Assembly: GCA_037447655.1 (NCBI GenBank)
Contig: JBBHKE010002260.1
Location: forward strand, 1 to 64,000
From: Zygnema cylindricum
Lineage: Eukaryota > Streptophyta > Zygnematophyceae > Zygnematales > Zygnemataceae
Length of the DNA: 64,000 nucleotides
Direction: 5' to 3'
Shown: piece after piece, positions 1 to 64,000 of the stretch
Layout: every line of letters begins with the position of its first letter
How positions within the stretch are numbered: position 1 is the first letter of the stretch
Program-made: the position numbers and the translations under genes
Notes under the pieces: generated by a model
What the model was told of the DNA's origin: nothing
Database searches by the model: none
The model's input: only the letters and a program-made list of their open reading frames with translations

Positions 1-1256
1 GGACTGCTGCGGTTTCTGGCTCCTATGTTTTTTTTTTTTTTCTCTGGACTCTACAATTTTCCTGTGACAGCGATAGTGGAAAGCCGGAAGTGGAGGAGGA
101 CAGGGAGAGAGAGAGAGGGAAGTTAAAAAAGTAACGGTCTCTCTTCGGTTCTTACGCATACGACAAAAATGCTACCGTACGTTTCGTACTTTTTACTAAA
201 TTTATGTTTCGTACGTGCAGCATTGAAGTTTCGTAGTTTGTACAGTATTTCGTACGAAACAGTTACATGGATTTGGTAACTATTTAGTATTTACGATTTC
301 ACGGTTGGGGAGAAGTTTCTAATCGGAAAGTTTCGAAAAGTAGGCGCCGATTCGATGACGTCATCTCACGCGTGGAGGATGGTGAAATAAACAAATAAAT
401 TTTAGGGTTTCGTCCTTTTGCGGATGCTCATTCGTCAAGAACGAGGAAATTATTCGACAAAAAATCTAAGTTTTCGTCCTTTTTCTGAGTACGGTAAGTA
501 ATTGCTATTCTGATATCTAATATTGAAAATAGAGTTCGAAAAAATAAATGTGTGTGCTGTAAACTTCGAACTAAACGATAGAGTGCGTACGTTTTTACAC
601 TTTATTCTATGGTTTTACGTGTGTCATAGTTTTTTACTTTTTTTGCGCAGGAACAAAGGGGAAAATGTACGGATGGTGGACAAAATTGTGTCGTTTTCGA
701 ACTGTCCACTTGCGGTTTCACATACGGTACGGTAATGTACTGGTAGGTCTGTTGAGATACTCTAACAGAATAAAATCTTTTTCCGGTTGAAAGAGAGGGA
801 ACACGCTTCGCCGGCATTACGAATTAACAGCCACGATTAGAAGAAGGATTTTCTCCTTGTTCCTTTCAAACTTTCAATGCATTTAGTAATTTTAGATGCC
901 TGTCATTTGTGAGCCAGAGAGGTCGTTGCGATTTCCGTATACATGAGCTGGGAGTGCTTCGATTTTATTCCGTACGGTATAATGATTACGCGTCCAAAAT
1001 ATGATTCACTCAGAAAGCAGAAACCCTAGCGCCGACAAATCTATCGTTAGTGGGTTCGTACTTTGATAGTGGGCGCCGACAAAACAAGCTTGGCGTGGAA
1101 GCTGAGACAAATATGATACGCAAAACTGACGCTGGTATGTACGAGAGCAAACGGCCGCCAATCGGCCGTTAAAAGTTTACGGCGGATATAATACGAGAAA
1201 CGTAAGGAATTATTATTAGCTTGTTGCATTTACGTTTTGAGGGGTTTCGCCGTTTC

Positions 1257-1297
1257 GGGGAGAGGGGAGAGGGGAGAGGGGAGAGGGGGGATAGGGA
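1257..1297. repeat. GGGGAGA-type microsatellite
   Basis: Tandem copies of a 7-base GGGGAGA-like unit, followed by a shorter GGGATAG part. It is purine-only on the plus strand. Confidence 0.8.
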
Positions 1298-2043
1298 TAG
1301 AGAAGTGAGGACAGGGGAACCATAGTTTAAAATAATGTGGAAATTGAAATACGGAAATCCCGCAAAACGCACGAAACCGGCAAATGCGGCGGTTTTCGGT
1401 TTGTTGTTACAGTATTATGTTTTATTATTATTTGTTTTATTATGTTATCAAGTTAAACTTTCAAATTCCCTGATTTTGCGGTGCGGATAGTCTACTTGTA
1501 GCTCTAACTGCCATCCTGGCACGGCCGTACGAAAATCAAAAACTGGAGCCGTACATGTAAAGTCTGTTTCGGACAGCAAGTTTGTCCGGACTTGCCCCTA
1601 GTTAGTGCTGGTCGGTGGTAGTGGATGACGAGAGGATATAATAAGACAAAAATGATTTTGTACTATGTCACTTTTGTAGATACTGAAATGATCTCACGTG
1701 GCAAATTGGTAGGATGTTTCCCCCCTGGAAATCTATTAGGAAGGTCCCACTGGACGAAAATCCGTACTGTATATGCCGGCAAAACTGTCCTACTGCGCAA
1801 ACAACAAAACAGCCGCAGGGAGTACATTCGTACGGTACGGCTGCACAAGGGCCGAGGAGCCCCGCGGGAGTTACCTCGAGAATTTTGGCAGCACTTGAGT
1901 ACGGTCTGGAATTTACTGTGGCGAGCCCAAAGGTCAAGCCTGTCACGTCGCGCTTATCCACGTCCAATATGTCGCATCCAAATTTTTTGTCGTGATTACG
2001 ATGTGAGCGTCCCCAAAATTCTGATTCCGTACCGTAGGTACAC

Positions 2044-2219
2044 TTAGTAATTTTTTCGCCACTCAAAACATCTTTTCTCCGTACACACCTGTCCGATTTT
2101 CTATTTGAGACCGCCAATCGGAAGCTGAGAATCTTACCTTTCAATCGAGACCGTCAGATCTACAATCGGACATGTGTGTACGGAGAAAATATGTTTTAAG
2201 AGACGGAAAAAACACTAAC
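2044..2219. repeat. Foldback (hairpin) element
   Basis: The left arm (about 2044-2099) and right arm (about 2165-2219) are inverted copies; the best part has CTTTTCTCCGTACACAC on the left facing its near-complement on the right. The loop is about 65 bases. There is no coding capacity, and the form fits a foldback MITE. No clear target-site duplication was seen. Confidence 0.7.
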
Positions 2220-2438
2220 ACTAATATCGATTCACGGTGTAGCATAATGCGGACCAATCACAACGTCGAAAGAACGAGGGCGGCATTCCAATACGAATAC
2301 ACTGCAATATTTTTCGTTGTCGTACATGTATAGTTTGTACAACAGGCGAATTGTAACCACTAACCCGGCGACCACTATCTGACGCACACGTAGTGACCCT
2401 ATCTAACATACGCGACAAAACTACTCACAACTGTACTG

Positions 2439-2979
2439 TACACCGCGCATCGTTATTAGTGTCAACGACACTAGTTTGGGTTCTTAAAATTTTGATTTTT
2501 TTCCTCAAATAGGATATATGATTTTTTTTTTTCCTTGACGTTAATTAAGGTACCGTACAAAATAGCGTAAAGGACGAATTACAATGATATCTAAATAGTG
2601 TGGTGTACGGTCGATGTCAAACCGTACACAAATGTACCTTTTCAAGTGAAAATTTTACAGAAAATGAGTTAAATCAGACGCGCACGCATAGGATCGTGCG
2701 CTAAAAAAACGGGATTGTTATGACACGTAAATTAGTCTTACATGTACGGATATTTAAATTTCACGACGGAGTACGATTTTCAATATTTTGTACGGATACA
2801 TATATTAATGTATATAATCGTACAACGAATATTCCATTTTTGCTGTTCCCAAATTAGCATAAACGCCGAAATTAGAATACACCCTTTTTTTTTTTTTTTT
2901 AATTCTTAATTAGCGTCAATGACGGTATATTTACTTCCACACTATTTAAACTTTGACACTAATAACGATGCGCGGTGTA
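2439..2979. mobile_element. MITE-like element with 27-bp perfect terminal inverted repeats
   Basis: Bases 2439-2465 (starting TACACCGCGCATCG) are an exact inverted copy of 2953-2979. The 541-bp span has no coding capacity. A third, imperfect copy of the same end lies at about 2217-2241, so 2219-2461 could be a second, overlapping element. No convincing target-site duplication flanks either pair, so the DNA transposon superfamily is not assigned. Confidence 0.6.
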
Positions 2980-3907
2980 GTTTCTGAAAGTAGTTAAGAA
3001 GGTACAGTACTGTACTTTGAGTTCATTTTTGTCGGTACTCGGGCATGTATTTCCTTGTGGTTGAAGTTCCGTGACAAATTACAAGTGGCCGTCTGCGCAA
3101 CAATAACGTTACTAGAAAACCAAAAAAGGAAACCGCGTGTAAAAACTACAATGCCAAAAAATAGAGAACAAACATTTACACGTGGGAGGTATATACGAAA
3201 TGTACGGAACAGACCGTATGGGTGTACATTTCTATATTTTACGGTGCATGAAAATGGGTTTTTTTCTCCTTAGGTTAAATGTGTTTTTTTTCATTTTCGT
3301 CCCTTGATTTTTCGTAAATTTCTGGTGTGACGTGTTTTCTGCGGAGAAGCCAACTTCAAAAATCTTCACGCACAATCGACAACTGGACTTGGAAACTTGT
3401 GACGAATACTTCTGTCGCGTAGTTCTGAAATAGGTATAAGGGTACTTTCGCATGTGCTAAAGTTACAGCTATTTTTTGTCGTTTTGATCTATGACTTAAA
3501 TAAAACGAGAAAATCCGCAGCCGTACCAAAGAATTGAAATTATCACCGTACAAGTTGCGTTACATTGAAACTTTATATGTACTGCGGTTTGTCGTCTAGA
3601 GCGATGAAATTTGTCGTTTAGCGCATTTCGACCCACTTTCCAGCTCATGTTCTCAAACTTTACATGAAATCACTTCGCGAGGTGATTTTAATAAAAGTTC
3701 CATGAGGTGAGCGAATAGACAGATGCTGTCGCAAGTGTCAAAAGTTACTGACAATTTTTGTGCACACAGTACCAAAAAAAAAAACCACTGCACGTTGCCT
3801 GTGCGTGACTTTTTTCCGTGCGCTTTTTTCCGTACAGGGGCCGTGGAGGGGTTCTCGACCAACGGACGCCATTCGCAAAAGCGAAGTCCATGAAAGCGCC
3901 TCTCTCT

Positions 3908-4040
3908 CTTTCTCCCTCTGAGCGTATTTTGATGGCAAGTAGAGTGAGAAAAGACTAAAAAAAAAAATCGAAAAATCATGGCGAAAAGTTTTAGAATTTG
4001 TGACGTCGACGCTAAAATAATTTGAGCATGACGTCAAAAT
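3908..4040 (+). repeat. Diverged direct repeat, copy 1
   Basis: This stretch (GGCAAGT, then AATGGCGAAAAGTT-like sequence, then GAGCATGACGTC) matches 5055-5175, about 1.1 kb downstream, with many differences. E1 is inserted at the end of copy 2, right after GAGCATGGCGTC. Confidence 0.55.
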
Positions 4041-5054
4041 GTCACAAACCCTAAACATCTACAATGCCACAAGTAGCTAGATGTCTACAACCGTCGCTAT
4101 TTTGTAAACGTCATCAATAGTCGCGAGTTTTGTAGTCGTCTACAACCGTCACAAACTACACCCACGTCTACATCCGTTAGAATCCAAAGTAACGATTTCA
4201 TTTCTTTACATACGAATACTCTGAAAGTAGTACATATAATCTTTGCTAAAAACAAAGTTACAAGACTAAAGTTTCAGTTACATGCGAAAGTACCCTAAAG
4301 AGTGTGGATAAAAATAGTGGGTTGATTGGGGCATTTTATGCCATTCTTTTTTTCGGATTGACTAAAATATTTTTGTTTTTTAGCTCCACTATACCGCCCA
4401 TCTTTATGAGATTTAGGGTAAGGCCTCATGTAAATATGACTTAACTTACTTTGTATTTTAGCCAATATTCTTAGGGGAAGTCCCCGTGTATTAAATTATC
4501 GACTTTTCTTTGTCATGTTCCCCTAAAATTACGTGCACTTCGAGAAAAACTCTAGCCGTACGAGAAAATATTTTTACCAAAGTACAGTGAACCTCAATTC
4601 GATACTTTCAATGTACTCCATGTTTGTCATCATGTGAACGCATTTTGGCGTTTTCCTCTTTTCGAATCTCGGGCAAGAGAATCCAACCCATCAAGAAACT
4701 TCAACAGAAATCACCTCAAGAGGTGACTTCAATTCAAGTATCACCTAAACAATGAATTAATAATGATCCATGCATGCGCCACATGAGTGGGAAAAGTTTA
4801 GGACGAGGGAGAATACTCACTATTTTTCTTCTTGCCCTTCACGCGCATGTACGGAAAAGACGATCATGTACGGAAAAAAAATTATCGGAGTTTCAGACCT
4901 CCACTTTTATTCATGGATCCTTCCAAAATTTTGCACCGTCGTCGTCTCTCCCCTCTCTCTCTTACACTATCGATTTTATTTCACACTTTTTAGAATGAGA
5001 CACGACAATATTGGTATGAAATGAAAGATACTTGAAAAATAGTTCTTGTGACTA

Positions 5055-5175
5055 CCTTTACGAATATTTTTAGGGCAAGTCGAGTTAGAAAAGTCGAAAA
5101 AAACGAAATAAGGTAGCAATGGCGAAAAGTTATTGAATTTTTGATGTCGATGTTGTCACAAGTGAGCATGGCGTC
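5055..5175 (+). repeat. Diverged direct repeat, copy 2 (E1 target)
   Basis: Partner of the repeat at 3908-4040. Its end, GCGTC at 5171-5175, is the probable left target-site duplication of E1. The matching copy on the other side of E1 is lost. Confidence 0.5.
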
Positions 5176-6155
5176 TGTAATACGATTTCCTACCTTTCAA
5201 AAAATCGAATTACTACAACCAATTTCAACCACACATTCCACACATTGGAAAATTAAACATTAACATTGGAAAGCATTCATATAAGGATAAACTTTAAATT
5301 AGAAGAAGCTTCTGTCCACATACTATTGACTTGGTCTCTTGCCCTCGTGGCTCAACCTTTATTTTAAAGTGTTTTCCACTACTCTGCGCTCTTAAAAATT
5401 CTATATCTTTACTACTAAAACACTACTTAGTTAGTAAGAGATTTCAGTGCAAAAATGCCATTGCTCCAATTTGGTATTAATCTCTCAAGACCAAGATCAG
5501 TCAGAATTTCCACAAACTTTTCCAAAGGAAAAAGATGTTTACGTTTTCCTTAGAGTTCACTATTTATATATCATCGCATTGGACTAGCTAGGCTAGAGTC
5601 AACGCTCCGTTGAACAGGTTTTTACCTGGGCCAATCACTGATCAGCTTGAACTCAGACAGACCAATGCAAAAACGCGCGAAATCTCTTACTACCTACATT
5701 GTATTTACCAACTTATCAAACGCTACATTTCACTACGTATCATTTACGTGCAAAAGTGCGCGCCAATCGAAACGCGAATTCGCACGAACGTGCGGCGCAA
5801 ATTTCACACGCAAAACTACCTACGAAATTATATAAAATGAAAGTGACGTTTTGTACTAAAAGTTGTACGAAACGAACCATCGTGCGTACCAAACGAAATA
5901 TTGATTCATTTGGTACTTTTTAGACGTTTGCCTGAAATTCCGCGGCTAGTTTAACCCTAAACCCGTAACAATGAACACCCATTCGTTATTTTGACCTCGC
6001 GTTGTCGCCTAAATACATTAATTGCTATATATTTTAAAATGCAACTCTTAATCGTGCGATTCTATCGCGGACGTCTACCAAATTCATAACTCTATATTCG
6101 TAACACTTAAATACCTATTTACGAACAATTTCCATCCATTATTACTGTTACCTCA
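5176..6155 (-). repeat. E1 3' LTR
   Basis: It aligns along its length with 11941-12650 and with the E2 LTR at 12651-13627. The plus-strand ends are TG (5176) and CA (6155), with the polypurine tract next to 6155. Length is 980 bp. Small frames inside it are not genes. Confidence 0.85.
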
Positions 6156-6166
6156 TCCCCTCTTTA
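6156..6166 (-). other. E1 polypurine tract
   Basis: On the minus strand this reads AAAGAGGGGA directly before the LTR start TGAGGTAACAG, as expected for the plus-strand primer of reverse transcription. E2 has GGAGGGGA in the same place. Confidence 0.75.
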
Positions 6167-6424
6167 TATTTAACTGACCTGAGTTAAAACACATTTCATT
6201 CTCAAGACGAGACTTCTATATTATTATCCCTCCAATACCTTTGCAAAAACTCAAAAATTTTTATCTTCTAAAGTCAACTCATCTTCTTGCCTTCTTAGAT
6301 AATGCACTTGCTAGAATATAGTGTTGCCGAACTTAAACCGTTGACCAATCCAATCTATTACCCATTTGTGGACCTCAAATTCTATAGTTATTCAAGGATT
6401 TAATTCCAATTCTCTTTCAGTTGG

Positions 6425-7697
6425 TCAAAGGATTGCTGATTTCAACAGGCTGATGTGTATCACTGGATGATTTTTTGTAAAAGGCGGAAAGTCCAATTTG
6501 GCAGCAACTGACGATATCTTCTCCATTACAGTAAATGGTCCGATGTACTTAGGAGAAAATTTCCCCTTACGATCCGATTGTCCCTCGATCTTGCACCTAT
6601 AATAAGTTGTTGAAAGGCAAACGTTGTCACCTATTCTTACCACCCAATCACCCCGTTTGCGGTTAGCATTTAATTCTTTGTTTATTTGTGCCTCCACTAA
6701 TGCATCTCGGACTGTTTTCCAAACTGTTTGAATGCATTTCCAAAACTCAGTTCCAGATTCTCTATTCTCTTGAGTGACCCCTGTTATTAAGTCAAATGCT
6801 TCTCTCAGTTGGTATCTGTACGCAACTTCAAACGGTGAGAATCCTGTACTAGCTTGTTTACATGAATTGTATGCAAATTCCATTAATGGCAATGTAGATT
6901 CCCATGTGTTTTGGACTCCACTGCAAACAACCCTAAGCATTTCCTCTAGTTTACGGTTCATCCTTTCTGTCTGTCTATCTGTCTGAGGATGATAAGAGGT
7001 ACTCATTTTTAATTCAATGCCTAAATTTTGTTGCAATTCTTTCCAAAATGCAGACGTAAATTTTGAATCCCTATCACTGACTATAGATAAAGGAACTATA
7101 TGATATCTAACCACGTTGTCAAAATGTAACTTTGCAATATCTACAACTGAATGAGTAGTTTTGCAAGGATAAAGATTGCCATTTTACTGAACCTATCGAC
7201 TACGACTATGATATTGTCATTTATTCTAGATGTAGCAGGTAACGTGACAATAAAATCGAAACTGACAGATTTCCATGGTCTTTCTAGGATATCTAAAGGT
7301 TTTAAGAGACCCCTAGGTTTTTGGTTAATAGATTTACCCTGTTGGCAAGGGACACAACTTTCCATGTGTTTGACACCCCCTTTAACATCCTTGGCCAAAA
7401 GAATCTACTCTGCAACCGACTAAGAGTTTTATCTCGACCTTGATGTCCTAAATGCTCAAGGACTTTGTGTAAAAGTTGTTTTCTTAAGTCTCCTAACTCA
7501 AGAATGCATAGCCTATGTGTTTTTCCCAAATACAGTAAACTATCCCATATTTTAAAGTTTTTGACATGCCTCTCATTCAATGGGTCAGAATCCCCCCCGG
7601 AAAGACTCTTGCAAATCACAACAAAATATAGATATTTATCATAACCATTTCTAGGAACTTCTAAAATAAAGGATCTGCCACCACATTTGTTTTTCAA
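6425..7697 (-). pseudogene. E1 integrase
   Basis: Integrase inserts element cDNA into the genome. Three overlapping fragments cover it. 7697-7302 has the HH part of the zinc domain (HLGHQGRDKTL). 7398-7141 has the CC part (CVPCQQ) and the first catalytic Asp (VSFDFIVTLP). 7114-6425 has the second Asp (SDRDSKF), the Glu (QTDRQTERMNRK) and a C-terminal GPF module (GPFTVMEKI ... HPVIHISLLK). At least two frameshifts separate the parts. All DDE residues are visible, but the gene cannot make one protein. A weak chromodomain-like tail downstream (6300-6425) was not convincing. Confidence 0.85.
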
Positions 7698-7699
7698 GT

Positions 7700-8890
7700 A
7701 ATATGTTTGACATTAAATTTGAAGTATGCCAATTTTTGCATCCACCTAACTTGTCTACCGGTCATAATTTGTGCATCACTTAATCTTTGTAGATAAGAAA
7801 GTGCTTTATTATCACAATGAACAGTTAATTTTTGATTATGCAAATAACAACGCTATTTCACCAATGCATGAACAATTGCAAGCAATTCCTTTTCTTGTGT
7901 TGGATAACTCTTTTCAGCATCATTGAATTTCCTGGATTCAAAAGCAATAGGATGAAAGTGTTACAAAATTTTTGACTTATGACTGCACCTAAACCTTTAT
8001 CAGATGCATCTGTGGTGATTAAGACTTCAAACTCCCTAGCAAGATCAGGATACACCAGTGTAGGGGCAGAGGTCAACTTCCCTTTTAGTTCGTCGAAAGC
8101 TCTCTCCTGATCAACTCCCCATACAAACCTCTCCTTCTCCTGTAGTAAATCCGTCAAAGGTGTGGCAATCATACTAAAGTTTCTGATAAATTTCCTGTAA
8201 TAAGTGGCCAACCCCAAAAACGATCTAACTTCTGTGATATTAGTAGGTTTCCTCCAATCTTGAATTGAAGTGATAGTGGATGGATCAGTTTTAACACCTT
8301 CCCCATTACCTATATGTCCCAAAAATAATTGTTCATTTTTAAGAAAATTGGATTTTGATATTTTTCCAAACAATATGCTTTCTCTTAACCTTTCCTGTAC
8401 TTTCCTTAAATGAATTACACGTTGTTATTTAGATTCATTATATATTAGGATATCATCTATAAATACTTGAACAAACCTATCAATATAATCCAAAAATGTT
8501 TGGTTCATTAATCTTTGATAAGTGGGCGGTACATTCGTCAAACCAAATGGCATAAATATCCATTCAAAATGACGGACTCTAGTTCTAAAAGCGGTTTTAT
8601 CAACATTTTTAGTTCTAATAAGCACCTGATTAAAGCCACTACGCAGATCAATCAACGAAAATACTTTAGCACATTTTAAACGATGTATCAAATCAGAAAT
8701 AAAAGGTAATAGATACCTATTGTTCATTGTAATCTTGCTTAGACTACGATAGTCGACACACATTCTCAACGTTCCGTCTTTTTTTGACGAAGAGAACTAG
8801 TGCTATGTATGGTGATTTGCTGGCTGAATACATTCTTTCTCTATAAGATATTTGATCTGTTTCTTTAACTCCTCTTGCTCAAAGAAACTA
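7700..8890 (-). pseudogene. E1 reverse transcriptase and RNase H
   Basis: RT copies element RNA into DNA and RNase H removes the RNA strand. 8769-8425 holds the RT palm, with MRMCVDYRSL, LFSLIDLRSGF and an intact active-site box FIDDILIY. 8373-7858 holds the thumb/connection (GHI ... FLGLATYYRKFI) and the start of RNase H (TTDASDKGLGAV). A frame change near 8400 and another around 7950 break the reading frame. It is about 85% like E2 by eye, where the same region is one long frame. Confidence 0.88.
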
Positions 8891-9229
8891 TGCTTATAAA
8901 TTTTTTTGACAAGAGGATAACATCCAAGTTCAAACTCAATAACATGTTTTACATCTCAAGAAAGTGGCCTCCTTGAGGGTATGTCACTTACGAAAACATC
9001 TCGAAATTCAAATATCAAATTTTTAACAACAGTATCGGATGTATTAATGTCAGTTACAAAATCATATTTTTTGTTTTTCAACATTTTTAGTGGTGTCTTA
9101 TTTAGGAATAACGTCAATGTTAGTAGTTTCTCCCCCTTTCATAGAAAACATGATTTTTTTTATCTTTTAAATGCTTTTTAAATTTTTTAGCAAAAATCAA
9201 ACCTTCCACTCCCAATTTGGTTTTGTTAT

Positions 9230-9812
9230 TTATATGATACTTATGCAACTTGTTCGAAGGTAATGCTTGCAAAACCTTCCAGCTGTTCTCAGACTTCACT
9301 CTTAAGGTGTTAGTTTCCCTAATAGTTTGAGGGTTATGTTCTGTTTACCATGGCTTTCTCATTATTAGCTATTCACTACCCAAATTTATTATTTCACACA
9401 CAACTTTAATTTTATGACCCTGGATATCAACTTCTATTGTGTCTGTTTGTAAATCTAATGTGGTCTTATTATCATTTGCCATTTGAACATCAAAAGTTTT
9501 TTCCCTTTTGACTGTAAAAATTCTATTTTACTCTACAAACTTATATGAAATAAAATTATGTGTAGCGCGTTAATCTACCATAACTCTCAATGATTTCCCT
9601 TCCACTAAAGACTCTAATCTGATCAACCTGTGTTTGGTGTCTTCGTTACATAACTGTCCCAACATAGGTCTGTTGTTAAGAGTTTTTTCAGAAGGATTCT
9701 TCAAACTATGGAGTGTAGTTAACATCATAATAAATTCAGCTATCCTACCCTTTCCATTCATTAGTTTGCCCTCCAGAGTGAACTCTTTAACCTTTGGATC
9801 TGGTCGACTCAA
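9230..9812 (-). pseudogene. E1 aspartic protease region
   Basis: The frame 9812-9570 ends ESLVEGKSLRVMVD and then meets TAA where E2 continues SGATHNF, so the catalytic D-S-G triad is cut after the Asp. Downstream sequence to about 9230 matches the E2 protease in pieces. The protease would cleave the Gag-Pol polyprotein; this copy is dead. Confidence 0.75.
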
Positions 9813-9866
9813 ATGAGGACTTTTAGCTAGTTCTTTCCGTTTCCCACCTTCGCGATTCGTGCCTTG

Positions 9867-11166
9867 CTACGTATACTGCGATATCTTCCCGAAGATCTTT
9901 ATTGACATCAAGTGTTTGAAGACCTTTATTGACATCAAGTGTTTAAAGAGATCTTTTATCTGTACTGTCCTTAGCGTAATGATTTGGACCTTCGCAATTA
10001 AAACAATTGACTTTTTTTTCGGTTTTGTGCACTCTCTATTGAAATGTCCCTCCTTTCCACAGTTATAACAGTTGATTTTCTTCATTGAGCACACTCAAAT
10101 GCCTTATGACCTATTTTCTGACAGATTATGCATGAGGGAATGTTAAGATTGGGTTTCTAAGCATTAATACTTGGTTTATGACTCTTAATAAATCCCTTGT
10201 TATTGCTAAATTTGTTTCCTGAATTAACACTTTGTCCACCTCTCTGATTTCCCGTGAAGATATTATGCCTATTCACCAGGTCCGCATTCAGACCATCTTC
10301 CACAAATTCCATCGAACCCACTCTGATACTTCATTTAAATTACACTTGAGTGATCGAGTTCACCCATTATACCCCAACTGATACTATAATTCCAATGACT
10401 TATCCTGTAATTCCTTCAAATTAATAAATTTTTGATGTTTCAGTTCTGATTTCATTATATGATTCAAATAGTTCAAAAAATGCAACTTAGCCATTTCATC
10501 AGTCAAACCTATGACATGAATGCTAGATGATTCAAATTCCACAATATAATCTTTCACAAATCCAATGTGCTTATAGTTCAGCCACTTTTCTTCCATTATA
10601 GATTTATAAGTGACAGACAAGAAACGCGATTTGATCGCGGTTTTAAGAGCTCTCCGATCAGCATTATAAGTAATCAAATTAGACCTCATCTGAGTGTAAT
10701 ACCAAATCTACGCATCACCTTTCAGATAGCTAACATCAAAAGAAGTATAATCATCACGTTCACAATTTCTAGATTCCAAGTAATACTCCATATGAAAAAT
10801 CCAAACATCTAACTCATCAATCTTCTTACCATCAAAAGATGGTGCCTTACTAATAGACAACTTCAAATCTATTATCTTCTTAGGTCTATCGTGATCATCC
10901 TCCATAAAACTAGTATTTCTCTTACTACTCTAACCTTTTTGGTTATTAACATCATTTCTGGGGTGAATTAGATTAATTAGCTCATCCAATTTTTGATTTG
11001 AAACATTCCCATTTTCCTTAACATCTTTCTATTCACTCTTTAATTCAAGAATTGTTTCATCTACATTAGGAGCATGATTATTAAATCTTTTGACCAATTT
11101 CACAGTATGTTTCTTTAAAACATTCAAAGTATTTTCCATTTCGCGTTTCTATTTAGAATTTGCCAT
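9867..11166 (-). pseudogene. E1 Gag with CCHC zinc knuckle
   Basis: Gag forms the particle that packages element RNA. A likely start is the ATG at 11166-11164 (MANSK, then a stop). Charged helical sequence follows to about 10920, then two Gag core pieces at 10905-10708 (SFDGKKIDELDVW) and 10689-10384. A nucleocapsid knuckle CYNCGKEGHFNREC lies at about 10070-10029. Frameshifts and stops separate all parts. The N-terminal part lies in a stretch with no long open frame. Confidence 0.75.
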
Positions 11167-11926
11167 TATCACAAAATGAAATCAAGCAATAAGAAAGGTA
11201 GAGTATAATGATCCAAAAGAGTTTGCACTAGTTTTGAAGTCCTCAGATTTCTCCAATCCCATACTTCATTTTCTGAACAAATCCTTTGAAAGATATCAAA
11301 ATACGAGAAATCAAATAAACATTAAAAGTAAGTTAGTGAAAATTAAATTTTCCCAAACATTGAAATAGAAAGGTGAAAAGTTTCCCCACAAATTTTGCAA
11401 CAGCAAAGTTGAAAGCTCTCAAAGGTAAAATTCAACCAAAAATTTTGCAACAACAAAATTGAAAACAATTTAAGGTAACAATTTATGGTTTGAAAAGTTT
11501 AGAGTTTTTTTTAGACTCCTTTGCTCTTAAAAATGTAGTGTACTCCACTTTCCTTCTCCTCCATTAGCAAATTTCCCATTTCCCACTTCATCAAGATCTT
11601 TTCAAATATAACCTCACATCCTCACTCTTCGTGGCTTCAAGCTCTCCCCCTACACATGATTCATTGCTAGGAGAAGGCAAGTTTGTTTGGCCTCTAGGTA
11701 ATTGGAGTGAGTTTCTGCGGTGGCTACACTGCCCACCTTGCTTTAGTACTTAGGACGTAAGCACGCCCCTCATCTAATTAGCGACTGTTGGCAGTGTGGT
11801 CACTTAGTTTCCCTCTAATCCCCTACCACTTCACATTGTGGTTCCACCGACACTGGTTAGAGCACCCTCTCCGATCACAACAGTTGATTTTCGGGTGAGC
11901 AAGCTTCTCCTAAATTTTTAACTAAA
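11167..11926 (-). other. E1 5' leader
   Basis: Non-coding stretch between the primer-binding site and the Gag start. No gene or further repeat seen. Confidence 0.6.
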
Positions 11927-11938
11927 GCTCCGATACCA
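11927..11938 (-). other. E1 primer-binding site for initiator tRNA-Met
   Basis: The minus strand reads TGGTATCGGAGC two bases inside the 5' LTR. The plant initiator-Met primer site is TGGTATCAGAGC, so there is one mismatch. This also fixes the LTR edge at 11941. Confidence 0.88.
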
Positions 11939-11940
11939 TA

Positions 11941-12650
11941 TGTAATAGGATTTCCAACCTTTGAGAAAATCCCATTACTAGAACCAATTTTAACCACACA
12001 TTCCACACATTGGAAATTACACATTCACATTGGAAAACAATCACATAAGGATAAACTTTAAATTAGAAGAAGCTTCTATCCACATAACATTAGCTTGCTC
12101 TCTTGCCCTCGAGGCTCAACCCTTTTTTTAAAGTGTTTTCCACTACTCTCCACTCTTAATAATTCTATCCCTTAACTACTAAAACACTATTTAGTTAGTA
12201 AGAGATTTTAGTGCAAAAATGTCATTGCTCCAATTTGGTATTAATCGCTCAAGACCAACATCAGTCAGAATTTCTACAAACGTTTCCAAAGGAAAAAGAT
12301 GTTTACTTTTCTCTTAGACTTCACTATTTATCCATCATCGTTATCATCGCCATGGACTAGCCATGCCACAGTCAACGCTCTGTTGAACAGGTTTTTACAT
12401 GGGCCATTCATTGATCACCTAGGACTCAGACTTACCAATGCAAAAACGTGCGAAAAATCTTACTAACTACAGAGTATTTACTAACCAATCAAACGCTAGA
12501 TTTCACTACGTAACATTTATGTGCAATAGTGCGTGCCAATTGAAACGCGACTTTGCACGAACGTGCGTCACAAATTTCACACGCGAAACTACCAACGAAA
12601 TTCCATAAAGTGAAACTAACGTTTCGTATTAAAAATTGTACGAAAGGAAC
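11941..12650 (-). repeat. E1 5' LTR, truncated
   Basis: Homologous to 5176-5880 of the 3' LTR. It begins TGTAATAGG on the plus strand and stops at ...GAAAGGAAC, where the E2 LTR begins. About 270 bp of its upstream (U3) end is missing. Confidence 0.85.
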
Positions 12651-13627
12651 TATAATAGGATTTCTAACCTCTCACAAAATCCCATTACTTTAATCAATTT
12701 CAATCACACATTCCACACATTGGAAAATTCACATCCACATTGTAAAGCACTCACATAAGGATAAACTTTAAATTAGAAGAAGCTTCTGTCCACATAACAT
12801 TAGCTTGGTCTCTTGCCTTCGTGGCTTAACCCTTCTTATTAAAGTGTTTTCATCTACCCTCCACTCTTAATAATTCTATCTCTTAACTATTAAAACACTA
12901 CTTAGTTTGTAACAGAGTTCAATGCCAAAATGCCAATGCTCCAATTTGGTTTTAATCGCTCAGGACCAAGATCAGTTAGAATTTCCACAAACTTTTCCAA
13001 AGGAAAAGATGTGTACTCTCCTCTGAGACTTCACTATTTATCCATCATCGCCCTGGAATCGCCAGGCCAGAGTCAACGCTCCGTTGAACAGGTTTTACGT
13101 GGGCCAATCATTGATCAGCAAGGACTCAAACTGACCAATGCAAAAACGTGTGAAATCTCTTACTAACTACGTAGCATTTCTAACCAATCAAACACTACGT
13201 TTCACTACGTAACATTTACGTGCAAAAGAGCGCGCAAAACGAAACACGACTTCGCACGAACGTGCGTCGCAAATTTCGCACGCGAAACTTCTATGAAATT
13301 CGATAAACTGAAAGTGACGTTTTGTCCTAAAAATTGTACGAAACGAACCATCGTGCGTACCAAATGAAATATTGATTTCATTTAGTAATTTATAAACGTA
13401 CGACTTAAATTCCGCAGATAGTTTGACCCTAAACCCGTAACAATGAACACCAAATCGTTATTTTGACCTCGCGCTGTCGCCTAAAAACACCAATCACTAT
13501 ATCTTTTAAAATACAACCCCAAATCGTGCGATTCTTTCGCGGACGTCTATCAAATTCAAAACTCTATTTTCATAATACTTAAATACCCATTTGCGAATAA
13601 GTTCCATCAACTATTACTGTTACATCA
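12651..13627 (-). repeat. E2 3' LTR
   Basis: 977 bp, homologous to both E1 LTRs. The plus-strand start is TATAATAGG (TG changed to TA), and the end ...TGTTACATCA is followed by the polypurine tract. Confidence 0.85.
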
Positions 13628-13637
13628 TCCCCTCCAT
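13628..13637 (-). other. E2 polypurine tract
   Basis: The minus strand reads GGAGGGGA directly before the LTR start TGATGTAAC. Confidence 0.7.
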
Positions 13638-13839
13638 ATATTTAAATAGCCTTAGTTAAAACACATTTTATTCTCAAGACGGGACTTCTATATTATTATC
13701 CCTCCAATACCTTTGCAAAAACTCAGAATTTTTATCTTTTAAAGTTAACTCATCATTTGGCCTTTTTATATAATGCACTTGCTAGAATATAGTATTGCCG
13801 ACCTTAAACCGTTGACAAACCCAATCTATTACCCATCTG

Positions 13840-14744
13840 TGAACCTCACGTTCTATAATTATTGAGGGATCCAATTCCAATTCTCTTTCAGTTGGTGAAA
13901 GATTTGCTGGTTTTTACTCGCTGATGTGTATCACTGGATGAATTTTTGTTGAAGAAGGAAAGTCCAATTTGGCAGCAAATGACGATATCATCTCGATTAC
14001 AGTGAATGGTCCGATGTACTTAGAAGCAAATTTCCCAGTAGGATCCGCTTGTCTTTCGATCTTGCACCTGTAATGAGTTGTTAAAAGCTAAACTTTGTCA
14101 CCTGTGCTTTCCATCCAATCACCCTGTTGCGGTTAGCATTTAGTTTTTGCCTTCTTTGTGCCTCCGCTAATGCATCCCGGACTCTTTTCCAAACCGTTTG
14201 AATGTATTCCCAAAATTTCGTTCCAGAACCCCTATTCTCTTGAGTGACCCTTGTTGCTAAGTCTAATGCTTCTCTCGGTTGGTATCCGTATGCAACTTCA
14301 AACGGTGAGAATCCTGTACTTACATGTTTACAAGAATTGTATGCAGATTCTATTAATGGCAGTTTAAATTCCCATGTGTTCTAAACTCCACTGCAAACAA
14401 CCCTAAGCATTTTCTCTAGTGTACGGTTCATCGTTTGTGTCTATCCATCTGTCTGAGGATGATAAGAGGTACTTATTTTTAATTCAATGCCTAAATTTTG
14501 CTGCAATTCTTTCAAAAAATGCAAACGTAAATTTAGAATCCCTATCACTGACTATAGACAAAGGGAACTCCATGATGTCTGACCACGTTGTCACAATATA
14601 ACTTTGCAATATCTACAACTAAATGAGTATTTTTGCAAGGGATAAAAATTGCCATTTTATTGAACTATCGACTACGACTATGATAGTGTCATTTTTTCTA
14701 GATGTAGTTGAAAACCTGACAATAAAATCAATATTGACAGATTC
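13840..14744 (-). pseudogene. E2 integrase core and C-terminus
   Basis: This aligns with the E1 integrase (for example the stretch around 14440-14520 that encodes the DDE Glu region) but holds no long open frame because of many stops and indels. The zinc domain is in the upstream frame at 14745-16538. Confidence 0.7.
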
Positions 14745-16538
14745 CTATAGTCTTTTGGGGATATCTAAAGGTTTTAAGAGACCTTTAGGTTTCTGGTTAC
14801 TAGGTTTACTCTGTTGGCAAGGGACATAACTTTCCACGTGTTTCGACACCTCCTTTGCTATCCCTGTCCAAAAAAATATCCTCTGCAACCAAGTAAGAGT
14901 TTTATCTCGACCTAGATGTCTTAAATGCTCATGGGCTTCCTGTAAAAGTTGTTTTCTTAAGTCTCCCATTTGAGGAATGCATAACCTATCCCTTCTTCGT
15001 AAATATAGTAAACCATCCTCTATTCTAAAGTTTTTGACATGCCTCTCATTCAATGGGTCAGAATTCCCTCCTGAAATATTCTTGCAAATCACAGCAAAAT
15101 AAGGATCTTTCTCATAACCTTTTCTAACAACATCTAAAAACATTTCATCCCTAACCATCACACTTATTTCAAAACATCTACTTAAAGGATCTACGACTAC
15201 ATTTGTCTTTCCAGGAATAAGTTTGACATTAAATTTGAAAAATGCTAATTTTTGCATCCACCTAACATGTTTGCCAGTCATAATTTGTGTATCACTTAAT
15301 CTTTGTAGATAAAAGAGTGCCTTATTATCATAGTGAACTGTAAATTCTTTATTATGCAAATAATAATGCCATTTCACCAATGCATGAACAATTGCAAGTA
15401 ATTCTTTTTTCTGTGCTGGATAGTTCTTTTCAGCATCATTAAATTTTTCTGGACTCAAAAGCATAGGATGAAAGTGTTTACCAACTTTTTGACTTATGAC
15501 TGCACCTAGACCTTTATCAGATGCATCTGTAGTTATCAAAACTTTAAATTCCCCAGCAAGATCAGGATAAAATTGTGTAGGGGCAGAGGTCAACTTCCCT
15601 TTTAGTTCTTTGAATTTTCTCTTCTGATCAGCTCCCCACACAAACGTCCCCTTCTCCCGTAGTAAATCCGTCAAAGGTGAGGCGATCATACCAAAGTTTC
15701 TGATAAATTTCTTGTAATAAGTGGCCAATCCCAAAAATGATTTAACTTCCGTGACATTAGTAGGTTGCTTCCAATTTCTGATTGCAGTGATTTTGGATGG
15801 ATCTGTTTTAACACTTTCCCCACTAACTATGTGTCCTAAAAATAATTGTTCACTTTTAAGAAAACTGGATTTTGACAAATTTCCATATAATTTTCTTTCC
15901 CTTAACCTTTCCAACACTTTTCTGAAATGAATTACATGATGCTCTTTAGATTCACTGTAAATTAGAATATTATCTATAAACACCTGAACAAAATCATCTA
16001 TGTAATCTGAAAAGGTTTGGTTCATTAATCTTTGGTAAGTAGGCGGTGCATTCGTTAAGCCGAATGGCATCACTATCCATTCAAAATTACTCACCCTAAT
16101 CGTGAAAGCAATTTTATCAACATCTTCAGTTCTAATTGGCACGTGATTAAAGCCATTACGCAGATCAATCAAAGAAAATAATTTAGCACCTTTTAAACGA
16201 TCTATCAAAGCAGAAATTAAAGGTAACGGATACTTATCGTTCACCGAAATCTTGTTCAGACTACGATAGTCAACACACATTCTCAACATTCCGTCCTTCT
16301 TTTTTACGAAGAGAACTGGTGCTCCATACGCTGATTTGCTTGGCTGAATATGTCCCTTCTCCGAAAGCTCCTTTATCTGTTTCTTTAACTCCTCCTGCTC
16401 AAAGAAGCTATGCTTATAAATTCCTCTGATAGGAGGATTACATCCAAGTTCAAGGTTGATAACATGTTCCACATCTCGAGAACGTGACCTCCCTGAGGGT
16501 AAGTAACTTAGGAAAACATCTCTAAATTCAAATATCAA
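14745..16538 (-). CDS. E2 Pol fragment: RT, RNase H, integrase zinc domain
   Basis: A 597-residue open frame, the longest in the window. RT lies at about residues 70-260 with FVKKKDGMLRMCVDYRSLN and LFSLIDLRNGF, but the active-site box reads FIDNILIY: the second Asp is Asn, so the enzyme should be inactive. RNase H follows at about 330-450 with the acidic set TTDASDKGLGAV, KKELLAI and VHYDNKAL. The integrase zinc domain is near the end; the first Cys of the CC pair is Tyr (YVPCQQ). The frame ends before the DDE core. It is a fragment of a polyprotein, not a host gene. Confidence 0.9.
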   Translation of the reverse strand: MIFEFRDVFLSYLPSGRSRSRDVEHVINLELGCNPPIRGIYKHSFFEQEELKKQIKELSEKGHIQPSKSAYGAPVLFVKKKDGMLRMCVDYRSLNKISVNDKYPLPLISALIDRLKGAKLFSLIDLRNGFNHVPIRTEDVDKIAFTIRVSNFEWIVMPFGLTNAPPTYQRLMNQTFSDYIDDFVQVFIDNILIYSESKEHHVIHFRKVLERLRERKLYGNLSKSSFLKSEQLFLGHIVSGESVKTDPSKITAIRNWKQPTNVTEVKSFLGLATYYKKFIRNFGMIASPLTDLLREKGTFVWGADQKRKFKELKGKLTSAPTQFYPDLAGEFKVLITTDASDKGLGAVISQKVGKHFHPMLLSPEKFNDAEKNYPAQKKELLAIVHALVKWHYYLHNKEFTVHYDNKALFYLQRLSDTQIMTGKHVRWMQKLAFFKFNVKLIPGKTNVVVDPLSRCFEISVMVRDEMFLDVVRKGYEKDPYFAVICKNISGGNSDPLNERHVKNFRIEDGLLYLRRRDRLCIPQMGDLRKQLLQEAHEHLRHLGRDKTLTWLQRIFFWTGIAKEVSKHVESYVPCQQSKPSNQKPKGLLKPLDIPKRL

Positions 16539-16572
16539 ATCTTTAACAACAACATCAAATGATGTATTAATG

Positions 16573-17178
16573 TCAGTTTACAAAATCAGATTTTTGTTTA
16601 TCAAGAGTTTTAGTGGTGTCTGATTCAGGAATAACATCAATGTTAGTGTTTTCTCCCCCCCTTTCATCAGTAATTGCCTTAGTTACTAATAAAAAGAAAG
16701 CATGATTTGTTTTATCTTTTAAATGTTTTTTAAGTTGTTTAGCAGAAATTAAACCTTTCACTCCCAATTTGGTTATGTTATTTATTTGATTCATATGCAA
16801 TTTCTTCCAAGGTAATGCTTATAAAACCTTCCAACTGTTTTCAGACTTAACTTTCAAGGTGTTAGTTTCCCAATTAATTTGAGGGTTATGTTCATTTAAC
16901 GAAGGCTTTCCCAGTATTAACTCCTCACTACCCAAATTCATTATTTCACACACAACTTTCATTTTATGACCTTGGATATCAACTTCTATTGTGTTAGTTT
17001 GTAAATCTAATGTGGACTTATTACCATTTGCCACTTGAACATGTAAAGGTTTTTCCCTTATGACTGTAGGAATTTTATTTTCCTCAACAAACTTATGTGA
17101 AATAAAATTATGTGTAGCACCTGAATCTACCATAACTCTCAATGGTTTTCCTTCCACTAAAGACTCAAATCTGATCAA
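16573..17178 (-). pseudogene. E2 aspartic protease and linker to RT
   Basis: The frame 17178-16819 holds a retropepsin with intact catalytic VMVDSGATHNFIS and a second conserved block EELILGKPSLNEH. The frame 16800-16573 is the linker towards RT in a shifted frame. It would cut Gag-Pol, but it is separated from RT by stops and its Gag part is gone. Confidence 0.8.
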
Positions 17179-17436
17179 ACTGTGTCTGGTGTCATCGTTA
17201 CTTAATTATCCTAACATAGGTCTGTTGTTATGAGTTAAATCAGAAGGATTGTTCAAACTATGGAGTGTTGTAAGCATCATAAATTATTCAGCTATCTCAG
17301 CCTTTCCATTTATTAGCTTGCCCTCTAGAGTTAACTCTTTAACCTTTGGATCTGGTCGACTCAACTGAGAACTTTCAGCTAGTCTTTTCTGTTTCCCACC
17401 TCCTAGGCTTTCTGTTCTGCTAGGTATAAATCAATA

Positions 17437-17626
17437 TGTCGTGCATGTGTCAAATAACATGAAGATGCATGCAATATCATCAGCTGTGCTCAACTAACTC
17501 AAATGATAGCGAGATATTGTAAATGAAATAAAACATAAAAGTAAAAATGGATAAATACAACAACAAGCAAAGTGGAAGAAAAAGAAAGGTCAACGACTTA
17601 GCTGGTTATGGTTAGGTCGGTTTATC
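17437..17626 (-). repeat. F1 terminal short arm
   Basis: 190-bp segment starting TGTCGTGCATGTGTC on the plus strand, repeated at 19106-19297. In coding direction it forms the very end of the element, after the second long arm. The coding-side 5' long arm has no such segment next to it. Confidence 0.85.
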
Positions 17627-19104
17627 ACTAAGCCGATCGATGACCACTAGGCCCCACGGTCTATTTATATTCCTTGCAGGAGTTATCTTTATCGAGAATA
17701 ATCTGAATTTATACTCAAATAAAATGAATCAAAACATAAACAACCGAGAGAGATAAATAAAACTTGAAAATGACAATATGCCCGACACTTATGAAGTTTG
17801 AGATAGCCAAACTCAAAAGATGCGCATAAGCCAAATAGAAATAAATACACAATCTCAAGAAATAAAATAACAAATCAATAATCCCAACATGGAACTTCCA
17901 CACTAATTAAAATTCAGCCACAGCTGGGGAAAGAAGTTTGTGTTGTGAGATCGCGGTCGAAATCCACTCAAAAGGACGAGAAAAGTGAAGGGAAACCGTG
18001 TAGGTCTTGGCCGAAGCCGTATAGATTAATATGTAAGGCTTTACAAGATATTGATAATGTAATAGAAAACTAGACGCTTCACGCAAAGGCAGAAAATTGC
18101 CTCTAAGCTGTCCGGACAATTTTACAAATAAAAAGATGGTTGCAGAAAATCCTCAATACTGAAAATAAATAAAAATGAATAATTCGTGCACTTGAAAATT
18201 GTGTGCAGGAAATGATCCGAAATGAACTAAGTAACCAAAACTATGCCTAGTGAAAACAGGCCAATCAGAGTACAGCGTGCTATGTAAGTATTTGCGTCTA
18301 GTTCGGATTCGGCCAATAGGAGGCCGAAATCGTATGCCCTACGTTACATAATCTATAACCTACGGATTAAATCCTTTCCTATCTACATGTGAACGCGTGA
18401 ACCTCCAAATGGTTCACGACTTAAAATAGTCCAATCGCGTAGCCTCGTCAGAACTGTCAGCCGATTTGTTTGTCACTCGCATCAACGGTCTAGATGAGAT
18501 ATTACGAAAATTGTTTACGTTACGTCGACGGTCGAGATGCTCCCTCACGCGAAATGATTCAAATTTGTCGTCGGCCGGGATTTCGGAAAACGACACTAGG
18601 AACTGTAGGATTGCGGGTACAGTCCAACTTGTAGTCGCGGAAATTCCGAAAAAGGTAAGTCGTACGGTTTACTTGAAATCACCAAAGTAGCCGTTGGTGA
18701 AAATCGCGGGCGATAGATGCGGTACGGAAAGATTATTTGCACCGACGTGAATTCGAATATGAGTCGTCGGCCGAAAATCGGGGAAATAAAAACAGGTACG
18801 GCAGGACCGCAAATACGGTCCAAATTGTGGCCGCGGGAATCCCGGTCAATGTAAGTCGTACGGTCGACGCGAAATAATTAAATCCACCGTCGGCGGAAAT
18901 CGCAGAAAATATACGTCGTACGGTAGAACCGCGGGTACGGTCCATATCGTCTTCCCGGAAATTACGGAAAATGTAGGTTGTACGGTACACGTCGTACAGT
19001 CCTACGAAACCCAAATAACACCCAAATACAAATTAGTGTAGCGGCTGTCTGTCCTAACACCTAAATATAAACAACTAAAATGGTCGACAAGATGCGGCAT
19101 GACA
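17627..19104 (-). repeat. F1 3' long arm
   Basis: It matches 35919-37295 over its length (both run from ACTAAGCCGAT to GATGCGGCATGACA on the plus strand). 18500-19000 holds degenerate tandem units rich in GTACGG. The stretch 18182-18202 is an exact inverted copy of the primer-site region at 35898-35918. Confidence 0.88.
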
Positions 19105-19105
19105 G

Positions 19106-19297
19106 TTTCGTGCATGTGTCAAATAACATGAAGATGCATGTAATATCATTAGGTGTGCTCAACTTTAACTCAAATGATAGCGAGATATTGTAAATGAAAT
19201 AAAACATAAAAGTAAAAATGGATAAATTCAACAACAGGCTAGGTGGAAGAAAAATAAAGGTCAACGACTTAGCTGGTTATGGTTAGGTCGGTTTATC
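19106..19297 (-). repeat. F1 internal short arm
   Basis: A copy of the terminal short arm, one base away from the 3' long arm. At the join the plus strand reads GCATGACA-G-TTTCGTGC, a damaged palindrome; in F2 the same place reads GCATGACA-CC-TGTCGTGC. The polypurine tract lies on its other side. Confidence 0.85.
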
Positions 19298-19312
19298 CCC
19301 CCCCCCAGCTCT
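19297..19312 (-). other. F1 polypurine tract
   Basis: The minus strand reads AGAGCTGGGGGGGGGG directly before the internal short arm. F2 has GGAGCTGGGGGGGG in the same place. Confidence 0.8.
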
Positions 19313-19314
19313 TT

Positions 19315-20851
19315 AGCCTGCCGAGGAGCTGGCCAACACGACCGGTAGTTCGCGACATCCGTGGCAAAACCATTAACCATCAAGAACTGCCGACAATGGT
19401 GGCACCAAACACTCCATGTGAAACCCCTGACTGCAATTATCACAAAGTAACATGGTAGTTTCCCTGTCCGATCGATGACAAAAGGTACATGCCGTCGCCT
19501 CCGTAATCGGCATCCGCATAGGATCCATATCCTACGACAAATCAGGTAAGTCACATGGAGCACAATTCTTGGAGTGCTCTTGAAAAGTCCGTGTGTACGC
19601 TCCTTGTAATCCCAACATTCGGTTCGGATCCACCTCGAAGATCCGTAGGATGTGTGCAGAAACATCAGTGTCCAAAGTGTCGAAAGATTGCCTGCGAAGA
19701 TAAACATAATCTCCCACCTGATAGGGCTTCTGTTGGGGCCTGTAATTGCTGCTTAGAGTGGTGGCAAACCGAAGTGTGTCCCGATGTTGGGTAATCTGCA
19801 GGTTATCAAAAGCCATGGGCATTTCACGGGAAAAAAGCAAAGCACGACGAGTGAGTTTTTCCAAAAAAATAGTGTCAGACATCAGCGGAAGTGGAAAGCT
19901 TGCAGCTTTTTGAAAATTGCGACTGAGCAACTGTTGTCGCCCAAATAAAACATAATACCGGCTGAAATTAGCCAGACTAGCCTGAACTAACATGCGATAT
20001 CCTATGGTAACGTAACCGAGGGACTCGTCCAAAACCGAAATCTGTTTCTCTAAGCAATGCTTACGCAAGGCATGCTTAAATGCCTGAACCGCCCGTTCAG
20101 CCAGGCCATCGGCCTGGGGGTGATCCCGACTAGTACGACGATGATCGATGAGAGCCTCATCAAGCATCTCTTGAAATTCTCCCCGAAATTATGTACCTTG
20201 ATCCGTAAGGTCCTCGGCTGGGGCACCGTATCTCATAAGGACATGTTCCTTAAAAGCTGCGGTGGTTAACTTAGCTGTCTTATGAGGCAGGGCTACAACT
20301 TCTACCCACTTACTAAATTTTTTGATCATAATCATGATATATTGTTTCCCCCTACGTGAGATGGGAAAAGGTCCGGCCAAATCGACCGACCATCGATAGA
20401 AGAAACCCCTAATAGGTAGGGGTTGAAGCGTAGTTTGCCGGTTAGAGAAATAAGGTTGGAGACGGTCACAGGTGGCACACTTGTGTAGAATAGCAGCGAC
20501 ATCAGCTTGCATTCAAGACCACCAATACCGTGCCTGAACTAGACTTAACGTTCGCTTGGTACCGTAGTGACCAAGCTCGGTGTGAATCTGCTCAATGAGA
20601 GAAAGACGCTCGGTAGGCCGTGGAACGTGCCTATGGTTTCCGTCTACCAACAACCGAACTAAAGATCCCCCGAGCCAAAGGTAACCTTTGGCCCTCTTTT
20701 TCACTCTGTCTTCTTCATCAGAGATGGTGCCGGACCTGAAGGTCTGGGAGGATAGGAAAAGAATGAGAGGACCATCACGCCAAGGATCTGTGGCGGGACG
20801 GGGGTTCGGAATAGACGCCAGGCAGTAAGTAAGATAAGAACCCATCGACAT
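19315..20851 (-). pseudogene. F1 integrase (DDE type)
   Basis: This inserts element DNA. The zinc domain starts in the frame 20851-20513 (HTELGHYGTKRT) and continues after an in-frame TGA in 20512-20189 (KCATC). The catalytic core shows WSVDLAGPFP (first Asp), EDLTDQGT (second Asp) and, in 20167-19532, DHPQADGLAERAVQAF with the Glu. The C-terminal tail continues in another frame (19707-19261) and runs almost to the polypurine tract. Stops and frameshifts inactivate it. It matters because the split-repeat layout would predict a tyrosine recombinase, and none is seen. Confidence 0.88.
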
Positions 20852-22377
20852 GACGAAACATCGTTGTCATCGAAATCCTGTCGAACTCCGTTATCTGTTG
20901 TTCGGGGCAAAGGATTTCGGGAAATTCCGTCTACGTTAAGACTAAGCAGACCTGGTCGGTGAATTATTTCAACATCATATTCTTGTAAGATTAAAGCCCA
21001 TTGGGCTAACTTCCCGGAAAGCTTATCGTTCGTCATCAGCCAATGTAAGGGCTGATGGTCAGTTAAGAGTGTGAAAGGTTTTCCTTACAAATAATGGCGG
21101 AAGTGAACGACTCCCCAAACCGCGGCTAGACACTCTCCCTCATAGCTACTATAATTTGATTCGGCCCGGTTATTGCTTCTACTCGCGTAAGCAACTACGT
21201 ATTCCTCTCCGCTCAACTCTCTTTGTGTCAAAATGGCAGCGATTCCGGGTTTCCCAAAGTCTGTTTGAAGACAAAAAGGGAGTTTGTGATTGGGAGGACG
21301 GAGAATTGGAGCACTTGATAAAGCGGTTTTTAATTTTTGAAATGCGGAAATCTGATCGGGACCCCATATAAACGCCACTTCCTTTTTGAGAAGGTCGTTT
21401 AACGGAGATGCGATGGTGCTAAAATTAGATACAAACCTGCGATAATAATTAGCAAGTCCGAGAAAGGCTCGCAGACTGGTGAGGTCCGTGGGAGCAGGCA
21501 ATTTACTGATTGCCTCTACCTTTGCTTCGAGAGGAGTGATCCCCTCAGCCGAGATAAAATGGCCGAGGTAAGGCACTCCCTCGGCTCCAAAGGTGCATTT
21601 CGCTGGATGACATTTTAATCCGACCTTTTTTAATTCAGTCAATACCCATTTGATGTGAGCAGCGTGCTCTTCGATAGTAGCCGAGGCAATGATGAGGTCA
21701 TTGATGTAACATCTAGCAAACTTACAACCTCCAAGAACAGAGTCCATGACTTTTTGAAATACTGCCGGAGAATTTTTCAGTCCGAATGGCATTACGACCC
21801 ATTCCCATCGACCGTCGCTACCCCAAAAGGCAGTTTTATACCGGTCTTTTTCCTCTATCTCAATTTGATCGAATCCTTGACGTAGGTCAAGGATACTAAA
21901 ATACTTTGCTCCGCCTACGTGATCAAATATTTCTTCGGCAAGAGGCATGGGATGACGATCTTGAACTGTTCTAGCATTTATTTCACGATAGTCACCACAC
22001 ATTCGACGTTCAGTAAAACTACCCTCGAAATCCTTTTTCCGAGGCATGACAGTGGGAGCTGCAAATGTGGAGTCTGATCGATAGATTAGGCCAACTTCTT
22101 CTAGTTCAGCACATCACTTGTCTACCATTTCCCATTCAGTTTTTGACAAACGATGTTTCGGTTAAAATATCGGGCGATCATCTTCGAGATCTATCGACAT
22201 CTTATAAGCGGTGTGACGACCCAAATCGTTCATAGAAAAGGCAAAGGCATCGATATTTTGTAAAACTACGTCATTCAGTAACTCTTGTTCGGCCTTTGTT
22301 AGATTGGTGTCGAATTTCCATTTAGGAGCATCGGGATTTTCGGTTGTCATAGCTTCTATGGCTTGTGCAAAGGCCAA
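20701..22377 (-). pseudogene. F1 reverse transcriptase and RNase H
   Basis: The frame 22377-22162 is the lead-in to RT. 22047-21085 (320 residues) holds RT, with RRMCGDYREINART, YFSILDLRQGFDQIEI and VVMPFGLKNSP. The active-site box reads YINDLIIAS, so the first Asp is Asn and the enzyme is probably dead. The connection block SLRAFLGLANYYRRFV and the RNase H start LQTDFGKPGIAAIL follow, then YEGECLAAVWGV. 21036-20701 has the end of RNase H and a tether with IIHRPG. It is closer to other Gypsy RTs than to Copia. It directly follows the methyltransferase tail once F2 is removed. Confidence 0.9.
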
Positions 22378-22773
22378 CAGCTCATCTGCGATAAGTGTTT
22401 GACCTAACTTGTAAGCTATAGGTGTCTGTATAAGGCAATTAACCGAATGATTCCAACTGCGTGTTGGAAAAGCAGCACTCTAATGAAGAGTGGGTGGAAT
22501 ATGCATGGGACTTGTAGATTGGAAAGTCGTGTATGCGGGAATAGACCAGGACATATCGCTAGGATTTAGGAAATCGTAGATAGAGATTTCTGGAACTGGT
22601 GGATTTGGAGAAGGAAAGAGGAAAAATTGAAATGTGGTCCCTTGGAGAGTGGGACGAAAAAATTTTCTTAGTGATGCATTCCCCCCCCCCCCGAGCTGGT
22701 TGAGACGGATGTGCCTGAGAGTGGCGACCAGCTGCAAACCCAAGACCCAAAACAAAAGACAGAGACTGAGGGT
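22378..22773 (-). pseudogene. F1 methyltransferase tail and linker to RT
   Basis: When F2 and one GGGT copy are removed, the last methyltransferase codons (LLGRVIDP) read in frame into QSLSFVLGLGFAAGR here. This shows the two halves were one frame before F2 came in. A run of 12 C (22681-22692) then disturbs the frame. The rest is a linker of unknown function leading to RT. Confidence 0.7.
22681..22699 (-). other. G-run, possible central polypurine tract
   Basis: The minus strand reads CAGCTCG followed by an unbroken G-run, inside the methyltransferase-RT linker. It resembles the true F1 tract (GAGCTGGGGGGGGGG). It could prime plus-strand synthesis centrally, or be a slippage-prone homopolymer. 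Confidence 0.35.
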
Positions 22774-23002
22774 TGTCGTGCATGAGAGGCAAGTATGCGA
22801 ACATGCATCACAACCAGCAGAGTCATGCTAACCAACATATGTACCAGCGAAAATAAATATGAAAAGACAAAAATTATATACATCATGAGAAGAATAAAGG
22901 TGAAAATGACCCAAAGAGAGAAGGGGAAGAATACTCCCCTAGAGTGAAGTGGAAAGAGAGAAAGGGAAGTATACTCCCCTACAATGAGTGGACCCAATAA
23001 TT
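22774..23002 (-). repeat. F2 terminal short arm
   Basis: Starts TGTCGTGCATGAGAGG on the plus strand, nearly identical to 24171-24399. It forms the coding-side 3' end of the element, next to the target duplication GGGT. Confidence 0.88.
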
Positions 23003-24168
23003 ATGCTAAGCAAGGAGGTAGCCACTAGGCTCTCTGGTCATTATCACATTCTCTACAAGAGTTATCTCGTTACAACAGCAAAGGAAGAAATATTCCAACC
23101 GGAATAAGGGAAAATCCAAATGTGATAAAAAATACACTCCTTTCAAGCCAACCGAAATACAAACAAGACAAACACAACGCAACCAAACCGTCAAGCTGCC
23201 CGAGGAAGGCACAGCAAGGTCCAAATGTGCTCGCTCACGATCTCCAATCTCACACTTCCACCAAATGACAAACTTTGGAGGGAATCCTTCTGGACGTGGC
23301 CTTAGGCCGTGTGGATTAAAAACGAGGGCAGAAAAACAAGGAGAATAATCTTACTCTATCTAGCCTCTACAACTAGCTAGCAAGGAGAAGAAAGACACGT
23401 GGGAAATCGATGAGATTGAGAGCAAGAGAATAGCTCCGCTGCCAAGATAAAATTCTTGTCCAAAAGCTAAATTCTCTAAGTCTAAGAATTAGGCTAAGTA
23501 AGAGCTACGCTAGGCCTAAGCAAAATTAGCCTACGTCTAGTCTACTTTACATGCATCAAACTACTTAAGATGTTGGCCAATAGGCGGCCAACATCGTCTG
23601 CCGTACGCTTGACAAAATCCATTGTCCGAGGGTAAAAACCCTCCCTAACTACATGTATGCGCGAACCTACATGGGTTCGCGACTTAAATAAATAGATATA
23701 TCGAAGCGTTGCTCGGAAATTGTGATACGCCTCCAAACGATACTTCGCGTCGATACTCCCGAAATCGCGTGCATACGCACGAAACGACAAATACCGCACG
23801 AAACGAAACATATCGCACAAAATATTCCCAGAATCGCGATGCGTCGCGCAAACGATATATTGCGTCCATACTTCGGAAATTGTGTACCTACGCACGAAAT
23901 GAAAGGTATCGCACGGAATTAATGCTATACAGCCAAACGTGAAAATAAATGAATCGACGTGAAATCGCACGTGCAACGAAACAACATGAAAACGTGCGTG
24001 GATGCATAAAATCGTGCGTGCAAGCAAGATACCGCGCGTGCGTGGGAAATATCGCGCGTGCATTCGAAATACAGCTCGTGCGTACATTATATCATGCGCA
24101 CACGGCGAATATCGCGCGTGCGGGCATGATATCGTGCGCGCGGGCAACCGACACGATGCGGCATGACA
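23003..24168 (-). repeat. F2 3' long arm
   Basis: Matches 28855-30020 almost base for base, from ATGCTAAGC to GATGCGGCATGACA on the plus strand. 23960-24150 holds tandem CGCGCGTGCG-type units. 23452-23468 is an exact inverted copy of the primer-site region 28840-28856. Confidence 0.9.
23960..24150. repeat. Tandem CGTGCG-rich units in the F2 3' long arm
   Basis: Degenerate units of about 25-30 bases with ATATCGCGCGTGCG or ATCGTGCGTGCA. The spacing keeps a long frame open on the minus strand (24201-23542), which I do not count as a gene. Confidence 0.65.
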
Positions 24169-24178
24169 CCTGTCGTGC
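24161..24178. other. Palindromic arm junction in F2
   Basis: GCATGACA-CC-TGTCGTGC joins the 3' long arm to the internal short arm. The same two halves form the outer ends of the whole element, so this looks like a retained end-to-end junction. Confidence 0.75.
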
Positions 24179-24399
24179 ATGAGAGGCAAGTATGCGAACA
24201 TGCATCAGAACCAGCAGAGTCATGCTAACCAACATATGTACCAGCGAAAATAAATATGAAAAAACAAAAATTATATACATCATGAGAAGAATAAAGGTGA
24301 AAATGACCCAAAGAGAGAAGGGGAAGAATACCCCCCTAGAGTGAAGTGGAAAGCGAGAAAGGGAACAATACTCCCCTACAGTGAGTGGACCCAATAATT
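24171..24399 (-). repeat. F2 internal short arm
   Basis: A copy of 22774-23002, bounded by the palindromic junction on one side and the polypurine tract on the other. Confidence 0.88.
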
Positions 24400-24412
24400 C
24401 CCCCCCCAGCTC
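24400..24412 (-). other. F2 polypurine tract
   Basis: The minus strand reads GGAGCTGGGGGGGG directly before the short arm start AATTATTGGG. Confidence 0.78.
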
Positions 24413-25300
24413 CTTAGCTTTTAGAGGAGTTGGTCAACACAACCGCGGGCTTGGAACAGATATAGAGGCAGCAATGGTCAACAGGGTTGAAAGATAATGG
24501 AGAAGAGAGGCACTCCATGTGAAACCCTTAATCACCACCTGTACATGTATACACCCTCTGCAAACTCAACATCCCGTTAGTATCGCTGTCCACCACATAG
24601 AGAATGTGTGGAGAGACCTTGGTTTGGATGGTATCCAAGAGATGACGCGAGTCGATGAGAAAACCGGGCTCAGTGAAACTATCTTGCAAAGGTGGGGTGG
24701 CTGGAAGGATCCTTTTCTAGGAAAAGAGAGTCGCAATTGTCTTCCCTAAGGTCGATACTTGAAAATGCAAGGAGAGCGGAAGCAAAATGTGCCATGGTGG
24801 GCAACGGTTTGCGAGCCGAGACAAGAGGGAGGCAGATTTTGCGTCCCGGAAAATTAGAGGGACGGTAGGAGAAGGTCTAATCATGCATATCTACTCCCCC
24901 ACCGATGCGGAAGATAACATCCTGTCCCACTAAGCATTCGTAGTCGTTGCATTTGGTGACCAATGCTCGGACAAAAACCTTTACGGACTCACTCTCGGTT
25001 CCGTTGTGAAACCGAAAGACAAGCGGTTCCTTCGTAATTCCAAGCACCGGCTCCGTGGTACCGGTTGAAATGAGAAGGCGAGTAGAAATAGCTTGGAGCT
25101 TGTCTGCTGTCAGACCAAGCTTGGGAGCAAGATCCCGATCCAAGGATCACGAGTTTGGCTCCGGTGTCCATGAGAGGGAGAGAAGGAGCAACACCATTAA
25201 CAGAGAGGGACTTCTGAGAGTTGTCCAAGAAACTTATATGAGGGTCAAGGTCACGGCGCTCATCAGCGGTAACTGGTTGAATGACTCAAAGACTACGGTT
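24413..25300 (-). pseudogene. F2 protease fused to an integrase tail by deletion
   Basis: 25228-24989 has the retropepsin core SLPLMDTGAKLVIL (D-T-G). The next frame, 25143-24877, carries the rest (CNDYECLVGQDV). Further on, the minus strand encodes SEPGFLIDSRHLLDTIQTKV, which in F1 begins the methyltransferase region. It then runs in frame into SPHILYVVDSDTNGML, which in F1 is the integrase tail (SAHILRIFEVDPNRML). The join is near 24616. About 90 codons later the polypurine tract follows. So one clean internal deletion removed methyltransferase, RT, RNase H and most of integrase. Confidence 0.8.
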
Positions 25301-27191
25301 TAGCGGCACCGCCCTCAAAGCGGCGGCACCAGCGAACTCATGAACAACACTAGGAAAGGAAGAGGCCCTAGGGGCTTCATCAATCATGGTAGAAAGGATG
25401 CTTAGCCGTTCCTTGACTCGATGTGCATTATGTATGGTACTATCTAAAATAGTGAGAGCTTCAACCACAATTGAGGAAGCTCTTTCTTGTATAGGAGAGA
25501 GAGATTCTTTCTCGAAAGAAAGTGGAATACGGGAAATCTGTAATTTACCATCCCGATTGTGATCAGGCGAGCCCTTATCAAAAGTAGCTGCCCGTTGTTG
25601 GACAATAGAATCCCGAAGGATTCGGCCGGCCAACGATGACATGTGGATGACTCTCCTTGCCATCCTCGTGAATTGGGGTTTCATTTCGGCCATGAAGGCA
25701 TTAAATTGCTCCTTCATCATAACGCCCATCATGATTTGTAACTCGGCCTTTTCCCTCTCTCTTCGAGAGATTTTAGGCGGAGTCGCCTCTTTCTCGGTCT
25801 CGGTAGGAGGAGTGACCTGTTTGGCAGAACGGGTAAGAATTCTTTTGTTCTGGATCTGATTCTGATATGAGAAATTAGGTTCTTTAACATGACAATGGTG
25901 GATATAATGTCCTTTCTGGTTGCAATGGGTGCATGTGTCCGACTTATCCGGGCACATGCGGGCATCGTGCCCTGTTTTTCCACATCGGAAAAACACAATC
26001 GGTCTACGGAATTTAATGGCGGATTTCCCATGGCCGACGTCTTTGGAGGCCTATAGAAAGCCACAGGTTCTTCGGAGGTGGTGGGGATTGGTAAAATTGG
26101 TTTTTTTAAGATTCGGGATTGTCACGAGCATCCCATCACGACGATTGCATCTCATAACTAACCCCATATTCAGCCGCTTGCTCAAAGGTAAATTTCAGTC
26201 CGTATGTTTGACTGAGATGAGTCTAAATGAATATTTTCGATTGAGGAGGAAACTGTGCCACGAATTTTTGGAGAGCCTCTGCATCGGACATAAGGTTCGG
26301 TAATGCTTCCCGAAGGGTTTTTATTCTAGCTCGTAAAGCAGGGGCATCTCACTCGGCCTACGTTTCAAGTTCATCAATTCCTTAACTTGATCTGGATTTT
26401 GCATCCGGTATTTTTTTTGGAGAAGATCGAACATGACCGATAGCGGCTCACGTAAAGTAATTAATCTTCCTTGTCTAGCTGGAATTGCCGCACGGGCAAC
26501 CAATGCATAGAGCTGAGGAATCTCGAGATGGCTGGATAACGCTCATCCCCATTAACGTCCAATACTGCTAGAACACCTGCCTGGTAGGGAATTTCTACCT
26601 GGCCAAAAATGGCTGGAAGTCCTACAAAGGGTGGAGAGTACTCTGTCATTTGACAAATACTCTCATACTTCCGTGTGTATAAAGTGAGAGTCGAATCCCG
26701 AAGGTATCAGCCGAGGAGAGAGAAAGCGACCCTAAGGTCAAACTGGTCTTGAAAACGAAATGCCAAGTCACGCATTTCGGTATCATAAAACATACGAAAA
26801 TGGGAAAGAGACATGGTGTCTTTCATTCCTGAGAAACAAAATTGCATCTTCCCTATGTCCCCCTCTGAAGAGAAAGTCATGTCGTCAAAGGAAGAATGCG
26901 TTGGTGGTTCCAAATTTGGAGTAACCGGAAATTGAAATGTGAGACGATAGGAAAATTTTCCTTTGAAAAGTCCCCTTTGGATCTATCCAGGTATGACCTC
27001 GAGGAAACCGGTGATAATGAAGAGACTGTGGTCAATACTGACCGAACTGACGGAGATTCAAGGACCGCAACCGAAAATGGTGCCTCCTTAGACTCGGAGA
27101 AACTGGAAAGATCTAACTGCAGTTGAAAGAAAGTTGTCCCGCTGCGGGTAGATCCGGATTGATAACGTAAGTTATCCCAATCCGTGGGCAT
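25286..27191 (-). pseudogene. F2 Gag with CCHC knuckles
   Basis: Gag parts lie in the frames 27191-26877 (MPTDWDNL start, shared with F1), 26913-26707 (YDTEMRDLAFRFQDQFDLR), 26649-26461 and 26503-26321. The nucleocapsid is in 25996-25286: the first knuckle has lost its first Cys (FFRCGKTGHDARMC), while the second is intact (CTHCNQKGHYIHHC). A charged linker follows to the protease. Several frameshifts break it. The order and sequence match F1 Gag. Confidence 0.82.
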
Positions 27192-28839
27192 AAACGAAGA
27201 GAGAACCTTCGATTACGACTATGAAAGCATGGAACGGCCTAATCGAGGTGCGTCAAATGGAAGGCCAAACCACACAAGACAAGTCAACACACAAAGTCTC
27301 TATCAAGACCCGTGGTCAGATCTAGCAAAAAGTCGTAATACCAAAACCTCTACTTGCAAACAATGGAGCAAGGCCGAAGGGCCAGATCTATAAAAACAAA
27401 CAGAGAACTATCCAAGCACCTTTCGGTGCATATCTACAGTGACACAGATAGAAAATTGTCTAAACAGTGCCACCCACGGCAAGATCTATGAATGAAAATC
27501 CAATCCAGATAGTCACAGGGAAACTCAAGGCCACTCACGGCCAAGTAGCATGCAAGGAAAGCAAAGAAAATGCAAATGCTCAAAAAGAAAGGTTCGTAAT
27601 ATAACCAATCCACACCGATCCCCTACACGAGTATCGACACTTTATCGTAACGCTCCTGCACCCAAAAGGAATCGGGATACTTAAAAACATCTTTAATCCT
27701 CTGGTGAGTATTAAAAGTGAACCGGACTTGGTTGAAACAAGTCGGATTTTGCAGAGTCCTCAAGAACGTGATCCGCCTCGGTTCCGAATAATCGTACCCA
27801 GGACCACCACTAAACACCCAGGCAATTAGTATCCTTCTAGGGTATGCGTATCAGCGCTATGCCACGCTATACCCAACTATAAAGCAATGATAATAATATG
27901 TTATAATTCGTGCAAATCTAATTTATATGAATATATATTTTTACTTTGCTAGGTTTTATGAATGATTAAATTTGGCAAAGGATAAAGAAAGAGAATATCA
28001 AATCCACCACAGACTAAACATCAACTAGCGAGCAAATGAAGTTGCACTAAAGAAAAGAAAGATAAGAAATATTGAGAAAAGCTCAAAATAAAACACAAAG
28101 TATTGTAAAATTGGGACAAAATGTTTCCCAAACCCTAATACCACGCTGCAAAAATCAAAAATCTGCGACCAAGGAATGGTAATATGCTGACCTAGGGTTA
28201 AGAATTCCAAAAAATAAACTCTAAATCCGCCCAAACCCTAAATTTGCGGCCCAAACCCTAAATCTGCGGCCAAACCCTAATTCGGCAGATTAACCCTAAA
28301 AATCTGACACAAAATCAGACCTAAATCTGCGCAGACTAGAAATAGAGTGGCAACAAGATAGAAAGAAAAGATTGCAAGAAAGAAAGAAAAAGAACAAAAC
28401 AAAATGTTTTTTTTTTCTTTTTTATAAAATAAAATTTATAAATTTATTTATTTTTATAATATTTTCTTCAAAGGCAAAACTGAAAGCAAAAGCAATAATG
28501 GAGAGAAAGTAGAATGAAGCTTGTAGAAAAATAAAGCAAAGTCAAAAGGAAAAAACCAACTCAAAAATAGGTGGGAGAAAATCTAGAAATGAAAAAAATA
28601 GATTTTCTATTGAAAATAATTTAATTTTTATATTTTTCTTCCTCCAGATTTATTTTATCACACAAAACTGAGAAGTACAACTGAAAATGAAAGGTAAATA
28701 GGCAGGAAAATAGAAAGACAAAAACAAGAATAAAAACCGGATATGAAAGGTAATATTTTTTTAATGAAATAAAATTTATATTTTTAATAATTTAATATTA
28801 AAAAAATAGACTTTTAGAAAATGTGATTTTGAAAAGTGG
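27192..28839 (-). other. F2 5' leader
   Basis: Non-coding. 28228-28310 has several AAACCCTAA motifs spaced by GCGGC-like words. 28380-28830 is very AT-rich. No gene seen. Confidence 0.65.
28228..28310. repeat. Telomere-like AAACCCTAA motifs in the F2 leader
   Basis: Four or five CCCTAA(A) words separated by 8-12 bases (CCCTAAATTTGCGGCC, CCCTAAATCTGCGGCC and so on). In plants AAACCCTAA is known as the telo-box. This is not a true telomere array. Confidence 0.6.
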
Positions 28840-28856
28840 AGCTTTTGGACAAGAAT
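28840..28856 (-). other. F2 self-priming primer site
   Basis: The minus strand reads ATTCTTGTCCAAAAGCT at the inner edge of the 5' long arm. The same 17 bases occur on the plus strand inside the long arms (29304-29320 and 23452-23468). In element RNA they are therefore complementary to the primer site. No tRNA 3' end match was seen. Confidence 0.7.
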
Positions 28857-30020
28857 GCTAAGCCAGGAGGTAGCCACTAGGCTCTCTGGTCTTTATCACA
28901 TTCTCTACAAGAGTTATCTCGTTACGACAGCAAAGCAAGAAATATTCCAACCGGAACAAGGGAAAATCCAAATCCGATCAAAAATACACTCCTTTCAAGC
29001 CAACCGAAATACAAACAAGACACACACAACACAACCAAACCGTCAAGTTGTCCGAGGAAAGCACAGCAAGGTCCAGATGTGCTCCCTCACGATCTCCAAT
29101 CTCACACTTCCACCAAATGACAAACTTTGGAGGGAAACCTTCCAGACGTGGCCTTAGGCCGTGTGGATTAAAAACGAAGGCAAAAAAACAAGGAGAATAG
29201 TCTTACTCTATTTAGCCTCTATAGCTAGCTAGCAAGGAGAAGAAAGACACGTGGGCAATCGGTGAGAGTGAGAGCAAGAGAAAAGCTCCGCTGCCAAGAG
29301 AAAATTCTTGTCCAAAAGCTAAATTCTCTAAGTTTGAGAATTAGGCTAAGTAAAAGCTACGCTAGGCCTAAGCAAAATTAGCCTACGTCTAGTCTACTTT
29401 ACATGCATCAAACTACTTAAGATGTTGGCCAATAGGCGGCCAACATCGTCTGCCGTACGCTTGACAAAATCCACCTTCCGAGGGTAAAAACCCTCCCTAA
29501 CTACATGTATGCGCGAACCTACATGGGTTCGCGACTTAAATAAATAGATATATCGAAGCGTCGCTCGGAAATCGCGATACGCCTCCAAACGATACTTCGC
29601 GTCGATACTCCCGAAATCGCGTGCATACGCACAAAACGATAAATACCGCACGAAACGAAACATATCGCACGAAATATTCCCAGAATCGCGATGCGTCGCC
29701 CAAACGATATATCGCGTCCATACTTCAGAAATTGTGTACCTACGCACGAAATGAAAGGTATCGCATGGAATTAGTACTATACAGCCAAACATGAAAATAA
29801 ATGAATCGACGTGAAATTGCATGTGCGACGAAACAACATGAAAACGTGTGTGCATGCATAAAATCGTGCGTGCATGCAAGATACCGTGCGTGCGTGCAAA
29901 ATATCGCGCGTGCATTTAAAATACAGCGCGTGCGTACATTATATCGTGTGCACAAGGCAAATATCGCGCGTGCGGGCATGATATCGTGCGCGCGGGCAAC
30001 AGACACGATGCGGCATGACA
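28855..30020 (-). repeat. F2 5' long arm
   Basis: A copy of 23003-24168. It ends at the target duplication GGGT at 30021 without any short arm, which is the key to the split-repeat layout. Confidence 0.9.
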
Positions 30021-30024
30021 GGGT

Positions 30025-31113
30025 CTATGACACGACCTAATAAAGTGCATCTTTAACGTCCAGTAAGACCATGAGCGACCGTAGTGCCAGGAATGGAAGG
30101 CATAAGGTGTTCTCGTTCCGTAGAGGTAGGCTCTTCGAGCTCAACGGTATGAATGTTTCGGAGCATGCCAGAACCGTCATTAGAGAATGCATGTGAATGT
30201 GGGTAAGAAACTAAGGTAGGAAGCACCTTGAGAGGTTGACCCATGACATTGACATTGAAATTAGGGGGTCAGTCCTTTTGAATGCAAGGCTGCACCTTAT
30301 AAAAAGGAAGAAGGGCAGCCTCAATGTGTGTAAGAGGAGGACGAACTAACAAGTTGGCCTCACGGAGTCTACCAATATTGATCAGGTTCGTCCATTTGGA
30401 GCGAACCCGGTCTGCTAGTGAACCAGGGGGAGCCGCGTCAATAATAAGAGGCGGACCAATTAATTGTTCGATCCGTTGATAATCAGCCATGACTGTTGGT
30501 CTTCGATCATTATAGGCTGCAACATTTTCCAAGATATACCCCATAGGATGATCTAAAGTTTGTAGAAAATGCAGGATTCGAACCAATTCAAGACATAATT
30601 TGGTGCGGGGATCGGCTAATCCGAGACCTTTCCCGGCCCGAGACATTCCTTGGCACTCCAATCCGCCAAAAACTAGATCGATTGGACCAATCTCTATTAA
30701 GTGATGGTTGCCCACAATCCGAATATCTTGTGGGAGGGCAGTATGCATATCCTCGTATGCAGATTTTGGTAACAAATGCCGGTATTGGGAATGCAACATA
30801 TTACAATGATGTAATTGTGCTTTCCGTGCTAACGGATGAATCTCAACTGAATAATAAATTGGATTAATAATTTATTCCGGAAACATGCAAGGAGGGAAGT
30901 GCCTATTCCAGCGAAAAGGTCAAAAATCATCAATCCATTTGGATGAGGTTTCAATTGGACCGGATTCCAATTAATGGGAAGAAACCCAGAAGAGTCTGTA
31001 GGTACTAGGATTGTGGGAGAGACCGGAGAAAGTGGAATTGACAAGGTTTGGTTATAGATTCGGTCAAATTCCCTCGTATCTATATGAAAACCTGGGTCAC
31101 TGAAAAAATTCTA
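30025..31113 (-). pseudogene. F1 C5-cytosine DNA methyltransferase domain
   Basis: This would transfer a methyl group to C5 of cytosine in DNA. Motif I, FDLFAGIGT, lies at 30924-30901. After one frameshift near 30865, a motif II-like stretch is followed by the catalytic-loop motif IV, GGLECQGMSRAGKGLGL, at about 30667-30617, with the nucleophile Cys (30655-30653). Motif VI is YILENV (30535-30521), and an RVRSKWTNL block (30409-30383) fits motif VIII. After an in-frame TGA (30271-30269) the tail has STEREHLM and RCTLLGR (motif X-like). The usual Pro before the Cys is Glu. The domain sits between protease and RT in the Pol frame, reading in from protease by a frameshift near 31113. Its tail lies beyond F2 at 22773. 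It is damaged in this copy. Confidence 0.88.
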
Positions 31114-31843
31114 GTAAGTAAGAACTATCGGGCATAATTTCTTCCGCTGACAATGAATGAAATATTTCGGCCACCACCGAATTCCTTGAAAATGCAGGTA
31201 TGGATGTGGCCGAATTTGCCATAATAGGCATGGGCTTCCTAGGGAAAATTAGCGGAATGCAGATTTTCCGTTCCGGGAAGTTAGTGGGTCTATAAGAAAA
31301 TGTCTGATCATGCATGTCAACAACACCCCCTACACGAAATTTAACGTCTTGTCCCACTAGGCATTCATAGTCACTACATTTAGTGACTAGAGCGTGAACC
31401 GGGATTTCAGCAAAGTCTGTGGTCATTCCGTTTTGGAACCTGAAAACAAGCAGTTCCTTAGTGATTCCTAAGACTGGCTCAATTGTACCCGTTGAGGTTA
31501 ACAAGCGAGTAGAAGTGGACTGAAGCTTCTCCGGAGTTAGACCAAGCTTCAGTGCAAAGCTAGAGCCCAATATCACTGGCTTTGCACCCGTATCCATGAG
31601 AGGCAGGGAAGGGGCTATACCGTTGATTAATAATGCACCCTTCCCGTTATCCAAAAAACCGATGTGAGGATCAAGGGACTTTCGTTCCTCTATGGAAATA
31701 GGCTGAATAGCAACAAGATTTATGTGCAGCTGAAGTGCTTGTAACGCGGCAGCTGCAGCTGAGCTATCAGGGGTAAAAGAGATAGGGGAGATTTTTGGTG
31801 AGTCGGTAATCATAGTGGATAGAATGCACAAGCGTTCCTTCAC
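31097..31843 (-). pseudogene. F1 aspartic protease
   Basis: The frame has 248 residues, with a retropepsin core LPLMDTGAKPVIL (D-T-G-A) at about residue 80 and later CSDYECLVGQDVKFRVGG. The protease would process Gag-Pol. It overlaps the Gag-nucleocapsid frame end by a few bases in another frame, and the methyltransferase frame follows after a frameshift near 31113. The domain itself looks complete. Confidence 0.85.
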
Positions 31844-33710
31844 GCGGTGTGCCTCGTGTATAGTTCAATCCACCATGTTGAGAGCTTCAACCGCGATGGC
31901 TGAAGCGGTTTCGGGCAAGGGAGGAGAAGGCTCTTTAGTGAATGACAAAGGAATGTTCTGTTAGGGGTTTTACCGTCACGGCTGTGATCGGTCGAACCTT
32001 TGTCCAACGTAGCCTCTCGTTGGTGGATGGTGGAATCTCGTAAGATTCGACCTGCCAACGTGGGCATGTGTACAACAGTGCGAGCCATGCCAGTAAATTG
32101 TGGTTTCATTTTAGTGATGAAGGCTGCGAATTGTTCCTTCATCATAGCCACCATTTGATCTTGCATTTCTATACGCTCTCTCTCTCTTCGAGATACCTTA
32201 AGTGGAGTGGTGTCCTTCTCCGGTTCTTTAATCGGTTGAACCGGTTTTGCGGATCGAGCGGGAATGCCACCATTTTTAATTTGGTTTTCATAGGAAAATT
32301 CTGGGTTCTTTATATAACAACGTTGGACATAGTGTATGGTTTGCTTGCAATGTGTACAGGTAACGGTTTTGTCTGGACACATTCGGGCATCATGGCCCGT
32401 CTTCCCACATCGAAAACATAATGGGTTTCCAGGAGCAATAGGTAGGGTTCCCATGGCCGAGACTTTAGGAGGTCGGTTGTTAGGACGAGGATTGTTCCAT
32501 GGTGGAACAAACAGTTCTTTCGGGACCGCTTTAGGACGGTCATGGGCTTCCCACCAACAATTTTGCATTTCGTATTCCACAGCATTCTGACGGCTTGGTT
32601 GAAAGTGGACTTCAAGCCGTACATTTGAGTCAGGTGACTCTGAATAAATTTATAAGACAGACTCGGAAACTGTCCTATAAATTTCTGAACAGCTTCAGCA
32701 TCCGACATTAAGTTCGGCAATGCTTCACGAAGAGCTTCCATACGAGCACGCATGACAGGGGCGGTCTCTCCTAACTTCCGTTCGAAGTTCATTAACTCAC
32801 GAAATTGGTAAGGGTTTTGCATACGGTATTCCGCTTGCAACATTTCAAACATGAAAGAGAGCGGATCCAATATAGGGATCGTCATTGCTGGTCGTGCTGG
32901 AATTCCAACACGTGCGGCTATAGCGAACTGCTGCGCTATTCCCACAACTGCTGCTGTAATAACATCACGGTTGAGATCAAGGACTTCCGGAATAGCCGAT
33001 TGGTAGGGAATTTCTGGTTGTCCTATAATAGCAGGAATCCCAGCGAAAGCTGGAAAAAACTTTGTCATCACAAGTACGGAATCATACTTGCGGGAATAAA
33101 GAGTAAGGGCTGAACCGCGAAGGTAACGCCCTAAAAGAGAGAAAGCGACCCGTAGGTCGAACCGATCTTCGTACCGAAATGCAAGATCACGCATTTCGGT
33201 ATCGAATAGCATTCAAACATGCAATAAAGTCATGGTGTCCTTCATTCCTAAAAAACAGAAATGAAGGCGACCCCCTCTCTCGGATGTGGAAGCCATTTCC
33301 AATAATGGAATGCTTGGGGATTATAATAAATTTGTAATTTGTGGAAACCAAAAAGATAATGAATTGGATTCCGACCCGTCAACGGAATCGTGGTCTGATT
33401 CCTCTTTGAAAAATGTTGAAGACACTGATGATAGGGAAGATACTGAGGTGAGAGTAGATCGAACCGAAGGGGAAATTTGACCCGAGATATTTAGGAAAGG
33501 ATGGTCCAAAAGACTTGATAAAATCAGATGGTCCGAATTCCGTTGGCCTAAACGAGGCCGACGATCGAGTGGTTGCGACAAGATAATCAAGATTATCCCA
33601 ATCGGTGGGCATAAAAAATGATAACACCAAATGATGACCAGATAACAAAACCGATCTATCCGATATGCTTTAAATGCCAGGCCACAACACTCTCTTGTCC
33701 AATCAGCCAA
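31840..33710 (-). pseudogene. F1 Gag with two CCHC knuckles
   Basis: The N-terminal piece is in frames at 33710-33321 (contains MPTDWDNLDY, as in F2). The main Gag part is 33212-32310 (300 residues; YDTEMRDLAFRYEDRFDLR start, then MLQAEYRMQNPYQFRELMNFE). Nucleocapsid follows in 32580-31840, with CFRCGKTGHDARMC and CTHCKQTIHYVQRC, both intact CX2CX4HX4C, then a basic linker. Frames change at about 33250, 32500 and 31840, so at least three indels are present. Gag would form the particle and bind RNA. Confidence 0.85.
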
Positions 33711-33919
33711 TCAATCTCTAATAGGGCCTCAATGGCTTGATCTTTCAGTAAGCCGTATTACCAAAACCTTCTACTCTGCAAACAAGGGGACAAGGGCGAA
33801 GGGCCAGATCTATAAAGGCAAATAACTTACTATCCAAGCACTCCTAAGTGCAGATCTAAAGCGGCACAATCCACAAAAGAGCTAACCAATGCCTCCAACG
33901 GCAAGATCTATGGAAGATA
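33711..33919 (-). other. F1 5' leader, part next to Gag
   Basis: Non-coding leader, interrupted by the solo LTR at 33920. Similar to the F2 leader around 27350-27500. Confidence 0.6.
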
Positions 33920-35293
33920 TGTTGTTTTTGAAGATTTAGTTTCGTGCGTATGTGAAATTTGATGCGCACGCGACGTTTCGTGCGTATGTATTTACGTTAT
34001 ATACTGTGGAGGTTCGAAAGGATTTGTGGATTGGGGGAGTAAGTGTACGATCAAAATTAAAGTTACGTGTGAGTGGCGCGAACAAACATTTGAAAATGTA
34101 CGGCGGATCGCGAAGCGATCCGATATGAAATATGAATTTAAGGTGACGAAAAATTACAAATTAAGTGACGCGAAGAAGCGTACGAAAAATACGGAATACG
34201 AAATGGAAATGGACGGCGGATCGCTTCGCGATTCGATTTGAAATATTCAAAGAATTTGAAAAGTACGCCGGCCATATGAAACATAATGCGACAGACTGCA
34301 TTTATTAAATGTGACGCCGCCGTTACGGAGCGTCGTATTTGACACGCGACATTTATGACGAAGTACGTGATTTCGGTACGGACAAGATTTGTATGGTACG
34401 GATTGTTTGACAAGTGATTCGTGGTACACGTGGAAGGCGGATGGCGTCAGCCGATTTTTTAAGGGACCACATTGTTTTTATGACACATTATCTAGTGGAC
34501 CGTACATATGCGATGTCGGTTCACTACGTGGACTTATCGACAAGTGACTAAGCAAGTTGTCACTTATGACGCGGATTTTTGGATGCGTCGGTGTAAATAT
34601 TTGAAGCATCAATGTTTTGTCTTATTTGAATTAATGATTTAGTGTTGATTAAAATAGTTATATTTTACGTGATTAAAGAGGATATCGACACTTTAATTTA
34701 TGTGTCGTATTTGCAGACAAGTGTACGCTTACGATTGCTTGACTTTCAGGTGTACGCTTACGATTAGTTTTATTTAATGACAGTTATGTAATTTACGTTG
34801 GTTATTTTGACACTTAGTGATTTGTTAACAGCTCACAAGTGTATATATAGGTTTGAGCTTCATTAGAACTTTGATCAATGCTGGTTAGTAAAGTGGGGAC
34901 CGAAGATGTAGACTTTTAGGGTTGCCGATTAGGTCATGCACTTTGAATGATATAATGATTATTTAATTATACTTTGATTATACTTTTGTTTATGTGAAAT
35001 GCATTTGTCTTTATTATTTATTTATGTTATTTTATATATATATGTTTGATATGCATTTTTTCTATGCATTTGTCCTAGGGTTTGTTTATGTCGATTATTC
35101 CATCAAACCTTAGATGATGTCATAGGGTTTATTTATGTTGATTATTCCATGAAACCCTAAATGTTGTTTGTTGCGTCTGTGTACGCATATGGAGGATGCA
35201 TTTCATATGATTGTTCGTCGACCTATTTTTGCTTAGCTTTTTGCATGATAGTTTGGGTCGCTTCTGCGGTCTATTTTAGACTAAAGAACAACA
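33920..35293 (+). mobile_element. Solo LTR S1 in the F1 leader
   Basis: Ends are TGTTGTTTTTG and AGAACAACA. A perfect 5-bp target-site duplication AGATA flanks it (33915-33919, 35294-35298). Removing it restores similarity to the F2 leader. A TATA box (TATATATAG, 34842-34850) suggests plus orientation. A small hairpin GGATCGC-GAA-GCGATCC lies near 34103. It matches the LTR that begins at 63404. No coding region. Confidence 0.88.
34842..34850 (+). promoter_or_regulatory. Probable TATA box of LTR S1
   Basis: TATATATAG about 440 bases before the LTR end, a usual place for the LTR promoter. This is the only basis for the orientation. Confidence 0.45.
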
Positions 35294-35298
35294 AGATA

Positions 35299-35897
35299 TC
35301 CCACTCCGGACAAAGAAAACTCAACTAAGGCCACTCAAGGCCAGATAACAAGCTGGGAAAGCTAGACAAATGCAATGCTCAATACAAGTGGATTAACACT
35401 AATCCACTCCAAACACAATCCCTCTATACGATCAACCGACTACCTTAACACGCGCCTATACCCGCAAGGCATCGTGATACTTACATAACACTCTTAGCAA
35501 TCAGGTGATTGCCAAGGGTGAACTGCGGTTGTTCGCTACAACCGAAGTTTTGCAGAGCTCCCAAGAACGGATCCGCTCCACTAACTCCACTCCTTAGTGA
35601 AGTATGTCTCAATGTGAGCAAACGATGCCCCTTATATATAACAAAGAAAATGGGGAAAACAAAAACCAAATACTTAAGTTAGTGTAGTATATTGTTGGCC
35701 GAAAATTGGCCAATAAGACAAAATGCAACTAACAAGCAAATGGTAATTATATATGTAAAGCTAGTTATAGATTTTTGTAGAAATGTATCTATAAATATAT
35801 ATTTTTGATTTTTTTTAAATGTTTTTGTATTTTTTTCTTTAGATAAAAAGAAAACCGAAATTGAAATAAAAACAAACAAGCGAGAAAAGAAAATACG
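35299..35897 (-). other. F1 5' leader, part next to the primer site
   Basis: Non-coding leader, AT-rich between 35740 and 35890. No gene seen. Confidence 0.6.
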
Positions 35898-35918
35898 ACA
35901 ATTTTCAAGTGCACGAAT
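35898..35918 (-). other. F1 self-priming primer site
   Basis: Lies directly inside the 5' long arm. The minus strand begins ATTCGTGCACTTGAA. The same 21 bases occur on the plus strand inside the long arms, exactly at 18182-18202 and with one mismatch at 36465-36485. Element RNA could thus fold so that an arm segment pairs with this site. No tRNA match was seen. Confidence 0.7.
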
Positions 35919-37295
35919 ACTAAGCCGATGGATGACCACTAGGCCCCACGGTCTATTTATATTCCTTGCAGGAGTTATCTTATCAACGATAATCTGAATT
36001 TTTGACTTAAATAAAACAAATCAAAGCATAAACAACCGAGAAAGACAAACAACAAACTGAAAATGACAATATGCCCAACACTTATGATGTTTGAGATAGC
36101 CAAACTCAAAAGATGCACATAAGCAAATAGAAATAAATACACAATCACAAGAAATAAAAACAACAAATCAATAATCCCAACATGCAACTTCCACACTAAT
36201 AAAAGCTCAGCCACAGCCGGGAAAAGAAGTTTGTGTCGTGAGAACGCGGTTGAAATCCACTCAAAAAGACGAGAAAAGTGAAAGGAAACCGTGTAGGTCT
36301 TGGCCGAAGCCGAATAGATTAATTTGTAAGGCTTTACAAGATATTGATAATGTAATAGAAAACTAGACGCTTCACGCAAAGTCAGAAAATCGCCTCTAAG
36401 CTGTCCGAACAATTTTACAAATAAAAAGATCGCTGCAGAAAATCCTCAATACTGAAAATAAATAATTCCTGCACTTGAAAATTGTGTGCAGGAAATGATC
36501 CGAAATGAACTAAGTAACAAAACCTACGCCTAGTGAAAACAGGCCAATCAGAGTACAGCTTGCTATGTAAGTATTTGCGTCTAGTTTGGATTCAGCCCAT
36601 AGGAGGCCGAAATCCTATGCCCTACGTTACAAAATCTATAACCTACGGATTAAAACCCTTCCTATCTTCATGTGAATGCGTGAACCTCCAAATGATTCAC
36701 GACTTAAAATAGTCCAATCACGTCACTTCGTCAGAACTGACAGTCGCTTTGTCTGTCACACGCGTCAACGGTCTAGATGTGATGTTACGAAAAATTGCAT
36801 GCTCTGCGTCGACGGCCGAGATGCTACTCCACGCGAAAAAATTAAAATCTGTTGTCTCCCGAAATTCACGGGAATGAAAGTTGGTACGGTACGATTATTT
36901 GTACGAGCGCAAATTCGAAAATGAGTCTTCGGCGGATATTCCGGGAAATGAGAATAGGTACGGTAGGATCGTAGGTACGGTTCACTTTGTTGTCGCGAAA
37001 ATTCCGGCAAATGTTAGTCGTACGTTTTACGTGAAAAATCGAATCCACCGTCGGCGGAAATCACGCAGAATATATACTGTACGGACGACGTGAAATGACG
37101 AAATCCACCGTCGTTGGAAATCACGGAAGATGTATGTCGTACGGTCGAACTCGCCGTCGGCAAAAATTACGAACAACGTAAGTATGTACGGCCCTGCAAT
37201 ACCCAAATACACTCAAATATAAATTAGTGTGGTGGATGCCCGTCCTAACACCTAAATATAAACAATTAAAATGACCGACGAGATGCGGCATGACA
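35919..37295 (-). repeat. F1 5' long arm
   Basis: A copy of 17627-19104, without a short arm on either side. It contains degenerate tandem units of about 70-90 bp with GTACGG (36840-37190). Confidence 0.88.
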
Positions 37296-37686
37296 ACAAT
37301 ACTAACTGTTTCTATGTCGTACTATGCCTTTAAATGAATTAGTCTAATTATTTATGTTTATATATTTATCATACCCAATATACTCTAACATAGTTCCTAG
37401 GCTACAAGATAAAGCTATCGGCTATCTTTTCCTTGACGGACGGCGGGAACCAAAATCATATCCTGGGTCTATCAAAACAATTTTGGTAAATATACCAAAA
37501 GCTACAACCTGTCTCTCTCTCTCTAGGCAACATGGGTAGCCATGGCTCTAGCTGTTTCCCCAACCTTCAGTGACTACGACAAGTGTGGGGGTTTGGAGAG
37601 TGGAGCGAGAGGCATGCTGCTTTTGCAGACTTCCTTTTAATTAATTTTTCCTTTATTCAAACCTAGAAGACAAATACATTTCAACA
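37296..37686 (-). repeat. Copia LTR fragment, minus orientation
   Basis: Similar to the 3'-proximal part of the other Copia LTRs here (GCCATGGCTCTAGCT, then TTCAGTGACTACGAC). It ends ATTTCAACA at 37686, the usual plus-strand end of a minus-oriented LTR. The other end was lost or displaced at the F1 insertion. It seems inserted in the C0 5' LTR. Confidence 0.7.
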
Positions 37687-37942
37687 CGCCTCTCTCCCAG
37701 AATGCTCCTATATAAAAGGTCATCTTTGACCATTGATATTTTAACTGCTCAAGGGAGCATATTCAAGGATTCTTTTTGCAGTAGACTTAGTGGAGTGTGC
37801 TCTTCCAAGGGCTACAGTCTGGTCTGTCCGTATTCTGTCAAGGTGTCAGTAATACTCATTCAAAGCAAAAAGGATTAACGCTATTCAAGGGGCTTCTGGT
37901 AAGCTGCCTACTATGAGTACCAATGGAGGTCTCACAGTTACA
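37687..37942 (+). repeat. C0 5' LTR, remaining part
   Basis: From GCCTCTCTCCCAGAATGC to GTTACA, matching 63290-63403 of the 3' LTR in its first half. The upstream (U3) part is missing because of the LTR fragment at 37296-37686. Confidence 0.8.
37709..37719 (+). promoter_or_regulatory. TATA box in the C0 5' LTR
   Basis: TATATAAAAGG; the 3' LTR has GTATAAAAGG at 63311-63320 and C1 has a similar box on the minus strand near 41010. It is probably the element promoter. Confidence 0.65.
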
Positions 37943-39079
37943 GGTTATAGGCCCACCCTCTAGGGTGCCCACATTTAACGCAACTGGGTTCATCTACTGG
38001 GAGAGTATGATGATATCAGCCCTATGTGAGAAAAGATTTTGGGGAATAGTGAGTAGGCGAGTAAAGCGTCCATCCGGTCGTGCAATCCCTCCAATATTTG
38101 AAGGAAGCAGATATGCTACGAAACGAGATCCACCGCCATCAGAGGAATCTGAAGATGGAAAAAGCATCGTGATGGAAAAGGGGAAAGAAAAAGAGAAAAC
38201 CGCACCTATAACAACCGGTTATCTTTTCATTCTCCTATTCCGTGGAATGAGGAGAATGATATCGATACTTGGGACTACATAAATATGGCCGCCAAACACT
38301 TTATCTTCCCTCATCTCACACAAGGACTTGCAAGTCCTCATTTGCAAGTGGAAAGGGCATCCGATCTATGGGATGCGCTTATAGATATGTATCGGAGAGG
38401 TATGATTTAAGAACAGAAGCTAGCACAGCAAAAGATTAATGGATACTTTCACAAAGGAGAAAAGATGCTCAATTTCTGGAATGAGCTGGCTATACTCTTC
38501 ATGGAGTGAGAGTGTGCTCGAAAAATAGAAACCGAGAAGGCAAAAGTTCACTACTTACTCATGAATCTACCCAATGAGTATGAGAACATTGTGAACCTCG
38601 TACAGGATCTGCCGGACTCCAAGTGGATAGGGAATTTGGTAGTTGGTATTATCCTCGTCCGAGAGAAACAATCAAAATCCGGAGAGGAGTTAAGAGTGGA
38701 CAAGCCTTGGCTGCCGGAGCAAGTTGGAGAAGCAAAGATTCACGGAAAAACCCTTGCAAGTCATGGAGGGGAAGACCAGAAAAATCAATCTGATGAGTCC
38801 GGAACAAGGGGACCTAAGGGGCTTTGTAATTTTTGCAAAAAACCTAGGCATTACATGGTGGAATATACCAAACTGCCCGAGCTTCGGATAAAGGAGGGGC
38901 ATACCCGGGGTCAGCCACGAATGAAGAAAAAGGCACTTGTAACACAGGTACTTGAGGAAGAATCCGATGAGGAGGACGACGAACTTATTTTGTATCAGGA
39001 GTTGGAGGCAAACACAAAAGTCGAAATTCCACGGAAGCAGAAATGTGCTTTCAGTGGACTGAAAGGTGAAGGGGGCTAG
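37924..39079 (+). pseudogene. C0 Gag with a damaged CCHC knuckle
   Basis: The start ATG (37924) lies in the LTR; the frame MEVSQLQVIGPPSRVP runs through the primer site. Gag continues as FIYWESMMISALCEKRFW, then after a frameshift near 38250 as HFIFPHLTQGLASPHLQVERASD, with stops at about 38408 and 38507. 38561-39079 carries PNEYENIVNLVQDL and the knuckle CNFCKKPRHYMVEY, whose last Cys is Tyr. Gag would package element RNA. The protease should follow but is cut by the solo LTR at 39109. Confidence 0.85.
37943..37954 (+). other. C0 primer site, half tRNA-Met type
   Basis: GGTTATAGGCCC, one mismatch from GGTTATGGGCCC, which is complementary to the anticodon side of initiator tRNA-Met. It lies directly after the LTR and inside the Gag frame. 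Confidence 0.7.
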
Positions 39080-39108
39080 ATTGTGGATTTAGGTGCCTCC
39101 ATGCACAT

Positions 39109-40182
39109 TGTAGAAATTGATGGTTAGTTTAGTATTTTCTAGGTGTAAAATAAAATACAGAAAAGAAGCGAAGGCACTCTGCCTCAAACTTCTCTCTTCA
39201 ACTCGAACACTTGTTGCAGTCACTGAAAGTCGGAGATGAAGCTAGAGCCATGGCTGCCTATGCTATCCTGAGATTTACGGGTAGTAGATTAGTTCACTTA
39301 TAATAGTAAATTAGTTGATTTACTAATTTACTAAAAGTAGAGCTGTCGAAACCAGGATTTGATCCTGATACCTACCGGCGGTCAAAGCTGCCGGTAGCCG
39401 GTAGCTCTATCCATTTAGTCTATGACAAAGTTAAATTATATATAGTTTGATAATTATATAAACATTTCTACGCTAACAAATTCATTTAATGGAAACTATT
39501 TACAGGATACATAGATTTGGTTATGTAAATGTACGGATTAATGTTTGGACAAGAAAGAAATACTGCGCATTAGTTTCGATTATGAAACGAATACCGCTCA
39601 AGTATTTTTACGGCTACGATTTAATCTGCATTTAAATCATACGGCCAGAATGAATGCCGAGATCATGGAAGAGGATTTCGGCGGTTTTTGGTCATCGCCA
39701 CATCGGATGACACGTGGCAGAATGATATTGGATCGCGGCATCTCCGAGGATTAAGGGAGCAAATCCGGATATACTACGTGTTGACATTTAGGCCATGTCG
39801 TACAGTATCTGTACAGAAAGTACACCAATAGCTGTACTTCTGTCTACGGAATAGTAATATGATTGGTTCCGTATATTAGTAGATAAAGTTTGTGAGAGAG
39901 ATAGGACTAAGAAATATTCGTAGATAGGACCCTCTCTTCAGAGAGCTTCTGTACAAAAGGTCAACTTTGACCCTCCATACCTTACTGCTCAGGGGAGCAA
40001 ACTCAGAGATTCTTTTTGCTATCGACTCAGGGGAGTCTTGCCTTCATAAGGGTGAAGGTGCTCAGAGTTTTTGTTTGCCAGGGTGGTAGTAATTCGTGCT
40101 GAAAGACAAAGGGGTCAGGGTTATCCTAGAGGCTTTATGTGAGTTGCTTACTCTAAGGTCCTATAGAGGTCTCTGAGTTGCA
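39109..40182 (+). mobile_element. Solo Copia LTR in the C0 protease
   Basis: 1074 bp, from TGTAGAAATTG to GAGTTGCA, flanked by a perfect CACAT duplication (39104-39108, 40183-40187). Removing it rejoins GCCTCCATGCACAT with GTGCAAGGATAAGC, the protease sequence also seen in C1. It belongs to the Copia LTR group of this window. Confidence 0.9.
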
Positions 40183-40780
40183 CACATGTGCAAGGATAAG
40201 CATCTATTCACTAAGCTGAGAAAGATTCCTACAGTAGAGATTGAATATGGGGATGGGAGGGTAGTTACCGCTACTTATGTAGGATCGATAGATCTGAGAG
40301 TCATAGTGGAAGGGAAAACCTCAATAGTTACATTCTCTGATGTATTGTTTATTCCGGAGTTAAAACAAACCTTATCTCTACAAAAACCTTATCTCTATAT
40401 CTGTATTAAATGATAAAGGTTTTGAAACTAGCACCAGAAAAGGAGTTTTTGCAGCTAGATTTAAGGAAGATGTGTATTTCACTGCTGAGAAAGGTAGCCA
40501 AGGAATGTTCAAGCTTGCTTTAATTAATGAAAAACTCAGACTTAACTATGGTAGTGTCAATGATATTATGTTGTGGCATAAGAGACTTAGGCATATGAAT
40601 CTAGAAAAGCTAATAGAAATAAAAAAGATGGGAGTGGTTGACGGGATACGCACTGGGGAAAATGAGAATTTAAGTGATGGTAGTGGGTGTGCTCAGGGTA
40701 AAGCACATAGATTACCATTTCCAAAGGAAGCAACCTATAAAGGATAAAAAGTTCTTGATTTGGTACACACGAACATTTGG
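40183..40780 (+). pseudogene. C0 protease end and pre-integrase zinc domain
   Basis: 40186-40413 carries the protease end (CKDKHLFTKLRKIPTVEIEYGDGR ... FSDVLFIPEL) and runs into a 16-bp tandem duplication around 40363-40392 that shifts the frame. 40472-40747 carries the pre-integrase domain, with MLWHKRLRHMNLEKL and SGCAQGKAHRLPF (the HHCC zinc residues). The C1 insertion at 40781 cuts the start of the integrase core. Confidence 0.85.
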
Positions 40781-41783
40781 TGCAACTCTAAGACCTCCAT
40801 TGGTACTTTGAGTAGGTAGCTTACTAAAAGCCCCTTGGATAACTACAATCCTTTAGTCTTTGTATGAGTATAAATGACACCTTGACAAAATAGAGACCGA
40901 CCAGACTGTAGCCCTTGGAAAAGCACACTCCCCTGAGACTACTACAAAAAGAATCCTTGAATTAGCTCCCATGAGCAGGTAATTATCAATGGTCAAAGAT
41001 GACCTTTTATACAAGAGCTCTCTGGGAGAAAGAGGCGGCTACCTCTAATTTTCCTAAGTCCTAAACCCCTCTCTAATCCCTGTACTACTGAAGTACCGAG
41101 CCAATCAATTCACTATCCAGTACTGAAAGGTACTTGGCCGGGAGTACTTTCTATACGGCCATTGTACGACATGGCCAAAAAGACGACGCCTGCCATATCG
41201 AAGTTTGCCATGGTATGTCCTGGAGATGGCGCTATCCAATGTCATGTTGCCACGTGTCCCCCGGTGTGGCTCTGACTACAAATTGCCAAATTGTCTATTC
41301 CGTGATCCCGGCTTCTTCCTCCGCCGTCTGATTGATATCGACCTTAATTTATAGCCGTTTAAAATACAAGCAGTACTTTTCGATGTAATTCTATCTATTT
41401 GTGTCTATGTGATTGTGGTCCGTTTATCGGTTAAATGAAATTATATATTTCCACGTCTTTAAGTGACTATTGTACCCTATATACTTCAACACAAGTGTTA
41501 GGCTACATGGTAACGACATTAGACTATTTGGACAAACAGTTCATACCAGGATCAAATCTTGGATCCGTCAACCTTTTTGGTAAGTTTACCAAAAGGTTGT
41601 CTTCTGACTCTAGGGGAAGCATATGTAGCCATGGCTCTAGCTTCCTCTCCAACCTTCAGCGACTACATCAAGTATGGGGGCTAGAGAGAGAAATTAGAAG
41701 CAGGCTGTCTCCGCTTTTTCTTGCTCCTATTTAGATCAATTAAGTAACCTAAAAAATACCTAATTAAACCTTTAATTTCAACA
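40781..41783 (-). repeat. C1 3' LTR
   Basis: 1003 bp, paired with 46169-47172. Minus-strand ends are TGTTGAAATT and GAGTTGCA. A TATAAAAGG box lies near 41005. The conserved LTR hairpins lie around 41535-41610. Confidence 0.9.
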
Positions 41784-41798
41784 CTCCGTTTATTTTCT
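41784..41798 (-). other. C1 polypurine tract
   Basis: The minus strand reads AGAAAATAAACGGAG directly before the 3' LTR. Confidence 0.75.
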
Positions 41799-41915
41799 AG
41801 TCACTTATACGCTTAAGTCCACACTTCTCTCTGCAAAAAAATAATATAGGAGAAGGCACATGCTTTTTCATCATGTCTGCCACCATCTCACTGTCTAGTC
41901 TATATTCTAGACTTA

Positions 41916-43260
41916 TTATTTTGTTCTCCACCTTTTCCCTAACAAAGCTAAGTCTGATATCCATGTGCTTTGATTTAAACTGATGTTTGGGATAAGCAGC
42001 AATTGCAATTGTTGCTTGATTATCACATAATATTTCAGAATTCCACTCTTAAGATGCCCCAATTCACCAAGCAAGGATTTGACCCACATCAATTCCTTCG
42101 CAGCAGAGCAAAATGCCATATACACTGCCTCCATGGTGGACTGAGCAATGACTTTTTGTTGCTTACGGCTCCAGCAAAAAACACCATTCCCCATAAACAA
42201 CACATATCCAGATGTACATCTTCGCAACGGAGCATCCCCATAGTTTGCATCACTCCAAGTGGTGATGTCAGAATTTTCCCCACCCAGATGTAGCGATAGA
42301 TCCCTAGTTCCTATGAGATATCTCACGACCCTCTTAGCTGCTTCCCAATCCCTTTTGGTTGGAGCATTCAGACTCCTACTTAGAACTCCTACAGCTGCTG
42401 CCAAATCCGGTCCGGTACAATTCATAAAATAAATCAGACTGCCCACTATCTGTCTGTATGGGATAGTCTGCATGAACTTCTTCTCTTCTAGACCTAGTTC
42501 ATCATCTAGAATTAGGAGGTCTCCTTCCTCACTCCCCTCACTTCCCTTCTTTAGATCCCTGGGAGTTGTACAACTTTTTGCTTTGTCCATCTGAAATTTT
42601 TCCAACATGTTTCCAATAGCCTTTTTATGAGTTAGTCTAATTATTCTTTTTTCTCTATCACTCTCTACTTATATTCCCATAATATATCTTGCCTCCCCCA
42701 TGTCCTTCATTTCAAATATTCCCTTTAGATATGTTTTTAGTTTGTTGATTTTTTTCATTGACTTACTCAAAACAAGCAAATAATCAACGTAAATTAGAAT
42801 AAAGATGACACCTTGCTCATCTTCAAAAACATAAATTAAATGATCATAACTGATCCGAATGTATCGTAGACTGGTAACGAACTCATCAAGTTTCTTGTTC
42901 CATTGTCAGGGCGCTTGTTTCAAACCATAGGGAGATTTGATCAGCCGGCATACCTTACTTTCCTCTCCTTGTTCCACGAATCCTTTCGCTTGTCGCATGA
43001 AGATCTCCTCCTCTAGTTCTCCATGTAAGAAGACTGTCTTGATATCCATATGGTTTACTTCCATGTCTTCTACAACTGCCAGACTGAGAAGTATCTAGAC
43101 CGAGGGAAACTAGACGACCGGAGCAAAGGTTTCTTCGTAGTCAATTCACTCTTTTTGAGTAAAACCTTTTGCCACTAATCGGGCCTTATACCGCTCAATG
43201 GTATTGTCCGGATTCAGTTTTAATTTGAAAACCCACTTACAATCCAATCGGTTTTTGATC
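41916..43260 (-). pseudogene. C1 RT and RNase H
   Basis: 42608-41916 (230 residues) covers the RT end (MLEKFQMDKAKSCTTP, QIVGSLIYFMNCTGPDLA) and RNase H (ITTWSDANYGDAPLRRCTSG, IAQSTMEAVYMAF). The last part is frame-shifted where other copies read IRLSFVREKVENK. Upstream, 43260-42650 aligns with Copia RT but has many stops. The active-site box there reads YVDYLL instead of YVDD, so it is dead. Confidence 0.83.
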
Positions 43261-43310
43261 AGGTGGACAGTCCACCAACTCTTATGTATCAGCTGCAATG
43301 ATTGAAGCCA

Positions 43311-44690
43311 TCACTTCATTGATGGCCGTCTTCCACCGGTTCTTTCCTGACAGTTCATTGCCTCTTTATATGTTTGAGGTTCCTCCGGGTGAGACAGTTT
43401 AGTTAACCTGATGTTAACTTGTTTCTCTTGAAGCCCTTTGCTGCTTCTTCTCCCTCCCTCATAATCAGCGGCCGGAATAGATGGTTCACGTGGATTCTTT
43501 TGAATCACCACGGCTTCTCCCTTGTCCCTCGGATCGATATCCGTATCCACCACGTCTTTCGCTACTGGTATAGGTGTCATTGGTGTTTCCAAGTCAAGGT
43601 TTTTCTCGGTCTGTTTTCAATCTACAAGAATATCATCCAAATCTGCAAGAGTATCATCTTCTTGGAGACCCAAATAGTTAGGAAGATGAAAGTCATCAGA
43701 ATTGTCTGACTCAAATACTGATTTTGACTGACTTTGAGAATTTGAATGGATCTACCGACTTTCATTCATCCATAGCTACCAGGTACTTTACTAGTATTAT
43801 ATCTTCTCTCTTTAGATCATACACTCTATACCGTTTTACATCCTCATCATATCACAGCAAGTATCACGGTTTCCTTTTAGGATCTAGTTTCGAATTAGAT
43901 TTACCTGTATCTAAACTAAAGACTTTAGTACCGAAAACCTTTACGTGAGATAGATCTAGTTTTCGTCCGGTCCATTTCTCATATGGAGTTTGGCCTTTCA
44001 TCGCCGAAGTTAGTTCTCTATTTCTCAAATAATTAGCACAATTCATAGCTTCGGCACAAAATCTTTTTCCTATCCTTTTATCTGACAACATACTCTGAGC
44101 ACTATCATTCACTGCCCTATTCAATCTCTCGGCAACACCATTCTATTTCGGGTTTTTCGGAACTTTCTTTTGATGTTGCACACCATTCTCTCTTAAGAAC
44201 TCCTCAAACTAATTGGAGGTATATTCCCTTGTATTGTCACTTCTTACTCTCTTTATTGAGGTCTCGTGAAGCTTCTCGGCCCACGTTTTTTTTTGTTTGA
44301 AACACTCCGGAGTTTTTGATTTTTTTTTCAAAAAATATACCCGAGAGTACCGAGACCAATCATGAGTAATGGTTAGCATAAATCTTTTCCTTCGGGGTGA
44401 TGGCACTCTTGCCGATCCCCAAATGTGCGTGAGTACCAAATCAAGAACTTTTTCTCCTTTATAGGTTCCTTTGGAAATGGTAATCTATGTGCTTTACCTT
44501 GAGCACACCCACTGCAATCACTTAAATTCTCATTTTTCCCAAAGCGTAGCCCGTCAACCACTCCCATCTTTTTCATTTCTATTAGCTTTTCTAGATTCAT
44601 ATGCCGAAGTCTCTTATGCCACAACATAATATCATTGACACTACCATAGTAAAGTTTGATTTTTTCATTACTTAAAGCAAGCTCGAACAT
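43311..44690 (-). pseudogene. C1 integrase with pre-integrase domain and linker
   Basis: 44690-44373 has the zinc domain (MLWHKRLRHMNLEKL, SGCAQGKAHRLPF). 44439-44209 has part of the core (THDWSRYSRVYFLK and RSDNTREYTSN, then TAG where C2 has CAG). 44124-43864 has the later core part (NRAVNDSAQSMLSDKRIGKRF, GQTPYEKWTGRKLDL). 43592-43311 is the variable linker to RT. Indels break it several times. Confidence 0.82.
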
Positions 44691-44780
44691 TCCTTGGCTA
44701 CTTTCTCAGCAGTGAAATACACATTTTCCTTAAAGCTAGTTGTAAAAACTCCTTTTCTGGTGCTAGTTTCAAAACCTTAA

Positions 44781-45060
44781 TCATCTAATACATATGTAGA
44801 GATAAGGTTTTTGTAGAGATAAGGTTTGTTTTAGCTCCGGAATAAACAATACATCGGAGAATGTAACTATTGAGGTTTTCCCTTCCACTATGACTCTCAG
44901 ATCTATCGATCCTACATAAGTAGCGGTAACTACCCTCCCATCCCCATATTCAATCTCTACTGTAGGAATCTTTCTCAGCTTAGTGAACAGATGCTTATCC
45001 TTGCACATGTGCATGGAGGCACCTGAATCCACAATCCAACCCCTTTCACCTTTCAGTCCA
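44781..45060 (-). pseudogene. C1 protease
   Basis: The frame 45032-44781 begins MDSGASMHMCKDKHLF, with the catalytic D-S-G intact, and ends at the 16-bp duplication (ELKQTLSLQKPYLY) also seen in C0. It would cleave Gag-Pol. Confidence 0.85.
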
Positions 45061-46190
45061 CCGAAAGCACATTTCTACATCCGTGGAATTTTGACTTTTG
45101 TCTTTGCCTCTAACTCCTTATCCAAAAGAAGTTCGTCGTCCTCCTCATCAGATTCTTCCTCAAGTACCTCTGTTACAAGTGCCTTTTTCTTCCCTCAACC
45201 CCAGGTTGGCCCCTCCTTTAATCGAAGCTCGGTCAGTTTGGTACATTCCGCCATGTAATGCCCGAGTTTCTTGCAAAAATTACAAAGCCCCTAAGGTCCC
45301 CTTATTTCGGACACATCGGATTGATTTTTCTGGTTTTCCCCTCCATGACTTCCAAGGGTTTTCCCGTGAATCTTTACTTCTCCAACTTGCTCCGGCCGCT
45401 AAGGCTTGTCCACTCTTAACTCCTCTCCGGATTTTGATTGTATTCTCTCGGAAGAGGATCATAGAAACTACCAAATTCCCTATCCACCTGGAGTCCAGCA
45501 GATCCTGTACCAGGTTCACAATGTTCTCATACTCATCGGGTAGTTTCATGAGTAAACAGTGAACTTTTGCCTTCTCGGTTTCTGCTTTTCCGGCTCACTC
45601 TAACTCCATGAAGAGTATAGCCAGCTCATTGCAGAAATCGAGCATCTTCTCTCCTTTGTGAAAGTAACCATTAATCTTTTGCTCTGCAAGCTTCTTTTCC
45701 TGAATCGTACCGCTCCGGTATATATCTATAAGCGCATCCCGCAGATCAGATGCCCTTTCCACGTGCAAATGAGGACCTCCGAGTCTTTGTGTGAGATGAC
45801 GGAGGATAAAGTGCTTGGCCACCATGTTGTTATAGTACTACGTATTGATGTCACTCTCCTCATTCCTCGGAATACGAGACATGAAAAGATAACCGGTTGT
45901 TATAGGTGTGGTTTTCTCTTTTTCTTTCCCCTTTTCCATCGCGATGCTTTCTCCATCTTCTGAGTCCTCTGATGGCGGTGGATTTTGTTTCCTAGCAAAT
46001 CTGCTTCCTCAAAATCCTGAAGGGATAGCACGACCAGATGGACCCTTTACTCGCCCACTTTGTATTCCCCAAATTCTTTTCTCACATAGGGCTCATATCA
46101 TTATACTCTCCCAGTAAATGAACCTAGTCCCGTTGAATGTGGGCACCCTAGAGGGTGGGCCCATAACCTGCAACCTTGAGACCTCCATTG
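45061..46190 (-). pseudogene. C1 Gag
   Basis: The frame starts in the 5' LTR with an ATG near 46190 (MEVSRLQVMGPPSRVP). Core pieces are 45825-45595 (MVAKHFILRHLTQRLGGPHLHVERASD) and 45549-45280 (KLPDEYENIVNLVQDL). The knuckle region near 45270-45310 and an acidic stretch (EESDEEDDE) follow, in shifted frames. At least three breaks. Confidence 0.8.
46157..46168 (-). other. C1 primer site, half tRNA-Met type
   Basis: The minus strand reads GGTTATGGGCCC directly after the 5' LTR. Confidence 0.78.
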
Positions 46191-47172
46191 GTTCTCAGAG
46201 AAGGCATCTTACTAGAAGCCTCCAGGATAGCCGCAATCCCTTAGTCTTTGTATGAGTATTACTGACACCTTGACAAATTACAGACTGACCAGACTACAGC
46301 CTTTGGAATAGCATACTTCTTAGAGTCTAATACAAAATGAATCCTTCAATTTGCTTCCCTGAGCAGTTAATTATCAATGGTTAAAGATGACCTTTCATAC
46401 AACAGGTCTTTGGGAGAAAAAGGCGGCTACCTCTAATTTTCCTAAGTCATAAACCCCTTTCTAATCCCTCTACTACTGAAGTACCGAGCCAATCAATTCA
46501 CTATACATTACTGAAAGGTACTTGACCTGGAGTACTTTCTGTACGGCCATTGTACGACATGGCCAAGAAGATAACGCCTACCATATCCAGGTTTGCCATG
46601 GTATGTCCCGGAGATGCCGCTATCCAATGTCATGTTGCCACGTATCACCCTATGTGGCTGTGACTGCAAATTGCCAAATTGTTTATTTCGTGATCTCGGC
46701 TTCTTCCTCCGCCGTCTAATTGATATCGGCCTTAATTTTTAGTTGTTTAAAATACAAGCAGTACTTTTTCGATGTAATTCTATCTAACTATGTCTATGTG
46801 ATTGTGGTCTGTTCATCAGTTAAATGAACTTCTCTATTTCCACGTCTTTAAGTAGTTATCGCACCCTATATACTTCAACACAGGTGTTAGGCTACATGGT
46901 AACGACATTAGACTATTTGGAGGGACGGTAAGTTCCAGGATCAAATCCTGGGTCCGTCAACCTTTTTGGTAAGTTTACCAAAGGGTTGCCTTCTGACTTT
47001 ATAGGAAACATAGGCAGCCATGGCTCTAGCTTCCTCTCCAGCCTTTAGTGACTATGGCAAGTATGGGGGCTAGAGAGAGAAGTTAGAAGCAAGTTGCCTC
47101 CGCTTTTTCATGCTCCTATTTAGATCAGTTTAGTAATCTAGAAAATACCTAAGTAAACCTTTAACTTCAACA
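46169..47172 (-). repeat. C1 5' LTR
   Basis: 1004 bp, paired with 40781-41783. The hairpin with CCAGG-ATCAAAT-CCTGG lies near 46936-46952 and the AC-CAAAAGG-type palindrome right after it. Confidence 0.9.
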
Positions 47173-47177
47173 TTTGG

Positions 47178-48298
47178 GGACTGGCAAGAGTGCCATCACC
47201 CGGAGGGAAAAGATTTATGTTAACCATTACCGATGATTTGTCTGGGTACTCCCAGGTATAATTTTTGAAAAACAAATCAGAAACTCCAGAGTATATCAAA
47301 CAATATAAGTCATGGGCCGAGAAGCTTCACGAGACCTCAACAAAGAGATTAAGAAGTGACAATGGAGGGGAATATACCTCCAATCTGTTTGAGGAGTTCT
47401 TAAGAGAGGATGGTGTGTAACATCAAAAGACAGTTCTGAAAACCTGGAACAAAATGGTGTTGCCTAGAGATTGATTAGGATATTTAATGATACTGCTCGG
47501 AGTATGTTGTCAGATAAAAGGATAGGAAAACGTTTTTGGGCCAAAGCTATATATGGTGCTAATTATTTGAGAAATAGTGTACTTATTACGGCGGTAAAAG
47601 GCCAAACTCCATATGAAAGATGGACCGGCCGAAAACCACATCTATCTCACTTAAAGGTTTTTGGTAGTAAAGTCTTCAGTTTAGATACAGATAAATCTAA
47701 CAAGAAACTAGATCCTAAAGGGAAACAGATACTTGCTGGGATATGATGAGGATGTAAAAGGGTATAGAGTGTATGATCTAAAGAGAGAACATATAATTCT
47801 AGTAAAGCACCTGGTAGCTATAGATGAAGGGAAGTTGGAAGATCCCTTCAATTTCCTCAAAGCCAATCGAAATCAGATTTGAGTCAAATAATTCTCATGA
47901 CTTTCATCTTCCTAACTATCCGGGCCTTCAAAAAGATGATAATATTGTAGGATCGGATGATATTTTTGTAGGTTCAAAATAGACCGAGAAAGACTTGGCA
48001 TGGAAACACCGGTGACACCTATACCTGAAGCGGAAGACGTGGTGGAAACGGATATGGAAACAAGGGACAAGAGAGAAGCCGTGGTGATTCGAAAGAATCC
48101 ACCGACCGCAAATTTTGAGGGAGGGAGAACAAGCAGCAAAAGGCTTCAAGAGAAACAAGTTAACAACATGGTAACTAAACTATCTGACCCGCATGAACCT
48201 CAAACATATGGAGAAGCAATGAACTCCCCAGAAAGAAAAAAGTGGAAGACGGCTATCAATGAAGAGATGGTTTCAATCATGGCGGGTAATACATGAAG
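47178..48298 (+). pseudogene. C0 integrase core and linker
   Basis: It continues the C0 frame after C1: ARVPSPGGKRFMLTITDD with the first Asp, then RSDNGGEYTSNLFEEFL with the second. 47471-47746 has the later core (NDTARSMLSDKRIGKRFW, GQTPYERWTGRKPHL). 48000-48296 is the linker (SKRLQEKQVNN, then the NEEMVSIMA lead into RT). Stops occur near 47262 and 47419 and frameshifts around 47460 and 47745. C2 interrupts it at 48304. Confidence 0.85.
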
Positions 48299-48303
48299 TT
48301 CGT

Positions 48304-49300
48304 TCCAATTCTGTGTCCCCCATTGGACTGCAAAATTCAAGAAGCCTCTAGATAACTTTTAACTAACCCACTTTCAACTAGGAGTGCTGCTACCCAAGAA
48401 GGCAAATAGACAATATTACTGCACCCCTGTGCAGTTTGGACTCCCCTGAGTCCACAAGAAGAAGAATCAGTGAAAACGCCCGACCAGGCGATTAATTATC
48501 AAGTTGCAAAGATGCCAATATTTATACAAGTTTGTTGGGAGAGAGGCGGCTACCTCCTCAATCCTCTAAGTCCTAAACCCCTCTCACAACCCCTATCTAC
48601 TAATGTTCGCACTAATGAGAAGACTGTATAGTACAGAAAGGTATTAAGGTCGATGTACTTTCAAGACAGCCTGTGTACAACAAGGCCATGGAGAGGACGT
48701 TTGTCTCTTTCGGACTCGTTCTCATGTTCTCCGAGATTTCCTCTTTTCAATGATACCTTGCGACGTGCCGCTAGGTCATGTCACGTCTAAAAATTGCCAA
48801 GGCGGCCATTTCGGGATATCGGCGATGATGCGGGCCGTCGGATCCAAACCGACTTAAAATGCTCGTCTTTCAAAAACAAATGTCCAGTAAATTTGTTTCG
48901 TGGGTACTGAAAGTCAACTAGTTTCTATGTCCACACTTTGCTATCTTGTTAATCAGATTAATGATCTAGCTAATGTTTTAAATAGAAATCAAACCATATG
49001 TATCCTAACGGACTACTACGAAAGACCGGTAAAAGCTGACGGCTTTGCCTCGCTTTGCCGGTCGGAGGTTCGCGTCTTCCTGGACTAAACCTTTTGTTGA
49101 GAGGTATTTAGGTTACTCTTTAGTCCTGCCTTTGGAGTTGAGGCTGCCATGGCTCCATCGCCCTCTCTCTCTTTCAATGACTATAACAAGTATAGGGGCT
49201 AGAGAGAGAAGGTGGAGGCAGGCTGACCATGCTTTACTTTTAGCGATTTTAACTAATTAAGACCTAAAAAATACCTCCCCTAAATCTAGTGATTTCAACA
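48304..49300 (-). repeat. C2 3' LTR
   Basis: Paired with 60073-61069. The minus-strand start is TGTTGAAATC and the end is TTGGA (TTGCA in the other copy). A TATAAATAT box lies near 48520 on the minus strand. It keeps a GAA codon where the 5' LTR copy has TAA in the Gag start. Confidence 0.88.
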
Positions 49301-49315
49301 CTCCCTTTATTTTCT
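49301..49315 (-). other. C2 polypurine tract
   Basis: The minus strand reads AGAAAATAAAGGGAG before the LTR. Confidence 0.75.
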
Positions 49316-49319
49316 AGTC

Positions 49320-50840
49320 TTATTTTAGTTTCTCTTTAAAGCCACATTTTTCTTTACAGTATTTTAACTTGGGAGAGGGCAAAGGTTTTGTCATCATATC
49401 AGCCACCATTTCCCCATCACCCCTATACACCAAATTCACAATTTTGTTTTCAACCTTTTCTCTCACAAAACTCAATCTTATATCCATATGCTTAGCCTTG
49501 AAATGATGTTTTGGATTGGGTGCAATTGCAATTGCAGCCTGAGTATCACAAAACATTTCACGCACAACCTTCTTCATATACCCTAGTTCTTGCAATAAAG
49601 ACTTCACCCACATCAGCACTTTCACAGCAGAACAAGAAGCCACGTACTCAGACTCTATAGTGGACCTAGCAACCACCTTTTGTTGCTTGCTACTCCAACA
49701 GCAAGCACCTTCCCCTACATATAACACATGCCCAGAAGTGCATCTTCTCATAGGTACATCCCCATAAGTGGCATCACTCCAAATAGTGATGTTAGTGTGC
49801 CCCCCTCCCAAATGCAACTATAAATCTCTAGTTCCCACCAGGTATCTCATAACTCTCTTGGCTGCCTCCCAATCTCTCTTCCTACGATCATCAAGACTCC
49901 GACTGAGGACTCCAACTGCTGCTGCTATGTCTGGTCTGGTACAATTCATAAAGTAGATTAAACTTCCTACAACTTGTATGTAAGGAATAGATTTCATAAA
50001 CTGTCTTTTTTCGAGACTCATCTGATATCTAAGATTATCACTCCTCCTTCTACACTCCCATCAATTACTTTCTTCAAGTCTATGGGAGTGGTACAACTGT
50101 TTGCCTTTTCCATCTGGAATTTCTCAAGCATATTTCTTATAGCTTCTTTCTGAGTAAGTCTGAAAATCCTCTTCTCCCTATCTCTTTCCATTTGAATTCC
50201 CAATATGTATTTTGCCGCCTAAATCCTTCATGTCAAATCTGCTTTTAATATCTTTCTTGAGCTTATATATCTTTTCCATAGACTTACTTAACACGTGCAA
50301 GTCATCCACATAAATTGCAATGAAAATAACACCATTTTCATCCTCAAACATGTAAATAAATTGATCGGAACTTATCCGGATATATCCTAGACTGGTGAGA
50401 AACTCATCTAGTAGTTATTCCATTGTCTGGGAGTCTGTTTCAGTCCATATTAGGATATTATGAGTCTGCATAATTTGCTCTCCTCTCCCTCCTCTACAAA
50501 TCCCTCGATTGCCATATGAAGATTTCTTCCTCTAGTTCACCGTTGAGGAAGGCGGTTTTAATATCCATCTGGTGTATTTCCATGTCTTCCGCTGCCGCTA
50601 GACTAAGGAGAATTCTTACAAATGGGAATCAAACCACCAGAGAAAATGTATCCTCATAATCTATTCCCTCTTTTTGAGTGAACCCCTTTGCTACCAACCA
50701 AGCCTTATATCTCTTAATGGTATTATTTTGGTTCAGTTTTAGTTAAAACACCCATTTGCACCAAATGGGTTTTTTGTCTAGAGTACAGTCCACCAGCTCC
50801 CAAGTATTGGCTTCCATGATTGAAGCCATCTCATCATTTA
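49320..50840 (-). pseudogene. C2 RT and RNase H
   Basis: 49817-49320 (165 residues) is RNase H, with ITIWSDATYGDVPMRRCTSG, ARSTIESEYVAS and IRLSFVREKVENK, almost complete. 50021-49818 and 50203-50018 carry the RT end. The rest of RT (50840-50300) is broken by stops, but its active-site box YVDDLHVL is intact and the LKQTPRQW block keeps its Gln codon (CAG). Confidence 0.85.
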
Positions 50841-52140
50841 TGGCTTTGACCCATCTATCTTTCTCTGGACTATCCAATTCCTCTGAGTATAATTCAGGCT
50901 CATCTGGGTGAGATAGCTTTGTTACCTTGTGAGCAGCTTGTTTTTCTTGTAGCCTTTTGCTTCTCCTTCGTCCTCCCTCAAAGTCAGAAATTCGGGATGG
51001 AGGGAAGTCTTGGATTCCTCCGTAGTGTCTCATCAGCTCCCCAATCCATTAAAACCGGTTCCGGCTTATCTTCCTCTTTCTCCTCAGAGTGTATAGAAAT
51101 ATGAGAAGATTCCGGTATATCTCCCCTATCTTCGATCTCCTCTGAATCTGCAATCATCGTTTCACTTGTGTCCTTTTTGGGAAGATCTGAGTCCTCATCA
51201 TTTTCGGACTCAAAACTAATGCTTATTTTCTTGTTGTATTTGAAGTGATTGAATGACTTTCCTTCATCCATGACAACTAGATGCTTTACCAGAATGATAT
51301 CCTGTTTGTCTAAGTCATATACTCTATATCCCTTGACATCCTCATCGTATCCAACAAAATATCTTGGTTTTCCCTTAGCATCTAGTTTCCATTTTTTATT
51401 ATCTGTTTCAAAACTGTAAACTTGACTACCGAATAATTTCAAGTGATAAATATCCGGTTTCCTTCCAACCCATCTCTCATACGGTGTCATTTCTTAAATA
51501 GCTGTAGTGAGGACTCTACTGTTAATGTAGTTAGCACAGTTCATGGCTTCTGCCCAAAATATTCTTCCTATTTTCTTGTCAGCCAACATAGTATATACAC
51601 TATCTCCTAGAGTCCGGTTTAGCCTCTCACCTATCCCATTTTGTTATGGATTATTCGGTATAGTTTTCTGATGCTGAACTCCCTTTTCTTTCAAGTATTC
51701 CTCAAACTGGTTAGAGGTGTACTCTCCCCCATTATCACTCGTTATTCGCTTAATGGGGGTTTTGCGCAACTTCTCACTCCATGCTTTGTATTCTTTGAAG
51801 TATTTTGGTGTTTCAGACTTTGTTTTAAGGAAATAGACTCTAGAATATCTGGACTAGTCATCAGTAATTGTCAACATATACCTCTTTCCCCCAACCGAAG
51901 GTACTCTTGCTAGTCCCCAGATATTTGTGTGGACCAGATCAAGTACTTTCTCACCTCTATATGTGGCAGTTTTGGAAAACAGCAGTCTGTGAGCCTTACC
52001 TTGGGCATAGCCACTACAATCATCCATCATTTCATTATCGCCAAACTAAATGCCTTCTACTACACCAACCTTCTTCATTTCCCTCAACCTATCAAAATTC
52101 ACATGCCCCAACCGCTTATGCTAGATCATCAAGCTCGGGG
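50743..52140 (-). pseudogene. C2 integrase and linker
   Basis: 51490-50984 (168 residues) holds the end of integrase (TPYERWVGRKPDIYHLKLFG) and an acidic linker. 51033-50743 leads into RT (SKRLQEKQAAHK, NDEMASIMEANTWELVD). The core (52140-51500) is in pieces, with SDNGGEYTSNQFEEYL readable. C3 inserted at 52141 within the zinc domain. Confidence 0.82.
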
Positions 52141-53172
52141 TGAAACTCTGAGACCTCCATAGGACCTCAACGTAGGCAGCTCACACGAAGCCTCTAGGAT
52201 AACCCTGACCCCTTTGTGTTTCAGCAAGAATAACTGCCACCTGGCAGACAAAAACTCTGACCACCTTCACCCTTGTAAAGGCAAGACTCCCTTGAGTCTA
52301 TAGCAAAAAGAATCTCTGAATTTGCTCCCCTGAGCAGTAAGTTATGAAGAGTCAAAGTTGACCTTTTGTACAGGAGCTCTCTGGGAGAGATGGTCTAATC
52401 TATCAAAAGTTTCTAAGTCCTATCTCTCTCTAAAACTCTATCTACTGAAGTACGGCACCAATCATAAGAGTGTATCGTACATAAAGGTACATGTGCTGAT
52501 GTACTTTGTGTACGGCCATTGTACAACATGGCCAACAAGTCGACACATGTCATTTTTGGATTCGTTCCCGGAATCCCCAGAGATGCCAAAATCCAATGTG
52601 ATTGTGCCACGTGGCAATTGATGTGACGTCAACCATAAACCGCCGAAAACTCATTTCGCGATCTCGGCATGGTTCGTGGCTGTCCGATGAAGTCGGATTA
52701 CAATCGTGGTCGTCATAAATACTTGCGCTTTATTTGTTTCGCCTTCGAAACAAAATGCGCGGTATCCGTTTCGGATGTTTCGTGGCCGTACATTACAAGT
52801 GTATCTATGTCCAAATATTCCGTTGAATGAAAATAGGCTACGTGTTAACATCTTAATAATTACGAAACCCTATATGTCCAACCATGATGCTAGGCTAACT
52901 GGCTAAAGGCTACCGGCTATGTTGACGGACGGTAGGTACCAGGTTCAAATCCAGGGTCCGTCAAGTTCTATTTTGGTAAATCTACCAAAATCTACAACCC
53001 GTAACTCTATCTCTAATCAGCATAGGCAGCCATGGCTCTAGCTCCCTCTTCAACCTTCAGTGACTACGACAAGTGTGGGAGCTGAAGAGAGAAGTTAGAG
53101 GCAGACTGCCTCGGCTTCTTTTCTGCATTTTGCAAAACCTAGAAAATACTAAAATAACCTTTTATTTCTACA
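52141..53172 (-). repeat. C3 3' LTR
   Basis: Paired with 57524-58554. It contains the hairpin TTGACGGAC ... GTCCGTCAA around 52921-52970, with GGTTCAAATCC in the loop side, and a second palindrome ATTTTGGTA ... TACCAAAAT. Confidence 0.92.
52921..52970. other. Conserved LTR hairpin with tRNA T-arm look
   Basis: A 9-base outer stem (TTGACGGAC / GTCCGTCAA) encloses CCAGG-TTCAAAT-CCAGG. GGTTCAAATCC resembles a tRNA B box. It is too short to be a tRNA. Related forms lie in the LTRs of C0, C1 and C2. Confidence 0.6.
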
Positions 53173-53187
53173 CTCCCCTTATTTTCT
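53173..53187 (-). other. C3 polypurine tract
   Basis: The minus strand reads AGAAAATAAGGGGAG before the 3' LTR. Confidence 0.78.
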
Positions 53188-53196
53188 AGTCACTCT

Positions 53197-54699
53197 TTAA
53201 TTTAATACCACACTTCTCCGGCAGAAAATTAGTTTAAGGGAAGGAATAGGTTTGGTTATCATATCAGCTACCATTTCACTATCTAGTTTATACTCCAAAC
53301 TGATTATCTTGTTTTCTACTTTCTCCCTAACAAAGCTAAGCCTAATGTCTATGTGTTTGGCTTTAAAGTGATGTTTAGGATTGGCAGAAATGGCAATGGC
53401 AGCCTGATTATCACAAAACACTTTTTGGACACCACTTTTAAGATGACCAAGCTCACCAAGCAAAGACTTGACCCACATTAATTCTTTTACAGCAGAGCAA
53501 GAAGCCATGTACTCAGCCTCCATGGTGGACTGAGCAATGACCTTTTGTTGCTTGCTGCTCCAGCAGCAAGCCCCATCACCCACATACAATACATATCCAG
53601 ATGTGCATCTCCTCATAGGAGCATCCCCATAGCTGGCATCACTCCAAGTGGTGATGTCAGTATTGTTACCACCCAAATGCAACCATAGATTCTTAGTCCC
53701 TATGAGATATCTAAGGACTCTTTTAGCTGCCTCCCAATCTTTCTTAGTGGGAGCATTCAGACTCCTACTTAGTACTCCTACAGCTGCGGCTATGTCCGGA
53801 CGGGTACAATTCATAAAATATATTAGGCTGCCCACTACTTGTCTATAAGGGATGGTCTGCATAAATATTTTCTCTTTCGGGCCTACCTCATCATCTAAGA
53901 TTATAACTCCCTCTTCCTCACTCCCCTCACTTCCCTTCTTTAATTCCATAGGAGTGGTACATTTATTAGCCTTGTCCATTTGGAATTTTTCTAACATATT
54001 TCCAATGGCCTCTTTTTGAGTTAAGCTTATTACTTTTCTATCTGTGTCTCTCTCTACCTGAATTCTCCAATATACCTTGCTTCTCTCATATCCTTCATCT
54101 CAAATCTTCATTTTAGATCATTTTTCAAATTATTTATTTTATCCATAGATTTACTTAAATCAAGCAAATGATCAACATAAATTGCAATAAAAATAATTCC
54201 TTCCTCATCCTCAAACAAATAAAATTGCGTGATCTGAGCTGATCGGAATATATCCCAAACTTGTAAGAAACTCATCGAGCTTTTTGTTCCATTGCCGGGG
54301 CGCCTATTTTAGTCTATACAAAGATTTGATCAATCGGCATACCTTGCTTTCCTCCCCTTGCTCCACAAATCCATTGGGTTGTCGCATAAAAATTTCCTCT
54401 TCCAACTCTCCATGCAGAAAGGTCGTCTTGATGTCCATCTTATGCACTTCCATGTCTTCGGCTGCCGCAATATTGAGAAGTATGCGAACAGAAGGAAACT
54501 TGACGATTGGAGCAAAAGTCTCCTCGTAGTCGATTCCCTTTTTCTGGGTAAATCCCTTCGCCACTAACCGAGCCTTGTAGCGCTCAATGGTATTATCCGG
54601 GTTGAGTTTCAACTTAAATACCCACTTACACCCAATTGTCTTCCTGTCATGAGGACAATCCATCAGTTCCCATGTATCGGCAGTTATAATTGGGGCCAT
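53197..54699 (-). pseudogene. C3 RT and RNase H
   Basis: 54699-54304 is the first part of Copia RT (GCKWVFKLKLNPDNTIERYKARLVAKGF is its core block; only part quoted: KWVFKLKLN, VAKGFTQ, DVHLMH-like MDIKTTFLHGELEEEIF). It stops at TAG where C2 codes Gln in LKQTPRQW. The middle part is broken, and the active-site box reads YVDH. 53997-53197 (266 residues) is open and covers the RT end and a complete-looking RNase H (ITTWSDASYGDAPMRRCTSG, AQSTMEAEYMAS, IRLSFVREKVENK). Confidence 0.87.
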
Positions 54700-56208
54700 C
54701 TCCTCATTAATGGCTGTCTTCCACCCGTTTCACTCAGGACAAGTCATTGCCTCATTATACGTTTGAGGTTCATCAGGGTGAGACAGTTTGGTTACCTTAA
54801 TGTTAACTAGTTTCTCTTAGAGTATTTTGCAGCTTCTTCTTCCTCCCTCAAACTCGGTTGCCAGAATAGATGGCTCTCTTGAATTCTTCCAAACATTTTC
54901 TTTTTCTCCCCTATCCTTTGATTCCGGGATGATTTCCACCATATCTTTCGCCTCGGTTGGAGTTAATACTAGGGGTTTCACATTTGGGTCATTCTCGATC
55001 TGATCTGTGCCTGCAAGATCATCATCTTCTTAAAATCTTGGATAGTTAGGAAGCTCAAAGTCATCAGGATTTTTTGTCTCAAATCTGATTCTGACTGTCT
55101 TTGTATGCTTAAGGGATCTATAGATTTTCCTTCATCCATAACCACTAGATGCTTCACTACGATAATATCCCCTCTTTTGACATCATAGACTTTATATTCT
55201 TTTACATCTTCATCATATCCTAGTAGATATCATGGTTTCCCTTTTAGGTCTAACTTCCAGTTTTACCGATCTGTGTATAAACTGAACACTTGACTACCAA
55301 AAACCTTTATGTGTGAAATATCTGGTTTTCGGCCTGTCCATCTCTCATAGGGTGTTTGGCCTTTTACTGTTGAAGTAAGAACTCTATTCGTGAGATAATT
55401 TTCACAATTCATTGCTTTGGCCCATAACTTCTTTCATATCTTCTTATCTGACAGCATACTCCTAGCACTATCACTCAATGTTCTATTTAATTTTTCAGCT
55501 ACACCATTCTGCTTAGGATTTTCATAACTGTGTCTTTTAGTGTTGCACTCCATCTTCTCTCAAAAAATCCTCAAACTAGTTAGAGGTATACTCTCCACCA
55601 TTGTCACTCCTTACTCTCTTGATTGAGGTTTCATGGAGTTTTTCACTCCATGCTTTATATTGTTTAAAACATTCCTGAGCCTCTGACTTATTTTTCAAAA
55701 AATACACCTTGGAATACCGCGACCAATCATCAGTGATAGTCATCGTAAATCTCTTCCCCCCGGGTGATGGTACTCTGGCCGGCCCCCATATATCTATGTG
55801 TACTAAATCTAGAATCTTTTCTTCCTTATAGGTGGCAGTTTTTGGGAAGGGTAACCAGTGTGCTTTACCTTGAGCACATCCACTACAATCACTTAGATTC
55901 TCACTTTCACCGAACTGAATCCCTTCCACTACTCCCATCTTTTTCATCTCTCTTAATTTATCTATATTCACATGCCCAAGCCTCTTATTCCACAACATTA
56001 TATCAAAAATACGAGCATAGTAAAGTTTCTTCTTTTCATTGCTTAAAATCAGCCTAAACATCCCTTGGCTACGTTTTTCTGCAGTGAAATAAACTTCCTT
56101 CTCCAAACTAGCTGTAAAGACTCCTTTCCTAGTGCTAGTATCAAAACCCTTATCATGTAATACAGACGTAGAGATGAGGTTTTTGTTCAGCTCCGGAATA
56201 AACAACAC
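54700..56208 (-). pseudogene. C3 pre-integrase domain, integrase and linker
   Basis: 56208-55576 (210 residues) is open. It starts in the protease end (FIPELNKNLISTSVLHDKG, without the duplication found in C0 and C1), then has MLWNKRLGHVNIDKL and SGCAQGKAHWLPF, then the core with TITDDWSRYSKVYFLK and RSDNGGEYTSN. It ends at TAG where C2 has CAG. The later core and linker (55575-54700) are in broken frames. Confidence 0.87.
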
Positions 56209-56409
56209 ATCGGAGAATGTAACTGTAGATGTCTTTCCTTCTACTTACACTTTTAGATCTACCGATCCTACAAGAGTAGTAGTGACTATCCTCCCATCCC
56301 CGTACTCTTTCTCTACGGTGGGAATCTTTCTTATCTTAATGAACAGGTGTTTATCTTTACACATGTGCATGGATGCACCTGAATCTACAATCTTGCCTGC
56401 TTCACCTTT
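56209..56409 (-). pseudogene. C3 protease
   Basis: In the same frame as Gag and integrase, with a TAA just before it and another at about 56248. It reads IVDSGASMHMCKDKHLF, with an intact D-S-G, then IPTVEKEYGDGR. It would cleave Gag-Pol. Confidence 0.8.
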
Positions 56410-57543
56410 TTATCCACCGAAAGCACATTTCTGCTTTCGTGGAATTTCGACCTCACTTTTCGCTTCCAACTCCTCATTCAATAAGAGTTCATCGTCCTCG
56501 TCCTCGGATTCCGCCTCATGTACCTGTGTCACAAAGGCCTTTTTATTTCCTCTCGGGGGTCCACCAATCTGCCCCTTCTTTAACCGCAGCTCGGCTAACT
56601 TAGTGCATTCAACCATATAGTGCCCGGGTTTCTTACAAAAATGGTACAATCCCTTGGGAGTCCTTGGTCCGAATTCCTCGGTCTGATTTTTCTGCACCAC
56701 CCCTCGATAATTTCCAACCTGTTTTGTAGAATCAGTGTTTCTCCAATCAGTCCCGGCTGCCAAAGCCTGCCCACTCTTTCCTCCCCTTCGGATCTCAATC
56801 GTATTCTCCCGAACGAGAATCATCCCTACCACTGAATTCCAAATCCACCTTGAGTCCGCCAAGTCCTGCACACGGTTTACTATGTTCTCCAACTCCTCAG
56901 GTAACTTCATCAGTAAACAGTTAACCTTTTCCTTTTCACTAAATACATTTCCAGCACTTTTTAGTTCCATGAAAAGTGTGGCAAGCTCATTGCAAAAATC
57001 CAACATCTTCCCTCCTTTGTATTCATACTCCTTAATTTTCTGATCAGCCAACTGTTGTTGCTGAATCGTACCACTTCGATACATCTCTATGAGAGCCACC
57101 AAAATATCGGATGCCCTCTCTACCTGCAAATGGGGAGATGCAAGCCCTTGAGTAAGATGGGGGAGGATGAAGTGCTTAGCCGCCATATTGTTGTAGTCCC
57201 AGGTATCGATATCATTCTCCTATTTTCTCGGAATAGGTGACATGAATGCCGAACCGGTTGCTATTGGTGTGATTATCTCTTTCTCCTTTCCTTTGTCCAC
57301 CACCTCTCCTTCCTTTGTCTCCTCCATTGAAGATGAATCTGCATCTCTAGTAAATCTGCCTCCAATAAACCCTGGAGGTATCCCAAGACTGGATGGACGC
57401 CTCACCCGTCCACTCACTATTTCCCAAAACCGTTTCTCACATAGAGCTCCTGTCATCATACTTTCCCAGTATATGAAGCCAACTCCATTGAATATGGGCA
57501 CCCTAGATGGTGGGCCCATAACCTGAAACTCTAAGACCTCCAT
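56410..57543 (-). pseudogene. C3 Gag, best-preserved Copia Gag
   Basis: One frame of about 378 codons with a single TAG near 57222-57220. The start ATG (57543-57541) lies in the 5' LTR: MEVLEFQVMGPPSRVP crosses the primer site. Gag core follows: FIYWESMMTGALCEKRFW, HFILPHLTQGLASPHLQVER, ELENIVNRVQDLADSRW. The knuckle CHFCKKPGHYMVEC reads YHFCKKPGHYMVEC here, so its first Cys is lost. An acidic stretch EAESEDEDDE precedes the protease. Confidence 0.88.
57512..57523 (-). other. C3 primer site, half tRNA-Met type
   Basis: The minus strand reads GGTTATGGGCCC directly after the 5' LTR and encodes part of QVMGPP in Gag. Confidence 0.8.
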
Positions 57544-58554
57544 AGGACCTCAAAGTAGGCAGCTCACACGAAGCCTCTAGGATAACCCTAACCCCTTTGT
57601 GTTTCAGCAAGAATAACTGTCACTCTGGCAGACAAAAGCTCTGACCACCTTCACTATTGTAATGGCAAGACCCCCCTGAGTCTATAGCAAAAAGAATCTC
57701 TGAATTTGCTCCCCTGAGCAGTAAGTTATGAAGAGTCAAAGTTGACCTTTTGTACAGGAGCTCTCTGGGAGAGATGGTCTAATCTATCAAAAGTTTCTAA
57801 GTCCTATCTCTCTCTAAAACTCTATCTACTGAAGTACGGCACCAATTATAAGAGTGTATCATACATAAAGGTACATGTGCCGATGTACTTTGTGTACGAC
57901 CATTGTACAACATGGCCAACAAGTCGACACATGTCATTTTTCGATTCGTTCCCGGAATCCCCAGAGATGCCGAAATTCAATGTGATTGTGCCACGTGGAA
58001 ATTGATGTGACGTCGACCATAAGCCGCCGAAAACTCATTCCGCGATCTCGGCATGGTTCGTGGCCGTCCGATGAAGTCGGATTAAAATCGTGGCCGTCAT
58101 AAATACTTGCGCACTATTTGTTTCGCCATCGAAACAAAATGCGCGGTATCTGTTTCTGATGTTCCGTGGCCGTACATTACAAGTGTATCTATGTCTAAAT
58201 ATTCCGTTGAATGAAAATAGGCTACGTGTTAACTTGTAAATAATTACGAAACCATATATGTCTAACCATGATGCCAGACTAACTGGCTAAGGCTACCGGC
58301 TATGTTGACGAATTTAGGTACCAGGTTCAAATCCAGGGTCCGTCAATTTCTATTTTGGTAAATCTACCAAAATCTACAACGCGTTACTCTATCTCTAATC
58401 AGCATAGGCAGCCATGGCTCTAGCTCCCTCTTCAACCTTCAGTGACTACGACAAGTGTGGGAGCTGAAGAGAGAAGTTAGAGGCAGACTGCCTCGGCTTC
58501 TTTTCTGCATTTTGCAAAACCTAAAAAATACTAAAATAACCTTTTATTTCTACA
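57524..58554 (-). repeat. C3 5' LTR
   Basis: 1031 bp, paired with 52141-53172. The TATA position reads TGTACAAAAGG. It includes the first Gag codons at its inner end. Confidence 0.92.
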
Positions 58555-60090
58555 CGGGACACCACCATAGTAAGCACTTTTCTTTTCATTACTCAAGTTA
58601 ACACTAAACAGTCCTTGTCTACCCTTATCAGTTGTGAAGTAGACTTCATCTCCATACTTAGCTGTAAAGACTCCCTTTCTAGTAAAGGTATCAAAATCCT
58701 TGTCATCTAATACAAAATTAGACAAAAGATTTGTATTCAACTGAGGAATGTAGAGTACATCTGAAAAGGTGAGTATAGAAGTCTTGCCCTCCATTAAGAC
58801 ATTTAGATCTACCGAGCCCACTAGATCTGTAGTAACTACTCTCCCATCCCCTTACTCTATTTGTAAAGTAGGAATCTTTCTTAGCTTAGTGAAAAGGTGT
58901 CTATCACGACACATATAAATGGATGCATTTGAGTTGATGATCCATCCTTCCTGTGGAGCTTCTCGAATGGCTCCAAGACCACGATTTTGTTTCCGATGGA
59001 TCTCTTTCTCCTCAAGATTTTGTCGAGGAGAAGCTTCCCATCCTCCTCCTCAAAGGACTCGTTCTCCTCAGCCTCTCCTTTTACTCGAGTGATCACAAGT
59101 GCCTTCTTTTTCCCTCTTGAAGAACCCCCTCCACGGTTTTCTTGGAGCTTCAGCTCCCATAGCTTGGTGCAAACAGCTATGAAGTGTCTCGACTTTTAGC
59201 AGAAATGACAAAGACCCTTTGGGGACCTAGGTTCTACAGATTGATCTCTTTGTCCTTTGAAATTGTTGTATGGCTTTTTAGGATCCTTCCTTCACCGGTC
59301 CGTTCCGGCAGCTAGAGCTTGAACGTTCTTACCTCCTCTACGGATCTCAATAGTATTGTCATGCACGAGTATCATTCGGTCCACGATGTTCCACTTCCAA
59401 GAAATGTCATCCATTTCTTGCACTCGGTACACTATGTTTTCATACTCCTCAGGCAGCTTCATGATGAGAGTGTTAACTTTCATATTCATTGTGCTTGTCC
59501 ATCCGGCACTCTCCATCTCCATATATAGGCAAGAGAGATCATTGCAGTAATCTAACATCTTCCCTCCTTTGTAAGTATAACTCCCCAACCTTTGCTCAGC
59601 CAGCTGGAGCTCTTGAATGGTACCAGCTTTATAGATCTCCACTAAAGTCATCCACAACTCCTCGACCTTGAACATGTGAAGATGAGAGGTCGCCAAAGCT
59701 TGAGTGAGGTGCCTCAAAATGAAATGCCCGGCAGTCATTTGGTGTACTCCCAAATTTGAATATCATTTTCCTCAGTCTTTACGGCCACCGCTTTAGGTGC
59801 CGCGGAGATAAAAGTGAGAGGTATCTCCTTTCCTTTCCTCTTTTCGTGCACACTGCTGTCCCTATCATCTGTCTCCTCCGTTGGAGCAGATGCTCCAGCA
59901 GAAAAACCTCACTCCACAAAACCCTAGTGAAGTTCCTTGAGATGGACGTTTCACTTGTCCACTAACAATACCCCAGTATCACTTTTCACACAATGCCCCT
60001 ATCATCATGGCTTCCTAGTAAATGAACCCAGATCTGTTGAAGATGGGCACCCTAGAGGGTGGGCCCATAACCTGCAATTATGTGTCTCCC
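58531..60090 (-). pseudogene. C2 Gag, protease and pre-integrase part
   Basis: Gag starts in the 5' LTR (MGDT, then TAA in this copy, where the 3' LTR has GAA) and goes on through LQVMGPPSRVP. 59753-59292 (153 residues) is the Gag core (FILRHLTQALATSHLHMFKVEEL, PEEYENIVYRVQEM). The knuckle region is near 59190-59230. 59096-58881 has an acidic stretch and the approach to protease, where the D-S-G site reads NSNASI-like, so it is damaged. 58821-58555 is the protease end (FSDVLYIPQL) and the pre-integrase start. C3 cuts it at 58554. Confidence 0.8.
60061..60072 (-). other. C2 primer site, half tRNA-Met type
   Basis: The minus strand reads GGTTATGGGCCC directly after the 5' LTR. Confidence 0.78.
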
Positions 60091-61069
60091 ATTGGACTGC
60101 AAAATTCAGGAAGCCTCTAAATAGCTTTTGACTAACCCACTTTTAACTAGGATTGCTGCTACCCAAGCAAGAAAATAGACAATATGATTGCACCCCTGTG
60201 CAGTCTAGACTCCCCTGAGTCCACAACAAGAAGAATCACTAAAAACGCCCAACCAGGCGATTAATTATCAAGTGGCAAATATGCCAATATTTATACAAGT
60301 TTGTTGGGAGAGAGGCGGTTACCTCCTCAGTCTTCTAAGTCCTGAACCCCTCTCACAACCCCTATCTACTGATGTACGAACTAATCAGAAGACTTAACAG
60401 TACAGAAAGTTACTAAGGCCGATGTACTTTCTGTACGGCCTGTGTACAACAAGGACAGGGAGGGGACATCTATCTCCTTCCGACTCCTTCTCATGTTCTC
60501 CGGGATTTCCTCTTCTCAATGATACCTTGCCACGTGCCGCCAAGTCATGTCACGTCCAAAAACCGCCAAGGCAACCATTCAAAGATATCAGCAATGATGC
60601 GGGCCGTCGGATCCAAACCGGCTTTAAATGCTCGCCGTTCAAAAACAAATGTCCAGTAAATTTGATTCGTGCGTACTAAAAGTCAACTAGTTTCTATGTC
60701 CGCACTTTGTTATCTCGTTAGTCGGATTAATGATCTAGCTAATATTTTAAATAGAAATCAAACCCTATGTATCCTAACAGACTACTACGACAGACCAGTA
60801 AGAGCTGACGACTACGCCTCGCTTTGCCGGTCGAATGTTCGAGTCCTGCCAAACTTAACCTTTTGTTGAGAGTGACTTAGGTCACTCTTTAGTCCTGCCT
60901 ATGGAGCTGAGGCGGTCATGGCTCCACTGCCCTCTGTCTTTTTCAGTGACTACAACAAGTATGGGGGCTAGAGAGAGAAGGTGGAGGCAGGTTGACTGTC
61001 CTTTTCTTTTAGCTATTTTAACTAATTAAGACCTAGAAAATTCCTCCCCTAATTCTACTAATTTCAGCA
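60073..61069 (-). repeat. C2 5' LTR
   Basis: 997 bp, same length as 48304-49300. Minus-strand start TGCTGAAATT, end AATTGCA. Confidence 0.9.
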
Positions 61070-62480
61070 TTGGTGGACTATCCACCTGATCGAAAAACAC
61101 TTGGATATAAGTGGGTTTTCAAATTAAAACTGAATCAGAACAATACTATTGAGCGGTATAAGGCCCGGTTAGTGGCAAAAGGTTTTACTCAAAAAGAGGG
61201 AATAGACTACGAAGAAACCTTTGCTCCGATCGTCAGATTTCCCTCGGTCCGGATACTTCTCAGTCTGGCAGATGCAGAAGACATGGAAATACACCAGATG
61301 GATATCAAGTCAGCCTTCTTGCATGGAGAACTAGAGGAGGAGATCTTAATGCGACAGCCGGAAGGATTCATGGAATAATGAGACGAAAGTAAGGTATGTC
61401 GGCTGATCAAATCTCTCTATGGTTTGAAATAGGCGCCCAGACAATGGAACAAAAAAACTTGATGAGTTCCTTGCCAGTCTGGGATACATCCAGATTAGTT
61501 CAGATCATTCAATTTATGTTTTTGAAGGTGAGGAAGGTGTCATCTTTATTGCAATTTATGTTGATGATTTGCTTGTTCTGAGTAAGTCAATGAAGAATAT
61601 CAACAATTAAAAAATAGATCTAAAGGGAAGATTTGTAATTAAGGACATACGGGAGGCAAGAAATATTTTGGGAATAGAAGTAGAGAGAGATAGAGAAAAA
61701 AGAAAAATTAGACTAAGTCAGAAAGAGGCAATTAGAAACATGTTGGAAAAATTTTAGATGGACAAAGCCAACAGTTGTACAACTCCTATGGATCTAAAGA
61801 AGGGAAGTGAGGGGAGTGAGGAAGGAGACATCCTAATTATAGATGATGAAATACGTCAGAAGAAAAAGAAGTTTATGCAAAATATCCCATACAGACAAGT
61901 AGTGGGCAGTTTGATTTATTTTATGAATTGTACCATACTGGATTTGGCAGTTGCTGTAGGAGTGCTAAGTAAGAGCATGAATGCTCCTACCAAAAGGGAT
62001 TGGGAAGCAGCTAAGAGGGTCCTCAGATATCTCAAAGAAACTAGGGATCTATGACTGCATCTAGGTGGGGAAAATACTAACATCACCATTTGGAGTGATG
62101 CCAGCTTTGGGGATGCTCCGATGCAAAGATGTACATCTGTATATGTGTTGTATGTGGGAAATGGTGCTTGTTGCTAGAGCAGTAAGCAGCAAAAGGTCAT
62201 TGCTCAGTCCACCATGGAGGCAGAGTATATGGCATCTTGCTTTGCTGTGAAGGAATTGATGTGGGTCAAATCCTTGCTTGGTGAATTGCGACATCTTAAG
62301 AGTGGAATTCTGAAATATTATGTGATAATCAAGCAGCAATTGCAATTGCTGCTAATCTCAAACATCACTTTAAAGCAAAGCACATGGATACCAAACTTAG
62401 CTTTGTTAGGGAAGAGGTGGAATATAGAGCAGACAATGGATGGTGGTAGACATGATGACAAAGACTGTGCCTTTTCCTAA
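61070..62480 (+). pseudogene. C0 RT and RNase H
   Basis: 61070-61378 is the first part of RT ([48 protein letters not shown]). Two stops follow, then LYGLK-TAG-APRQW, with TAG where C2 has a Gln codon. The active-site box YVDDLLVL is intact near 61560. 61758-62054 covers the RT end (MDKANSCTTPMDLKK, VGSLIYFMNCT). RNase H to 62480 is frame-shifted several times (MEAEYMASCF readable). Not functional. Confidence 0.86.
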
Positions 62481-62528
62481 ATTATTTTTTTGCGAAGAGA
62501 AGTGTGGACTTAAACGTAAAAGTGACTA

Positions 62529-62542
62529 GAAAATAAGTAGAG
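62529..62542 (+). other. C0 polypurine tract
   Basis: GAAAATAAGTAGAG directly before the LTR start TGTTGAAAATC. Confidence 0.7.
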
Positions 62543-63403
62543 TGTTGAAAATCAAAAGTTTTCTTATGTATTTTCTAGGTTTCTTAATTGATGTAAAATG
62601 AAGAGGAAAAAGCAGAGGCAGCTTGCTTCTAACTTCTCTCTCTAGCCCCATACTTGTCGTAGTCACTAAAGGCTGGAGAGGAAGCTAAAGCCATGGCTGC
62701 CTATGCTTCTCCTAGAGTTAGAAGGCAACCCTTTTGGTAAACTTACCAAAAAGGTTGACGGACCCAAGATTTGATCTTGGTACCTACTATCCTTCTAAGT
62801 AGCCTAGTATCGTTACCATGTAGCCTAGCACTTATGTTGAAGTATATAGGGTACATTAGCTACTTAACAATAAGGAAATACAGAAGCTCATTTAACTGAC
62901 GAACGGACCATAATCACAAAGAGATAGTTAGATAGAGTAACGTCGAAAATACCACTTAAATTTTTAACGGCCCTGAATTAAGGCCAATATCAATCAGACA
63001 ACAGAGGAAGAAGCCAACATCCCGGAATAGACGATTTGGCGGTTTGCGGTCAGAGCCACACCAGATGACACGTGGCAACATGACATTGGATAATGACATC
63101 TTCGGGACATACCATGGCCAACCCGGATATGGCAGGCGTCGTCTTCTTGGCAATGTTGTACAATAGTCGTACTGAAAGTACTTTGGGCCAAGTACCTTTC
63201 TGTACTGTACAGTGATTAGATTGGCTCTGTACTTCAGTAGTAGAGGGATCACAGAGTGGTTTAAGACTTAGGAGAATTAGAAGTAGCCGCCTCTCTCCCA
63301 GAGTGCTCTTGTATAAAAGGTCATCTTTGACCATTGATAATTTAGCTGCTCAGGGGAGCATATTTTAGGATTCTTTTTGCAATAGACTTAGAGGAGTTTG
63401 CTC
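62543..63403 (+). repeat. C0 3' LTR, cut by the S2 LTR
   Basis: It has the LTR blocks in plus orientation: GCCATGGCTGCC, the palindrome CCTTTTGGTAAACTTACC, the hairpin TTGACGGACCCAAG, and GTATAAAAGG at 63311-63320. It stops at TTTGCTC (63403), where the 5' copy continues TTCCAAGGGC. The rest is beyond the inserted LTR. Confidence 0.85.
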
Positions 63404-64000
63404 TGTTGTTTTTGGAAGATTAAGTTTCGTATGTGCGTACGCATGTTTGCGTGCGTATGTAATTATCCGATATACTGTGGAGGTTCGAAAGGATTTATGG
63501 ATTGGGGAATTAAATGTACACGTAAAATTAATGGAGTTATTGAGTGGAGCGAAATGTGATAGAAAATGGACGGCGGATTCCGAAGCGATCCGACGTGAGA
63601 TAATCGACGATGATTTAAAATATTCGAAGTATTTGAAAAATGTACGCTCGCCGTACAAAACATAATGCGACAGGTGGGATATATGAAAGGACACCGCCGG
63701 TACATAGAATCTTCTTTGGACAGGTGTACTTTATTTGCGACATGCGTATTTATTGCAAACGACGCAGAGTCAGTACGGAAAATATTTGGAAGGTACGGTT
63801 TAATTTTGACAAGTGGAACGTGAATTCACCACGCAACATCGTGGGATATTTGACGACTCGCGTGGATTTTGTTTGGTTTTGTGTGACCACGTGGTGCTAC
63901 ATCGAGGGAGCCGATTAAGAGCGACGGACGGCGGATATAGGCCGCCGAGATTTTTTATGTAGTGGTGACGCGAAATCGCGTCAATCACACGATATTTATA
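63404..64000 (+). mobile_element. LTR S2, start only
   Basis: It begins TGTTGTTTTTGGAAG and matches the first 600 bp of solo LTR S1 (33920) with many changes, including GTGGAGGTTCGAAAGGATTT. It runs off the window end, so a solo LTR and a full element cannot be told apart. It lies in the C0 3' LTR. Confidence 0.8.

What the first reader, a model, noticed from the sequence alone, without database searches (positions are those of the whole stretch)
30025..31113. DNA cytosine methyltransferase built into a Gypsy polyprotein (Gag-protease-DNMT-RT-RNase H-integrase)
Seen: FDLFAGIGT, GGLECQGMSRAGKG, YILENV, RVRSKWTNL, STEREHLM and RCTLLGR occur in the order of C5-methyltransferase motifs, between a D-T-G protease and a Gypsy RT. 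With F2 taken out, the tail reads in frame towards RT. Known: acquisition of methyltransferases by retrotransposons has been reported (de Mendoza and colleagues, 2018, in dinoflagellates and the alga Klebsormidium, as I recall), so the idea is not new, but this position and host may be. Inference: the element may methylate its own DNA, to hide from or tune host silencing.
Basis: partly seen in the sequence, partly recalled or inferred. Interest (0 to 1): 0.9.

Follow-up and report, generated by a model that had tools for sequence, protein, structure and literature searches.

The report
Retrotransposon with built-in DNA methyltransferase
A decayed Ty3/Gypsy retrotransposon here carries its own DNMT3-like DNA-methylating enzyme inside its polyprotein; elements of this kind have been described in a streptophyte alga, so this is another member, with unusual end repeats that raise a question about how it integrates.

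Summary
On the minus strand, between an aspartic protease and a Gypsy reverse transcriptase, lies a C5-cytosine methyltransferase (Pfam PF00145, E 6e-9; 5e-10 with flanking pieces). Its best solved relatives are DNMT3A/B/C. This copy is dead: MTase and RT have frameshifts or stops, and the RT motif reads YIND. The fusion is probably a lineage trait: database protein P0009 carries a stretch homologous to the end of the F1 MTase region (42 of 81 residues identical; 0 of 1000 shuffles as good) and a related RT in one open frame, though P0009 is itself damaged further on.

The host element (F1, 17437-37295) and the relative nested in it (F2, 22774-30020) both have A-coding-B-A-B repeats, TG...CA ends and short flanking duplications (F1's is one base off). 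The same repeat order is reported for KnitGypsy-Dnmt3 of Klebsormidium nitens (de Mendoza et al. 2018), so I file this as a new member of that kind. The host species is unidentified; the named RT relatives closest to it are streptophyte.

Self-methylation of new cDNA is plausible but unproven: one near-invariant residue is changed (ECQ for PCQ), and the elements are not CpG-depleted. Most novel open reading: a DDE-integrase element that inserts a circularly permuted cDNA.

The parts
17437..37295 (-). F1: whole MTase-bearing Gypsy element, interrupted by F2
   Evidence: repeat pairs, TG...CA ends
35919..37295 (-). F1 repeat A1 (5' end), begins TGTCATGCCGCATC
32310..33212 (-). F1 gag, first frame
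   Evidence: ORF; no Pfam match; homologous DNA in F2
31840..32649 (-). F1 gag, second frame, CCHC zinc knuckle at 32377-32418
   Evidence: PF00098 E 3.7e-4, 20.9 bits against 20.8
31097..31864 (-). F1 aspartic protease, MDTGAKP at 31577-31597
   Evidence: PF13650 E 6.8e-5, 23.9 bits against cut-off 24.3
30862..31110 (-). MTase N-terminal piece with motif I FDLFAGIGT, shifted frame
30269..30871 (-). MTase central ORF: ECQ (catalytic Cys), ENV, RxR, WTN
   Evidence: PF00145 6.2e-9; DNMT3A 1.4e-7
30021..30268 (-). MTase C-terminal piece (motifs IX-X by eye), one internal stop, cut by F2
   Evidence: 42 of 81 residues identical to P0009, 0 of 1000 shuffles as good; outside the PF00145 match
22774..30020 (-). 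F2: nested relative with gag and protease-like DNA, no DNA match to F1 MTase, RT or IN, A-coding-B-A-B; flanked by ACCC at 30021-30024 and 22770-22773
28855..30020 (-). F2 repeat A1
   Evidence: 94.4% to 23003-24168
24171..24399 (-). F2 repeat B1, preceded by G-run (24400-24407)
   Evidence: 96.9% to 22774-23002
23003..24168 (-). F2 repeat A2
22774..23002 (-). F2 repeat B2, ends CATGCACGACA
21085..22320 (-). F1 reverse transcriptase and RNase H, with stops; active-site motif reads YIND
   Evidence: PF00078, PF17919, PF17917 for 21085-22113
19532..20800 (-). F1 integrase pieces (H2C2 20516-20800, rve core 20192-20512, rest without Pfam match), with stops
19106..19297 (-). F1 repeat B1, preceded by G-run
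17627..19104 (-). F1 repeat A2
17437..17626 (-). F1 repeat B2, ends CATGCACGACA; followed by TATTG (17432-17436), cf. TATTG at 37297-37301 one base outside A1

Best explanation
F1 is a degenerate copy of a Ty3/Gypsy-type retrotransposon whose Pol polyprotein carries a DNMT3-like C5-cytosine methyltransferase between protease and reverse transcriptase, the same kind of element as KnitGypsy-Dnmt3 of Klebsormidium nitens. Shown here: the domain, its place, a second element copy (P0009) with the homologous tail joined to RT in one frame, and the A-coding-B-A-B repeats. Inferred: in live copies the enzyme is made with RT as part of Pol and methylates cytosines of the new cDNA before or at integration, so that the copy enters the genome already marked. 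This could keep it tolerated, shield it from attack on foreign DNA, or damp its own expression. This copy cannot do so itself.
For: PF00145. DNMT3A/B/C are the best solved relatives by sequence and 9 of the 10 Foldseek matches at E<=0.001 are chains of DNMT3 structures, HaeIII being the other. Cys, ENV and RxR are kept. P0009 holds the homologue of the F1 tail and RT in one ORF. F1 RT, P0009 and four more unnamed RTs form one clade, support 100/99. The same DIRS-like repeat order is stated for KnitGypsy-Dnmt3. SymbioDIRS DNMTs methylate CG in yeast.
Against: A protein search with the central ORF found no relative (136 candidates of about 110-350 aa, none at E<=0.001). The tail of P0009 has no PF00145 match of its own and only a weak one to DNMT3A (E 0.057); P0009 is itself damaged (YIDN, similarity to P0002 lost at residue 487 of 533). 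The residue before the catalytic Cys is Glu, where 85 of 85 viral relatives have Pro. The KnitGypsy-Dnmt3 enzyme showed no activity in yeast, which its authors call inconclusive. CpG o/e of F1 internal regions and F2 is 0.90-1.02, against 0.55 and 0.69 for two neighbouring element blocks, which does not look like a lineage of long-methylated sources. By blastp the MTase is no nearer to DNMT3A (50 bits) than to five phage enzymes (50-60 bits). No full-length intact relative was obtained.
Confidence: 0.8

Rival explanations
1. The MTase is a separate cellular or phage-type gene that happens to have inserted between PR and RT of this copy.
For: F2, a relative, lacks it. Scores to phage MTases are as high as to DNMT3A. 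The PF00145 core itself was not seen in any second copy; P0009 shows only the stretch after it.
Against: P0009 has the homologue of the F1 tail and RT in one ORF. Protease, central MTase and tail share a frame, and tail and centre abut. F2 has no DNA match to RT and integrase either, so it reads as a deletion derivative.
Confidence: 0.07
2. The MTase was taken from a phage, giant virus or bacterium, not from a host DNMT3.
For: phrog_116 E 8.6e-13. Five phage MTases score 50-60 bits by blastp against 50 for DNMT3A. The stretch CQGMSRAGKGLGLADPRTKL resembles phage motif IV.
Against: PDB and fold searches rank DNMT3 first. The tree joins it to DNMT3A (94/98), but as two very long branches. Among the best 80 viral loci (of at least 477) segment identity is 27-41%. 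Klebsormidium copies were placed with DNMT3.
Confidence: 0.2
3. The MTase fold is kept for another job, such as binding RNA or DNA during reverse transcription or methylating RNA, not for marking cDNA.
For: ECQ in place of PCQ; no activity of the Klebsormidium domain in yeast.
Against: The catalytic Cys, ENV Glu and RxR are all kept. Ka/Ks below 0.2 in Klebsormidium copies shows selection but does not tell the functions apart.
Confidence: 0.2

Closest known systems
KnitGypsy-Dnmt3, Klebsormidium nitens (de Mendoza et al. 2018, PMC5890265)
   Same: Gypsy domain set; DNMT3-type MTase in the Pol ORF; A-coding-B-A-B repeats as in DIRS elements (section 9 and Fig. 4 legend)
   Different: The host here is unidentified. 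The one K. nitens RT protein read (not known to be that element's) is 53% identical and in another clade. The domain order within Pol is in a figure not seen. TG...CA ends and target duplications are not mentioned for this element in the sections read.
SymbioDIRS-Dnmt3 (same paper)
   Same: DNMT3 within Pol, same repeat order
   Different: Tyrosine recombinase in place of a DDE integrase; DIRS RT
DNMT3A/B/C catalytic domain
   Same: Best solved relatives by sequence and fold
   Different: About 28-35% identity; ECQ instead of PCN; no companion domain seen
Gypsy elements with other captured domains (AlkB in orchid Gypsy, PMC9289625; abstract, outline and passages read)
   Same: An extra modification enzyme in a Gypsy element
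   Different: m6A RNA demethylase in an additional ORF

Membership tests
C5-cytosine DNA methyltransferase (PF00145) | Profile match above the curated cut-off | tested here: met
   36.1 bits, and 39.8 with flanking pieces, against 22; profile positions 2-113 of 324 only. NCBIfam dcm matches at E 9.4e-8 but far under its cut-off (32.1 against 100.65)
C5-cytosine DNA methyltransferase (PF00145) | Catalytic Cys in PC, ENV, RxR | tested here: inconclusive
   C, ENV and RxR present; the Pro before Cys is Glu, against Pro in 85 of 85 viral relatives
DNMT3 | Groups with DNMT3 rather than with other MTases | tested here: inconclusive
   Best PDB and fold matches are DNMT3; blastp does not separate it from phage enzymes; the tree has long branches; no plant DNMT3 available
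KnitGypsy-Dnmt3-like elements | Gypsy RT, RNase H and DDE integrase with an MTase in the same Pol | tested here: met
   Domains in one element in order. Same Pol is inferred from the shared frame of PR and MTase and from P0009, whose tail is only the part after the PF00145 core
KnitGypsy-Dnmt3-like elements | A-coding-B-A-B repeats | tested here: met
   F1 and F2
KnitGypsy-Dnmt3-like elements | Common descent with the Klebsormidium element | not testable with these tools
   Its sequence was not obtained
DIRS order | Tyrosine recombinase, no target duplication (recalled definition; recombinase also) | tested here: not met
   DDE integrase pieces; ACCC duplication at F2

The most novel reading that the evidence does not exclude
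A DDE-integrase (Gypsy) element that inserts a circularly permuted cDNA. The G-run (likely plus-strand primer site) lies before B1, so ordinary reverse transcription would give B-A ends; yet the integrated copies start with A (TG) and end with B (CA) and, for F2, have a 4-bp duplication. That is what cutting a two-LTR circle at its inner B|A junction would give. The B1-A2 junction (CA, a 1-2 base spacer, TG) would be the integrase site, and the MTase might act on that circular intermediate.
Probability: 0.25. Interest if true: 0.7.

Novelty: new member of a known kind. Interest (0 to 1): 0.42.

Why it matters
It adds evidence, from raw DNA and a second element copy in a protein database, that MTase-carrying Gypsy elements are a lineage and not a curiosity of one alga. 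The repeat order together with the TG...CA ends and flanking duplications makes a concrete, testable puzzle about how such elements replicate and integrate, and about why an element would carry the writer of its own silencing mark.

Tried and rejected
A protein search with the central MTase ORF gave 136 candidates and none at E<=0.001 (candidates limited to 0.55-1.75 times its length). Viral contigs scanned with the RT, an RT alignment, P0009 and P0002 gave no relative. GTDB contigs gave 13 loci with Gypsy RTs (of 143 stretches), at most 42% identical; tblastn of the MTase pieces on them gave no clear match, the best being the motif I piece on L008 at E 0.002 on the other strand than the RT. 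Rfam (gathering threshold) and tRNA scans of the window gave nothing. The structure model of the central ORF is weak (mean pLDDT 56.8, pTM 0.52, 25 rows), so its fold matches count only as support. The MTase tree is dominated by long branches. The start of P0027 did not align with the MTase tail. I rejected 'DIRS element' because of the DDE integrase and the target duplication.

I therefore make no claim that the finding is absent from print. Of de Mendoza 2018 I read the abstract, sections 6, 9, 10, 11 and passages; of PMC12344493 section 5 and passages; of PMC11244446 passages; of PMC9289625 the abstract, outline and passages. A paper on plant DNMT3 (10.1038/s41467-019-09496-0) could not be opened.

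Changed after a recheck of the calls: P0009 is no longer called intact or metagenomic, its tail identity is 42 of 81, and because its tail has no PF00145 match and P0009 is damaged I lowered the main confidence from 0.85 to 0.8 and raised the insertion rival from 0.04 to 0.07.

Full report
What is there. The window holds nested LTR-type elements on the minus strand. F1 spans 17437-37295 and is cut by F2 (22774-30020). In F1 the order is gag (two frames, CCHC knuckle), aspartic protease, methyltransferase, [F2], reverse transcriptase with RNase H, integrase. The MTase ORF 30269-30871 matches PF00145 at E 6.2e-9. With the pieces on either side, X at the breaks, the match extends to motif I at E 5e-10 and covers profile positions 2-113 of 324.

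This copy is broken. The motif I piece is in another frame than protease and central MTase, there is a stop after the central piece and another in the tail, and F2 cuts the end of the domain. RT has stops, and its catalytic motif reads YIND, where 8 of the 9 relatives in alignment A1 have YIDD and P0009 has YIDN. F1 A repeats are 89.6% identical (197 gap columns left out) and F2 A repeats 94.4%, in keeping with F2 as the younger insertion.

The fusion is probably a property of a lineage. Of 258 proteins similar to the F1 RT (E <= 1e-20, 120 listed), I read 30. One, P0009 (533 aa, source 'ena', contig of 23.8 kb, organism not given), begins with a stretch that aligns with the F1 MTase tail (score 190, 42 of 81 residues identical, best of 1000 shuffles 53) and runs on into the RT in the same ORF. 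Limits: that stretch has no PF00145 match at E <= 1 and only a weak one to DNMT3A (30 aa, E 0.057); it is called MTase tail because in F1 it abuts the PF00145-matching ORF in the same frame. P0009 is also damaged: YIDN, and its similarity to P0002 stops at residue 487 of 533. The F1 flank to the right of F2 does not match P0009 significantly by itself (152 of 1000 shuffles as good), so the last residues of the domain are not proven. In a tree of 32 RTs (30 of the 120 listed proteins plus two from the window), F1, P0009, P0001, P0002, P0023 and P0027 form one clade (100/99), apart from the Calypogeia, Klebsormidium and Closterium sequences. I did not see the tail in the other four; their predicted starts lie downstream of it or, for P0027, do not align with it.

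What the MTase is. A database search with the central ORF found nothing. Best solved relatives by sequence are DNMT3A (1.4e-7), 3C (2.3e-6) and 3B (2.8e-5), then HaeIII (2.3e-4) and DNMT2 (0.07); no DNMT1 is among the 35 listed at E <= 1. Of the ten Foldseek matches at E <= 0.001, nine are chains of DNMT3 structures and one is HaeIII, from a weak model. Against this, blastp scores to five phage MTases (50-60 bits) equal or exceed DNMT3A (50 bits), and phrog_116 scores 8.6e-13. A tree of 50 rows (47 viral: 45 of 60 dereplicated sequences, the 60 coming from 74 of suitable length among 85, plus two named phage ones; DNMT3A, M.HhaI, F1) pairs F1 with DNMT3A at 94/98, but on branches of 7 and 5.3 changes per column. 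DNMT3-like is the better reading, not a proven one. Whether the family shares this or this copy mutated is unknown.

Repeats. Each element has A-coding-B-A-B. F2: A 28855-30020 and 23003-24168, B 24171-24399 and 22774-23002. F1: A 35919-37295 and 17627-19104, B 19106-19297 and 17437-17626. All four A copies begin with the same 14-mer, which occurs nowhere else in the window within two mismatches (chance mean 0.26). Both B2 copies and the F2 B1 end CATGCACGACA; the F1 B1 has one mismatch, and one further one-mismatch site lies at 2318-2328. F2 is flanked by ACCC on both sides (chance about 0.0045 for four bases). F1 has TATTG on both sides, but one base off on the left (chance about 0.0035). 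A G-run lies directly before B1 in both. I saw no tRNA-type PBS after A1, by eye and from recalled motifs. de Mendoza et al. write of the Klebsormidium element that the repeat structure is that of a DIRS retrotransposon and the domain composition that of Gypsy, which matches.

How it may work. Published data: SymbioDIRS DNMT domains methylate CG in yeast; KnitGypsy-Dnmt3 did not, which the authors call inconclusive. Methylation of the new cDNA is their proposal for the DIRS elements and remains the likeliest role here. Two facts are cool towards it: ECQ, and CpG o/e near 1 (0.90 and 1.02 for internal F1, 1.01 for F2, 1.45 for F1 A1) against 0.55 and 0.69 in two neighbouring element blocks. After insertion CpGs did decay: 20 of 65 differences between the F2 A repeats and 21 of 138 between the F1 A repeats are CG to TG/CA, as expected of methylated copies. 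A second, separate question is integration. The G-run before B1 implies B-A cDNA ends, while integrated copies start at A and end at B; a two-LTR circle cut at the inner B|A junction would give this form. That is inference.

Known or new. MTase-bearing retrotransposons in dinoflagellates and streptophytes are known (PMC5890265, abstract, sections and passages read). A 2025 paper repeats that some DNMT3 members are embedded in retrotransposons, naming LTR Copia and DIRS (PMC12344493 section 5), which disagrees with the Gypsy label of 2018. This window is a further member, in a host that I could not name; the named RT relatives with the highest scores are Calypogeia fissa (54%), Klebsormidium nitens (53%) and Closterium (about 50%). 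The own-genome search did not complete in 13 tries, so copy number and intact copies are unknown.

Noticed in passing
5175-17401: A second Gypsy element (RT ORF 14745-16577, integrase piece 6425-7183) in two long stretches 85% alike, with about 0.7-kb repeats head to tail near 11941-13351; its RT is 37% like F1's.
   Followed up: partly
37500-63700: Many repeats 64-95% alike on both strands, copia-like by eye, with Pfam gag_pre-integrase and rve at 55576-56244; CpG o/e 0.55 over 42-60 kb.
   Followed up: partly
22774-30020: F2 carries gag and protease-like DNA but no DNA match to F1's MTase, RT or integrase, although its ends match F1's; it may be a non-autonomous relative moved by F1-type enzymes.
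   Followed up: partly
1-4000: CpG o/e of 1.44, far above the copia-rich part of the window; no gene identified.
   Followed up: no
L001-L013: Contigs filed under bacterial or archaeal assemblies (for instance Methanosphaera, Erysipelotrichaceae, Streptomyces) encode Gypsy-type RTs; probably eukaryotic contamination.
   Followed up: no
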